From Sphaerolaimus hirsutus (Eukaryota > Nematoda > Chromadorea > Monhysterida > Sphaerolaimidae), in NCBI GenBank assembly GCA_964036195.1, contig OZ038451.1, positions 24,259,927-24,323,926 on the forward strand: a stretch of DNA of 64,000 nt. Reading direction: 5' to 3'. The notes below the pieces were generated by a model, which saw nothing but the letters and a program-made list of their open reading frames with translations, was not told where the DNA came from and did not search any database. A program made the position numbers and the translations under genes. Shown piece by piece: positions 1-64,000 of the stretch (positions within the stretch are counted from its first letter, which is position 1; every line of letters starts with the position of its first letter).

Positions 1-2217
1 TTTCGTTGTTTGCAGTTGCGTCGCGTTGTTTCACGTGTGTTTACCATTTGAACCGCGCATAAATGCTACTCGTAGAACAGGTGAAGAATAGCATTTTTAA
101 AATTTTAAAATGATTGTTTTTTGATAGCGTTGGCGTGGAATTCTTCATCTGTTGGTTATGAGTTTGTTTGTGCGTTTTCATTGTGATTTTCGCCTAAATC
201 TAGTGTAGCAAAATCGAAATGCTGCAAATAGGTGATCAGCCATTGCACTTAAGTATCAGATTTGCTCAACTTACGGCGTTGCAAAAAGTTCCATCCAAGT
301 GAAACAGCGATTTAGTTCGCCACGTTCTTGCAGTGCTTCGATTTTATAACAGAAAAATAACGAGTGTGCCACAATTTTCCCCTTTTTGTTGCGTGCTGTT
401 TGATTATTTAAATAAATCGAAAATCTTATAAATATAATTAATCATTTACGAGGACATTCTACCTTCTATGGCAGGGGCGTCGTTTATGGCAATGTGTATT
501 TATTTGTTAAACTTTCATTGATTTTTTTGTTGCTTTATTTCATCATTCTTTCATGAATCTGTGACCTGGTGCGAGATTTATTTTGGTAAGCTGCGAAACA
601 ACCAAATGAATGGCGGCCCGCTCGATAGTTGACACTTGTTTGTCAACTAGTCTGTGTCAACTCAGATTTTAGCTTCACGTGTCGCAGAGCGATCATCCGA
701 TACTCTTGCCGTAATATTAATTTTTCAACATTGTCGCGTGTGCATTTGGAGACGGCTCTGCGACACGTGAAGCCGAAATCTGAGTTGACACAGACTAGTT
801 GATATACAAGTGTCAACTAGTGTGTGTTTCGCGAACCGGCGACTTTTTTTATTTCTGGGATTGGTGCCCGATAAAGTTGTTGGGCTGATAAAATCCCGTG
901 CCTGGTTTGAATGTATGTAATTGAGGCGTCCACTACTAAAAGTAATTAAGTCCTAAATTTCGAAAAGAAATATTAGTTATGCGTGGAAACTGCATCTAGT
1001 ATTGGTCCTGCACATTATTAACCGTTTTATTTTTCGTGTTCGACGTCATTTAAAGTGTCAAATGTCGATTCTTTTGAACCGATGAGGAACAATTTAGAAA
1101 AAAATTTCCAGTAGGAATTCTATAAGTCCACTCCACGCTGTCTCTGACAAAAAGTCTATAAGTTTACTTACTCCATAAGTCGATACGTCTATTGTGGACA
1201 CTGGTTTCTAAAAGTTGATAAGTCCATAAATTGTCCGTAAGACCCAGTAGAGATGCATTGCTAGCAGATGATTTGAAACAAAACTAAAATGCAATTTTCT
1301 CGTAACTAACATTATCGACTTTTAGAACTAGAAGCCTCAATTCCAGTCTGCCAATTCCGATCCTCGCCGCGCTGATTTGTGGGGATCGTTCATGTAAAAT
1401 TTATCAAATAATGGGGATTGTACTAATTTGTATAACTTGTAAGGATCACTTACAAAAGGGCATAGTTTCTCACGGTATGATACGTTATAACTTAACACTC
1501 GGTAATTTTTCAAAGATAATTTTCAGCACATTCTGATCTTCAGAAATCTCACTACTGGTGAAGGGTATCCATATTTTTACTCTCTGTTATTTTAGGTAAA
1601 ATGTAAGCTCCCGCCAGTTTGTCCCGGAAGTCATCTAGGTATTTACGTTGCGGTTCAATTTCATGTCGATAATTTAAACGTACGGTTGTACTCAAACGTA
1701 GTTTTTGGTGTCAACCGTAAAATGGCTGTGTGTACGTGAATGTTCATCCATTATGCACGTTTTTGTGAATGTGCCGATGTCCACGGAAGCTGAAATGGAT
1801 TCAGCTGTTCGTGCCCCGCTATTGTGGGAAAGTCATTTATTGGTAGTATTTACGTCATATTTTTTTGCGTGTTTCTCGTATTTATTTGCACTTTTGAACC
1901 ATCTGACCATTTAAAGGTATTTTTATGGAACCAAAAGTATCGAAGTCACTTCATTCAAACACTTCAAATCTATGTAAATCAGTAAAAAGTACACTATTTT
2001 ACATATGTTTTGCGCAGTTATCCAAAGTCGTCCTTACGGCGTTGTGCATTTGAATTTGTCCACCAAGTATTGCAATCTCGTACATTTGCGTAGTGTAGCA
2101 AGGATTTCAGTATTTACCTTAGTTTTCCCGCGTACTCCGACGAACAAGCTAACGGTTGTCCGGTCATCTGCGTAAATCTATGCACGATTATGCGAATTTG
2201 ATAATGGTCTTACAGTC
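1..2217. other. AT-rich non-coding stretch
   Basis: I find no open frame with coding-like third-position composition and no convincing exon here. Apart from the inverted-repeat element at 612-832, the sequence is AT-rich unique-looking DNA. It may be an intron or upstream region of a gene lying outside the window. Confidence 0.4.
612..832. repeat. MITE family A, copy 1 (GGCGGCC / GTTGACACA arms)
   Basis: The left arm (GTTGACACTTG, then TGTGTCAACTCAGATTT, then CACGTGTCGCAGAG) recurs in reverse complement from about 747. Two other copies lie at 25331-25549 and 32308-32516. The right outer end is degenerate, so this boundary is approximate. Confidence 0.75.
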
Positions 2218-2417
2218 TAGTTGACAACGACACCATATGTGTTAAACTATGTGTTAAACTGGTTCCGAACCCAATTCAAAGCTTGCTATTTGTAAAACAC
2301 GACAGCTTCATTTGCAACGTGATTAAAGATTTTTGCGTTCGAAAGTCGTTCGTCGGCTCGTCGGCAAGCTTTGAATTGGAATCGGGACCACTTGACATTT
2401 GGTGTCGTTGTCAACTA
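2218..2417. repeat. Small foldback element (TAGTTGACAACGACACCA ends)
   Basis: The 18-base start TAGTTGACAACGACACCA is matched by its exact reverse complement at the right end. An inner pair (AATTCAAAGCTTGC / GGCAAGCTTTGAATTGG) is also inverted. It is about 200 bp long with no coding capacity, which is typical of a MITE. I see no target duplication longer than TA. Confidence 0.7.
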
Positions 2418-2670
2418 TAGCCATTTCAAATGCAAATGTACGATGTCATGTTTGTGCGTATAGATAGACGCTCTAATGCATGTTGCTTCAGATTGATAAT
2501 CACCCCCGCGGTGTTGCTTTCGATACTTATTTGTCGATGATTTTTGTTTGGCGACGACAGAAATTATCGATGGTTTGCTTGTGCGTACTGACCCTTAATT
2601 ATTATCTTGAGAAGCCACCCTAACATGGCATTCTGGGTATTTTGCGCTGTTCTTGATTCAAATATAAATA

Positions 2671-2899
2671 TACCGTATTTCCTCGTATTAACCCCCCTCG
2701 AAATACCCGCACCCTTCACCACCAATAATGCCATTGTTTTTGCGATTTACATGATGTATGACTGGCTGCCAATTCACGTCGCAGCTAACACATCAACGTT
2801 CATGAAAATTCTGACAACGATCATTCCCCCTCGGAGACCCCCCAAAATTTTGCTGGCGAAATAATAAACCCCCTGGGGGTATCTTGGGGATATACGGTA
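2671..2899. repeat. TA-flanked MITE family B (CCGTATTTCCTCG ends), copy 1
   Basis: The element starts TACCGTATTTCCTCG, runs through C-rich arms (CCCCCTCGAAATACC) and ends in the inverted form GGGGTATCTTGGGGATATACGGTA. The TA at each end suggests a TA target duplication as in Tc1/mariner-type elements. Related copies are at 27498-27759, 28536-29122, 31168-31579, 39213-39639 and 46003-46643. Confidence 0.65.
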
Positions 2900-3409
2900 T
2901 CTCGAAAATTTGGCGCAAGTGTCGGAATGAAATGGCTGGGAGTTGAAATTCGGTTCAATAATTCATAAATGGTATTCCTGCTGCTAGTTATTTTTTGTTG
3001 CAGCAGTTTTTTCGCGGAGCTCGTTGAATTTTTCGAATCCCTTTGTTGGCGACTGCGGAAATTTGTTGTCACTGCAGTTTTTCTTACCCTAATGTGTGTA
3101 TTTACATCTAACCGATAGACACGTATGCCCTGCTCATATATATGATTTCGCTTTTTACCTAATTAATATTCATGTATAAAATACAACATCTAAATAGTAG
3201 AGCCCCCGAATGTTTTATTGTATAATATCGATTTGTTTTCGTGTCATAACAGTCATGTATGTATGCTTGAATAAACTAAAACTCACCTCATTTTGCAATA
3301 TTTCTCTGTTGAAATTGCCGAAATGCTGTGCCACTAGCAATGCCGATGCACCACTGCGATCGAGTGCCTCGTATCTTGGCCTGTGCCTGGGAAAAATGGG
3401 TTTACTAGG

Positions 3410-3686
3410 GCCGGTTCCGCAAATTGAGAAGTGAGATGTAAAATGGCAGATGCCAAGTGAAATGGCAAAGGCTAAGTGGATTGAGAAGTAAAATGGCAAA
3501 TGCCAAGTGAATTGAGAAGTAAAATGGCAAAAGCGAAGTGAATTGAGAAGTAAAATGGCAAAAGCGAAGAGAAGTTACTTTTAATTTTTTACTTCGCTTT
3601 TGCCAATTTACTTGCCATTTCACTTCACTTTCGCCATTTTACTTCGCATTTGCCATTTTACTTCTCACTTCTAAATTGGCGGAACT
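3410..3686. repeat. Introner-related family I-1, intergenic copy
   Basis: The ends are GGGCCGGTTCCGCAAATTG and GGCGGAACTAGCAC. Inside are repeats of GAAGTAAAATGGCAAA followed by their inverse. This is the same family as the SHPK intron at 26923-27135, but this copy is not inside a recognised gene. Confidence 0.75.
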
Positions 3687-4146
3687 AGCACAAGTTTGGG
3701 GGTGGATGGGGTAATTATACCAATCATTTTTTTGTAATATCAGTTGTTCTTTAGATTTCGGGTAGGATACTGGGGTCCATTTCGCACTTTCAAGTGGAGT
3801 TTCAAGTGAAGGGTTAAGGTCAAAGTGGCGATCGAACCTGTCAGTGGCGGGTATATTCACCTTCACATCACTTGACAAAGTGCGGTATGGCCACTTTAAA
3901 GACCGGCGTCAATGAAGAAGTTTTACCCGAATTTGATCGAGCCGAACCCAGATAAGACAAGAATTATGCAAAGCTTCAGGAAAAATCAGAAATTCGAAAA
4001 AAGCTTTTTATTTTCGTAGTTTAAAACTGTCAACGAATGATTTGTTCGCACTCTGAACTGTATTGACATCATAAAATATCAATTGTGATTAGTGAAAAAT
4101 GGAGCCTGGCGCCCATTTTGTGACGATATTTCCATCGCTACCCGAT

Positions 4147-4485
4147 TAGGCTTCAAACGGGGTTGACTTTTCGGGATCGGGATAAAGTTTTCGGGATCGA
4201 GATTTTGGAGATTGTTCTGATATTCAAGGTTTTTCTCTGATGTGCCAAAAAAATGGTCTAAAAATAAACCTGGGTGCCATAAAAGTGACATAAATTTGAC
4301 ACTGGAGGTTTCCGTTTACATTTCTTAGTGCAACAAGTCATTTTTTCACTCCTTTCATATTATTTTTCCGGGATCGGGATTGGGATTTGACTATTTTTCG
4401 GCATCGGGATTGAGGTTTCGGTATCGGAACTACCAAATCCCGAAATTTTCCGGGATTCAGGATCGGGATCACGTTCGAACCCTAT
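4147..4485. repeat. Degenerate hAT-like element with GGGATC arms
   Basis: It starts TAGGCTTCAAACGGGG and ends CGTTCGAACCCTA, with GGGATCGGGAT motifs in both arms. It is a diverged relative of the elements at 12770-13371, 46038-46573 and 47024-47470. No target duplication survives. Confidence 0.55.
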
Positions 4486-4537
4486 ATTCGCTATGATGTT
4501 TTTGCTCAAACATTGCAAACATTTTTCCCTTTTTCAG

Positions 4538-4577
4538 TTGACCTTGTGGAGTTGGATGAGGACGACAAGAAGCGAAG
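4538..4577 (+). CDS. Candidate isolated 40-nt internal exon
   Basis: A good 3' splice site (TTTTTCAG) and 5' splice site (CGAAG then GTAAAT) bracket 40 nt that read as an acidic-to-basic peptide, DLVELDEDDKKRR, in one frame. No neighbouring exons were recognised, so the gene, if any, is unknown. It could be a chance splice-site pair. Confidence 0.25.
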
Positions 4578-5441
4578 GTAAATCGAAAATTATGATGAAA
4601 AAAGTTAGGGGAACGGACCGGTAAGATTTAGTTGACATTTATGCATTTTTCAATTGCCGAGAATAGCGAACTCGTTAGATCCTGGTGTGCCTCATTCGTG
4701 ATTGAACTTATTCTAGTCTATATAAATAGGAAACTTTGCTTAGGATCCACTTCCAGTGTTCCTTGCTGCGGCAATATAACTTTTTTTCAAGTTTCACAAG
4801 TTTTTTGCCTTGTGAAGAGATCGCTCTGCTGTGCTGGTCATTTCTTTCTTTTGTTATGGGTAGAGGAATACTTGCCATATTCAAAGTAAATTTTTAGACT
4901 ACTGCTGTTGTAGAATTTTTTATCATCTAATTAGATATATTTTAGCTTCTCTCTGATACAGTGTGTCTGATTAATTTTTTATACTTAAATATTTATTTGT
5001 AATTGTAATTTTTTCCAAATATTTGCTCATTGCATTGTTCTTTGAATTTTTCATTGACCTCTTACCCGATGATATACACACAGATATGTATTTTTCATAC
5101 GATGTCATGGTGGATGGTGTTTCATAGTCAAAGTTCGATGGCTCGTTGTGCCACAATATTACCTACTGTTTAATTTTTTTTATCGATTTTCAATTTTTTC
5201 TCTCGTCATTTTGTAGTTTTTTTCCCCGATTTTTCAAGTCCATTCTAAAATTCTTGAAGAAAAACTGCCCCGCTCATATCCCCCCATTTTTTGCACCGTT
5301 TTGAACCATCTCGCGTTTGGCCCCGCTGGCAAATATATAATATCGATAAACATCGAGAAACCAGTGAAATAAATTGGACCGACTGTCTTTTCATTGATTG
5401 TGATTGTGACTTGTCATAAAAAAATTAGTTGACATTGACAA
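4578..5441. other. Non-coding stretch
   Basis: AT-rich sequence without a recognisable exon or an intact repeat family. Confidence 0.4.
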
Positions 5442-6305
5442 TAGGGTTCAAACGGGACCAGTTTTTCGGACCGGGACCGGGACCGGGACCAGAAATTTTC
5501 TAATGTCGGGACCGGGACCGGGACCGGGACTGGGGGGTCGGGACCGGGTCCGGGACCGGGACTGGCTTTTTTCAATTGTCGGGACCGGGACCGGGACCGG
5601 GACTGGGGGGTCGGTCCCGGGACTGGGATTTTCCGGACCATGTACCGGGACCACGGTCTAGTTTGAACCTATTGGTACATAATATCCGGCCAATGTTGTT
5701 CCACACACCTCCACTGTGTGAAGGACCACGCTCAATGTATTAGCCCTTTCTTGGAACATTATTCAAGTAATGCCCCCCCCCTCAATTTTGGCCCTATAGT
5801 TAAGAAATAGAGCCATTTGTAGGCGCCAACGCCATGGCAGTATTGGCGCTGGCATTGGCGCCAATGTCTACTATCTAGGTATCTTTATATACCTATAAAT
5901 ATTTCATACTAGAATTGTGTTGGGGACCTTTCTAACGCTGTTTTATTACAGAAAAATACATGTAATCATTGGGTGGGTATTTGCGCGCTCGCGCACAAAT
6001 TTTTTTTAGATGTGCCTACATAATCTTTAGAAAAGTGGCATTTCTGGCAAATTTTTTGAAAAGGTCATTAAAAATACATTTTTCTTCATCCCTTGTCGGG
6101 ACCACTACAAAATTCCCGGACCGGGACCGGGACCGGGACTGGGTGGTCCGGACCGGGACCGGGACCGGGACTGGCTTTTTTGAATTGTCGGGACCGGGAC
6201 CGGGACCGGGACTGGGGTGTCGGGACCGGGACCGGGACCGGGACCGCCCCAGTCCCGACTTTTTGCCGAACCATGTACCGGGACCGCGGTCCCGTTTGAA
6301 CCCTA
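5442..6305. mobile_element. hAT-like element with (GGGACC)n arms
   Basis: The termini are TAGGGTTCAAACGGGACC and GGTCCCGTTTGAACCCTA. The element is flanked by exact 8-bp direct repeats ATTGACAA at 5434-5441 and 6306-6313. Each arm is dominated by tandem GGGACC units, and about 450 bp of middle sequence separates them. The apparent Pro/Val/Gly-rich open frames here are translated hexamer repeats. The size and lack of a transposase gene indicate a non-autonomous element. Confidence 0.85.
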
Positions 6306-6489
6306 ATTGACAACTCGGTGTTTGCAGTGACGTTGCACTCTATCTCACTAAAATTCAATTTTACTTTTTGGACGTGACGGCCCAACGTACACCTGTTTTC
6401 GTTCGAGATTACGGAAACTGATAAATCAGTTTGAACATATTTGAGTTTACTGGAATGAGTCTGTCAACTACTGTTGACAGAGATTGAAC

Positions 6490-6879
6490 GGGCGTGCACT
6501 GATACGCACACGTGCCCGATACGCACATATGCCCGTTTTTTTCACTTGACACTTTTTCAAGTGATTTTCAGATATGGGTAAAGTGTAAAAAAAAGTTGCG
6601 CAATGACATTAGTAAACTTTTTCACTTCACTAATATCTGAAAATCACTTGAAAATGTGTCAAGTGAAAAAAAACAGTGAAAAATAGCCATTTTTCACTGT
6701 TTTTCATTTGACACATTTTCAAGTGATTTTCAGATATGAGTGAAGTGAAAAAGTTTACTAATGTCATTGCGCAACTTTTTTTACACTTTACCCATATCTG
6801 AAAATCACTTGAAAAAGTGTCAAGTGAAAAAAACGGGCATATGTGCGTATCGGGCACGTGTGCGTATCAGGCCTGCCCC
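6490..6879. mobile_element. hAT-like palindromic MITE family C, copy 1
   Basis: Exact 8-bp duplications GATTGAAC flank it (6482-6489 and 6880-6887). The ends are GGGCGTGCACTGATACGCACA and TGTGCGTATCAGGCCTGCCCC. The body is a multi-level palindrome of CACTTGACACTTTTTCAAGTG motifs. Other copies are at 17135-17506, 29472-29856, 38671-38893 (left end lost) and 57232-57487. Confidence 0.88.
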
Positions 6880-6887
6880 GATTGAAC

Positions 6888-7342
6888 ATACCTAATTCAT
6901 TGTGATAAGCTCAAATGTGTTTTAATAGATTTATCAGTTTCCAAAACTTTGGCCGTTAACTTAACTGTGCTGAGCCACAAAATAATTCGGCTTAGCGCAC
7001 TAGTTAACTGTCGCCTAGTGATCAACTGAAAAAATACGTTTAAAACGAAGTTAAGCGAGGTGGCTGCATTATTTTTGGCCCCGTAAACCATGTTTTAACG
7101 GAAGGCAAAAATGACAAAAACCTTTTCAACACGTATTTACCCAATATTTTTTAGTTGTCAACTAGAATATCAAGTGTGCGCGGTGCCATTGTCATCAAAA
7201 ACACAAACAATGAAAACATATTACATAAATATACAATATCACCAGTCAGGCGACACGAACAAGTCCGCAATGGCCGTGGAAAAGTCATCGAGATGAGGCG
7301 GCAATCTTCACAGAACTGCAACTGAATACCTCATTCGACCAG
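6888..7342. promoter_or_regulatory. Upstream region and probable 5' leader of the GALNT gene
   Basis: No coding exon is evident between the MITE and the putative leader intron. The stretch before 7343 ends CGACCAG, which would be the 5' splice context of the leader intron. No TATA box or initiator is convincing. Confidence 0.3.
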
Positions 7343-7490
7343 GTGCCACTCCCAGACACTGTAAATGTCAAGTGTCTGGCAGAGTGCCAAAAGTCATGTA
7401 AAGTTCCCTGTAAAAGGACAGACGATTCTACATCACTTGTGACACTTTGCAGGATAGTTTACATTCTACAGGGTTTGTGAGTGCTCGCAG
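7343..7490 (+). mobile_element. Probable introner (family I-2) forming a 5'-leader intron of GALNT
   Basis: The element begins exactly at a GT (CCAG then GTGCCACTCCCAGACACTG) and ends exactly at an AG (GGGTTTGTGAGTGCTCGCAG), two bases before the GALNT start codon at 7493. The termini match family I-2 elements that form whole introns at 51604-51886 and 55711-56243. Splicing in the leader is inferred, because no reading frame tests it. Confidence 0.55.
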
Positions 7491-7492
7491 CG

Positions 7493-10400
7493 ATGCTGGT
7501 GCGATCGCTGGCGCGCGCGTGCTTGCCGCGGCGGCGCGAGAGCGCCCTGCACCTGCTGCTCGCTGTGATACTGATCGCACTGGTGCCAGTTCCAAAAGTG
7601 GACAAGTGACCATACAAGTTCTAAGTCTTAAGTAAATTCGTAAATAAGTGTTAAGTGCTGTTTCAAGTGATCTTTTTGTCGCTAGTCGTTTTACAAGCAC
7701 GGCAGGGTCAGTTTTACTACGATTATTTTGTATAGGTACTTGATTCACTTCAAAACGTGGCGCATGCTGAATATTTGGCGCCTTTCCACAGTTTCAGAGG
7801 ATATTTGTAACACTGACACATGTCGTAATATTTTCTCTTATTTTTCACTTCTGACTCGACTCAAAACTCGTGAATTGACTCACCACTTACAACTCGTATT
7901 TTCACTGTTCCACTTTTGCAATTGGCCCCTGGTCGCCTTCATGGGCGTCACCCTCTACCCTAGCATCCTCAGCGGGGGGTCAGGGCCCCTCTCTGCAAAA
8001 TTCGGCGGCCTAGAGACCCCCAGAACCCTAGCGCCGGCGGACTTGCTGCCGCACACGAAGCCAGATTACAGCGTGGCCAGGGACGGGCTGGGGGAGATGG
8101 GCAGGGGGGTATATGCGCAGAGTGACGAGGATAAGAAGATTGTGGAGGAGGACATGAAGAAGTGGTTCATGAATGTGTGGGCTAGGTGGGCGTGATTTTT
8201 TCGTTGTGTCTTGATGGGCCGGATTGATTGATGTGTTTTCGTTTCAGCGACAAGATTTCGATGGATAGAAGCTTGCCCGATGTGCGATCAGAGGCGTTAG
8301 TTTTTTCGACGTAGGCTCCCTAGACATGTAAACCCGCTCGGCATGTAGAGCCGTCGCAGGGGTCTTCAATGGGGATGGGTGCTGCTACCCACATCGGCCA
8401 GCTATCTATCTATTCCGGAGGCCCGCTCAGCATTCTACATATCACCCTAGGCAACTTTTCTGGCTAACTACTTCCCCTGAGCCCACCCCCAAATCTATTT
8501 TTCCAAAATTTTCACAAAATAGTGAATTTTCATTCCATTTTGTCAATTTTTACTTTAAAGTCGCTATTACATGGTTATATACGTATTTTAGCCATATTTC
8601 ACTTACATGTCGAGCGGGTTTACATGTTTACAGGCACAGGGCCATTTCTTCTCTTGCATTTATTCCATGTTTTCGCCACAAACAAAAAACAAACTCCGCG
8701 CAGCTGCAAGGCCATCGAATACGACCACGACACTTTACCTCGAACGTCAGTGGTGATAATCTTCACGAACGAGGCGTGGTCGCCGCTGCTGCGCACAGTG
8801 CACTCGGTGTACAATCGGTCGCCCGAACGACTGCTGCACGAGATTGTGCTGTTGGACGACGCCAGCGACAGGGGTGAGTGTGTCGACCCTGTCCCTCTCG
8901 TCATGTAAACCCGCTCGTCATGTAGACCTGGCCATAATTTTAGGGGTATTAGCGCATGGCTCAGGGGTTAGCGGCAGCGGGTTTACACGAAAAGTCGATT
9001 ACCTAGCTAGGGCCACTGTGCGGGCGGGTTTACATGAGATATGCGCCCCTGGGTTTACATGAGAACTGCTACCTGCGTCCGTGTGTCTTTGTAATTGTGT
9101 GAAATGTGCGCTTGTAGAAGGATTGCTCGTGGGCGTACAATATAACGCTTTTTCAAGGTTAAAAATGCAGAAAAGGGCGAAGGGTCGCTGAAAACAAGGG
9201 AAAATAACCGTAAATGGCTGAAAATTGACAATAATGGATTTTATATGGTAATTTTGAATGTGAATATAGCCAAAAAGATAGCCCCGAGATAGACAGATAA
9301 ATAGCTGAGCGGCGCCTGGTATAAATAGATAGCTGGAGCGTTTGGAGGTAGCCCACCAACTTATCCCCCCTTCCAGGGACGTAGCCAGGATTTTTGAGCA
9401 GGGGGGATTGTATACGGGGCCCGGCGAACGGGGGGGCCCCCCCCTAAAATTTGGCCCCTGTAATAAGGGAATGGCGCCATGGCGCTGGCGCCATTCGTAG
9501 GCGCGACGCCATGGCGCCAATGGCGTTGGCATTGGCGCCAAAACAGCTGTATATGTCTGTATCTGACAGGTATATACAGCGACATGGACTGGAATTTGGG
9601 GTTTTTTACTGGCTTTGCGGCTGCGGAGAACGGTCAACGGAAAATATGTTGTGTGACAGCAAAATTTTTTCAAACTGTGATAAAATCGTCTTCTGAAAGT
9701 GCCATTTCTGGCACATTTTATGGTCTGGCCGGGAAGGGGGGGGGGGCGGCCGCCCCTCCCGCCCCCCCCCCTGGCTACGTCCTTGCCCCCTTCTATTCAG
9801 AGTTTAGAACACACATAAAATTTCTTACTACTGCACATGTCAGAGGAGCTGGGCGCGCCGCTGGAGCAGTACATCGAGCGGTTCGGCGGCAAAGTGAAGC
9901 TGTTCCGCGAGGCGGAGCGGCAGGGCCTCATCCGGGCGCGGCTCGCCGGCGCCAAACACGCCACCGGCGACGTGCTCGTCTTCCTGGACTCGCACTGCGA
10001 AGCCAACACTGGCTGGTGGGTGGAGGGTGACACTCGATACTGACCAGTGCAGTTGGGTGGGGTCGGGCCTATTATGCATGTAAACCCGTTGCGCATGTAG
10101 ACCCATTATAGACACGTTATACCCGCAGGGGTAAAAGGGGGGCACCCCACCCCAAACCGCCCGGCCATCTATCTATACCGGAGGCAAATTTTTTGGTTAC
10201 TTTCCCCTGAATAGCCCCCCCTGCAAATTGCCTAGTTATCTAGCTATCTGGAGCGCTTTTGAGCAATTTTTCTCTAATTTTCATCCAAAGTCGCTAATTT
10301 GCATATTTTTTATACAGTTTCACCTTTAAAACCTTGGGTACCGCGTTTAAAAGTAGCCTGGTTGGTTAGCGCATTGGTTTAAACATTGAAACTTGTTATT

Positions 10401-13400
10401 AAAAACTGACTAGGTATCCAGAAGGTCTACGTAAGATTCTACACAATTTTACAGAAATTCTATCATAATTTTACACAATTTTACAGAAATTCCAGCATAA
10501 TTTTACATTACACATTTCACACAACTTGGCACAACGACCAGTTGCCCCCCAGGCTGGAGCCGCTGGTGCAGCGGATCAAGGAGTCTCGCTCTGCGGTGCT
10601 GGTGCCCACGATCGACGGCATAATCGACCGGTCGATGCAGTACCACGGCGGCGCGGTGCACTCGGTGGGCGGCTTCTGGTGGAGTCTGCACTTCAAGTGG
10701 GACCCCATCCCCAAGCGAGAGTACGACCGCAGGAAGAGCCAGACAGAGCCGATTAGGTGAGCCTGGCTGCCATTGGTGCGTGCCTTGGAATGCACGGCCC
10801 TGACTAGTGATGGAAAAAGCGCCAGGACTTTGGCGCCAAGCGCTATGACGCTTTTCTGAACCCTAGCGCCAATGGCGCCAGAGCAACATGGCGCCAAGCG
10901 CCAAAAGCGCCGTGACGCTTTTTATGGGCGTGGCGCCAACCGCCAATGGCGCCACAGCAATCTGGCGCCACAGCAATCTAGCGCCAAGCGCCAAAAGCGC
11001 CATGGCACTTTCACCTGTGGCGGTAGCGCCACGCGCCAGTGCAATGGCGCTTTTCCATCACTAGCCCTGACTGGTGTGCACGCCCGGGTGCGCAGAGATG
11101 CCAATTAGTGTTTCAACTTTTCGTTTTCCGTTTCGGCTTTCCGGAGGAAAATTTTTACCCTTTCTGTTTTCCGTAATAAGAAATTTTTTGACACCCTAGT
11201 CTAGTGCTGATGGGTCACATTTGCCCGAATAATTCTCATTCGTAATTATTTTTTCGACAGCATTTTTGAGGAACTTTCCATGGGGATTATCACCCATTTC
11301 GTCAAAATTTACAAGCATGTTTCTAATCAATTCGAGGTGGACTTCTTTTATCCTCACTCGTTGACCAGGGGGAATTATTCAAGGTGGGGGACTTATTCAA
11401 GCAAACACGGTAGTTATCCGGAGGTAATCCGATTTGATAATATAAATATGATATTTGAGTTAAGGGTTTTATCTCAGGTCGCCCACTATGCCAGGTGGCC
11501 TCTTTGCCGTGGAGAGAAAGTATTTCTGGGACATCGGCGGCTATGACCCCGGAATGGACATTTGGGGTGGAGAAAACCTGGAAATCTCATTCCGCGTTAG
11601 TTTCTAGCGGTGTTAAATTCATTAAATACGCACCCAGCCTACGGACGGGAAAATTTTTTTTCAACGACCCAGTTTTATAAAAACAAAGTTTTTTTTTTTA
11701 AAAACAACGCTTTTAAACCTTTGAAAAAACTCCGGCCATTCCTAATCTAGCCATTTGTACCATCGCCAAACAATGCCATCGTAGACTTGGATGTGCGGCG
11801 GCACGTTGGAAATGGTGCCGTGCTCGCACGTGGGGCACATTTTCCGCGCCGGCCACCCGTACAACATGACCACCAAGGACGTGCACGGCACCAACTCGGC
11901 CAGGCTCGCCGAGGTGTGGATGGACGACTACAAGCGGCTGTACTACATGCACCGCAGGGAGCTGGCGGTGAGTGTTTGCGCGTGTTGAGTTGACTGATGA
12001 GTTGATTTGATTGGTTGAGGGTGGACAAGCAAATTCCAGCGGATTTTTTTAAGTTAAAAGGTTGGGGGGGTGGAGAAGCAATAGAAATAAAGTATAGTGA
12101 AATAGGATTTGAAAAACAATTTTTTTGATATTTTTTGTAAAAAGTAATGATATTTGAGTCAAATTAAAATATTGTTTTATTTAAACTCCAAAAATACAAT
12201 TTGTGAAATAATTTTTTTGTAAACATCGTAAGTGATGATTATTTACCCATGATAACATCGCAGCATGCCGACATCGGCGATATCAGCGAACGCAAGGCGC
12301 TGCGACAAAAGCTCAATTGCAAACCCTTCAAATGGTTTCTCGACAATATCATACCGGAGAAATTTGTGCCTGATGAGAATGTAACGGCATTTGGCATGGT
12401 TCGTTTCGACTTAAACACACATTAAAATATGAAAACATATGCAAAGAATCGATGTCCCGAATTACGCTTTTCGGTCCCAATTAGGTAAATTTGGTCCCGC
12501 AGGTGAAAAATCCCACGTCGATGCTGTGCCTGGACACGCTGCAGCGGGACGAGAAGGGCGCCATCGAGATGGGCGTGTTCTCGTGCCAGAGCGGCGCCAG
12601 TTCCTCGCAGGTGTTCTCGCTGACCAAGGACGGCCTGCTGAAGCGCGAGGAGTCTTGCGGCGCCGTGAATCGAGTCGGTGCCAAGAACGTCTGGGGGGTG
12701 AGCGTTTGTCGCAGTTGGCGCTCGCTTGCCACTGCATGACTGAGGGGTCTTTTGGTTGTGGGACACCATTAGGGTCCAAACGGGATCCCGATCCCGATCC
12801 CGGATCCCGTGAAATTCCGGGATTTACCAGTCCCGATCCCGATCCCGAAACCCCAATCCCGATCCCGATCCCGAAATCTAAAAATACCAATCCCGATCCC
12901 GATCCCGATCCCGATCCCGAAAATTTTCAAATCCCGATCCCGATCCCGAGAAACTCCCAAGTCCGGGATCCCGATCCCGGAAAAATTAGTGGAAATAATA
13001 AAAAGTGAAATAATGACGTTTTTGCATGCAAAAATGTGCAGGCAAACCCCCAGCGTCAATTTTATGCCACTTTTCTGGCATCCAACAGTGTTTTGAGACC
13101 TTTATGAACAACTGTGAATGCCAGAAAAATGGCCAAAATCTCTATCCCTAGAACCCAATCCCGATCCCGGAAAAATGCCAATGCCAATCCCGATCCTGAT
13201 CCCGTGACCCCAATCCCGGCCAATCCCGATCCCGATCCCGAAATCTCAAAAAACCAATCCCGATCCCGATCCCGATCCCGAAACCCCAATCCCGATCCCG
13301 ATCCCGATCCCGAAATCTCAAAAAGTGAATCCCGATCCCGATCCCGAAAAGTCAATCCCGTTTGAACCCTAGACACCATGTGTTTTATTCTGCATGCCCA

Positions 13401-14033
13401 ACCGCGTTTCGATTACATTCTGGGTATAAAATGTTCGGGCAACCAGAACATGCCATAAGGGGCAGTCCCGCACCCTCTAAAGTGTCAAATTTCATGGAAA
13501 ATGACAAACAATATTGTCAAGTGTCATGCAAATGTCAATAACAGGGCGCGGGACTGCCACCTGGTGCGACCAAGTGAACAGCTATTAGTGCTATAAGAGG
13601 TATTGTAATCGGTAGATCAAGTGACAAGTGTTTTCACACGGAAATCTACTTGTCACATTAAAGTTTATTGGTCACCTAACTTAAAACCTATCAGTTATCA
13701 CGAATATTGCATGAAGGTCGGGGCTGTCTTTCATGGTTTTTTAAAATTGGCGGAATGGCGCATGTTTTATGTTAAAATAAAAAAATAACAATGTTTCCAT
13801 CCAACCAATTTTCATATCCCTCGCAGGACCATTTGCGCATGTCCACGTGTGCCTTTCACAAAGTTGGCAACGATTACCATTGGAAGCACTCCAGGGAGTC
13901 GGGTCAACTTGTCCACGAAACCACGTCCCTGTGCCTCGATTCTGAGGGACTCAAAAATGGGGACGATGTTCTGATGAAGCCTTGCGTCGATGGCAAAGTG
14001 TCGCAAAAGTGGGAATTTGAAACTTATTTGTGA
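7493..14033 (+). CDS. GALNT11-like: Polypeptide N-acetylgalactosaminyltransferase, GALNT11-like
   Basis: Transfers GalNAc from UDP-GalNAc to Ser/Thr of proteins in the Golgi, starting mucin-type O-glycans. Coding exons join in phase to 585 residues: 7493-7605, 7973-8185, 8248-8295, 8704-8873, 9844-10015, 10553-10756, 11478-11595, 11785-11967, 12264-12398, 12503-12697, 13827-14033. Exon 1 gives a basic tail and hydrophobic anchor ([13 protein letters not shown]), a type II membrane start. Then follow the stem ([10 protein letters not shown]), the GT-A core ([24 protein letters not shown]), the metal-binding DxH as DSH in [13 protein letters not shown], and [13 protein letters not shown]-terminal ricin-type lectin domain has MLCLDT and [17 protein letters not shown] and [13 protein letters not shown] resemble the GALNT11 / fly Pgant35A subgroup. 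The exon 1-2 junction is inferred from phase only; the others are also supported by family alignment. Confidence 0.92.
8304..8642. repeat. Inverted repeat with CATGTAAACCCGCTCG ends, GALNT intron 3
   Basis: Left end GACATGTAAACCCGCTCGGC; right end CGAGCGGGTTTACATGT. It fills much of intron 3 and stops just before exon 4. Related pieces are at 8900-9062, 10075-10110, 18553-18645 and 45004-45435. Confidence 0.6.
8900..9062. repeat. CATGTAAACCCGCTCG repeat, second copy, GALNT intron 4
   Basis: Left end GTCATGTAAACCCGCTCGTC; right part GCGGGCGGGTTTACATGAG followed by GGGTTTACATGAG. It follows exon 4 by about 25 bp. Confidence 0.55.
9374..9785. mobile_element. hAT-like element with CAGGGACGTAGCCAGG ends, GALNT intron 4
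   Basis: Exact 8-bp duplications CCCCCTTC lie at 9366-9373 and 9786-9793. Ends are CAGGGACGTAGCCAGG and CCTGGCTACGTCCTTG, with G- and C-rich runs inside the arms. It has a GGCGCCATGGCGCC core and ends about 50 bp before the exon 5 acceptor. Relatives are at 47711-48111, 60389-62042 and 60754-61176. Confidence 0.85.
10805..11063. mobile_element. hAT-like element family D (TAGTGATGGAAAAGCGCCA ends), copy 1
   Basis: Exact duplications GCCCTGAC at 10797-10804 and 11064-11071. Ends TAGTGATGGAAAAAGCGCC and GGCGCTTTTCCATCACTA fit the hAT terminus pattern. The interior is permuted GGCGCCAAGCGCC blocks. It lies in GALNT intron 6. Confidence 0.88.
12770..13371. mobile_element. hAT-like element with (CCCGAT)n arms, GALNT intron 10
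   Basis: Exact duplications GACACCAT at 12762-12769 and 13372-13379. Ends TAGGGTCCAAACGGGATCC and CAATCCCGTTTGAACCCTA. Arms consist of tandem CCCGAT hexamers around a unique centre (about 12980-13145) that is shared almost word for word with the copy at 46038-46573. Confidence 0.9.
13456..13563. repeat. Introner family I-2, reverse-oriented copy in GALNT intron 10
   Basis: Ends GGCAGTCCCGCACCCTCTAAAG and GGGCGCGGGACTGCCACC. Orientation is opposite to the gene, so its GT and AG ends cannot act as splice sites here. Confidence 0.65.
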
Positions 14034-15558
14034 TTGTTTGCCAGTGTTGTGACTGTAATAGGGACTGGTGCCATTTTTTTCAAAGAGCCTTTGGTAGTGG
14101 ATTAAAGTAGCGTTTGTTAGCGTTTCAAAAATGTGTGATTTTCGGAAAATAGTTTGAAATAGGAAATTGAATATAATTTCAGATAATTTCTCAAAAATAA
14201 AATATGATTAAATCTCTCTAAACATTTTTCAGGGCCTGGGTGTGGCCCAGCAAAGACTTTTGGAATGCTATATAGTATGATGTTAATCGCAAATGCATTT
14301 TTACACCACTCATGCCGCTGTCGGATAAAAGGGAAGATGTTTACTTCTTCGGTACGCAAGTACTCATTCGGTCAGGGACGAATTTAGAACTTTTAAAAGG
14401 GGGGGGTGTGTATACAGAACTCGTGTACATTACGGGATAGGCGACACCGACCTATATCTACTTTACCTGGGTAGGGTAGTCTCCAGGCAAAATATTAATC
14501 ACCGATGCCACCCCCAGACCCTGTAAAATCTCAAAAGTCATGAAAAATGTCAAACTTCAAGTTAAAAAAATAAAATAAAGTTTGACATTTTAGAGGCTCT
14601 GGGATTAATGCAATGCTAAAAGGGGGGAAGGTAGGTGCCCCCGCCCCTGGCTTTTTCACTCGACTTTTCTTTCTTTTGAGCCTCCACTGTCACTCTCACC
14701 GTGTAGGCGGGCACTAGTCAGTTTTTGTGTTAAAAAATCTGTTTGTATGATGGGGCGTCAGCTGCTGATTGTGATTGCCATGTAATTACGATACATTCCT
14801 TCTTGATCTGTAATCGAGTATTTCTGCAACTATCTTTCATTTCTATTTTCGTCGGTTTGACTTTTTACAGGCGATGCGAAACTTTTTTCCTAATCTTTTA
14901 TTTTGAATAAGGAACTTAGGTATTCACGATACTTTTTTACGCAAGGAATTTTCCTATAGTTGCTTCGAATTTGATGAACGACCTAGTGGTCTCGAACTGC
15001 ACCCATTGCACGGAAACCATATTTCGCCTGAATAATGACCAAAAATAAATATTTATCTGCATGGTAAATTGTTTTTCGAAATTGTACAACTTATGGAATT
15101 TATCATGGTATTATTCATCGAATTATTTTAACATTTTGTGCAAAGCGTGCAGCCCAGTACGTAAATATAAATAGTGATGAAAAATTTAAATATGTGCCTT
15201 TCCTTTTGGTGCATTTTGCTTTCGATGTTGATCGAGTTGTTGCATTTTCGGCAGTTGTATTTATTTTTTTGAAATTGTATTATAACGGCTTGGGTATTTC
15301 ACTTTTGATCTGGGGATTTATTTAATTATATTTATATTTATCTATGTACATACAAAAATATAGCTATGTAGGTAGTTACAATAGTGATGGCAAACTGAAT
15401 AAAACTTCTATTCTTTTATTTATTTTTCCTAAAACGAGCTTTCAAATTTCAATTTTATTCCATGAATAAACTTCTATTTATCAATTTTTCCCCCTAAACT
15501 CCTATATCTTTTATATTTTGTTTGTTTGCCTTTCTGCATTGCCAGTGGTATTGGTACT
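14034..15558. other. GALNT 3' flank and spacer
   Basis: No exon is seen. At about 14507-14606 there is a small family I-2 inverted repeat (CCAGACCCTGTAAAATC and its inverse ending GGCTCTGGGATT). AATAAA-like A/T runs occur near 14197, but I cannot choose a polyadenylation site. Confidence 0.45.
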
Positions 15559-16429
15559 TGGTCTGGCTGAAAAGTCCCCGGGCAGTGCTCGCCATTCGCG
15601 CTAGGGGCAAGCTACGGACATAAAATTTTGACAGGTTTAAATATCAGGTGTTTTGAGTTTTCACCTAAAATTTTACCCCTCTAGCTCCACCCACTGCGGA
15701 ACTGTGAGGGTTAGAATTTGGTCATTTTGTACTGATGTACACATGGTGCTCCAGCTCAATGCTGCTTTAAGTTGTGATCATGAAACTTTCGCTAGTGTAA
15801 GCCACCAGTGTTGGCAATGTGCCAGCGCTACCCAACATTAGCTATGATATCATAAGCCTAGTCTATATTTGTCATTACTGTCACTACTCTCACTACCAAA
15901 TTCGTCATTCTGTGTCCTAATAGGTAATGTGTCCACTATACATTAGAAATGAAAGAGGGAGATTTTATTCACATAGTTCATTTACTGCTCATTTCAAAAC
16001 AGACTTAAAATCACTGGAATACAACATGATCTCAGATGATCATCAAAAACATCTATCATCAAAGATCACAGTTCCCACGTTTCTTGCACATCACCCTGAT
16101 ATGCATATAAATTTTACCTTAATAGCAATGATGTTGATGAAAGTGTTGAATACTATCAGTATCGGCACATTGCCAACACTGGTGGCTTACACTAGCCAAA
16201 GTTTCATGATCACAACTTCAAGCAGCATTGAGCTAGAGCACCATGTGTACATCAGTACAAAATGACCGAAATTGTAACCCCCACAGTTCCGCAGTGGGTG
16301 GGGCTAGAGGGGTCAAATTTTAGGTGAAAACTCAAAACACCTGATATTTAAACCTGTCAAAATTTTATGTCCGTATCGTACCCCTAGCGCGAATGGCGAG
16401 CGCTGCCCGGGAACTTTTCAGCCAGACCA
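15559..16429. mobile_element. Long foldback element with about 280-bp arms
   Basis: Starts TGGTCTGGCTGAAAAGTCCC and ends with the inverse ending in CAGCCAGACCA. The arms stay nearly complementary for roughly 280 bases, through CTAGCTCCACCCACTGCGG and TAAGCCACCAGTGTTGG, and flank about 300 bp of middle sequence. GTAC borders both ends, a possible 4-bp target duplication. Short open frames inside are not coding-like. Confidence 0.75.
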
Positions 16430-16767
16430 TGTACATTTGTATTTATGTATTTACCTACTACCTACATACATATTTATGTATTTACCTGAAATACATTAAT
16501 AAACGAAATTCAGAAGTATTTATTATAGAATACATTCGCGCTTTCTGTGGTATAAATATTTCTTTCAACCAACGAGTAAATGGTCAATAGAAATTGATTT
16601 CAGCTCTTGTGGCGAACGCACACAGAAGTGTCACATAGTGCACAGTACGTTGCATTTACATATTTCATGTATTTTACATCACTCAACGCGAAATGACTCA
16701 TTTATGTGCAACATTCAATTTAAACAGAACCGGCCCCAGACCCCCCCCCCCCAGTTGAATATCAAAG

Positions 16768-19700
16768 ATGAGCCGTGACTTGGAGCCTTCTGGACCGGTG
16801 CCGGGCGTCAGCTACCCACTCAAAGTGACCTATTGCGGAGGTGTGTTCGGTTGCTGCATTGTGCCTACACTCACCGTGACTTCGTGTGAAAACTGAAATT
16901 TTTTCAAATGCAAATTAACGAACACGGTTGAATGATTTAATTTAATTAAAATTTAGATTTAAATTAATGAAAGTTAAAATTTGAAAACTAAAAAACATAG
17001 CATACAATAAGAGAAAACTGGATGTCGCCATGTCGCCATTTCAGTTTTCACATCAATCACGGTGAAAAGTAGTGTGTGTAGGGCCATTGGTCACTATTTA
17101 AGTGCCCTCATGTGCGCTGTGTGGTGGTCAAACTGGGGGCAGGCCTGATACGCACATTTGCCCGTTTTTTCACTTGACACTTTTTCAAGTGATTTTCAGA
17201 TATGAGTAAAGTTAAAAAAAGTTGCGCAATGACATTAGTGAACTTTTTTAACTTCACTCATATCTGAAAATCACTTGAAAATGTGTCAAGTGAAAAAAAA
17301 CAGTGAAAAATAGCCGTTTTTCACTGTTTTTCACTTGACACATTTTCAAGTGATTTTCAGATATGAGTGAAGTGAAGAAAGTTCACTAATGTCATTGCGC
17401 AACTTTTTTTCACTTTACTCATATCTGAAAATCACTTGGAAAAGTGTCAAGTGAAAAAAACGGGCAAATGTGCGTAACGGGCAGATGTGCGTATCAGTGC
17501 ACCCCCGTCAAACTGTACCCCCGCCGCAGTGTGCAGCATGCCGCTGGAGTACTGCGAGCAGGGCGGCAGCGCGGACCAGTGCAAGAAGTGGCTGTCCGAC
17601 GCCCTGCCCGACATGTTCGCGCAGATGTACGCCGCTGAACAGACTGAGGGTGAGCGTGAGACTCGTTCTTGAGCATATTTACGTATGCTTGGTCGACTTG
17701 ATACTCTGCACTCGCACATGTTATGTCTCACGTTGGAAGTATGCCAATGATAATCAAAGCCTGTAATTTAAAAAAATTCATTGTTGTGAATACGGAATGA
17801 ATAACGTTATAACAGCAATGAATTTTTGTAAAACTTTATGAAAATCGCATGCGTTAAATATCTTTGGCACGCTTCCGGCGTGAAACACGCGTGCAAAGTG
17901 TGAAGTCACTGGAGTATACTCAGTTGTGAAGGCGCTGGTTGCAGTGCCCGCCATTTCGCCCTTTTCCGCTTAAATTAGCCACTTCAGATTTTAATATTCA
18001 GTTCTCGATACATTTCAGCGCATGACTTTATCACTGCCATACTCATACGACACTCACAAAATTCATCCAGTTTACCAACTCGAGTCCAAGCGCACATTGC
18101 ACACTTTAGCTCCGCCCACCGACGGCGGCGACAACGAAAGCGGCGCGGCTGCGGCAGCGCCAAAGAAGCAAAAGCGCGGCGGCAAGGGATCAAAGCCGGT
18201 GCCGCCGACTGCGGGCAACAGCGGCAACGCGCTCGGCCCCAATGCGAAAGTGACGCTGAAACGCGAAGCCAGGGCTAAGAATAAGACGCTAACAATTGTG
18301 AAGGGATTGAAGGGCTGCGGTTTGTTGGGTGGGGCACTTGGGTCTGAGCTTTGGGTGGAAAGAAAACAAGAACATAGTGGATGGCGCCTTAGTTGTAATG
18401 ATAAAAGCATTTTTTGGTTTTGGATTCATTGGTTTTCTGACAGTAAACCTTTTTTCGATCAGGTGAAAAATTCAAACCCTGACAGGTATTCTGTCAAGTG
18501 ACAAAATTTACGCAGCTTTTTAATTCCCATGTACAGGTGTTTACAAATACCATGTGCCTGTAGTCACGTAAACCCGCTAGTCATGTTGACCCGCGCTAAT
18601 TTCCTAGTGCTGTGCTACATGACTAGCGGGTTTACATGACTAGTAAGCCTACTTTATTACAAATTCCTGGGGCCAGATTTAATTCTCGCTACAAATTTTC
18701 GCAAGTTATGCACTACACCCTATTAGTGATGGAATGGCGCCATGGCGCCATTGGCGCTTGGCGCCCTTTTTTTGTGGCGCCCTTGGCGCCTGGCGCCCAC
18801 ATTCTGAAAGGCGCCATGGCGCCCTTGGCGCTTGGCGCCCTTTTTCCGTGGCGCCCTTGGCGCCTGGCGCCCTGCTTTAGAAGGGCGCCAAAAAGGTGCC
18901 AGCAAGGTTTCACGGTGAGTGCTGTGTAAACGAAAAAAAAGAAAGCCGCATCCGTGGATGATCTAAATTCGCCAGAAAAATGGACGGAGTGGTGTGAGTG
19001 GGTGGAAATCTTTCGTCCAACGGTTCATCAGATCTGTCTGACGGATCAGAAGACAAGAATGATGGACCGTCTAACTTGCAAAATCATAAATAAATGGATT
19101 TAAATCGTTGCAATTAGGAAACATTGTTTGGAAAGGTCTATTTGTAATGAATGGATTGTTGTCAAATGACAATTTCCATTACGTTTGAATTCGTCATGTG
19201 GATTTTATTCAAAAAATTTTTTGTTCCTGGCCTTGTTTTTTGTCATTACATCCTGGAGAACGCGAATTAAGATCTGAATGCATCTTAATCTTAATTAAGA
19301 TCTGAATGAGGTCTGAATGAACGCGTATAATGGTGCTGGAGAAACATTTTTAGCACACGCATGGTGTTGTAGGCACTTTTTTATCCTGGCCGCCAGCCTG
19401 GCGCCCTATTTTCCAAATGGCGCCATGGCGCCCTTGGCGCTTGGCGCCCTCTTTCCGTGGCGCCCCTGGCGCCTGGCGCCCACTTTCTCAATGGCGCCAT
19501 GGCGCCCTTGGCGCCCTTTTTCTGTGGCGCCCCTGGCGCTTGGCGCCCACTTTCCGAATGGCGCCATGGCGCCTGGCGCCATTTTTTCTGGCGCTTTTCC
19601 ATCACTACACCCTATACGCGTCACCCTACACGCCCGACAAAACCGTGTACAATTCATAGCCGAGTCATGCGCGTAAGGCACCCTACAAACCAATTCCCAA

Positions 19701-20846
19701 TTCAATTCACGCGTTTTGTCGGGCGCGTGGCCTACAAAATAAAAAAATAATAAAAATCCGCCCTATAGCAAAATGCTGCTGGGCGTGAAAACGTTTTGTA
19801 AAGTTCATGCGTTTTTTTGCAATATGATTGCGTATTTGTTGATATATACACTACATTTTCTATGTACTGATCAAACTGGACGCTGTACGCGGTGTCTACT
19901 TGTATATAAATAATACTAAATAAAGTCATTTAAAATATGCAGAACAAACTCACGCAATAAAGTAATGAAATGTGATGATAAAAATATGTGGAATAATCGT
20001 TTTTTATTCAGATGGTATACGGTAAAGTGTACAGCCGACAACACATTTTCATTCGGATAGGGTATGAAATGCACTGCACATGCATTTTATACCCAGCCAG
20101 CTGGATATGTGAAAAGTGGGTGACAGTGGCGGGACGCGTTTGTTTCTCGCCGTGAAAGACATCAGCAAATATCAAACAACGGCTTCAACCCGCTAGTAAG
20201 ATACGGTCCGGCGATTTGTTCAGGCAAATTTTTGTGTTTTATTATATCAGTAGGCAACCTAAATTTTTCTTTTTTACATTGTAGACATTTTCGTAAAGTG
20301 ATGTGCCCAAAATCGGGCAGCCTCCCTACAAATTGATTATGTATGCCCTACACCCGAGTTGGACTTCCCTACACGCAATTGAATTGCGTTTTCGGGAGGT
20401 GCGTGCACGTAGGGCAACCGTAAACAATTTGTAGGGAGGCTGCCCGATTTCGGGCGCATTACGTGCACGTAGGGCGCATTACGCGAGATTTAAATCTGGC
20501 CCCTGGGAACTTTGAAGGTCACGTCTGGATATCTTTACACTGGCATTCGAAAATGTGTCTGCAATTCGCCATTGTCCTCGATTAGCCCCCACTTTCCTAT
20601 CTCAGGCGTCGACTTGAAGGAGGCGTCCAAGTTCTTCTCACGCAAGTTCGCCTGCTCGTCGTCGGTGACCGCCGGCGGCGTGGACGAGCTGCTCATCGGC
20701 GGCGACGTGGTCGACGAGCTGTTCGACGTCATACCAGAAAAGTGGAAGCAGGTGCGCACTCGTTTCCTGTATTCTGTATCTGGCTGGAGAAATTATTTTG
20801 TTATTTTTTTTTGCAGATTTCCGATGACAGAATAGAGGAGGAATAG
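16768..20846 (+). CDS. DENR: Density-regulated re-initiation and release factor DENR
   Basis: DENR pairs with MCTS1 on the small ribosomal subunit in translation reinitiation and in release of deacylated tRNA. Five exons join in phase to 192 residues: 16768-16840, 17530-17649, 18110-18319, 20606-20751, 20817-20846. The N-terminus has the cysteine motif VTYCGVCSMPLEYCEQGG, which matches the zinc-binding head. A basic linker (KKQKRGGKGS) follows. The C-terminal SUI1 fold starts at GVDLKEASKFFSRKF and continues to DVIPEKWKQISDD. The length is close to human DENR (198). The start is the only ATG giving the conserved N-terminus. Introns 1 and 3 carry transposons; one inserted just before the exon 2 acceptor. 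MAT2B begins 384 bp downstream on the same strand. Confidence 0.95.
17135..17506. mobile_element. hAT-like MITE family C, copy 2, DENR intron 1
   Basis: Exact duplications GTCAAACT at 17127-17134 and 17507-17514. Ends GGGGGCAGGCCTGATACGCACA and GTGCGTATCAGTGCACCCCC. The right duplication ends 15 nt before the exon 2 boundary, so the insertion landed inside the polypyrimidine region of the acceptor. Confidence 0.9.
18553..18645. repeat. CATGTAAACCCGCTAG inverted repeat, DENR intron 3
   Basis: GTCACGTAAACCCGCTAGTC faces GACTAGCGGGTTTACATGAC about 50 bp later. Same sequence family as the GALNT intron 3 repeat. Confidence 0.6.
18667..20515. mobile_element. Large inverted-repeat element (GGGGCCAGATTTAA ends), DENR intron 3
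   Basis: Left end CTGGGGCCAGATTTAATTCTCGC. Right end GCGAGATTTAAATCTGGCCCCTGG is its near-inverse. An inner palindrome at 20311-20455 (GGCAGCCTCCCTACAAATTG and inverse) lies within it. A family D element (18724-19607) is nested inside. No clear target duplication was found. Confidence 0.6.
18724..19607. mobile_element. hAT-like element family D, long copy nested in DENR intron 3
   Basis: Exact duplications CACCCTAT at 18716-18723 and 19608-19615. Ends TAGTGATGGAATGGCGCC and GCGCTTTTCCATCACTA. At 884 bp it is the longest family D member: two GGCGCC-rich arms flank about 450 bp of unique sequence, so this may be closest to a complete ancestor. Confidence 0.85.
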
Positions 20847-21230
20847 ATTACCTACCTATATTTGTTGTACCTAAATATTTTTAAAAATGATTAAATGTGA
20901 TTTGATTTGTCAGTTGATTTCGAGATAAGCAGCCAGTGCAGTATTTACGTTTACGGCTTCGTTATAATTTAAAGACATTCAATTTGGTGCATTTGTTAGG
21001 GTGTTTGTCATTATAAACTTAAATTATTATATTGGTAATTATGTACTACTTTGAAATTGCTATGAAAAAACGAAAGAACAAAAATTCCAGAAAATTCTTA
21101 TCAATTTTATATTGATGTAGCAGTACACCGGCGTTAATTTTCCACACGCATCGGCAAATTCACCGTACCAACACTCATTCCACAAACACACAAATACTGC
21201 AAATTGTTCAGTATATCACAAAACCAGAAC

Positions 21231-24200
21231 ATGCCTACAAAAGTCTTGTTGACCGGTGCATCTGGACTTTTGGGGCGGGCTGTCTTTGATCGGCTGATTT
21301 CGAGTGGTTACGAAGTGCGCGGCTGGGTCGGCAAACGAGTGAACAACCCCAGTTGGGAGTCTGTGGATTTGGCTGATAGCGATGCCGTTGCGGCTGCTTT
21401 GTTGCGGTTTGAGGTCTGTTTGTCTGCTGGGGGCAGAGTTGTTAGAATTACTGAACTTTTTTTAAAAAGTAAATGTAATTATTGATTTTTTACTCACCAA
21501 AAAGTATAGAAAATGTAAAATAATTTTTTTCTCGTACTCAAGCGTAAATGTGAGTAAAATACTTTTTTTTCCCATTAAAATGTAAAAGCGAGTACTTTTC
21601 CCCTGGAAAACGAAAAAACTACATTTTTACATGTGACAGTGAGTTTTACAGTGGAATGCACAATAGGTAGATGTCGTTTTTAGTGATTATTTAGTATTTT
21701 TTCGAAAAATGATATGATTTCGTCAAAATTTTCTTATTTTAGCATCAGAAAATTGTGATTTAGCAACAAAAAATACATTTTCTTTGTGCGCGTGTACTTT
21801 TAAAATGTACGCGTAAAAGTGAGTAAATTACCTTTGTAACGTATATGTAAATGTATTTACCGCGTACTCGAAATTTTTCGAGTAAATGTACGTACATTTT
21901 AACAACTGGCTGGGGGGTCCTGTGTTGGGGGGGGTCCGGTATTTTGGCCTGTCATGATTGCGGCACGCTGAAGCGATACCTCGAGTGAATTTCCGGTGGG
22001 ATAAATTTATTGAGCATATGTGGCGGTTAGCATTCCAAAAGTCTCAGGGGACTTGTGGGGTCTCGAGTAGGGTTCAAACGATATATCGTATCGAATATCG
22101 GATATCGACCAATTTTTAATATAGAATATCGAATATCGATATCTAAAATTTTGAAAAAATATCGAATATCGATATCGAAAATTTTGAAAAAATATCGAAA
22201 ATCGAACATTTTTTCGATATATCGAACCTATATTGTGTCCCAAAAAAGTTATCATTTTCATTTTGAGATATTTATGATTGCTCTGATGTGCTTGATCTGA
22301 TCTGAGAATTGTATTAGATGAGTAAAAGTACAGTACTTATAATGTCATTTTTGTTGGAGTGCTAAATTTGAAGCCAGAAAATGCTGATATTCTATTCTTT
22401 GCAACATGCCCTTAGCAATCAGGTTATCAGTATAAACTGTAATATCTACCAATTGTTATTTGTCTGATACACATTGATTCATCATGTTTTTTTTCTACAT
22501 GTTCTACTTTTGAGTGATGTAAACCTTGTTAAAATCACTTGTACCATTCACATTTAACTAAAGAGATGATTAACCATGCATGCAACCACATGAAAATACA
22601 ATATGTCACTTGAAATATGCCTTGCTATACCAAAAGCAAATCGCAATATCGAATATCGACCATTTTTTATATCGAATATCGAAAATCGATATCGAGGTTC
22701 CATATCGTATCGATATCGAATATCGAGTTTCAGAAAAAAATATATCGAATATCGATATCGAAAAGTCATATCGTTTGAACCCTAGTCTCGAGTTTTCCTC
22801 CGGGATTTAATTATACCTATTTTCTTTTTGAGAAATTTTCTGAAGGTGCCCCATTTTTCGGAATGCTAGTGATATTTATGGGCAACGCTCGCCACTGGAA
22901 ATTTGTGCCTGCTCTCTGGACATTTTTATTTGCAAATAATGGTATTGTGAATCGAAAACATTTGGTAGTGATGCGAAAAGCGCCATGATATCTGTGCCAA
23001 GCACCAAGGCGCCCATCACACCCCTACAACCAATGGGGCCATAGAAACCTTTCGCCAAGCGTTTTTGGGTCTTTTTGCTTTGATAGCGCCACGGCGCTTT
23101 TACATCACGAATCTTGGCTGACCTGAGTTGGCTTTAATTATGAGCCCCCAAAAATCCCTCCCGGCGATTTGCTCAGCCCAGCGCCACCGTGCACAGCGCG
23201 GCTATCCGCCGACCAGATGAAATCAAAGATGACGTCACTTTGGCACACAAAGTCAATGTCGGTGCGACACTGCAGCTGGCCGCGCACGCAGGTGGTCTGG
23301 CCGTTTTCAAAATCCAATAATATTGACAATAATATTCACGTGTGAGAAACGATGGCAAACCCTCGGCAAAAAGTGTTTAAATTTTCAATTGTTTTTTTTT
23401 ATCAAATGCTTCGAATTTTTTTTCGAATTTAGCCCTTGAAATACTTTCCACTTTTTTCAATAGCCCTACTTTTAACCCTACTCATACTATTTAGTTTACA
23501 ACGGACAATCAAAGCTGGTGAATCGGTTTTAAGCACATTTTTTTTTGCCGGAATAAAGGGTTTGTCAAATACTGCTGATGCAAGAATTATTCATTTGGTC
23601 ACAAGTCAAATTGTTCAAAACAGATTCATCAGTTTTGTAAGTTTCGGTTGTCAACTAGCGTGCGCACATTACACCTATCTATTTCAAATTGAATTTTCAT
23701 CTCGTGTTTTTGCATTATATATGCGTTTTCAACTAAAAATCCTGAAAACTTCCGAAAATACTTTTAGAATTGTCCAATTTTTGTCTGCCATCGTTACCCT
23801 GTGTCAATGATAACGCATAACATAACACCGCAGCCGCGCGCAACATTCCAATGATCTACATCAGCACCGATTATGTTTTCGACGGTAAGTCGCCACCTTA
23901 TACTGAGGACGATAGAACCAATCCAGTGAATGAGTATGGCTTGCAGAAAGTCCAGGGAGAGAAGGCTGTCCTGGAAACTGCCAAAGGTAGAGTGTGCTCT
24001 TTATTTGTTTATTGCTGATTTTTGGCATAGGAAATGTATATTGATCAAGAAATGTATATTGATCAAATTTGAAACAATATAGATTTCAATAAAAATATCA
24101 CTGAAAATAAAAAAATATATTTTTCCAGCATATTCTTGAGTAGTGATGGAAAAAGCGCCAGACTTTTGGCGCCAAGCGCTATGGCGCTTTTGTGACCCAC

Positions 24201-25787
24201 AGCGCCAAGCGCCAATGGCGCCAGAGCAAAATAGCGCCAAGCGCCAAAAGCGCCATGGCGCTTTTCCATCTCTATTCCTGAGAGATTCAGTTATATTTCC
24301 TTTTTTAAATATATTTTTGAAAATATCAGAAAACCTCCCAGAAATATAAATAATATTGATAACTTGTCCAGGTTTTTCAATAGAGATTTTCTTATATTTT
24401 CTTTTTGATAGATTTTTTAAGATTATATTTATCTCATTACATTTTCCGAAAATCACCAGTTTTTTTTAGCCAATCACAATACAAGAAACTTTTCTTTTCA
24501 GAAAATGGGATCATACTTCGCGTGCCCATAATGTATGGCAAATGTGAATATCTGGGCGAGGGTGCAGTCGACGAGGTGGCCAAGAATATCCTCGCCGCAC
24601 CAAAGGGCGCACCATTGAAATTGGATCACTACCACAGAAGGTACCCACTGAACACTGCCGATGCCGCGGCTACCCTGTACCTTCTTTTAGACGCCAGGAT
24701 GAAGGTTGAGTTATTTCAGCTGGCAAATACGTGATGCCTTGTTCCGGCTAGTCACAAATGCCAGTATTTATCCATGTGTTCACCTGGACTGAAATCTCAA
24801 AAAATTAGAGGATGCATAAAAGTCATAAATTTCGAATTTCAACTGCTTACGGATGTGTATTTGTAAAAAATTTCGTTGTTGTTTTACACTTTGTGTGCAT
24901 GTATTTCGTTTGCATTTTACCCGAGTATTAAGGATGTAAATTTTTTTTCCACGCACAGAAAGGTTCCGCTGGTGTGGTAGGTATTTACCACTGGGCCGGT
25001 GATGAGTGCCTTACAAAATATGACATGGCCGTGCAAATAGCAAAGGTAGTTTTTCAATACCCCCCCCCCCTCCCGTCGTAATGGACCGGGGGCCGCAAGT
25101 GGAGAAGTGAGAAGTAAAATGGCAAAAGCGAAATGAATTGAGAAGTGAAATTGCACAAACAAAGAGAAATTATTGTGTATTTTTTTTACTTCGCTTTTGC
25201 CATTTTATTTCTCACTTCTCCACTTGCGGAACTGACACCAGTTCACTGGTCGCTAAACTTACTACTCATTTACTTGACTTGACACTTTTCATGTACCTTG
25301 CAACATTAGTCAGTGTTTTTGCCACTTCATGGCGGCCCAGATACTAGTTTGTACACGTCTGTCATCTGGTCTGTGTCAACTGAGATTTCGGCTTCACGTG
25401 TAAAAGCGCAATGTACCAACGCACCTCACGCGATATTTTTTCAACATTGCCGCATGTGCATTTGGAGATCCCCCTGCGACACGTGAACCCCAAATCTGAG
25501 TTGACACAGACCAGTTGACACACATGTGTCAACTAGTGTGTGGGCCGCAATAAAGTGCATTGGCACCAGTGCGACTGCGCAATGCACGTTTGCGTTACTC
25601 GCAGGCTTTTAAACTGCCACATAACCACTTTGTGCCAAATGAGAATGCACCCAAAGATGGCGCGGCAGCGACACGCCCATTTGATTGCAGGATGGGTTGC
25701 AAAAAAATGGTGGACCTGGGTGCAAAGAATGAACTGCCATTTTTGGATTGTATACAGAGAGATTGGAAGGGGATGATTGTGGGATGA
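21231..25787 (+). CDS. MAT2B: Methionine adenosyltransferase 2 regulatory subunit beta (MAT2B)
   Basis: A short-chain-dehydrogenase-like protein that binds NADP and the MAT2A catalytic subunit, tuning S-adenosylmethionine synthesis. Six exons join in phase to 307 residues: 21231-21413, 23177-23291, 23834-23986, 24502-24704, 24959-25045, 25605-25787. Visible are the Rossmann start [13 protein letters not shown] (residues 5-17), [19 protein letters not shown], the Tyr-xxx-Lys pair in [19 protein letters not shown], and [17 protein letters not shown] near the C-terminus. It is slightly shorter than human MAT2B (334). Intron 1 contains a 717-bp hAT-like element and intron 5 contains two MITEs, the second ending about 55 bp before the last exon. 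SHPK ends tail-to-tail 160 bp away. Confidence 0.95.
22068..22784. mobile_element. hAT-like element with (ATATCG)n arms, MAT2B intron 1
   Basis: Exact duplications GTCTCGAG at 22060-22067 and 22785-22792. Ends TAGGGTTCAAACGATATATCG and ATATCGTTTGAACCCTA. Each arm is a run of ATCGAATATCGAT-type units. It shares its terminus with the GGGACC and CCCGAT elements but not its arm sequence. Confidence 0.9.
22970..23108. repeat. Degenerate family D element, MAT2B intron 1
   Basis: Left GTGATGCGAAAAGCGCCATG and right GCGCCACGGCGCTTTTACATCAC are an imperfect pair of family D ends; the middle is eroded. Confidence 0.5.
24141..24274. mobile_element. hAT-like family D, short copy, MAT2B intron 3
   Basis: Ends TAGTGATGGAAAAAGCGCC and GGCGCTTTTCCATCTCTA. 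Flanks TTCTTGAG and TTCCTGAG match at 7 of 8 positions. Confidence 0.8.
25088..25236. repeat. Introner family I-1, reverse-oriented copy, MAT2B intron 5
   Basis: GCCGCAAGTGGAGAAGTGAG at left and CTTCTCCACTTGCGGAACTG at right, with AAAATGGCAAAAGCGAA arms. Its orientation is opposite to MAT2B, so it does not define the intron. Confidence 0.7.
25331..25549. repeat. MITE family A, copy 2, MAT2B intron 5
   Basis: Starts GGCGGCCCAGATACTAG and ends GTCAACTAGTGTGTGGGCCGC. The arms TGTGTCAACTGAGATTTCGG and CCAAATCTGAGTTGACACAG are inverted. Confidence 0.75.
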
Positions 25788-25947
25788 TTTCACACATTTG
25801 CATTGATGAAACATTCTTTGTGGTGGGTTTTTTTGTGATATTTGCTGCTGAGATATTGATGTCTGTCAACATTGGTACTTTATGTCCCAAGCGCAGAAAT
25901 TGAATTTATTTGACTACTATCAAATCATCCACATTCAAATTTCATCA

Positions 25948-28500
25948 TCATTTCACTTTGCCACGTTCACAATGGAATAAAGCAACTCCAGTGGCAGAGG
26001 CATTTTGAAAATTCACCTGCTCAACATTAAAGTTTTCAAAACATCTCTTGATGGTTTCATTGAAACCAGGCTGGCATGCTTGACCACAGAGTTTAATATT
26101 AGAAATCCCAGCTTCATGCAAAACATTGCTTGGCATCATGTTCAGAAGGTTCAAAATGATACCCTCAACAAGTGAATGTACAATCTGAGAGTTTGTCTGA
26201 CTTTTCCATATCATCAGTTGATGGTTGTCAGTGGGGAACTTACCAATTTCAAGTTAAAATTTTCTGGGGTGATGTTGCTAATTGATGCTGTTGCAGTAGG
26301 GTTATGTCTCTCCCCAAACAATGTTGGAATAATGTGCATCTTCAATTGTGGGTTTTGCGCATTGTCATTTGATGTAAGTGAATCATTGATTACCTGCCAC
26401 ACATCACACATAGGCACAGTCTGATTTGTAATCTGACCACAGGTGTCTTGAAGAAACTGAGAATAGGCATACAGATGGTATATTGATAGATGTAAAAATT
26501 TTCCTCCATGATAAAATTGGTTTTTGTTCACCTGTGCAAACGCAGCTAGCACATTGCCTCCATTGAGCGAGGCCGCAACTGAAATTGACTTTCCATTCAA
26601 ATATGACCATGTTTGAACTGAATGGTTGTTGTCACATTTTGGGGCACTTTGCGCTGTTGCAAAAGCCAGTATTGATGATGTGCCAATGTTCAGCACTGCA
26701 ATTCAGGGGGCATGCGTCGTCAATGCGGCGAGTTTGAAAGGCATGGAAATCATCAGTGAATCGAATACTGACCTGCAGATCCGGGTTGATCTGCTCTAAA
26801 GAACGAGGCCTGAAAATCTCCCCAAGCCGGGTACAATTTTGCATCACATGGAATGCTATATTTGTTCCCACCAACAGTTCCAACGGATTGATTCAGTGGG
26901 ACTATTGTTGGCAAATTGAGACCTGGGGCCAGTTCCGCAAAATTGAGAAGTGAAATGGCAAAGGCGAAATAAAAGTGCGAAGTGAAACCGCAAGTGAATT
27001 GGCAAAAGCGAAGTAAAAAAATAAAAATACAAAGTAATTTCTCTTCGCTTTTGCCATTACACTTGCCATCTCACTTTGCCTTTGCGCTTTTACTTCGCCT
27101 TTGCCATTTCACTTCTCATTTTGCAGAACTGGCACCTGATGGAAAACCCAGTTCAGCAAGCCTGTGAATTTGTACGAATAGTCGAGTAGGTAGTACCAAA
27201 ATCATCACAGATGCGTTTTCATAATAACCCACTCAGCAGTCTGCCATTTTTCGGTAGTTACATCAAAGAAACCCCAACCATTTGCATTTTGAGCTGACAT
27301 AAATGCCACCTTTGCGCCAGAAATAGTGAACAAAAACAAATCCATTATAGTGCCACAACAGTCAAATTTCTTCAAATCAGGCAATAGGCTGTGCTTCTGT
27401 AACCAGAATACTGTTGAAATGCCAAAGCCAGTGCTCATGCGCCTGTGCAGAAATGTTAAACTTAAGTAAAGTAACGAAAGGAACATCTATTTATACACCG
27501 TATTTGCTTGAATAACTCCTCCCTCTTAGACGTGCGAGGATAAAATAATTCCCCCCTTAACGCATATGATCAATTTGTTTTGTACAATTTGAACAAATTT
27601 TGTTATTTTGTGAATAAAGCATATCTTGATAGAAACATTCTTGGAAATTTTGACGAAATAACAATTAATCCCCTTGAATAATTCCCCCTCGAAAAGTTCC
27701 TCCCACGAAAAATCTGACGAAATCATAATGCTCCATGGGAATTATTCGAGCAAATACTAAATTTAGGTAGCTAGAGGGCGAATAGCACAGAACCCACAGC
27801 GCGCATCGTAGATGCTCTAGTTTTCAGCCGAAATTTTGGAAACTGATGAATCTGTCATCAACACATTCGATTTTACGATTCCTTCTAATCGGTATCATTT
27901 TCGATCGCTGTCGACAGTATTCCGGTAAACTCATTCAAATTCAAATGGTATGTTTTCAAAGCTGATTAATCAAATTTCCGAAATTTTGGCCGCAAACTGG
28001 TGTCATGGGGTCATCGTCACTCACTGGTGTGACTTCACCGACAGTTCACTCAAAAGCACTTCCTCACATCTTTTATCCATCCATGTGACAAGGTCAGTGC
28101 AATGTTCGATTGGTTCACTACCTGTTTTGTGGAACAGATGTCACAGACTGTGAATGCTTTGGTATCAATGAATGCCAAAAATGACAGATACGTAACTGTT
28201 CCACAGGACAATGCCATGCATCTGGCCGGTGACGGCGACCTTTGTCACGCTCTGCATGTGCTGGCTGTCTACGCTGCCGAGACAATTCCCAATTGCATCC
28301 ATGATCAGGGGGACGCTCTGCTCATGGTGCCCATCTGGCAAGCCGCCAACAAGTGCATTGTGTGCCGCGTGGCTCTCGCACAGAATCGTACGAGTTTCAG
28401 CGTCCACGACAGCGCACTTCACATGCGTTGTGCCGATGTCAAGCCCCAGTACTGAAAGTGGAATGGACGGAACACTCAACACAAGGCGGGTAATACCCAC
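25948..28500 (-). CDS. SHPK: Sedoheptulokinase (SHPK / CARKL)
   Basis: A FGGY-family kinase that phosphorylates sedoheptulose to sedoheptulose 7-phosphate for the pentose phosphate pathway. Eight exons, read right to left, join in phase to 470 residues (human 478): 28197-28500, 28025-28121, 27233-27442, 27136-27161, 26773-26922, 26532-26695, 26244-26456, 25948-26196. Exon 1 carries the phosphate loop LGLDIGTTHVKCAVVD and VTGQMHGIVLW. Later exons carry LVTWMDKRC, GFGISTVFWLQKH, AWGDFQAS, VLNIGTSS, VAASLNGGNVLAAF and IIPTLFGERH. Exon 4 is only 26 nt and encodes LAELGFPS. The intron after it (26923-27135) is exactly one family I-1 element. The start is the ATG giving nine or more residues before the conserved GLDIGTT strand; a later start is possible. 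Confidence 0.93.
26923..27135 (-). mobile_element. Introner (family I-1) constituting SHPK intron 4
   Basis: Read on the minus strand the intron starts GTGCCAGTTCTGCAAAATG and ends TTGCGGAACTGGCCCCAG. These are the two inverted ends of a family I-1 element, with the GAAGTGAAATGGCAAA arms between. Upstream exon ...GFPS(G) and downstream (G)LNLPTIVP join in phase 1 and match the SHPK family without gap. The intron therefore holds nothing but the element. Confidence 0.82.
27498..27759. repeat. TA-flanked MITE family B, copy in SHPK intron 2
   Basis: ACCGTATTTGCTTGAATAACTCC on the left faces GGGAATTATTCGAGCAAATAC on the right, with CCCCTTGAATAATTCCCCC-type arms. The right end is diverged. Confidence 0.55.
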
Positions 28501-28535
28501 TACCGCGCATCGCCCCCCCCCCCTTAAAAAGCCAC

Positions 28536-29122
28536 TACCGTATTCCCTCGAAATAACCCCCTCAAAATGAATTTATAACCCCCCCCCCCTTGGGCCAGTT
28601 CCGCAAAATGAGAAGTGGGAAGTGAAATGGCAAAGGCGAAGTAAAAGCGTAAAAGCGAAGTGAAACAGCAAGTGAATTGGCAAAAACGGAGTGAAAAAAG
28701 AAAAAGTTTCCTTTTGTCATTTCACTTGCCGTTTCACTTCGAATTTGCGCTTTTACTTCGCTTTTGCCATTTCACTTCTCACTTTGCGGAACTGGCACCT
28801 GGAAATACCCCCCCCCCCCCCAATTGAGTGTACAGAGGACGTAGATGACAGAAGCTGCGATTTGTGATCCGGGAAGTGCAGAACACACGTTAAAAACGAT
28901 GTCTGTGTTATGTTAGAACATGGTTTATATCATCTACATACATATAAACAATAGACCCTTATACATGGTGCTTATTGTTGAAATTTCTACGTCGACATAC
29001 GTTACAAACAACAAATGAGTACCGTGAGTTCCAAATAAATTTTGCCGAAAAAATAAGCACCCCCCTCAAAATTATCACTCTCAAACTATCATCCCCGGGG
29101 GGTATTTCGAGGAAATACAGTA
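28536..29122. repeat. TA-flanked MITE family B carrying an introner-family insertion
   Basis: Starts TACCGTATTCCCTCGAAATAAC and ends GGGGTATTTCGAGGAAATACAGTA. A family I-1 element sits inside at about 28592-28800 (CTTGGGCCAGTTCCGC ... GCGGAACTGGCACCTGG), in the orientation that would be spliceable on the minus strand upstream of the SHPK start. It could be a leader intron, but nothing tests that. Confidence 0.6.
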
Positions 29123-29471
29123 TTTATTTACACCGGTGACCGTTGGCCCGCGGAAAACGTGAACCGTACTTCAACTCAATGCACGTGAACACTTCTCGAG
29201 TATTTTCCGTCGAATAATAGCAAAAAGTAGAAGCACCGAACCCCTAATTTACGCCCCCGGTATCAGCATTTAGTTTCGCCATACCTGCGCTACGCTCGAA
29301 TGCCTCCATCAGTGAACGCAGGCACTGTAAAACCCGTCAAGCCTGTAAAATGTAAACCCATGTAAAGGGGGTCGGATAACCCCACTCCAAACCGCCCAGC
29401 TATCTACCTATCTATCTATCCCAGATGCAATTTTTTTGTTACCTTCCCGTGAACACCCCCCCACGCAAATT

Positions 29472-29856
29472 GGGGGTGCACTGATACGCACATCTGCCTG
29501 TTACGCACATTTGCCCGTTTTTTTTACTTGACACTTTTTCAAGTGATTTTCAGATATGAGTGAAGTGAAAAACGTTGCGCAATGACATTAGTGATCTTTT
29601 TTCACTTCACTCATACCTGAAAATCACTTGAAAATGTGTCAAGTGAAAAACAGTGAAAAATGGCTATTTTTCACTGTTTTTTTTTACTTGACACATTTTC
29701 AAGTGATTTTCAGATGAGTGAAGTGAAAAAAGTTGACTAATGACATTGCGCAACTTCTTTTCACTTCACTTACATCTGAAAATCACTTGAAAAAGTGTCA
29801 AGTAAAAAAACGGGCAAATGTGCGTAACGGGCAGATGTGCGTATCAGGCCTGCCCC
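29472..29856. mobile_element. hAT-like MITE family C, copy 3
   Basis: Ends GGGGGTGCACTGATACGCACA and TGTGCGTATCAGGCCTGCCCC. Flanks ACGCAAATT and ACGCAAACT differ at one position, consistent with an aged target duplication. Confidence 0.82.
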
Positions 29857-29865
29857 ACGCAAACT

Positions 29866-30766
29866 ACCTAGCTATCTTGAGCACTTTTGAGCAATTTTAC
29901 CCTAATTTTCACCCATAATCGCTAATTTTCATACTTTTCCACCTTCAAAATCACCAGGTTGTGTTTTATTGCCTATTTTCTGTATGCCTTGTATAATTAA
30001 ATGTGTTCCGGTTCTACATGCGTGATGGGTTTACATGCGTTATGGCACAGGCCCCTGTAAAACATGTCAACCAGTACACGGTACTTTCACGTGTGGTCAA
30101 CGGGAAGAGCGATTTTCATGTAAATTAGTTGGGGCCTGGGTACAGTAGAATACTTGTGTAATTTAAACAAAGCACTATAGTAATCTTGTATTTTATCTAT
30201 TTTACATAGAATACCTGCTTGTACATCATATTTTAGTAGATAGCAAACTGTGAGCTTCCCCTCGATAAGCGAATTTGTTGGCTAGTTAATTACCGTTGTC
30301 AACGGTAACAATACAATTGATACAAGTTGTAATGAGATAAAAATTTCATTTGGTTCGATAGATTAATAAATAATAATCACAAAAATTTACCACGGAATTT
30401 GAAAGGCTGGATCAATAGATAAAAATGTGCATCCGCATATTTATATTTATATAGGTATAAGGAACAAAATTTTCCATATTTTTTTACAACAAATAATGAA
30501 AATGCAGTCAAATTGAATGCAACATGACAAGCCGAGGGACTAGTTCAGTGAGTTAATTGAACTCTTCCTGAAAGAAATAACGTAAAAATCGCAGTAAATA
30601 AAATGAATAATATGGCAACGGATTCAAAAGAAATCAACCCAAAATAAGTAAAGGGATCACAAGCACTCATCAAGTCAACAATGCATTCATTTCTATGGAT
30701 ACTGAAACAAATCTTAATGTACGGCGGCAGACTGTAAAGTGACTAAAAATAATCACATGCTAATTT
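29866..30766. other. Spacer without recognised genes
   Basis: AT-rich sequence; I see no exon, RNA gene or intact element. Confidence 0.4.
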
Positions 30767-30834
30767 CTAATCACCCTGAGACGGTTTGGGCGTGCTGTCC
30801 GTGCGGGTCACGCTGAGAATATGTGCCGCGTCGG
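30767..30834 (-). CDS. Candidate terminal exon, gene unknown
   Basis: On the minus strand an acceptor (AAATTTGCAG) opens a frame with strongly GC-ended codons, DAAHILSVTRTDSTPKPSQGD, ending in TAG at 30767-30769. It lies 1.1 kb beyond the inferred PPIP5K stop. It may be an alternative last exon of PPIP5K or part of another gene. A further minus-strand open frame at about 31073-31160 (SASHDLFIIIVFDNFL) might belong with it, but the phases do not obviously join. Confidence 0.3.
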
Positions 30835-30850
30835 CTGCAAATTTGTATAT

Positions 30851-31031
30851 ATACCGTATTTCTTCTAATAGAAGAGCGCCGTTCTATTTTTTCGTCAACT
30901 TTTTTACCTGCCGTTCTATTAGAGGTGCCTTTCTATTGTTTTCGTGCGCGCAAAAGCGTGCTAAAACCAGCCGTTCTATTGGAGGTGCCGTTCTATTGGA
31001 GGTATGCCGTTATATTAAAGAAATACGGTAT
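30851..31031. repeat. TACCGTATTTCTTCTAATAGAAG inverted repeat
   Basis: Left TACCGTATTTCTTCTAATAG faces TTATATTAAAGAAATACGGTA, with repeated CCGTTCTATTGGAGGTG-type units between. It looks like a separate family with the same CCGTATTTC tip as family B. Confidence 0.55.
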
Positions 31032-31167
31032 TGCGTTGATTTAAAAATGCACTGAACACATTGCGGAATCCATCAGGCCCGGATGGTGAGTTCATATCTA
31101 TCAAAAAGTTGTCAAAAACGATGATAATGAACAGATCGTGTGACGCGGACATGCCCCCAGTCAGGGG

Positions 31168-31579
31168 TACCGTATATCCTTGAATAAGACCCCAGGGGCG
31201 TTATTATTTCGTCAGAGGTTTTGGAGGGGGGAGTTATTCAAGGGGGGGGGTACTATTCAAGGGGGGGAGTTATTTTTTCCTCAGAACTTCCAGGAAAACT
31301 TTCACTTTATTCATTGTTTGTATGCATTCCATCAACACATGTAATGCAGAAAATGACCAGTTCAACAAGAACAAAAACAACGTATCCATCCTAAAATTCG
31401 TGTTCATCGGCGTCTGAATCATTCAAATACACATTGTCGTTTTACCCAGATGGGGGACTTATTCAAGAGGGGGGAGTTATTCAAGGGGGGCGTTATTTTT
31501 TCCTCACCTGGCCAACAGGGGGGTGTTATTCAAGGGGGGGTATTATTTAAGGGGGGGTCTTATTCAAGGATATACGGTA
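31168..31579. repeat. TA-flanked MITE family B, copy downstream of PPIP5K
   Basis: Starts TACCGTATATCCTTGAATAAG and ends CTTATTCAAGGATATACGGTA. Arms are GGGGGGAGTTATTCAAG repeats around a unique centre. Confidence 0.7.
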
Positions 31580-31909
31580 TTCTAGATTTTCACCTTCCGG
31601 GGGGTGGATAGATAGATGGGCGGTTGAGGGGGGGGGGAATCGTCGCAGATGGACGGACCTTGTTTCACCAACTTTTGGCAATGAAAGGTTATGCACATTT
31701 ATTCAACTGTCATCTATTCGACCCTCCGGGGTTGGATAGATAGATAGCTGGGCGGTTTGGGGGGGGGGGGGTAACCCCTCTTTCCTACCCCTGTCCCCGG
31801 GGCATCGCACCACTTTCTGCGTCAAGATGCCAACTGATTTTTACAAGGCACAAACAGTGCCAACATTGCGACTGTTTTGGCATCACTGGAAGACAAGACA
31901 GACAAACGA

Positions 31910-34900
31910 CTAACGATTCAAGTCGGAATTCTCGCGACTTATCATCTCTTTGGGCGTTTTGGGCGGCGACGGGACCGGCGTCCGAACGGTCGTCACGCGG
32001 CTCAGAAATCGATCGAACACGAGAAAAGCCAAATTGTCGTGCAGCGTTTCCAGCGAACGCAGCGGCGGCCAGAAACGCTTGATCTCTGCAAACGCAATTT
32101 GTGGTTGAAATTGAAAATGCAAACTAGGTGACCGCCGTACGGCAGTGAAATATAACCAACCAGTAAATGGTATGACATTGTTAGCCTCGGTCATGTCGAG
32201 CTTCGGAGCGGACGAACTCCGCCCAATTATGGCGGTCGACAAAACCACCGGCACGGCTCCTTCAAATGCAAAAATATCATCGTGACTCAACAAAATATCG
32301 CCACATTGGCGGCGCTCACACCAGTTGGAACGTGTGTGTCAACTGACCTGTGTCAACTCAGATTTCGGCATCCAAATGCAATGCATGCAAATGTGGCAAT
32401 GTTGAAAAATAAATATTACGGCAAGTGCATTGGAAGACAGCCCTGCGACATATGAAGCCGAAATATGAGTTGACACAGACCAGTTGACACATGTGTCAAC
32501 TAGTGTGCTAGCCGCCAGCGCAGTGAACACAAAGCGGCGCACCATAGTGCCAGGTGCTGGTGCTGGCCGCGTTGCTGGTGGCGTAGCACGCGTGCGGCTG
32601 CGTGCCCGCCGTGCCCGACGCCCGTCGCCCGTTCTGCTGCTGACCTTGGCACGGATCCAAACGGTGCTCCGCGTCGGCGCAATTGGCATCGTGTGCGTGT
32701 TGACCGTATCTGCGACGAGATTTGTCTGTCATGCTGCGAAGAACGAGTCACAGTGGTGGACATCAAACACCCCGGGATTGCGGGCAGTTCGCCGCTAAAA
32801 TACACAGAACCAATGAAAACAACCACCAATGGTAACTTGTATGTGTAAAATTGCGCGCTTTCATGACAAAAACTTGCAAAACACCTAGCGACGAAGTACG
32901 AAAAAATTTTTATATTTGGTGTTGAAAAACAGGTTGCGATGGCTGCGTTTAAAAAAAAATAACTCTGGCCATTGCTACTCATAACCATTGTTCGGTTTTG
33001 AGAAATATCGTTTTATTTAACCGACTCAATAGCCTGGCCATCCTCCTCGGCGATGGTCTGCGTGCTGCCAGTCAAGTTCGCGTTGAGCGTCTGCAGCTGG
33101 TCGTGCAGGCCGCCCGCGCCGCCGTTGGGCTGCGACCCGCCAATGGCGGCACTTTGCTGCGCGGCTGCCGCGGCGCCGATCGCCCCCGGAGCCGAAGCCA
33201 CTTGGGTCATCGGAAAGCCGCCGGGCGACGGCGAGTGCACGTGGCAACCGGTCGTCTGTGGATGTGCCAAAAATGTGATAAGTTCAATTTCCACAAGTTG
33301 TCGAGCGAACAAAGCAAACAAGATACCCCTGGTTGGTGGTAAGAAAAGTTGAGTTGTAAATCTGCAAATGGTACTTAAGCGTACTTTTCAATTGACATTC
33401 CATTTGAAATTTTCTTGCCACTTTCTTGTGACTTTAAAATTTTACTGATAGAGGTGCATCAGTTCCACCAGTGTCGCGGCAGCGCCGCTGTTTCCCACGA
33501 GAGCGGCATTCGCGCTGGCGACGGATATGCGGCTCGGCGTGGACTCCCTGCTGTCGCCGGACACGGGCGCCGACTGCACAAAGTCCGACGCGCCGTAGCC
33601 GGGCGTCATGGTGCTGGTGCTGGACGCGTCGGCGCTGCGGCGGCCCTCGGTCGAATTGGACGCGTTCGGCGACCCGCCCGTTATCACCGCCGTGCTTATC
33701 AGACGGTTGTCACCATCTGCGGGCAGTGACAAGTGTCAAGTGCAAATGTTAGAGCCCAGATACTCAAGGCAAATAATAACAAGCATCGAAACCGCAGCTG
33801 TTTCACTGGATATTTTGCTATTGGGCCCACCCACGCTAGTTGACATAGACATCAAATGTCAACTGTGGGGCCATTTTTGCGCTTCTTTGACTCATAACCA
33901 AATTTAAGTTTCGGATAAAAACGTTGTGTTATCACAAACCGGTTTTTTTTAAACAAGAGTTGTAAAAAGCGTATTTTCCCAAGACGACCGACCCCGAAGC
34001 AGGTTGACTGTGTGATGCTTGAATCTATAGGGCGTGAGCCTCCTGGCCGCGGCCACAGCGCTGAAACTGTGCGGGTGCGCCATGCCGCCGGCCGGGTCGT
34101 TGCTGCCCACGCTGCTGCGATGCGTGCGCGCGACCGCCCTGCCGTCGTTGCCGTCGCCGGTGGCCGAGTCGGGCAGCGGCTTGTCCGATGCCGGCTCTTC
34201 CACGTCCAGGATGCTGACGCGGCTCTGCGTTAACGCGACAATTGCAAATTGTGCCGCAGCGTGCATTTTGCCGCATGCGTGTTCAAGTTAGATCGATGGG
34301 TCGAATGAAAAGTTGCGTGCATGTTTTGTGAGCCGGAAAAGTAATCACGTCAGACGGAAATGGGAAAACACGGATCCTCACGTAAAAACCTCACCACTTT
34401 TACAGCATCCATCGGGCTGTGGCTGAAGCTTCTGTAATAGGCGACACCATTATCATGACTGTGTTTCTTCTTCACTTTCACTACCGTATCCTTTGTTTTG
34501 GATACGGTAGGGACTGAATAAGACGCCGACGACACAACTGTGGATTTTGGAGTATCACTGCCGCTTTGCGCCCGCTGTCGAGGCTTATCACACTTTTCAG
34601 GCTTGCCGTGTCTCTGTGGACATGTTACTTTTTGGCGTTGCAGTTGAGAGCTGCGAGAGGTGTGCAGCGGGTTGTTAGACTGCAGGCTTCGGGGCAAGGT
34701 GGCAAGCAGTTATAGATGGAACAAAAAATAGGGCAGAAAGTGTTACAACGGTGGACGACCTTTCGAGCTGCGATCCAATGGCGGTCGCCGTGCCAGGCTC
34801 CTCCGGACCGGTACCGGTACCGGAACCGGGCCGTAAAACCGCACCAAGTTGCTGTAGGATGGGATACAGTGGTAAAATACTGGTCTAAAGTTGGGGTTCT

Positions 34901-37900
34901 CTCAGGATTAAAGATTCTATAGGTTTGAATTATCGGGTGAGTCATCACGATGTAATGATAGTGTAAACAAAACAATGGTTTAAATCAACTCAATCTAAAT
35001 AAGTGTTATTACCACGGTAGGATTCGCAAGCAACTCCGGCTACCTCAATACAGCTCAAAAATAATCTACCCAAAAAAACGGACACTCACATCCACTTCCC
35101 CTTCCGGATCGGAGTCATACTCATGTTCATCATAGACCAAGGACACCAGGGGGCAGTCCCAGACCCTGTAAAAAGCCCTGTAAAATGTCAAATGTCATGC
35201 AGTGTCAAAAGTCATGGAATGTGCCATGCAAAATGGCAAAATATTTGCCCTTTTGCAGAGCATTTTACGTGACTTTACACTTTGCATGACATTTGACATT
35301 TGACATTTTACAGTGTCTGGAACTGGCACCCGGTCGCTCTCGTCCCTGCTGGGAGGCAGCAGCAATTGGCGGCCTGCCAGCGCGGACGAGTCGACTTCGG
35401 CTGCGGTCGCGCCGCCGTGCGAATGGGCTGCGTGCAGTTCGGTGCAGACGCGCGACGACGACACGCAGCTGGCGTACGAGTGCGACTTGCGCAGGCGGCC
35501 GCCAGCCGGTTTGCACTTGTGAGCGTGCTGCAGCGGGCACGCAGCCAGGATGGGGGTGTCCAGGGAGGCCTGCGGGGCGGTGGCTAGTGAACACTACTCA
35601 GAATTGCAGTTCGTGCCATTATAGTCCGGATATCACTTCCATTCTTTTCTTATACGCGGTGGACATCACAGTTAGTGTGAAAACATACCATAACCCATCT
35701 GAATAATGAACCAAAAGTTATACAATTTTTTCATCATGTTATTTCTTTTTCACAATGCAATAATTAATTACGAAATTTCTCACAATATTTTATTCATTAA
35801 ATTATGGTAGGTTTTCATACTAGGTGTACTGTCCACCGGGTATACTTACTTAGCACAAAATTTGACACTCATATTCATTTCTTCGGCTAATTTTTTCCGT
35901 CTTCCAATGATATTCTTTTGTTTTACAAGTTACAAATTGTTGAAATTAAATATAAATAATATAAATGAAAATTATAACCCAAAATGTCAATCCGAGTACC
36001 AATAACGTGAAAATCTGCCCGTCACTAGCATTATTCAGTTGCCTACCTATCAAAATTAGCGCAGGGGACAGTGTCACATCCTGTCAAGTGAAAAGTGACA
36101 ACGAACCCTGTGACAACAATTCTTTCCCAGCACTCACAACTTCACAGCCAATCTAGTCACCCGTCACCAGACCCTACAAAGTTGAACTCGACTCACCGCC
36201 CTGCCCTTGGTGTCCTTCCTGGGCGTGGGCGTGCTGGTGGCCGCGTTGGGCGGCGGCGAAGATCGCGGCGATGTCTGCGCCACTTCGGCCGGCGCTGCGA
36301 ACAAATTAGTTGCGGGTAGAAAAGGGCGAAAAAGACCATTTTAGGGATATTTCACAGATTTTTAACGGTCTATTCCCAACATACATGAGGTAAAATATGC
36401 CAAAAATGATAGATAAATTTCAACAGTTGTTGGTTATGTATGAGGCGTAATTTCGCTCGGATTGATTTGATTAAGACTGCCAATACAAGTATACAAAAAT
36501 ACACGAAGTGGAATCAGCCAGTCTGAGGATGTATTGGCGCACCGCACACTCAAAATTTTCAAGGGCGGTTCGAACGTTTTTGAGTTCCGCCAAGGCAGAA
36601 CTCCAAGGGCGGTTCGAACATTTTTATTTAGGAAAAAATGTGGCATTTTTAGGACATTCGGATGAAATTCACACGAATCCGGATGAATTCACACAGTTTT
36701 TGTCCATTTGCATATCATAACAAAACGTTTCAAAAACATTGGGACACTTTCAATTCCGCCATTGACTTAAGAGATACGCCCTTTAGAGAAGGTTGTTATG
36801 GGAAACACATCTTATTTATCTTACCAAACATATTTGTGAAAACAATTTTATAGGTAGATCTAGGCTTTGTCTTCAAAAATGAATAGATAATTTTTTAGTA
36901 ATGTCCACTTATTAAAAAGATATTGAAGTTCACCGTGTGGCATATTTGTGAAAACCAAAACTGAATTCCACCCTCTAGAAAGTGTCCGAATGTTTTCTTG
37001 CCTAGATGACGCACTGACACTCAAGTCTGACATTGTCAAGGGCGGTTCGGACATTTTTGAGTTCTGCCAAGGCGGAATTCCAAGGGTGGTTCAGACATTT
37101 GCACTTTCCTACCTGTCTGAAATAATTCCGCCCATGCACAATCCGGGGCAATTCCGCCATCGTGCAAAGTGTTCGAACGTTTCATGTGCGGAATTGAAAT
37201 CGAGGGCAGTTCGAACGTTTTTGGAATCCTCCCCCGTTTTTAATTCCGTCCTTTTGAATTCCGCCCTTGAAAAAGTGTTCGAACAGCAACTGAAAATTTG
37301 AGTGTGCCGTGCAACAATGTGTGGTTGAATATTTTCTGAAAATATTAGGCACATTTGATAAATTTTGTGTTTTTGTAACGCGATACTCAATGCATTAAAG
37401 GCTTCGTTCAGGCTTAAATTTAATACAATTTTGTTTGAAAGTACGAATAAAGCCCATCAAACGACACCAATCGAACAACTATGGTGTAAAAATTAAATGA
37501 TTTGGAGGGACAGAAAATATTTTTCCAATCATACAGCACATAGGATTTTTTTATATGTAGTGATGAAAAAGCGCCAGAAAAAAGGCACTATAGCGCCATT
37601 CTGAAACTGGGCACCACAGGAAAAGGACGCCAAGCGCTCTTTGGCGCCTTCAAATAGCGCCATTCCATCACTTGGTACATGTAACTAGGGGAGTGAACAG
37701 CCAGACGAGTGTTAAATACAAAAATAAATAAAAAAACTAAAACACATGTGGTGTCAGCATTGTGGTCCTGCATGCGGCCGGGCGGTGACACTAGCAGATA
37801 CAGTGCTCCAGTTACTTTTTTTAAAATGAATACAGTGTTTACAAACATTCTAAAAGGTCGTGGATTGGACATACTGAACCTAAGACATTGGGATACACAT

Positions 37901-40900
37901 TCGGATACAGTGTTACGCTCGGTACAGCTCAAACCCATGCTCTGTGGTAAATATCTTGTGGTGAAACCCATGCTCTCTAGGGATGGCCAAAGCTTTCCTC
38001 AACCCTTTTTTTCAGTTGCTTTTAAAATGTACAAATTTAGAAATGTCTAGACTTTTTTAAATAATCAGGGCCGTTGAAAAAAGCGCTTTTTCCGTCCTTA
38101 ATTTGAACAGCTAAACAACACACCAAGGCAACGGAATAGCCTCCTCACCAAAAAGCTATTTTTCCCATTATCGATGCATGCAGTTTTTACAGGTTTTCTT
38201 AAAACGGTTTAAAAACTCCCCGGTTTAAAAACGGTCATCCCTAATCGCAGCATACAAAAGCAACCCAGCAGTTGCACACAAATTTAGTTATGTATATACT
38301 CGGCGGACCGCAAAGCATGCGCCCAAAATTATTTATGTCTTGATCGATAACGCGCGAGCTGGATACTTATGTATGCACTTTCACAAAAAGAAAAATAATA
38401 ATAATAAAAAAGGCGGAGTCTTTCCGAAATGTTTTTTCTTTTTTTGCTGGAATTATTTTATATTTTATTAATGATGACGTCATGATGGAGTGTTTCCTTC
38501 AGAAAAATGCATAGCGTGCGGTCCGCCGAGTGTACACAGATGCATCACTTTGCACACACATTGCAGGAAGTTTTAGTCAAGCCAAGTCAAGCATGTGTTC
38601 TGAGATCCCCTCACCAAAAAGCAACCAAATAAAGGGGAACGCTTTCAAAATGTGTCCAAAGGTACCAAAATGTGTCAAGTGAAAAAAAACAGTGAAAAAT
38701 AGCCATTTTCACTGTTTTTCGCTTGACACATTTTCAAGTGATTTTCAGATATGAGTGAAGTGAAAAAAGTTCACTAATGTCACTGCGCAGCGTTTTTCAC
38801 TTCACTCATATCTGAAAATCACTTTAAAAAGTGTCAAGTGAATAAAACGGGCAAATGTGCGTAACGGGCAGATGTGCGTATCAGTGCACCCCCGACATAA
38901 TGATGATTCAAAGTTAACAAATTGAATATCGACACAGAAAAGTCACATCTATGATACAATCCAACTCCTAATCGTCGCACATCAACGCCTGTTAGCTAAT
39001 CATGGCCAACTGATAGAAAAGCTTGGGATGGAAGCTTGGCAAAGGGAAGCATATCACCAGTAGGTTTGGCTAGTTTTTAAACTGTCTCTTCTGAAAATTT
39101 CTTAACTACCGATTCACATGTTATTTTGCACAATTTTTGTGAGCGCCCAATTATTTCTAAAATTTTTCTTTTTGGAAAAATCTTTTGGAACAGCTTTTTT
39201 GGGTATTCTATATACCGTATTACCTCGAATTAACCCCCCCTTGAATTAACCCCCCCCCCCTCGAAATACCCCCCCTAAAATTCAGCTGAGGAAATAATAA
39301 ACCCCCCCCTCGAAATACCCCCCCTAAAATTGAGTGTAAAGAGAACGTACGTGACAAATACGCAGTTAGTGATCTGTACAATGCAGAACACACGTGAAAA
39401 ATGATGATTAGGTCACGTTAGGGAAGGTTTTATGTGTATATACAGTTATATATGCGTATAAACACATAAACATCTATGTAATTGTTCGATTTTTCTACGT
39501 CTGCGTATGGGGAATTTCCGAAAATTTCCGGCGAAATAATAGACCCCCCTCGAATAAACCCCCCCCTCGAATTATCACCCCCTCAAATTTTGCTGGCGAA
39601 ATAATAAACCCCCTGGGGGTATTTCGAGGTAATACGGTAAAATGACTTGACAAACTGTATATCAAAAACAATCTTGGTTGGGAGATAACATTTGTTTATA
39701 TACAGCCACCTGATTTTATGTTTTTAGTTTTTAACTGCTCTTTATAATCAAACATATATTTTCGTTATCACCCAGGCATTCATTACAATAATATTTAGAA
39801 ATTTTACAGCTATCTATAAACTTTGTAGGTGACCTCTCACACTCTAGCCACCCAGTAGGGTCTTGTTGAATTTTTTTTATATTATTTTCTGAAGTTGCAA
39901 GCCCATGATAGAAGAAATGGTAGCCCAGGTAAAGTAGCACACCACATTATTTAGTACTTAGAAGCATGCCGCATGCGAAAGCTAGCAATCATGGTCACAT
40001 TATCGATTACACGACGAAGGACATGATATAATCGGAAACGCGCCGCTCCACTGTTTCGCGTGGCTGCGCGACATGGTTGCAGCGTTCCCATGCGCACCTT
40101 GGCCCTTCGCCGCGCGCAGCACCACATGCAGGGGCTCACTGAATTGCGGCGCCTTGTGCACCTCGCCCAGCGACACGAGGTTCACGTGCGTCGCCGACTG
40201 CGTGTAGCTGTCGTCCTCGGCCTGCGACGAGTTCTCGCCGTCGGACGCGCCGCACTCGGCCTCGTCGGGCTCCGTGTCGCTGTCCGACAGCTCGCAGCTC
40301 TCCGAGGCGCACCCGCCCTTGCCGCCGCCGCAGCTGGACGGGTGGCCGCGCGAGCAGCACGAAAGGGCGGCCGATTGCTGCGGCAGCGGCGCCTGGCTCG
40401 ACCGGCTCCAGGTGCGCTTGTCTGCGACAACAGGGTCTGTGGATGGACCGACAATGGGCAGTGAAATGAACTGACAATCTGTGGCGCTGGTTGTCGTTGT
40501 GATGGGATCGGAGGGCCGGTCGGAGAGGGAGCCGGACGTGGACGAGGACATCTGGCCGGCGATCGGCGCCGACAACAGCTGCGACGCCGCTGACAGCGAC
40601 GATTTTGTGGCCGCTGCATGCAAAAATACATGATGTTTGTATGATCAAAAAATAAGTTTGTTAAGTTATCGAGTTGGGAAAATACTGGTATATTTAGAAA
40701 ACGTAATTTTTATCAAACCTAAACCGTAACCTAAACGTAAGTAAATACGTTTCCGCAACCCTGGTTTTCTAAAGATGAATTTTCCTGCACGACTGACCCT
40801 TGCTTGCCCGATCAGAAGTATCGATCGCATCTGCTGCCGCGCCATCGTGCTCGTCAGCGCTGCCGGTGCGTGTATTTGACCTCGAAATTGACGCTTTCTT

Positions 40901-43900
40901 GTTGCTTTTTGATGTCTTTGAAGTGCGGCCTTCGCGAGAGCCCCGCTTCTCGCCGCCTTTCTCTGTATTTACATAAAAGGAATGTATTGGATTTGATAAA
41001 TTGTAGATGGTTTAGAATGACACTTGCGTGAAAAAAAAACACCCAGAATTATTCCACCCATTTACGCTGACAAATTTCCGTGCCCTGAATTAATCTACAC
41101 AAAAAAAACAAAGGGAACTTTTGCAAATAAAAAACAACCACATAACAGCCATCAGAAACAAAACAAACCGCCTTGATCGGTGGTCTCGCCGCTGTCGCTG
41201 GCCTCGTTGAGGCTGGACAGCTCCCTGGTGATCTGCGCCGTGCCGCCCGAACTTCCGGCTGGCGGCTGCGGCCGCGGCGCGTCCAAACTGTCCGACATCG
41301 TGTGACCGGGTCTGTAGTAGAAAAATCCGGGTTCAAACGGGATCGACTTTTCGCGATCGGGATTGGTTTTCGGAATCGGGGTCATGGGATCGGGATTGGC
41401 ATTGAAAATTTTCGGGATCGGGATTAGGGAACGGGATTAGGGTTTTGGATGGGCATTTTGGACAAAGTTATAATATTTAGTGTTTTTCTGTAATTTTTCA
41501 CAAAAAGTCTAAAAGCTCACTTGTATGCCAAGGAAGTACCATAAGATTCCATTCACATGTCTCAGTCCAAAGAGTCATTTGGTAAATTTGGCAAATTGGG
41601 GAAAAAATTATAGGGATCGGTATTGGGATTTGAAAGTTTTGGATTGTGTTCGAAGAATCCCAACAATGAACGGCATTTGGGATCGGGATCTCATTTTAAC
41701 CCTAAAAATCACAATATTTTTTTAGATTTACAAATGCACAAAATCAGCTATAAAGGTATCTCACCCAACCCTGGTCTCGTAAATCCTCTCTTTCTCAGTC
41801 AGGAAACAAGGATACAGTCCCGGGCTGAATAACAACTCGACGTGGAAGTTTTTCGATTCCCCAGCCGAGTCTTTGCCGGTCGCACTGGAATTTGACGATG
41901 TGCCGGCGGCGTCTTTTCCCGTTTGCATGTCCTGATTTACACGAGCCATTTTCACACCGTTTGGGTTTCAGAAAGCAAAAAAACATAATTTTTATTTTAT
42001 TTTCGACGACTACACTTTTTCCGTTTTAATTCCTATTTTTCCGACCTCTCGTTTTTCCGATTCTCCATTTTCCCTCACTTTTCCCGATTCCCGACAAATG
42101 TTATTTTTTATAGATTTTTTCCGTTGTCCACCGCTGATTTTTCGACACTCTAATAGCGACAACTTACAAAACACCGACAAAAAGTACCCAACCTCATAGA
42201 GCATGATCACCAGCTGCGTCATGTAGTTGAACTCTGTGACGGTCGAAAGAAAGTTCATAGCTCGCTGCCACTTTCGGTCATTCGGCTGTAAGTAGGCCGC
42301 ATATTATCAAAAATAGAGGAAAAATTGTGAGAGGAGTATTAAGGAACTGATTAAGAGTACTGATGGATTACCTACATTTTGTCCTTGTCAGACTTATACA
42401 GTCTATTGCATTGCAAGCAGCCAAAATGAATTGTAAGGAGCACGTTGTTTTTGTTATTATAACAATGGCAGAATAAGAATCAACACCATCATCAAAACAC
42501 ATGCAAAAAACCGCGGCCAGCGGGCCCTGTAAAATTCCTTGTAAAGTGTAAAAGACCCCGTAGAGTGTCGAATGTCATGAAAGTGTCATGTGTATCCAAA
42601 TCTTATTGTATCGGTTCCAAATCTTATCTTTTTTGTATTCACATCTTACTTTTGGACATAAGATTTGGATACGAAGCTATAAAATTTAGATACAGTTTAC
42701 AGGGTCTTTTACATGACACTTGACATTTTACAGGGCGTTTTACATTATACATGACATTTTACGGTCTTTTACACTTTACAGGGTATGGGACTGGCACCAG
42801 CCGCCCACCAAGCACCAAGCACCAACATCGATCTCCAGTCCCCCATGCTGAATCAAGTTCATCAGCGTGTGAATGTGACTCTCGCTCGTGAAGTACAGTC
42901 TGGTGCGCACGTGCCGCAGCGGCGTGGAAATTCCTTCGGAGGCTTTCGGGTCCAGCCTAGTCATAGTTTGCTCGTCGTCGTGTTCGTTCTCGACGCAGCG
43001 GCGCAAATCCGTTTGCAGCTTTTTCATGAGCGGCGTGCAAATGCCTTGGGCTATGGTCAACTTGCCGTCGTTTTTTATCCCGTATTCCTGCGTCGGCGAG
43101 GGAGAGTAGTCATGAGTAGTGATGTAAAAGCGCCATGGGGCTGGCGCTTGGCGCTATTTCTGACCAGCGCCGGGAACAAAATGCTTGGCGCTGGCGCTTG
43201 GCGCTAGGCTAGCGCCAAAGCGAAAAGCGCCATGGCGCTTGGCGCAAAAAGTTCTGGCGCTTTTCACATCACTAGTCATGGGATGGTGGGCTGAGGTGTG
43301 TGTTGTTGCGCATTTCTCATTTTTGTCGTTTCAAACATCGCGGGAAACTTCGAGATGTCATCGAAATATAATCAGAAATTTCTTTTATAATATTTACATG
43401 TTTATTTTCATATAAAAAAATCTCGCGATGCAATCTCACGAACAAGGTGTCCAGGGGGTGCGGGGTGCAACCGAACCCCCGTTTATGTTGAAAAAAAATT
43501 AATCGGAAATTCGTGAAAAGCGCATGAAAGTGACGGCTTCTTAAAGCACCAATATTACCCCTCAAAACTTCGTGAAACCAAAAAAAATCCTCGGCCAACA
43601 AGTCATTTTTCCACACTTTACTATTGTTATAACAAACTAAAGTGGGTGCTTTGCCTCTTGTGTTATTTTTATACTGTGCTACATTTGCACAAAATGGCAA
43701 TTTTCAGATTTTAAACGGAAATTTCTGAAAAGCGCGTAAAAGTGACGGCTTTCGAAAGCTCCAATATTACTTCTCAACATAATCTGAAACCAAAAAATTG
43801 CTCCTTCAACAAAATGCGAAACCAGTATTACACACCGAAATGGCGGCAATAAAACCCACCAACGGAACGAGCACATCGGCCATGTTCTTGACGCACATGT

Positions 43901-46900
43901 ACATGCGCTCAAACTCCTCCTCCCTGTCGAAGGACAGCTCGGGGTTGTGCTCCATGTCGTACTTGATGTTGTCGTAGATGTCGGGGATCTTGGATATGTC
44001 GAAGCACACCGTGCCGGACTTTCGCGAGTGGCGAAAATCCCGCAGCAGTTTACCCCACCTGAAACATGGAAAGGATGTGAATACGGTTGATGATCAAAAC
44101 AATGCCGATCGGCACTAGCCTTCGCTCAGCCATGTCGAGGGTCTCATTTTGATAGAATACATGGCGCGGCCGACGGCGCTTGTAATCCTGATGAGGATTG
44201 AAAAGGGTGACTTTGAGGAGATATAATAAAATACATTATCAGAAAATCTCTCAAAAAGAAATTTTTTGACATAATGGCCCACCGCACACTGCAAAGTGGC
44301 ACGGGCGGTTCAGACGTTTTTTTTGCATGGTCGTAATTCAGAGGCGGAATTAAAAAGAGGGGTGGAATTGAAAATCGTCCGAACCGACTATACAATTCCG
44401 CCAGGGCGGAAATTAAAAACGTCCGAACCGCCCTTGCCACTTTGCAGTGTGCGATGAGCCAATCTCACTAGAAAAATGCAGAGAAAATATAAATAAATAT
44501 TTTTTTTATATTTTCTTCTCAAAAATTAAATATAATTAAATCTCACTGGAAAAACTTGGAGAAAATATACATAAAATTTTTTGTTGATAATTTCTACCTA
44601 TAAAAAATTAAAATTTCCCGTAATTTTTTCAATCCTAATCCCGATAAAACGACTGATACGATTCTAAATTATAGCACAATCTCGCTAACTAATGGGCGAA
44701 AGTTAAAAATTACCTGAATAACGCCGCACAATCTGTGCACATGCGTCCAAATTTCGTCGCACATTCGTCTGGGGTGCTTGATGAACTCCAACGCCTCCTG
44801 GATGGACTTGCGCTTGGTCGGGTTCAGGCAATGAATGTCGTCGCAAGTTAGCTCGCGGTCCAATTGCAGCCAAGCGTGAAGCGACTGCAAAAGAGTCTAT
44901 TAAATGTCCACTTTTGGATGAGTTGAGTGCGATTCCAGTTCCAGTTTGTCAAGTCAAAGATAAGTGATAAGACAAGTGGTAAGTGGGGGTGAAGTCACCC
45001 GGACGTAGGCTCGCTAGACATGTGAAGCCGGCTGACATGTAGACCCGGGTGTGCATGTATTTCTGCCATTTCGAGATTTCACATAATTTGTTTTCTATGT
45101 TTTCGAAGAAAGTGCATCATTTTTTCATCCTTCCTACACTATGCTACTGAATTTCTCAATTAATTTTATGACAGATATGTGTTTAACAGTAGAACTTTTA
45201 AACATTTTGACATTGTACATATAAATGTGATTTTGTCAAAGAAAGTGCATGACTTTTGCATCATTCATATGCAGTGTTACATTTGTACAAAATGTGCATT
45301 TTAACAATTTGTGAGGAAATACATGCCCGCCAGGTCTACATGTAACCGGGTTTACATGTCCACCGGGTTTACATGTCCACCGGGTTTACATGTCTACCGG
45401 GTTTACATGTCCACCGGGTTTACATGTCCACTGGCACAGGGTCGTGACGCGTAAATATGAAGGTGACGGTTATGAAAGAGCTCAGAGGGAATCGAATTAA
45501 TTTACAATGCTTCTTGCAAAATTATCTTACAATTTTTCTTTCCACGAATATATTCATCTCAATATTCTTATCCGCTTTAATCACCTTAACTTCAGTTGGC
45601 AAGGCGTGAAATGTCACCAGATTCATACAACACTAGCGCACCAAACTAAGATGAGACCAACCTCCTTCAACTCCGACTGAAAGTGTCTGGCGTTGGCGTC
45701 GTCGTCGAGCAGGCCGTCCGTGTTGGCCGACTTGACCATCTGCACCAGGATGGGCGGCAGCTCCCCCTCCAGCGCGAGCAAACCCTTGGTGAACGCGGCG
45801 GCCGTCATCTTCAAGAGTAAAAATGAATACGTATACTCGGCGAAAATCACACTTAGTATGGAAATCCACCATAAACCATCTGAATAATGAACAAAATAAA
45901 ATTATGGTAGGATTCTGCGCAAATGCGTTGTCTCCCACTCGGTATACGTATGGGTGTGTATGTACATCGCTGGAAACGGAGAAAAAAGTTACAAAAAGTG
46001 ACTACCGTATTTCCTCGAAATACCCCGCTCGTTTAACTAGGGTTCAAACGGGATCCCGATCCCGATCCTGGATCCCGTGAAATTCCGGGATTTACTAGTC
46101 CCGATCCCGATCCCGAAACCACAATCCCGATCCCGATCCGGAAATCTCAAAAATACCAATCCCGATCCCGAAAATTTTCAAATCCCGATCCCGATCCCGG
46201 AAAAATTAGTGGAAATTATAAAAAGTGAAATAATGACGTTTTTGCATGCAAAAAAGTGGATGCAAACCCCCAGCGTCAATTTTATGCCACTTTTCTGGCA
46301 TCCAACAGTGTTTTGAGACCTTTATGAACAACTGTGAATGCCAGAAAAATGGCCGAAATCTCTATCCCTAGAACCCAATCCCGATCCCGGAAAAATGCCT
46401 ATCCCAATCCCGATCCCGATCCCGTGACCCCAATCCCGGCCAATCCCGATCCTGATCCCGAAATCTCAAAAAACCAATCCCGATCCCGATCCCGAAACCC
46501 CAATCCCGATCCCGAAATCTCAAAAAGTGAATCCCGATCACGATCCCGAAAAGTCAATCCCGTTTGAACCCTACGTTTAACCCCCTCAAAATTCTCACTC
46601 TGAAAAAATAACCCCCCTGGGGGTATTGCAACGATATACGGTATATCCTCACCTGCACCCTCCCCTCGTCGCTGGCATAAATTTTCAAATCGTGTCTGTA
46701 GGTAGAGTGTAGACGCAAAAAGCCCAAGCCTCGTTTGTCGTCGTCGCGCTGCCCGCCGCGGATGCCGGGGTACAGCGTGCGGAACAGTTTGCCCAGCGCC
46801 TCCGCCTGCACCGACGCGAATATAGCGAACCCAGGCTTAAGATACATAATGGGTGCAAGTATCAGCTAGGGGCCAGTACTCATCTAAACCCGCGAATCAT

Positions 46901-49900
46901 TTAGACCCGTCAGTCATCTAATTCTACGCAGTACTCATCTACACCCACTACTCATCTACACCCACTACTCATCTACACCACTACTCATCTACACCACTAC
47001 TCATCTATGGGGGTATAGAAGAGTAGGGTTCAAACGGGATTGACTTTTCGGGATCGGGATCGGGATTGGTTTTTTGAGATTTCGGGATCGGGATCGGGAT
47101 TGGCCGGGATTGGGGTCACGGGATCGGGATCGGGATTGGCATTTTTTCGGGATCGGGATTGGGGTCTTGGGATAGATATTTTGGCCAATGTTTTGGCATC
47201 CACAGTTGTTCATAAAGGTCTAAAAACACTGTTGGATGCCAGAAACGTGGCATAAAATGAACGCTGGGGGTTTGCGTTCACATTTTTGCATGCAAAAACG
47301 TCGTTTTTTTCACTTTTGATAATTTCCACTAATTTTTCCGGGATCGGGATCCCGGACTTTGGAGTTTCTCGGGATCGGGATTTGAAAAGTTTCGGGATCG
47401 GGATCGGGACTGCTAAATCCCGGAATTTCACGGGATCCGGGATCGGGATCGGGATCCCGTTTGAACCCTATAGAAGAGTAGTGGGAGGTAGGGTCAAACG
47501 GGATAACAATCCACGGGTAGATTTAGATGAGTGTCATGTCTAGATGAGTAGCAGGTTTAGATGAGCACCGGCACAAGATCGCAAGGATCAGGTGCGAGTC
47601 CAGACTCTGTAAATTGCAATCTAATGTAAAAAATGTTACCAATGTAAAAATGCCATGTATGTTAATTGTAAAATGTCATGGGTAATGCGAAATTTTACAT
47701 GACATTCAAACAGGGCCGTATCCAGGGGGGGGGTGCGGGGGGGGGGGGGGGGGGCTGCAGCCCCCCCCCTCCCGGGCTGAGACAAAAAAGTGACCGGAAA
47801 ATGGCACTTTTTCACTGTCAGCGTAAAAAATACAGATTTGCTCCCTGTGGCCGAAATCGTTAGAAACATACTCAATGTGTGTGTTGCTGTGCTGTATTTG
47901 TATGTATATTTACATAAATATACAGCGTTCCAAGGCGCTGGCGCCAACGCCAATGGCGCCATGGCGTTGCGTCTACTAATGGCGCCAGCGCCATGGCGCC
48001 ATTCCGCCACAGTATACGTAAAACTTTAGGGGGGGGCTGAGCCCCCCCCCGCTCGCCGGCCTCCGTAAACAAACAGCCCCCCCCCGCCCAAAAATCCTGG
48101 ATACGTCCCTGCATTCAAATGACATTTTACTTTCTACATGGAATTTCTCAGAGTGCGGGACTGGCCTCAGGCTCTTCAAAACACACACACACCTGCATGA
48201 CCCCGGCCTCGGTCAGCTCGCCGCCCCACTTGACCACGAGCAGGAGCATCGTCTGCGGCCGGGTGGGCGTCGCGTTGCCGTCGTCGGTGGTCACGGCCGA
48301 CTCGGACTCGCTGCCGCCCGGCACGCCGCCGCTGCCGTAGCCGCTGCCCGCGCGCAACTGCTTCAGCTGCACTTTGCGGTTGATCCCGCTGAAATAGCCT
48401 TACCTGGAAAAAAGTGCAAAAAAAATCCGATAGTAAATTGAGGTCAGTAAACGGAGAATTCAGGTGTGACGCGTTGATCCCAACCACACTCACATTTCCA
48501 GGACACACTTGACCTGCAGCAATTTTGCCAAATCATCCTCAAGCTTGCACAGTTCCTTTTCGCTCGGCGTGAATCGACTATCAGATTTAGACTTTTGCTT
48601 GTGACCATCGACCGGGACTTTATCCGCGTCTGAGCCTTCAGCGACGGACTTTCTACTTTCGTGCAGCCGTCCGGACGTTGCAGCGGCCGGTGCACCGGCG
48701 GTGGTTTTTGCTGGCAAGCTGCCAGAATCGTCCATTTCACCGTCGCTGCACCCGGCGCCCATGAGCGCTTTCTCTTGCTGCACCTGGGGGTTTAGTCGTG
48801 AAATTTACCGGTTAAGTTTAAATAAATGAATTATCAAGGTAAAAGTAAAATAGTTTAAAAATTGCTTTACATTTTAAATATGTATAAATTGTATACAGCG
48901 ACGATAGGCAAATTATATGAGAATAAACAATTTTGAGATAATGTCATATATCCGGTTATATCCACTGACGATTAAAATGATGTTGTACACTAGCAGCTTT
49001 TTATGGTACGTGTAAATATCAGTAATTCTAGTCATTTAAAAATTTGCTTCTGAACCTAAAAATTTTATGCACAGCTGAAACTAGGTCCTGGAGCGTATCC
49101 CAATTACCTGGTCCCTAAGTTGTTTCTTCTTTAATTCGCCCTCAGACAAAATTTGGCGAGCGATTTCCAAAACCGCAGTGAGCTGTTTTGGCTTTTTCAT
49201 TTTAATTTCGCGGTTCGGCGCTTTGCGACCGCCCTCAGTTTCGAAAAGATCGATGAAACGTTGATCGGTGACCTGGAAATTATAATATTGGATCATGAGA
49301 CAATTATCAGAAATAGGAGTCTATTCAGTAAGTGGACAAGAAAATGAAAGTGAAAGTAAACTCGGCGGACCGCAAAGTATGCGTCCAAAATAATTTATGT
49401 CTTAGTCGAGCAGGATACTTATGCACGCGCTTTCACAAGAAAATCAAAACGTAAAAAGGCCGAAACGTTGTTTTTGAATTTTTTAATGTTTTTAACGATG
49501 ACGTCATCATAGAGTATTTCCTTGAGAAAAATACATAGTGTGTGGTCCTATATGAGTATATTTTAATAGCAAAATTACTTAACACCTTTCCCATCACTTG
49601 AACACTTGCAAAATTGGCGCCAGGCCAGGACTCTTCAAAAATCCTCAAAATAACACGCACATGCAACTTAATCTTCTGCTTGGGCGTCCTGTCGCCGTGC
49701 CTGATCACGGCGATCACGCAGCGCAGCTCCATCACCTTGCCCGTGCTCGTCTCCACCAGGGGCGGGTCGTCGGCCTGGTACCACGCGGGCACGGGGGCTG
49801 CCCGAACTGATAGGGTTTGTAGAGTGCGCCGCAGCACCTAAGTGGGTTGGGGGGGTTGGTGCGGTGGAGAACAGGTGGTAGTCCCGAACCTGTAAAATGT

Positions 49901-52900
49901 CACATGTCATGCAAAGTGTCAAAGTTATGTTAAATTGCCCGCTAAAATGGCAACCGAGTTGCTATTTTGCCAGGCATTTTGCATGACCTTTGACACTTTG
50001 CATGACATTTGACATTTTACAGAGCATAGGATTGCCCCAAGGGCACAACACTCGATAGTGTCACAGGGTGTATTTATTTGTGTTCATCTTTGAGGAAGTC
50101 AATGTTGGTGGTTTTATGGCGCCGCGGTGCTGGCGCCCTTTTTTGAAATACTTCTCTGTGGTGAAAATTACACTAAAAATATCCTCGTTTTTCTGTTTGT
50201 ATTTTTGATGTGTTTTCCAATAGCGCCAGCGCAGCGTTGCCATCGACGAACAGTTTCTTTTTATTCACTACTAAACAACTAAATACTATACAAAAATCAT
50301 CACTACAATTACACAATTAAGAAACATCAACTGAGCCAACCATATTTCCAAGAATCCTGGCCGTATCATCATAATATTTGTTTGATGTTTTCACAAAGCT
50401 GAACCCGTTTACATCCACTACATACGAGCAGCCACGCGCGCGAAGCAAATCAAATCCGCATACAGTCTGCAATTGTGTAAGGTGTGCGAGATTTTTCAAC
50501 TGATTTTTGAAAAATGATATTTTTTAAATGACAGGGTGGAAACTTTTTTATCAAAAAGCAAAATTTCAGGTAGAGATGCGCTAGGTATTTTACATTTTAG
50601 ATGACTTTGGAAAAATCGGATTTTAATATTTTTAATCAATTAGAAAAAAATTACTTTTAAATAAAGGCGTTTGAAAAAATCCCAACCCTAGCGCGAGATA
50701 ATGATAAAAATGCCAAAGAATAGAAAAGCGCATGACTAGGTAATGTAAAAATTAAAGCAGCAAAATTACAGTAAAATTAAACAGCTGCTAAGGATATACA
50801 CACAATTCAAATATATTTCTTCGTCCAGTATTTTTTTGACCGCCCGAAAAGCAAACCGCGTCCCACAAAGGCTCAACCATCAAACCTGGCCAAATGCCAT
50901 GACAATCTTCCTGGCGATCATCTTCTCCTTGTTGGACAGGATGACGGGGTAGCGGATCTCCTTGCCGTGCGAGTCCCTGTCCACTTTGCCGTCCAGCGCG
51001 GGCGACTTTCGCGCCTCCGCGTGCGCGTACGACGGGCCCACCGCGTACACCTGCGACCGGGGGGTCGATTTTTGCTGGTCATTTTGAAAGCTTTTCAACG
51101 TCTCTTGCCCGTTTTTAGAGTGTCAAATTCGGACATTTTTTGGTGAATTTGCCAAACAAATTGGAAAAGTTGATAAGGCCACTCAAAATTGGGATAGAAG
51201 TCTATAAGTGCACTCTTGCCAGGTCTTTTGTGCAAAAAGTCGACAGTTGCATTCTCGGTACTGAAGTCCAGAAGATGGTCTGTCCATGAATTGCCCAAAA
51301 AGCGAGTTTATGTGGGCATGAATTAAAAAACGAGTTAGTTAAAAAAATTCGGCAAGAAGTAGATAAATCCAGCTGTTTGTTCGCATCACTGGTAGGGAAT
51401 TGGAAAAGAAACTTAAAACGCAAATCAACCGAAAAACTCTAATCTCAACTCAAATAACACCCACCTTTACATCAATGCCATCAGCGGGCAAAAACTCCTC
51501 ATAAATATAGCTACCAGTCTTTCTGATCTCTCCATTATTCGAGTACTCGCTAGATCTATTGTCAATCTTTCTAAAAAGCCTCTGACTGCCCGCGCCCACG
51601 GTGCTGGGGGCGGTCCAAAGCCCTGTAAAGTGTAGAGTAAAGTGTCAAATGCAAATATTATTTTTCGACATAAGATTTGGATACAAAAACGTAAGATTTG
51701 GACAAAAAATTTTTTGGATACACTGTTGACACTTTACTTGACATTTGACACTTTGCATTACAATTGACTTTACATTTGACACTTTACTTTACACATTTAT
51801 TTACATTTGACACTTTCCTTTACATCTGACATTTCACGTGACATTTGACACTTTACTTTACACTTTACAGGGCTTGGGATTGCCACCTGGGGTAGTAAAT
51901 GTTAATGTTGTGGTCCTCAGCGGACACGGGCTTTTCGACAAACGGTTTGTTAATTGTGACTCCGTCGACCTCGATCGCGTCTGGGTGCTCCGCCCAAACG
52001 GACAACTGAGTGGGAGCGTAGGGTTAGCGAAAGGTTTTTTTCAAATGTTTTTTTTAAACTGGAGATGAAATCCAGTTATTTACAACAAAAAATTGAGAAA
52101 AAGCGCAATTTCACATGCGCATTAACATTGGGGTTTTTTGTCTTGCTTTTGCGGAATGGTGGCAAAGCTTTTGTATCGAGTATATCAATTTGGAAAAAGT
52201 CTACATTGAAAAGTGAAACCCTACTGCAACCCTGACGGCACATCTTGAATCCCCGATATTCCCCCTGCCACCGTTAATCGATTGACAGAAAATAATACCC
52301 CTCGAATAGTCTACCCTGTGAAACGAGTGGGGAAAAAATCGCCCGTTGGCGTTGAATACGTCCCCATTCGAGGAAATACGGTAAACAAAACACACTCACA
52401 GGCCCGTATTTTTCATCCCTAATGAGAATGGCGTGTCTGGGCTGGTCGATGCCGTGCTTGCGCAGCATGCTGTACACCTTGGGCCTGTCCAGCAGCGTGT
52501 ACTGCATGTCGGGGTCGTTTATCACGAACGGCCGGTACCTGCGATCGATAACAATGACGAGATGGGTGGATGGATAAGTGGGGAAACACGACTAAGGTGA
52601 TACGAACTAGGGTTCAAACCAGGGGTCTCCAGGATTTTGGCCCTCGCGGGGGTTGGATAGATAGCAAATCGCTCCTCCGGAGGGATAGATAGCTGAAAAT
52701 TTTTCTGGGGGGGGCTGGGGTGGCTTGGGGGGGGCTGGCGGGGGGCACAATATATAGGCTTTTTCAAGGTTAAGAAGGCAGAAAGGGAAAAAATCGCTAA
52801 TAATCAGTTAAAAGTAGCCACAAGCAGGTTTAAAATGACTAAAAATAGGTATATAACCATGTATATAGCCGGAAAGCACGATTTTGAAGGTGAAAAACTA

Positions 52901-53795
52901 TAAAAAGGTGCGAAAATTAGTGATTTTAAGCGAAAATTGGGGCAAAATTTCTCAAAAACTACTCCAGATGGATAGATAGCTGAGCGATTTGGGGGGGTCT
53001 TTGGGGGGGGGGTCTTTGGGGGGGAGGGGTCTTTGGGTGTAGTAGCCACAAGTTTTGCGTCGGGATAGATAGATAGCTGAGCGGCCTCCGGGATAGATAG
53101 ATAGCTGGCCGATTTGGGGGGGGGCAGCCCCCCCCCCAGGAGACCCCTGGTTCAAACGGGATTGAGTTTTCGGGATCGGGATTGTTTTTTTTGAGATTTT
53201 GGGATCTGCATCGGGATTGAAGTTTCGGGATCGGGACTGCAAAATCCACAAATATTCCTGAATTCGGGCTGGGATCGGGATCACGTTTGATCCCCAATAC
53301 AAACCGACCGTTTAGCGTAAGTGACGGCTTTGTGCAGGGGAAAGTCGCTGGCGTAGAAGCTGAGTAGAGCGTCGCAGCGCGGCCACTTGTCCACGCCCTC
53401 CTCCAGTATCGTGCGCTCGTCGAACACGTTGATCGACAGCCATTTCTGCATTACGCGATGACCGTTGTAATGGGAAATGGGACCCGAATGCACCCGATTT
53501 TGCCCGACTAGATGACGAACTAACTCACTAAGTAAAAAAGACAATTGGATTTTAAAAAATGCATTAAGCTATTTTGGTCGATTTCGTTTGAACCCCCCCC
53601 CCCCCCCGCCAAAATACCCCCCGCACCAACCCCATACAAATCAGTGACCCTGTCGAGTATGGCGCGCATGGGCTTCGAGTGCACCTTCCTGCCCATGCCG
53701 CACACGCCGAGCACGACCTTGCTGCTGCCGCTGCCCGCCGCCGCCGCCGTGTCGTCCGACACGGCGGTGATCGTCGGCGCCCGGCCCGCAGCCAT
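31910..53795 (-). CDS. PPIP5K: Diphosphoinositol pentakisphosphate kinase (PPIP5K / Vip1)
   Basis: Bifunctional inositol pyrophosphate enzyme: an ATP-grasp kinase adds the 1-position diphosphate and a histidine-acid-phosphatase domain removes it. About 32 exons join in phase to 1950 residues. Kinase exons: 53631-53795, 53309-53445, 52400-52538, 51887-52005, 51465-51603, 50886-51050, 50341-50466; motifs [63 protein letters not shown]. Phosphatase exons: 49661-49837 ([15 protein letters not shown]), 49108-49272, 48494-48783, 48193-48388, 46653-46805 ([19 protein letters not shown]), 45662-45808, 44714-44884, 44120-44187, 43860-44058, 42827-43087 ([15 protein letters not shown]), 42193-42285, 41765-41931. 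Low-complexity tail: 41169-41311, 40798-40962, 40098-40613, 36197-36294, 35330-35569, 35090-35146, 34395-34679, 33993-34224, 33446-33716, 33026-33328, 32543-32733, 32161-32259, 31910-32085. The kinase and phosphatase parts are firm; exons after 41.1 kb are progressively less certain. Confidence 0.93.
32308..32516. repeat. MITE family A, copy 3, PPIP5K intron 30
   Basis: GGCGGCGCTCACACCAGTTGG at left and CAACTAGTGTGCTAGCCGCC at right. The inner arms TGTGTCAACTCAGATTTCGG and GCCGAAATATGAGTTGACACA are inverted. It starts directly after what would be read-through sequence of exon 30. Confidence 0.75.
35147..35329 (-). mobile_element. Introner-like element filling PPIP5K intron 24, non-AG 3' end
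   Basis: Read on the minus strand it begins GTGCCAGTTCCAGACACTG and ends CAGGGTCTGGGACTGCCCCCTG. Exons ...PPSRDESDR and [11 protein letters not shown] join in phase 0 if the whole element is removed. The expected CCCCCAG end reads CCCCCTG, so the acceptor dinucleotide is TG. No other AG restores the frame, so this is a sequence variant, a non-canonical acceptor or a damaged intron. Confidence 0.55.
36536..37313. repeat. Inverted-repeat element (GGCGCACCGCACACTCAAA ends), PPIP5K intron 22
   Basis: Left GCGCACCGCACACTCAAA, right TTTGAGTGTGCCGTGC. Arms repeat AAGGGCGGTTCGAACGTTTTT units in both orientations. A short relative lies at 44275-44461. Confidence 0.65.
37560..37673. repeat. Family D element, eroded copy, PPIP5K intron 22
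   Basis: Starts TAGTGATGAAAAAGCGCCA and ends GCGCCATTCCATCACT. No target duplication is visible. Confidence 0.6.
38298..38532. repeat. Inverted-repeat element with ACTCGGCGGACCGCAAAG ends
   Basis: ACTCGGCGGACCGCAAAGCATGCG faces GCGTGCGGTCCGCCGAGT. A second copy is at 49360-49556 with a decayed right end. Both contain a TGATGACGTCATSATRGAGT block. Confidence 0.65.
38671..38893. mobile_element. MITE family C, left-truncated copy
   Basis: Begins inside the palindrome (AAATGTGTCAAGTGAAAAAA) and keeps the right end GTGCGTATCAGTGCACCCCC. The left terminus is missing. Confidence 0.7.
39213..39639. repeat. TA-flanked MITE family B, PPIP5K intron 22
   Basis: TACCGTATTACCTCGAATTAAC at left and GGGTATTTCGAGGTAATACGGTA at right, with CCCCCCTCGAAATACCCC arms. 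Confidence 0.7.
41326..41706. repeat. Eroded hAT-like CCCGAT/GGGATC element, PPIP5K intron 19
   Basis: Starts CGGGTTCAAACGGGATCG and ends CATTTTAACCCTA. Flanks both contain AAAAATC. Arms retain GGGATCGGGATT units. Confidence 0.55.
42514..42802. repeat. Introner family I-2 copy inside PPIP5K intron 17
   Basis: On the minus strand it starts GTGCCAGTCCCATACCCTGTAAAG and ends ACAGGGCCCGCTGGCCGC. Orientation is right for splicing but the 3' end has lost its AG; the intron now uses the acceptor at 42286 instead. Confidence 0.6.
43117..43274. mobile_element. hAT-like family D, PPIP5K intron 16
   Basis: Ends TAGTGATGTAAAAGCGCCA and GCGCTTTTCACATCACTA. Flanks GTCATGAG and GTCATGGG match at 7 of 8 positions. 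Confidence 0.8.
44275..44461. repeat. Short relative of the 36536-37313 element
   Basis: ATGGCCCACCGCACACTGCAAAG faces CTTTGCAGTGTGCGATGAGCC. Inner GGGCGGTTCAGACG and CGTCCGAACCGCCC are inverted. Confidence 0.65.
45340..45431. repeat. 17-bp minisatellite (CACCGGGTTTACATGTC)
   Basis: About five tandem copies of a 17-base unit, CACCGGGTTTACATGTC, with one-base variants. They sit at the end of a CATGTAAACCCG repeat running from 45004. Confidence 0.75.
46003..46643. repeat. TA-flanked MITE family B split by a hAT-like element
   Basis: TACCGTATTTCCTCGAAATACC at left and GGGGGTATTGCAACGATATACGGTA at right belong to one family B element, interrupted at CGTTTAAC by the element at 46038-46573. It lies directly before exon 12 on the right edge of the intron. 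Confidence 0.75.
46038..46573. mobile_element. hAT-like element with (CCCGAT)n arms, nested in a family B MITE
   Basis: Exact duplications CGTTTAAC at 46030-46037 and 46574-46581. Ends TAGGGTTCAAACGGGATCC and CAATCCCGTTTGAACCCTA. Its centre is nearly identical to that of 12770-13371. Confidence 0.9.
46885..47003. repeat. 17-bp tandem repeat (CTACTCATCTACACCCA)
   Basis: About five units of CTACTCATCTACACCCA or one-base-shorter forms, beside the insertion site of the next hAT-like element. Matching ATCTAGATGAG pieces follow that element at 47521-47570, so the element probably split a larger repeat. Confidence 0.65.
47024..47470. mobile_element. hAT-like element with (GGGATC)n arms, PPIP5K intron 11
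   Basis: Exact duplications TAGAAGAG at 47016-47023 and 47471-47478. Ends TAGGGTTCAAACGGGATTG and GATCCCGTTTGAACCCTA. Inverted relative to 46038-46573. Confidence 0.9.
47594..48163. repeat. Introner family I-2 copy split by a hAT-like element
   Basis: Outer ends GAGTCCAGACTCTGTAAATTG and CAGAGTGCGGGACTGGCC belong to family I-2. Orientation is reversed relative to PPIP5K. A 401-bp hAT-like element at 47711-48111 is inserted in it. Confidence 0.65.
47711..48111. mobile_element. hAT-like element with CAGGGCCGTATCCAGG ends
   Basis: Exact duplications CATTCAAA at 47703-47710 and 48112-48119. Ends CAGGGCCGTATCCAGG and CCTGGATACGTCCCTG, with long G and C runs and a GGCGCCATGGCG core. Confidence 0.9.
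49360..49556. repeat. ACTCGGCGGACCGCAAAG element, second copy
   Basis: Left ACTCGGCGGACCGCAAAGTATGCG; the right end is decayed to GTGTGTGGTCC. Lies in PPIP5K intron 8. Confidence 0.55.
49884..50036. repeat. Introner family I-2, reverse copy, PPIP5K intron 7
   Basis: TAGTCCCGAACCTGTAAAATG at left and CATTTTACAGAGCATAGGATTGCC at right. Wrong orientation for splicing on the minus strand. Confidence 0.65.
51604..51886 (-). mobile_element. Introner (family I-2) constituting PPIP5K intron 4
   Basis: On the minus strand the intron starts GTGGCAATCCCAAGCCCTG and ends CAGGGCTTTGGACCGCCCCCAG, the two ends of one family I-2 element. Exons ...NINIYYP and [12 protein letters not shown] join in phase 2 (AG plus C gives Ser), matching the conserved [16 protein letters not shown] segment of the kinase. 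The intron contains only the element and its internal ACATTTGACACTTTAC repeats. Confidence 0.85.
52608..53296. mobile_element. Eroded hAT-like element at the PPIP5K intron 2 donor
   Basis: Ends TAGGGTTCAAAC and ACGTTTGATCCCCA. Flanks ATACGAAC (52600-52607) and ATACAAAC (53297-53304) match at 7 of 8. The right flank overlaps bases +5 to +12 of the intron 2 donor (intron starts at 53308). A second element (52620-53149) is nested in its left end. Confidence 0.75.
52620..53149. mobile_element. hAT-like element with CAGGGGTCTCC ends, nested
   Basis: Exact duplications GTTCAAAC at 52612-52619 and 53150-53157. Ends CAGGGGTCTCCAGG and CCCAGGAGACCCCTG. The interior repeats GGATAGATAGATAGCTGAGCG-type units and G runs. 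Confidence 0.85.
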
Positions 53796-55607
53796 GTCAC
53801 AAGGATGCTAGTTGATCGAGGATTGACTAGGTCATTGTTGAGGTTCGAGTTGAAAGTGTCCTTGGCCCAGCGGGTCGGCTGGTTGAGATCCTGTGGTGTT
53901 TTGGGATGTTTTTGGCTTTACGTGAACTAGTTGACAAAAGAAATTTGCGAAGCTGATGAATCTGTTTGAAACACATTTGAGTTTACTGGGTTGAGGCGTC
54001 AGTCAACTATTTACTTTTGGCTGAGATCAAAAATGACCCGTTATGGTGAACTCGAGTATTTTCAAAACTGATTTATCAGCTTTGAAGGTTTCAGTTGTAA
54101 TGTTGTGTGCGCAAGAACATTCATGACATGTAATGAATAATGGGGGTTCACGGCCGGTTTCGAACCGAGATTGTTATCGACAGACGGATTCTGATCTTAT
54201 CTCTTGATTCGACTGTCCACGACACTGGAAATCAGACACTGAAATTCTTATCACGTAAATTTTGTTGGCAGGGGTCTATTAGGGGGTGGGGTGGCTTACC
54301 CCCAAATGCTCTTACAAACTACCTATCCCAGGCACTGCTCAGCTATCGATCTCGGAGCAAAAATTTGGCTATCATCCAATGAAACACAAGCCCCCTCAAC
54401 CTGAATCAAGACACGGCTAAAACGAAATCAAGAAAAATGTGTTGAAAACACGCGAGAGGTTGCATTGGGGTAAACGAATTGAAAAATTGTACTGAGAAAA
54501 AACGATTAGACAAATCGAATTCCAAGAAACTATCATAAAAATCTCTGAAAGCCAAGAAAATATGTACAAGCATTTTAAATATTCAAGCTACTAGTCTCAG
54601 ATAAGATATGTGTATTTTATAGGCGGTGTACGACACATGACTAATCTTCAAAACATTACCTACATCAACGTTTCCGCTTTTCACATTTCTCTTTGATATA
54701 GGCTTACTGAGGAAATCTGTGTATTTAGCTCCGACTGCGGAAATGTGAGCTATTTAACTATATGCGTGTTTCTTCACTATTCTTATCAGTGCTTTTTCAA
54801 ACTGTAAATATACTCGACTCACATGACACTTTACAATGAAACCTACCATGTTCAATCTGAATAAAAACACAAAAATTTACGTGACTTTAGCTATCAAAAT
54901 ACGGTAACATTCTGTGTGAAGCGTTCAGTCCGGCCAGTATATATAAAACGAATTCAATACGAACTTGCCTTCAAAATTAAGGTATTATTCACGTATTTAT
55001 GGTAGTGTGAACCACGGCAGATGAGTATTGAAGAATAGACAAAGGAGTTAAAAAATACTACAAACCATAAGACCTTCATAAGCTATAAATTTTGAAAAAG
55101 TGAAAATTTCACCCCCACTGTCTAAATTAGTTCACTTTTGACTGCGAATTTTTTTCAAATAACACAGTGTTTTATTGATATCTATGCGACACAGTGAAAA
55201 CATGCAATCGCGCGCCGGGCAGCAATCCCGGGCATGAACTGACCGAAATCCGGGAATTGAAAAAGGGGCGGAGTCTTATCTTTTTTAGGCAATTTTTTTT
55301 GGATACACTGAGAAACGCATATTATTTCGACATCTTTGCTGTTGTTCGCCGAAAAAAATGGTTTTGCACTTGGTGCCTGATCCAATGGCACTGCTCGCAC
55401 GAAGAAACGGTTAACTTCGTACAGACGATGGCTTTAACAACTAGGTAGTTTTTAATTCATAAAAAATGAATGTTTACAGGCATACGGACTGTAGGGAAAA
55501 ATTTCAATGCAATGTGGTTGAATAGGTATTGTTGAATCTACGGGTTCAATCTCATTACAACTTTCACAATAAAATTATCACAATCACACAAGCACCAAAA
55601 AATCCTG
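53796..55607. other. PPIP5K upstream region
   Basis: About 1.8 kb between the PPIP5K start codon and the 3' end of the next minus-strand gene. No exon is recognised. It presumably holds the PPIP5K promoter and leader, but no motif is convincing. Confidence 0.4.
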
Positions 55608-58530
55608 TCAGGCATCACGTTGAGCATCAGCAAACTCAAGCACCTCATTCATCGTCTTAACCATTTGCCTTTGGTCATAATGAACAGATTTTGCCGGCAC
55701 TTCCGTTGACCTTGGGCCACTCCCAGACCCTGTAAAATGCCCTGTAAAATGTCAAATTTCATGTAAAGTGTCATAACTAGTGTAAAAGTCCCTGTAAAAT
55801 GGCAAACGTTGGTTTGACATTTTACAGGGCATTTTACATGACTTTTGACTAGTGATGGAAAAGCGCGATGGCGCTAGCGCCAAAGTAAAAAACGTTATGG
55901 CGCTTTTGGTGCTTGGCGCGATTTTGCTGTGGCGCCATTGGCGCTTGGCGCTGGGGTTCAGAAAATCGCCATGGCGCTTTTGGCGCTTGGCGCTATTTTT
56001 GGCTGGCGCCAGGAACAAAATGCGTGGCGTTGGCGCTTGGCGTTAGCGCCAAATCAAAAAGCGCCATGGCGCTTCTGGCGCTTGGAGCCATTTTGCTCTG
56101 GCGCCATTGGCGCTTGGCGCTGGGGTTCGGAAAAGTGCCATGGCGCTTTTGGCGCCAAAGTCCTGGCGCTTTTTCCCTACTTTTGACACTTCACATGACA
56201 TTAGACCCTTTACAGGTCAATCCACAGGCTCTGGAAGTGGCACCTGGGCAGACCATCCCTAGCCAAGCCGGGCAGCTGCTTCAAATACTTCAAGCCGTAG
56301 CGCCAAGTTTTAGCCCACTCGTCCTCGGATATCTCCGCTTTGCGCTGCGCCAATCGCTCATTGTCGGTGGTGACAAAGTCGGCGATGATTGGATAGAAGC
56401 CGCCCCAGCGCTGCGTCGACTCCGCTCCCAGCTGTAAGTCTTCCTGGAAGCCGACGCCTGTGGCCACGTGAATTTTTACGCTTGAGTTGTAATGTATTCT
56501 ATTTCGCAGTTCTTCAGTAGCCCCCCCCCCCTTTGCGGAACATCTCAGAAAAATTCGTCCCTTGTAGGCAAATAGAGGGAAAATGCTTGACAGCCACCTC
56601 AAGCACCCCGGTGTAAGCTCGCTTGGCATGTAATCCAGGCGGACATGAAAATACAGCGCTATATTTTGGACATTTCGGAATTTCATATAAATTTGTGTAT
56701 TTTCGAAGAAAGTGCATCAAGTGCACAGTGACATTTGCACAAAATGTATATTTCTCAATTACCTAATTTTATGACAAATATCTGATTAACAGATATTTTT
56801 AAACATTTTGACATTACACATGTGATTTTAGCAAACCAAGTGCACCACTTTTGCATCATTTATACGCTGTGTAAGTGTGACACCATTTACAAACATTCAA
56901 AGTTCACCAACAACCGATCTGTTTATAGCAGTTGACCGTAATCAGACGGGCTTCCATGCGCAATTTGTGCTTAGTGCACAACCACTGCGGCAGCGACAGC
57001 ATCACCACGCCGTCGATGCATAGAAAATAGTCGATGGTGGCATTTTAGGGGTGTCCGTTCGAAGTTTTGTGCGAGAAATTGTGTCATATGTTGGCCGATT
57101 TTGACGCCACTCAAGAATCTTGAGGCTTTGAGGAATATGATAAGTTTTTGTGTTCCAAGATAATTCTTGGGGCCAGTTCCGCAAAACTCGCAATTCACTT
57201 GCCGTTTCACTTCGCTTTTGCGCTTTATATCGGGGGTGCATCGATACGCACATCTGCCCGATACGCACATTTGCCCGTTTTTTTCACTTGACACTTTTTC
57301 AAGTGATTTTCAGATATGAGTAAAGTGAAAAAAGTTGCGCCATGACATTGGTGTCTAATGCGCACTAATGTTGTTGCGCAACTTTTTGCACTTTACTCAT
57401 ATCTGAAAATCACTTGAAAAAGAGTCAAGTGAAAAAAAAAACGGGCAAATGTGCGTATCGGGCAGATGTGCGTATCAGGCCTGCCCCTTTATATCGCCTT
57501 TGCCATTTCACTTGCCGTTTTACTTCGCCTTTGCCATTTCACTTGCCGTTTTACTTCGCCTTTGCGCTTTTACTTCGCCTTTGCCATTTCACTTCTCACT
57601 TCTCATTTTGCGGAACTGGCACCTGGTGGGGGTTATTTCGAGGAAATACGGTATATAAATCGAGCACACAAACCTCCGGAACCCCCACACTAAAATGCGA
57701 CCTCTCGATGTTTTCTACGTGTCCATTTCATCCGAGAAGGCGGCGATTAGCAGCGGCTTGACGCAGATCACCACCGCGGCGCGACTGTCGCCGAACTGCG
57801 ATTGCCGCAATAAAATATTTCGTTGTGCATCATTTCTGAAGCACTGCGTGGAATTCCGCAACTTGTCAACTGTCAACTGTCAACTGACAAGGGAATGCCC
57901 CGTTGCATTAATCTCCTCGAGATACCACCAGAGACCACTTTCACACCTGTAAAATGCTCAAAAATGCCAAATGTCATGCAAAGTGTTGAAATGGCCTAAA
58001 ATTATGTCAAATTTTATTTTATTTTCATGTGCTTTTGATATTTTTCATGACATTTTACATGATTTTTGACAGGGCATCTTACAGGGTCTGTGAGTGCCAC
58101 CTGTCTCAGACCCTGTAAGTGTAAAGTAAAGTGTCAAATGTCATGTTAAATGTCAATCAAAGCAAAAAAAAAGTTCTATTTCTGAACTCTGCATGACAAT
58201 TGACACTTAACTTAACACTTTACAGGGCTTGGGACCGGCACCTGGTCTGATGATTTCCCATCACTTGACACTTGAAAAGCTACAGAATTCATTCCAGTCC
58301 GAAAACCGCACTCGACCGACAAACATATGCTCCTGTATCGAGTCGACTTCACTCTGACGGCTCGCATCGACCCGGCCTCCGCAGCAGCTCGCCTCGAAAA
58401 GGTCGGGTCGCAGCTGTTTCAACTTGTCTCTATCGACCCGGATTTGACCCGGGTCGGATGCACCGCGTTGGTGCGGGTCGGCCGACGGTAAAGGGGTGAT
58501 TTGCGGTTGCGCCGATGCATTTTGACCCAT
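55608..58530 (-). CDS. Conserved protein of unknown function with N-myristoylation motif
   Basis: I do not recognise this gene. Exons (right to left) 58312-58530, 57719-57795, one ending at 56915, 56244-56457 and 55608-55710. It starts MGQNASAQPQ, a good N-myristoylation context (Gly2, Ser6). Exon 2 reads FGDSRAAVVICVKPLLIAAF. Exon 3 reads VVMLSLPQWLC through ARLITVNCYKQIG. Exon 4 reads VGFQEDLQLGAESTQRWGG, then FYPIIADF. The last exon ends VLEFADAQRDA. The phases of exons 1-2, 3-4 and 4-5 agree. The 5' edge of exon 3 is unresolved: codons run GC-ended back to about 57030, but no AG precedes them. The last intron is exactly one introner element. It shares a short upstream region with ORC3, head-to-head. 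Confidence 0.7.
55711..56243 (-). mobile_element. Introner (family I-2) constituting the last intron, with a nested hAT-like element
   Basis: On the minus strand it starts GTGCCACTTCCAGAGCCTG and ends CAGGGTCTGGGAGTGGCCCAAG. Exons ...ARDGLP(R) and (R)STEVPAKSV join in phase 2. The intron is one family I-2 element enlarged by a family D element at 55850-56179. Confidence 0.8.
55850..56179. mobile_element. hAT-like family D element inside an introner
   Basis: Exact duplications CTTTTGAC at 55842-55849 and 56180-56187. Starts TAGTGATGGAAAAGCGC and ends GGCGCTTTTTCCCTA. Interior of GGCGCTTGGCGC blocks. Confidence 0.88.
57177..57620. repeat. Introner family I-1 copy split by a family C MITE
   Basis: On the minus strand it starts GTGCCAGTTCCGCAAAATG and ends GCGGAACTGGCCCCAAG, in spliceable orientation, inside intron 2 of the unnamed gene. 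The family C MITE at 57232-57487 is inserted in it. The intron boundary used by exon 2 lies about 100 bp further upstream (57718). Confidence 0.7.
57232..57487. mobile_element. hAT-like MITE family C, copy 5
   Basis: Exact duplications TTTATATC at 57224-57231 and 57488-57495. Ends GGGGGTGCATCGATACGCACA and GTGCGTATCAGGCCTGCCCC. Confidence 0.9.
57932..58241 (-). repeat. Two tandem introner family I-2 copies in intron 1 of the unnamed gene
   Basis: On the minus strand the first begins GTGCCGGTCCCAAGCCCTG and ends CAGGGTCTGAGACAG. The second begins immediately as GTGGCACTCACAGACCCTG and ends ACAGGTGTGAAAGTGGTC. Both are in spliceable orientation and abut head to tail. Confidence 0.65.
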
Positions 58531-58908
58531 TTTTGGATTGATATAGATGTGTTGATGTTTGTCTTCGAATAATTGATTGCTGTATATGCTTACGTGAGCA
58601 AACAAGTGTCGGTGCCAGCGTTTACGCTGAAGAAATGGAAGGGCCAGTTATGTGTTTATGGGTTTTGTGCTTGTGCGTGGGTTGCGTTTACGCGTCAAAC
58701 CGTTATCAAAAACGCATTGAAATAGAATCTGCGACAACCTCGCATTGTTTCTAAAAAATCACATGCGTAGTGTTATCACTAAGTCAGTGCTGACTCACCT
58801 CATAACGCTCTTTTTACAAAATGTGAGCGGATTGTATTTGGAATTTTGCCAGATGGGCGCGGTTTTAGAATAAAAGAAAAGAAATGAGAAGTTTCTGGCC
58901 GGCTGACG
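58531..58908. promoter_or_regulatory. Shared head-to-head upstream region (unnamed gene / ORC3)
   Basis: The two start codons point away from each other across 378 bp, so both promoters must lie here unless leaders are spliced. The segment is free of the transposons that crowd the rest of the window. No TATA box is obvious. Confidence 0.45.
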
Positions 58909-61900
58909 ATGGCTTCTGTACGTGAAAATCCTTTCGATTCAGTATGTTTTGCCGGAAAAACCGATTTCCAGTTCAATACAAATGTGGCCGATCACAGAAC
59001 TTCGAATGTGCCCGTTCGCCAGAAGAAAACAAAGGTGTTTTTTGTTTTGGCATAGTTCCAATTATCTGTTCTTTCCTAAAATCGGCCTGTTTTACTTTTC
59101 TCAGGGTCGTCGCACCAAACAAACCGATGCGGACGAAAACATTTTCTCTGATTTTAGTCGGCGCAAGCTTTGTCGCGATATGTGGAGAGAAATTTCAACC
59201 GCGTGCACTGCTCATTTCGACCGTATGTATTCCACCATTTATGACAGAATTTTGGATTTCTTCAGCGAGAAGGTTGGTGATGAAAAACATTTTTTCGCTT
59301 TGATCGTTCACCGTGAGAAATATCAGTTGAAGTTTTAGATTCTCTTATCTGTTTCCTTTCCATAAAGCGTTGGAAAATTCGTCACACATCATTTAACTTG
59401 GAATTTGAAACTTGATGATGCGCGCGACTTAACCATTGTTTTACAGCTCCTGAAAATCCTTCACAATTTTACCTTTGCAGGTGTCCACTTTCAAACCGCA
59501 CGAAGCCACCCAATCCCTTGAGGGAAACCTCATTGGGGGCGCCATTTTGTCGCTGGGGCATAACGTAGCAGATCACCACCGTTTGCTGACTGGTTTGACT
59601 GAACGAGTGTGCCAAGCCGATTTTTGCTTTGCCGCGTGCCACGTGACTGTGAGCCATGCCGGTGCTGGATTAATAGCCTGCATCAAAGTGCTGTGCAATG
59701 CTATCCAGTGGGAAGTGGTGTGTCGGGGTTGAACTGTTTTCTTTTATTGTTCTCTGGGGTTTAGTAGGAGGTGGCAGGATGTGGGGCTATTTTCGCTCAA
59801 AATACTTTTTGCGCGAAGTTTTGCTCAAAACCGCTAATTTTCCACGTTTTCACCTTCGACAGAATTACATCCTGTGTCTTATTCTCAATTTCTATCTATT
59901 TTTCACCTAATTTTTTATATTTTTATCGCATTTCTGCATTCTACACCTTGAAAAAGCCCAAATATTTCAACTCCGGTGAAGCCCTCGATTTACCCCCACC
60001 GGATCATTTTTAGCGATTGACTATCTACATATCTGAACTAGGGTTGGCCGATGTTTTTTTAAACGTTTTTTTTAGTACTAAGCACTAGGTATATTGCAAA
60101 ATTTTTGCACGCAAGCGCGCAATTTCACACACAAATTGACATTGGTGGTTGTTTTCATTGGTTTTGTGATATTTTTAGTATCAAAGTATCCATTTCTATG
60201 TGCTACCATGGGTTAATAAGCCATCATATGTTGCTGTACTATATAATATTGAGGTAATGTGCTTCCATGTACCTCCACAGTGTGTAACTTCACTCCCAAA
60301 GTAACAACCTCCTTTTATAACCTTGTTTGATCACTATTCTGTGCCAAACTTTACCTGAAGTCACGAACATTCGACTATAAGGCGATATCAGGGCCGTATC
60401 CAGGGGGGGGGGGCGGGGGGGCTGCAGCCCCTCCCCCCTTCCCGGGGCGAGACAAGAAAGTGACCGGAAATTGCGACTTTTTCAACGTCAGTGTAAAAAT
60501 TTTTGCGCGCAAGCGCGCATTCTTCACCAGACATAAGGTACTATTATCAGATTTGCTACATGTGGCCGCAAATCGTTATAAATACACTCAATGTTGTGCT
60601 TTTTGCTGTTTTGTATGCATATTTACATACATATACAGCATTCCATGGCGCTGGCGCCAACGCCATTGGCGCCATGGCGTGGCGCCTACTAAAAGCGCAA
60701 GCGCCATGGCGCCATTTAGGGTTGGGATGATATATCGTTTCGAATATCGGATACAAAAACGTAGCCAGCGGGGGGGGCGGGGGGGCGGCCGCCCCCCCCC
60801 CTTCCCGGGTCGGACAAGATAATATACCCGAAATGGTGCTTCCGTAAAGCGATTTTGTCGCCAGTCCGGAAAAATTTTGCGCGCAAGCGCGCATTTCGGC
60901 GTCGCACAGTATATTTTAGTTATACCTGTGGTTTAGGACCAAAAAAGCACTGAAAATTCGCCTCCGTCGCTGTATATGTATATAAAATACATACAAGTAC
61001 AGCACTATTTGGCGCCAATGCCAACGCCAATAGCGCCATGGCGTCGCGCCTACGAATGGCGCTGGCGCCAAAGCGCCATTCCTTTACCACATGGGTCAAA
61101 TTTAGGGGGGGGGCGCCGCCCCCCCCCCCGTTCGCCGAGCTCCGTATACAATCCGCCCCCCCTGGCTACGTCCCTGATCGGATATTGACCATTGTTTCAT
61201 ATCGAATATCGATATCAAAAATTTTGAAAAAATATTGAATATCGATATCGAATATTGACCATTTTTTGATATTTTTCGATATTCTGGTATTCTTTTTGAG
61301 GTATTTGTGATCCCATAAAAAATGGCTGAAGCCAACAAAAAGTGGATGCTGCAGCCAAACACGTATGCTTATGAATGCACAAAGCAATATATCATATATA
61401 GATGCCATGTTATTTTCACATTGAGCTATCAAAAGTAGGATATCAAGGGTAATGTATACACATCCTTACAAAATATATGATATTAACACAGCAAACTGCA
61501 TCGCAAGGAAACCATTTCACCAAGCGTTTGCATGGCAGCATCGCTCAAAAATTTGGCTATTTATTTTAAAATACCAACCTTTTAAAAATGTAAAAAGCCA
61601 GCCACCCCTAGTCACGAGTATGACCTGAAGTGTTTGCTTAATAATTTTTCACCTTATATAATTTGATAAATCCTGTTTTTATTTCATTACCTCATTCCAA
61701 CTGTTGTGAGCCTCATTAAAAAAGATTATCAACCATGTTTGTGTCCAAATGGAAATACAATATGCCCCGCGGTACTAAAATAGTGAAATATCGAAATATC
61801 GAATATCGAGCATATTTTCATATCGAATATCGAGGGTCCATGTCCATGTCGTATCGATATCGAATATAGACTTTCAGAAAAAAATATCGAATATCGATAT

Positions 61901-64000
61901 CGAAAAGTCATGTCGTCCCAACCCTAGCGCCATTCCGCCACTATGTAGCTAAAATTTTAAGGGGGGGGGGGCTGAGCCCCCCCCTCGCCGTCCTCCGTAA
62001 ACAAGCAGCCCCCCCCGCTCAAAAATCCTGGATACGTCCCTGGGCGATATACGAACTATATGTCGACGAGACGAAAAATGGATATTTTTGACACAAATCA
62101 CCACTTATAATGCTATCACAGACATAATATGGTCATATATAACATCACAGAGTATTGCCACTGTCTGATATACCTATATATGTTGACACAAGGTCATATC
62201 TGCTAGCTTTTAAAAAAACACGTTTTTTATTAATAAAAAAAACCTTTTTTTGAACATCGAAAAACAACAACGTTTTTTTCCAACCCTAATCTGAACCCAT
62301 GCAGGGGTGAACACATGCTTGACGTAGACAGGAAAAAGGTCATTATGCACACATGCAGGATTCCCGTCGCCAGTGCACTGTGGAGATGCTGGCGGAAAAG
62401 TTGCTGCAGTTGTACCGTGAAAATTCTGGACGGGCGCTGGTTTGCTCATATCTTTTCGATTTGTTGTAGTCGAATGAAATTCAAAAAAATTCTGGTGCTC
62501 AGGTAGTATTCATCGAGGATTGTGATTCCTGGTCGGACGACTTACTCGACGACATTTTCTGGCAGTTTTCCAAGTTGCCCATTTGCTTGGTGGCGGGCGC
62601 CAGACGCGGCACTGCCACCTTTAGCGACAGACTTTCTCGATTGTCTATGGCAGCTGTGGGGCCGGTATCGAAGGCGTTCAAAGTGCCGCCGCCCTCCGTC
62701 TGCTTTGAATCGCTGCTGCAAAGTGTCATGATTAGCTCTGAGGTGTGCAGGGGCCAATTCTGCATAAGAAGAAGTGAGACGAAAAGTGAAATGACAAGTT
62801 ATATGAGAAGTGAAAGTTAAGTCAAATCAGAAGTGAAAAAATATTTAAAAAATACCTAATGGATGAATCCTGACTTAAAAAAGCATTGTTTCAGATCACG
62901 GTAATGATGATTTAGCGGGTTCACTTGCGTTAGAACTTTGAAATTAAAAATGTTACTAGGATTGAAAAAAAACGTTTTTTTAACTCGATGTTTTTTTTAA
63001 AAAAAACAACGTTTTTTTATAAAAAAACAACGTTTTTTAAAATAAAAAACGTTTTTTTTAAAAAGCTCCCAGATATGACCTTGTGTCAACATATATAGGT
63101 ATATCAGACAGTGGCAATACTCTGTGATGTTATATATGACCATATAATGTCTGTGGAGCCATGGGATAGCATTATAAGTGGTGATTTGTGTCAAAAATAT
63201 CCATTTTTCGTCGACATATTGTTCGTATATTGCCTTATAGTCGAATGTTCGTGACTTCATGTAAATTTTGGCATCGAGTAGTGATCAAACAAAGTTATAA
63301 AAGGAGGTTGTTACTTTGGGAGTTAAGTTACACACTGTGGAGGTACATGGAAGCACATTACCTCAATATTATATACTACATCAACATATTACGGCTTATT
63401 AACCCATGGTAGCAGATAGAAATGGATACTTTGATACTAAAAATGCCACAAAACCAATGAAAGCAACCACCAATGTCAATTTGTGTGTGAAATTGCGCGC
63501 TTGCACGCGAAATTTTTGCAAAATACCTAGTGGTTAGTACTAAAAATTTCGGTCAATGTTTTAAAAAAACAAACATTTCGGACGTCATTTAAAAACAACA
63601 ACGTTTTTTAAAATAAAAAACGTTTAAAAAAAACATCGGCCAACCCTAAATGTTACCCTATTAAAAAAACTACTTTACTTTTCACCTCACATTTGACTTC
63701 ACATTTCACTTCTGACTTCTCATTTTACTTCTCATTTTGCGGAATTTTCACCCGGTTTATATGGTTTTGAACCGTATTAACGCAGTCAATATTCCGCCTG
63801 GATTGGCGTTTCACCCGCTTCGTACTGAGCCGTTTCAAACACGAGGACGTTTCGCTGGACGAGTTCACCAAGTTGTGGCAGTTCGCGCTTTTGGAGCACT
63901 GCATGCACGGCCAGTTCGCGGCGCTGATGTGCAAAAGGGCCGATGTGCGCGAAAGATTGCAATTGGTGGGGGAAGAGAGTTTGAGACAGCTGCTGCAGGG
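58909..64000 (+). CDS. ORC3: Origin recognition complex subunit 3 (ORC3), 5' part
   Basis: ORC3 is a core subunit of the complex that marks replication origins and loads MCM helicase. Six exons are visible, all joining in phase 0: 58909-59034, 59105-59272, 59481-59717, 62359-62439, 62503-62742, 63786 to the window end. Support comes from RKLCRDMWREI with DRMYSTIYDRILDFF (N-terminal helices), GGAILSLGHNVADHHRLL (like the conserved ALVLGVNVTDHD strand), VVFIEDCDSWSDDLLDD (Walker B-like position), and SRFKHEDVSLDEFTKLWQFALLEH (like DFSVQNFIKGLQLSLLEH). The gene is cut by the window edge after about 355 residues, roughly half the expected length. Introns 3 and 5 are long and packed with nested elements. 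Confidence 0.9.
60717..61926. mobile_element. hAT-like (ATATCG)n-armed element, third level
   Basis: Exact duplications GCGCCATT at 60709-60716 and 61927-61934. Ends TAGGGTTGGGATGATATATCG and CATGTCGTCCCAACCCTA. Arms like those at 22068-22784. Interrupted by the element at 60754-61176. Confidence 0.9.
60754..61176. mobile_element. hAT-like ACGTAGCCAG element, innermost level
   Basis: Exact duplications ATCGGATA at 60746-60753 and 61177-61184. Left end CAAAAACGTAGCCAG, right end CTGGCTACGTCCCTG, G and C runs inside, as at 9374-9785. Confidence 0.88.
62752..63752. repeat. Introner family I-1, reverse copy in ORC3 intron 5, split by a family E element
   Basis: Left GGCCAATTCTGCATAAGAAG, right CTTCTCATTTTGCGGAATTTTCACC. 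Orientation is opposite to ORC3. The element at 62957-63648 is inserted in it. Confidence 0.65.
62957..63648. mobile_element. hAT-like element family E, second copy, opposite orientation
   Basis: Exact duplications AATGTTAC at 62949-62956 and 63649-63656. Starts TAGGATTGAAAAAAAACG and ends CATCGGCCAACCCTA. Its body is the reverse complement of 60039-62288 without the nested insert. Confidence 0.9.

Follow-up and report, generated by a model that had tools for sequence, protein, structure and literature searches.

The closest described systems are the introners and a group of animal DNA transposons. Gozashti et al. (2022) report introners that are accompanied by duplications of 3-9 bp and take their splice sites from the element or from the duplication; among animals and land plants, they name two groups only, both of them animals (PMC9860276). 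NuwaI, which belongs to the PHIS superfamily, makes 3-bp CWG duplications and has termini that usually start with GGG, and in the survey that describes it, it occurs only in animals (PMC4482050). The word "intron" is absent from the main text of the NuwaI paper (PMC4482050). In a full-text search that was thin on subscription journals, the terms "introner" and "Harbinger" occur together in one paper, which deals with fungi.

Here, a 64-kb stretch of DNA from an animal-like genome (the window) was analyzed, in which several introns and exons are associated with one superfamily of inverted-repeat elements. As in the introners of Gozashti et al., the putative intron consists of a short, non-autonomous element that has inverted termini, a duplication of 3-9 bp, or both, and several families occur in one genome. 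As in the introners of Chrysochromulina, the 5′ site would lie on the element and the other site would come from the duplication, although in the example of that type the duplications are 4 bp long and inverted repeats are lacking (PMC9860276). With NuwaI the elements share 3-bp CWG duplications and, if the host is an animal as it seems to be, the animal distribution. As to termini, one end starts with GGG in the two-ended family A copies, and the ends of family B vary. The elements differ from NuwaI in that one terminus starts with GTG, and in that no transposase or Myb/SANT gene was noticed in the window on reading the sequence, as distinct from a profile search (PMC4482050). In Fritillaria borealis, non-canonical introns likewise have a triplet (there YAY) that precedes the 5′ site and recurs as the final three bases of the intron. 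However, their commonest ends are AG..AC and AG..AT, whereas here the ends are GT..AG or GT..TG, the triplet is CAG or CTG, and ordinary introns fit GT..AG (PMC13326754). None of the elements of the window combines YAY with ends of the AG..AC or AG..AT type. Hairpin-forming inverted repeats and short direct repeats at exon edges are also known from the introners of Amoebophrya, where the host is a dinoflagellate and splice sites are highly variable and mostly non-canonical (PMC7789003). The element was absent from viral and prokaryote collections (pattern search) and from plasmid collections (similarity search), as expected for a eukaryote. That the host is an animal is suggested by its gene content (GALNT, PPIP5K and a MAT2B-like ORF). 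Rfam and tRNA scans of the window yielded no hit of use for placing it. The introner kind is already known; its NuwaI-like, CAG-duplicating, foldback form appears, for an animal-like genome, to be a new variant.

Intron 4 of the SHPK-like kinase gene

The kinase gene (Table 1) is called SHPK-like after the human sequence. Its intron 4 (26923-27135, minus strand) reads GTGCCAGTTCTGC...GCGGAACTGGCCCCAG, starts with GT, ends with AG, and is flanked by CAG (27138-27136) on one side and GTCTC on the other. The two halves of the intron are inverted copies. The first-pass annotation took this intron to coincide base for base with an inverted-repeat element whose termini give both splice sites. The GT..AG ends, the inverted repeats and the supply of the GT donor by the element bear this out, but the last CAG (26923-26925) is best read as a target duplication, and it is most likely this duplicated CAG that provides the acceptor AG.

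The eight-exon join (28451-25951) has zero stops and matches Pfam FGGY_N with E=2.2e-20 over residues 1-212, with the intron 4 junction inside the match. Against a solved xylulokinase, an earlier version of the join shows a one-residue gap two residues past the junction, the join being the longer; human SHPK also has one residue fewer in this region. The extra residue is neutral or counts slightly against exact exon restoration in SHPK. The earlier claim that the SHPK segment is restored without a lost residue agrees with the open 449-aa frame and with the FGGY_N match across the junction, close to which the join has one residue more than xylulokinase. Since splice sites in SHPK and PPIP5K were picked for GT..AG ends and a restored frame, the statement that all introns of these genes are GT..AG is partly true by construction. 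Three other in-frame acceptors are available to the donor of SHPK intron 4.

By reading of the sequence, retention of element A1 (26926-27135) in the SHPK-like mRNA would bring an in-frame stop at the seventh codon past the exon edge, and a retained element in GALNT, treated below, would also lead to early stops. These stops, together with two insertions at CTG that have no AG at the exact edge, would fit the view that the exon copies are unspliced, gene-breaking insertions, namely unfixed or null alleles, or pseudogenes. However, the remainder of SHPK and of the modelled part of PPIP5K is open, PPIP5K is strongly conserved, copies at CAG give exact GT..AG ends, and by BLAST the SHPK copy shares no more than 80% identity with the copy nearest to it (28589); we therefore consider gene breakage very improbable. 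Because of the 80% identity, the SHPK insertion need not be recent.

SHPK-like intron 4 folds almost end to end, with -129.3 kcal/mol where shuffled sequences average -51.0 (z = -18.7), and five further copies fold with -56 to -89 kcal/mol. Such folding invites the idea of structure-guided removal, in which the hairpin joins the ends and ordinary splice-site recognition is not used; such a route has been suggested for some introners of dinoflagellates, and the Amoebophrya introners have inverted repeats, direct repeats of 3-5 nt and variable ends (PMC7789003). This idea is most improbable here, since insertions at CAG end normally in GT..AG, the ordinary introns of SHPK and PPIP5K can all be modelled as GT..AG, and a transposon of this kind should have a foldback shape in any case.

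The PPIP5K intron

What we regard as the strongest second case after SHPK is an intron of a PPIP5K gene, in which the element, flanked by CAG on either side, separates the exon ends AACATTTACTACCCCAG and CACCGTGGGC. With the element removed, a typed 274-residue stretch aligns with solved PPIP5K2 (3t7a) over 273 residues ungapped (E=9.6e-115), and 3t7a, a human protein, reads YYPTSAGGGSQRLF at the element junction in this alignment. Thus, no codon is gained or lost, as the duplicated CAG predicts. The part of the gene that was modelled has seven GT..AG introns and 350 open residues. A better-looking acceptor, TTTACAG, precedes the terminal CAG by 19 nt, but its use would break the frame; five later in-frame AGs are available to the same donor.

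It might also be thought that the element jumped into an existing intron, the remainder of which was later lost, so that the matching ends are secondary. Copies inside ordinary introns do exist (47592-48167, 49875-50038 and probably 62751-63751), but these three lie away from exon edges and are oriented against the gene. In SHPK and PPIP5K, on the other hand, the fit of exon, CAG and terminus is exact to the base at either end, and chance deletion would have to produce it four times. We find such a history very hard to credit, and prefer the direct creation of both introns by insertion.

At 48400-48530 of the same gene (minus strand), CTGGAAAT^GTGAGT (a caret marks a splice boundary) is followed by ATG TAA GGC TAT TTC AGC, as read by eye. 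Either a TAA stands where the human sequence leads one to expect Tyr, or the acceptor has moved to TTTCAG^CGGG.

Proposed mechanism of intron creation

Inverted termini of GTGCC and GGGCC, CAG on both sides, and an open, family-matching protein after removal from GT to CAG are observed directly. Repeat similarity reaches both splice boundaries, as placed by the gene models, at SHPK and PPIP5K, and the inverted termini and the duplication form a signature of DNA transposition. From these features we infer transposition, splicing and the order of events. SHPK-like intron 4 was very probably made by a non-autonomous, hairpin-forming, NuwaI-like (PHIS superfamily) DNA transposon inserting into an exonic CAG, and the same mechanism would apply to the PPIP5K intron and probably to the GALNT 5′ intron. 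The transposon would insert into an exonic CAG, and this CAG would be duplicated. The second base being T in one terminus and G in the other, the element would itself supply the donor CAG^GTGCC, and the second CAG, from the target duplication, would provide the acceptor AG. Splicing would then take out the element and one CAG and give back the original exon, its length unchanged. Only one orientation would work, because the reverse orientation puts GGGCC at the 5′ side.

Orientation in the window is consistent with this: 4/4 copies in coding exons are sense and 3/3 intronic copies are antisense (P=0.029, for a chosen 7 of 15 copies with one gene named tentatively, the eight copies of no clear coding or intronic place being left out). 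The donors are weak by a splice-site matrix (-0.3 in SHPK, 0.3 in PPIP5K, -2.4 in GALNT and -2.5 in the 35-kb exon). If the PPIP5K intron, and probably that at the GALNT 5′ end, arose by the same mechanism, members of the superfamily serve as introners here. In this respect the first-pass annotation, which inferred that the genome has, or had, active introners, gains from PPIP5K and probably GALNT, but the word "active" is not borne out, the SHPK copy being 80% identical to that at 28589.

This would be a concrete and checkable route for intron birth in an animal-like genome. With CAG as the preferred target, serving as exon end and as acceptor, insertion, duplication and a GT terminus would together produce a functional intron at once and leave the protein unchanged. 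New introns tend toward CAG^G-like places, and CAG-targeting would help explain this tendency.

Target duplication

Among 14 copies tabulated for their flanks, nine have CAG ahead of the GT end, two have CTG, two CGG and one CTT. Without the two copies found by the duplication rule, CAG precedes the GT end in 7/12 (P=7e-11). Identical 3-bp flanks are present in 6/14 tabulated copies, all CAG or CTG, including exact CAG/CAG flanks at SHPK and PPIP5K; two of these six were found only with the CWG rule. When the count is limited to the 11 two-ended tabulated copies also present in the terminus-only scan, flanks are identical in four (P=1.8e-5 at 1/64 each), again all CAG or CTG.

The flanks are unequal in seven two-ended tabulated copies and also in a fifteenth copy (49875-50038, CAG/AAG), and one further tabulated copy has lost an end. 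Since two unequal-flank copies have nearly intact termini (28592, CAG/AAG; 57170, CAG/CAA), either some insertions lack an exact duplication or part of the outermost sequence belongs to the element itself. CAG may thus in part be the end of the element, or the target may be loosely chosen. When 3-bp duplications of every kind next to GT and inverted ends were scanned for, CAG was not in excess (2/149 anchored pairs), other palindromes being dominant, and an early consensus scan picked up mainly palindromic repeats of other kinds. The window showed no paralogous empty site.

Insertions at CTG

The GALNT gene, identified from its catalytic start (E=5.2e-16 to GALNT12), has two insertions. The first (7343-7490) stops two bases short of the ATG. 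The second (7583-7928) has CTG on both sides, and its exact removal gives an uninterrupted membrane anchor. A similar insertion is found in an exon near 35 kb, where exact removal with GT..TG ends leaves an open frame with nothing lost; this gene has zero matches in Pfam to E=0.1 and zero in NCBIfam. A frame restored by exact removal is, however, not evidence of splicing, because any insertion with duplication restores it.

If spliced exactly, the CTG insertions would be unusual. A CWG-targeting transposon could make introns from both of its targets, with CAG giving GT..AG, and CTG, in the GALNT anchor and the 35-kb exon, giving GT..TG with TG as the sole 3′ site. We think this rather unlikely, and exact GT..TG splicing is rated so low because in-frame canonical alternatives exist. 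For GALNT 7583-7931 there are 14 canonical in-frame pairs, such as CAA^GTGACC with TACCCTAG^CA. The 35-kb exon has 17, all of which alter the protein; for example, CGG^GTGCCA with ACATGAG^TA loses nine residues. The chances are about even that nearby canonical GT..AG sites are used at both insertions (GALNT 7583-7931 and 35147-35329) and that the exon gains or loses residues. These pairs speak for such use, as does the finding that human TG 3′ sites are reported, in a screen covering up to 36 nt, only as alternatives to an AG site (PMC2374985). On the other side stand the intact GALNT anchor and the open 35-kb frame after exact removal, though these are expected of any duplicating insertion, and the poor pyrimidine tract (0.44) of the ACATGAG acceptor. 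If exact splicing were true, GT..TG introns with TG as the sole 3′ site would be a new intron class made on landing. The CTG insertions are a natural test of TG in this role.

Survey of the element superfamily

Copies were gathered by a terminus-only scan, by a scan for CWG flanks with inverted ends, and by a motif search, which gave one damaged copy. From 111 pairs in the terminus-only scan, 11 with family termini at both ends were picked by inspection. The CWG scan gave 43 pairs scoring at least 9; six with family termini were retained, and 37 were discarded on inspection as unrelated, overlapping or chance. With partnerless single ends (for example, near 16736) left out of the count, the window holds at least 15 superfamily copies, namely the 14 tabulated for flanks and that at 49875-50038. 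When up to 3 mismatches are allowed, the motif GCGGAACTGGCCCCAG has 14 matches in the window against 0.40 expected. The relatives first annotated at 3410, 25088, 28592 and 57177 were recovered by BLAST, and that at 62752 by the end motif and the terminus scan.

Two families were distinguished. The interior of the SHPK element is common to family A copies to a varying degree. Family B has an interior unlike that of family A (CTGTAAAATGTC...) and similar outer bases, G(T/G)G(C/G)CA.TYC, so that within the 64 kb surveyed the SHPK (A) and PPIP5K (B) introns have common termini and unlike interiors. One terminus starts with GTG; the opposite terminus is GGGCC in 6/6 two-ended family A copies and variable in family B. 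Element lengths in the window are 102-1001 bp, and the longest stop-to-stop ORF of the window is 265 aa. The possibility that an AG-free 3′ arm is an adaptation was rejected: only the GALNT anchor copy stands out among six copies tested (p=0.003), and the arm of the SHPK copy is ordinary for its composition (p=0.11).

The short ORF at 58 kb has zero Pfam matches to E=0.1 and zero NCBIfam matches. The plus-strand exon beside the 62751 copy, putatively ORC3-like, also has zero Pfam matches to E=0.1. At 57930-58241 (minus strand), two family B-like elements, one at 58104-58241 and one running down from 58100, were seen by eye to stand head to tail with a single shared CAG, an arrangement that insertion of one element at the edge of the other would give.

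Table 1. Positions of element copies and associated gene features in the window.
Feature	Position	Strand	Basis
Element A1 proper, 210 bp, inverted-repeat hairpin	26926-27135	minus	GTGCC as predicted 5′ splice site
CAG target duplication, 3′ copy, read as acceptor CAG	26923-26925	minus	flank comparison
SHPK-like exon 4, 26 nt, 3′ end is the other CAG copy (27138-27136)	27136-27161	minus	gene model
SHPK-like exon 5	26773-26922	minus	gene model
SHPK-like kinase gene (FGGY family), 8 exons, 449 aa open, 7 introns GT..AG as modelled	25951-28451	minus	gene model, Pfam
Family A copy, 5′ of first modelled SHPK exon, CAG/AAG	28592-28798	minus	BLAST, flank table
Family A copy, other palindromic repeat inserted (57225-57487), CAG/CAA	57170-57622	minus	flank table
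Family A copy, CTT/TAG	3408-3691	minus	BLAST, flank table
Family A copy, one end damaged, CTG before GT end	25088-25238	minus	motif search, flank table
Family A copy, weak far end (63751), CGG/CTG, adjoins plus-strand exon, antisense to its gene	62751-63751	minus	terminus scan
Family A-like element (7583-7928) and CTG duplication, splits GALNT membrane-anchor codons, exact ends GT..TG	7583-7931	plus	CWG scan
Family B element and CAG duplication (CAG/CAG), before GALNT ATG (7493), GT..AG, probable 5′ UTR intron	7343-7490	plus	CWG scan
Family B element (35150-35329) and CTG, within coding exon, CGG/CTG, exact ends GT..TG	35147-35329	minus	terminus scan
PPIP5K intron, whole family B element (51607-51886) and CAG duplication, GT..AG	51604-51886	minus	scans, gene model, alignment
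Family B copy within PPIP5K intron, antisense to gene, CAG/AAG	49875-50038	plus	flank check
Family B copy past PPIP5K exon, antisense, CAG/CAG, holds other repeats	47592-48167	plus	CWG scan
Family B copy holding other repeats, CAG/AAG	55714-56243	minus	terminus scan
Short family B copy, CAG/TTA	13459-13560	minus	terminus scan
Family B element, CAG both sides, 3′ of short ORF	58104-58241	minus	CWG scan

Other repeats and genes in the window

Another palindromic family, a double hairpin with ends GATACGCACAT..GCCCG, is found at 6484-6879, 17143-17514, 29469-29856, 38667-38900 and 57225-57487. The last of these lies within a family A copy and thus landed after that copy. A third palindromic family of about 220 bp is present at 610-826, 25323-25557 and 32305-32517. 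Large near-perfect inverted repeats at 15554-16434, 46038-47470 and 62117-63155, with longest arms of 135-191 nt that are 90-94% complementary, exceed most introner-type elements in size. Dispersed repeat arrays of the CCCGAT type with long open frames were seen at 12770-13371, 46038-47470 and 53149-53294. Beside the GALNT and PPIP5K genes, the window also holds a MAT2B-like ORF.
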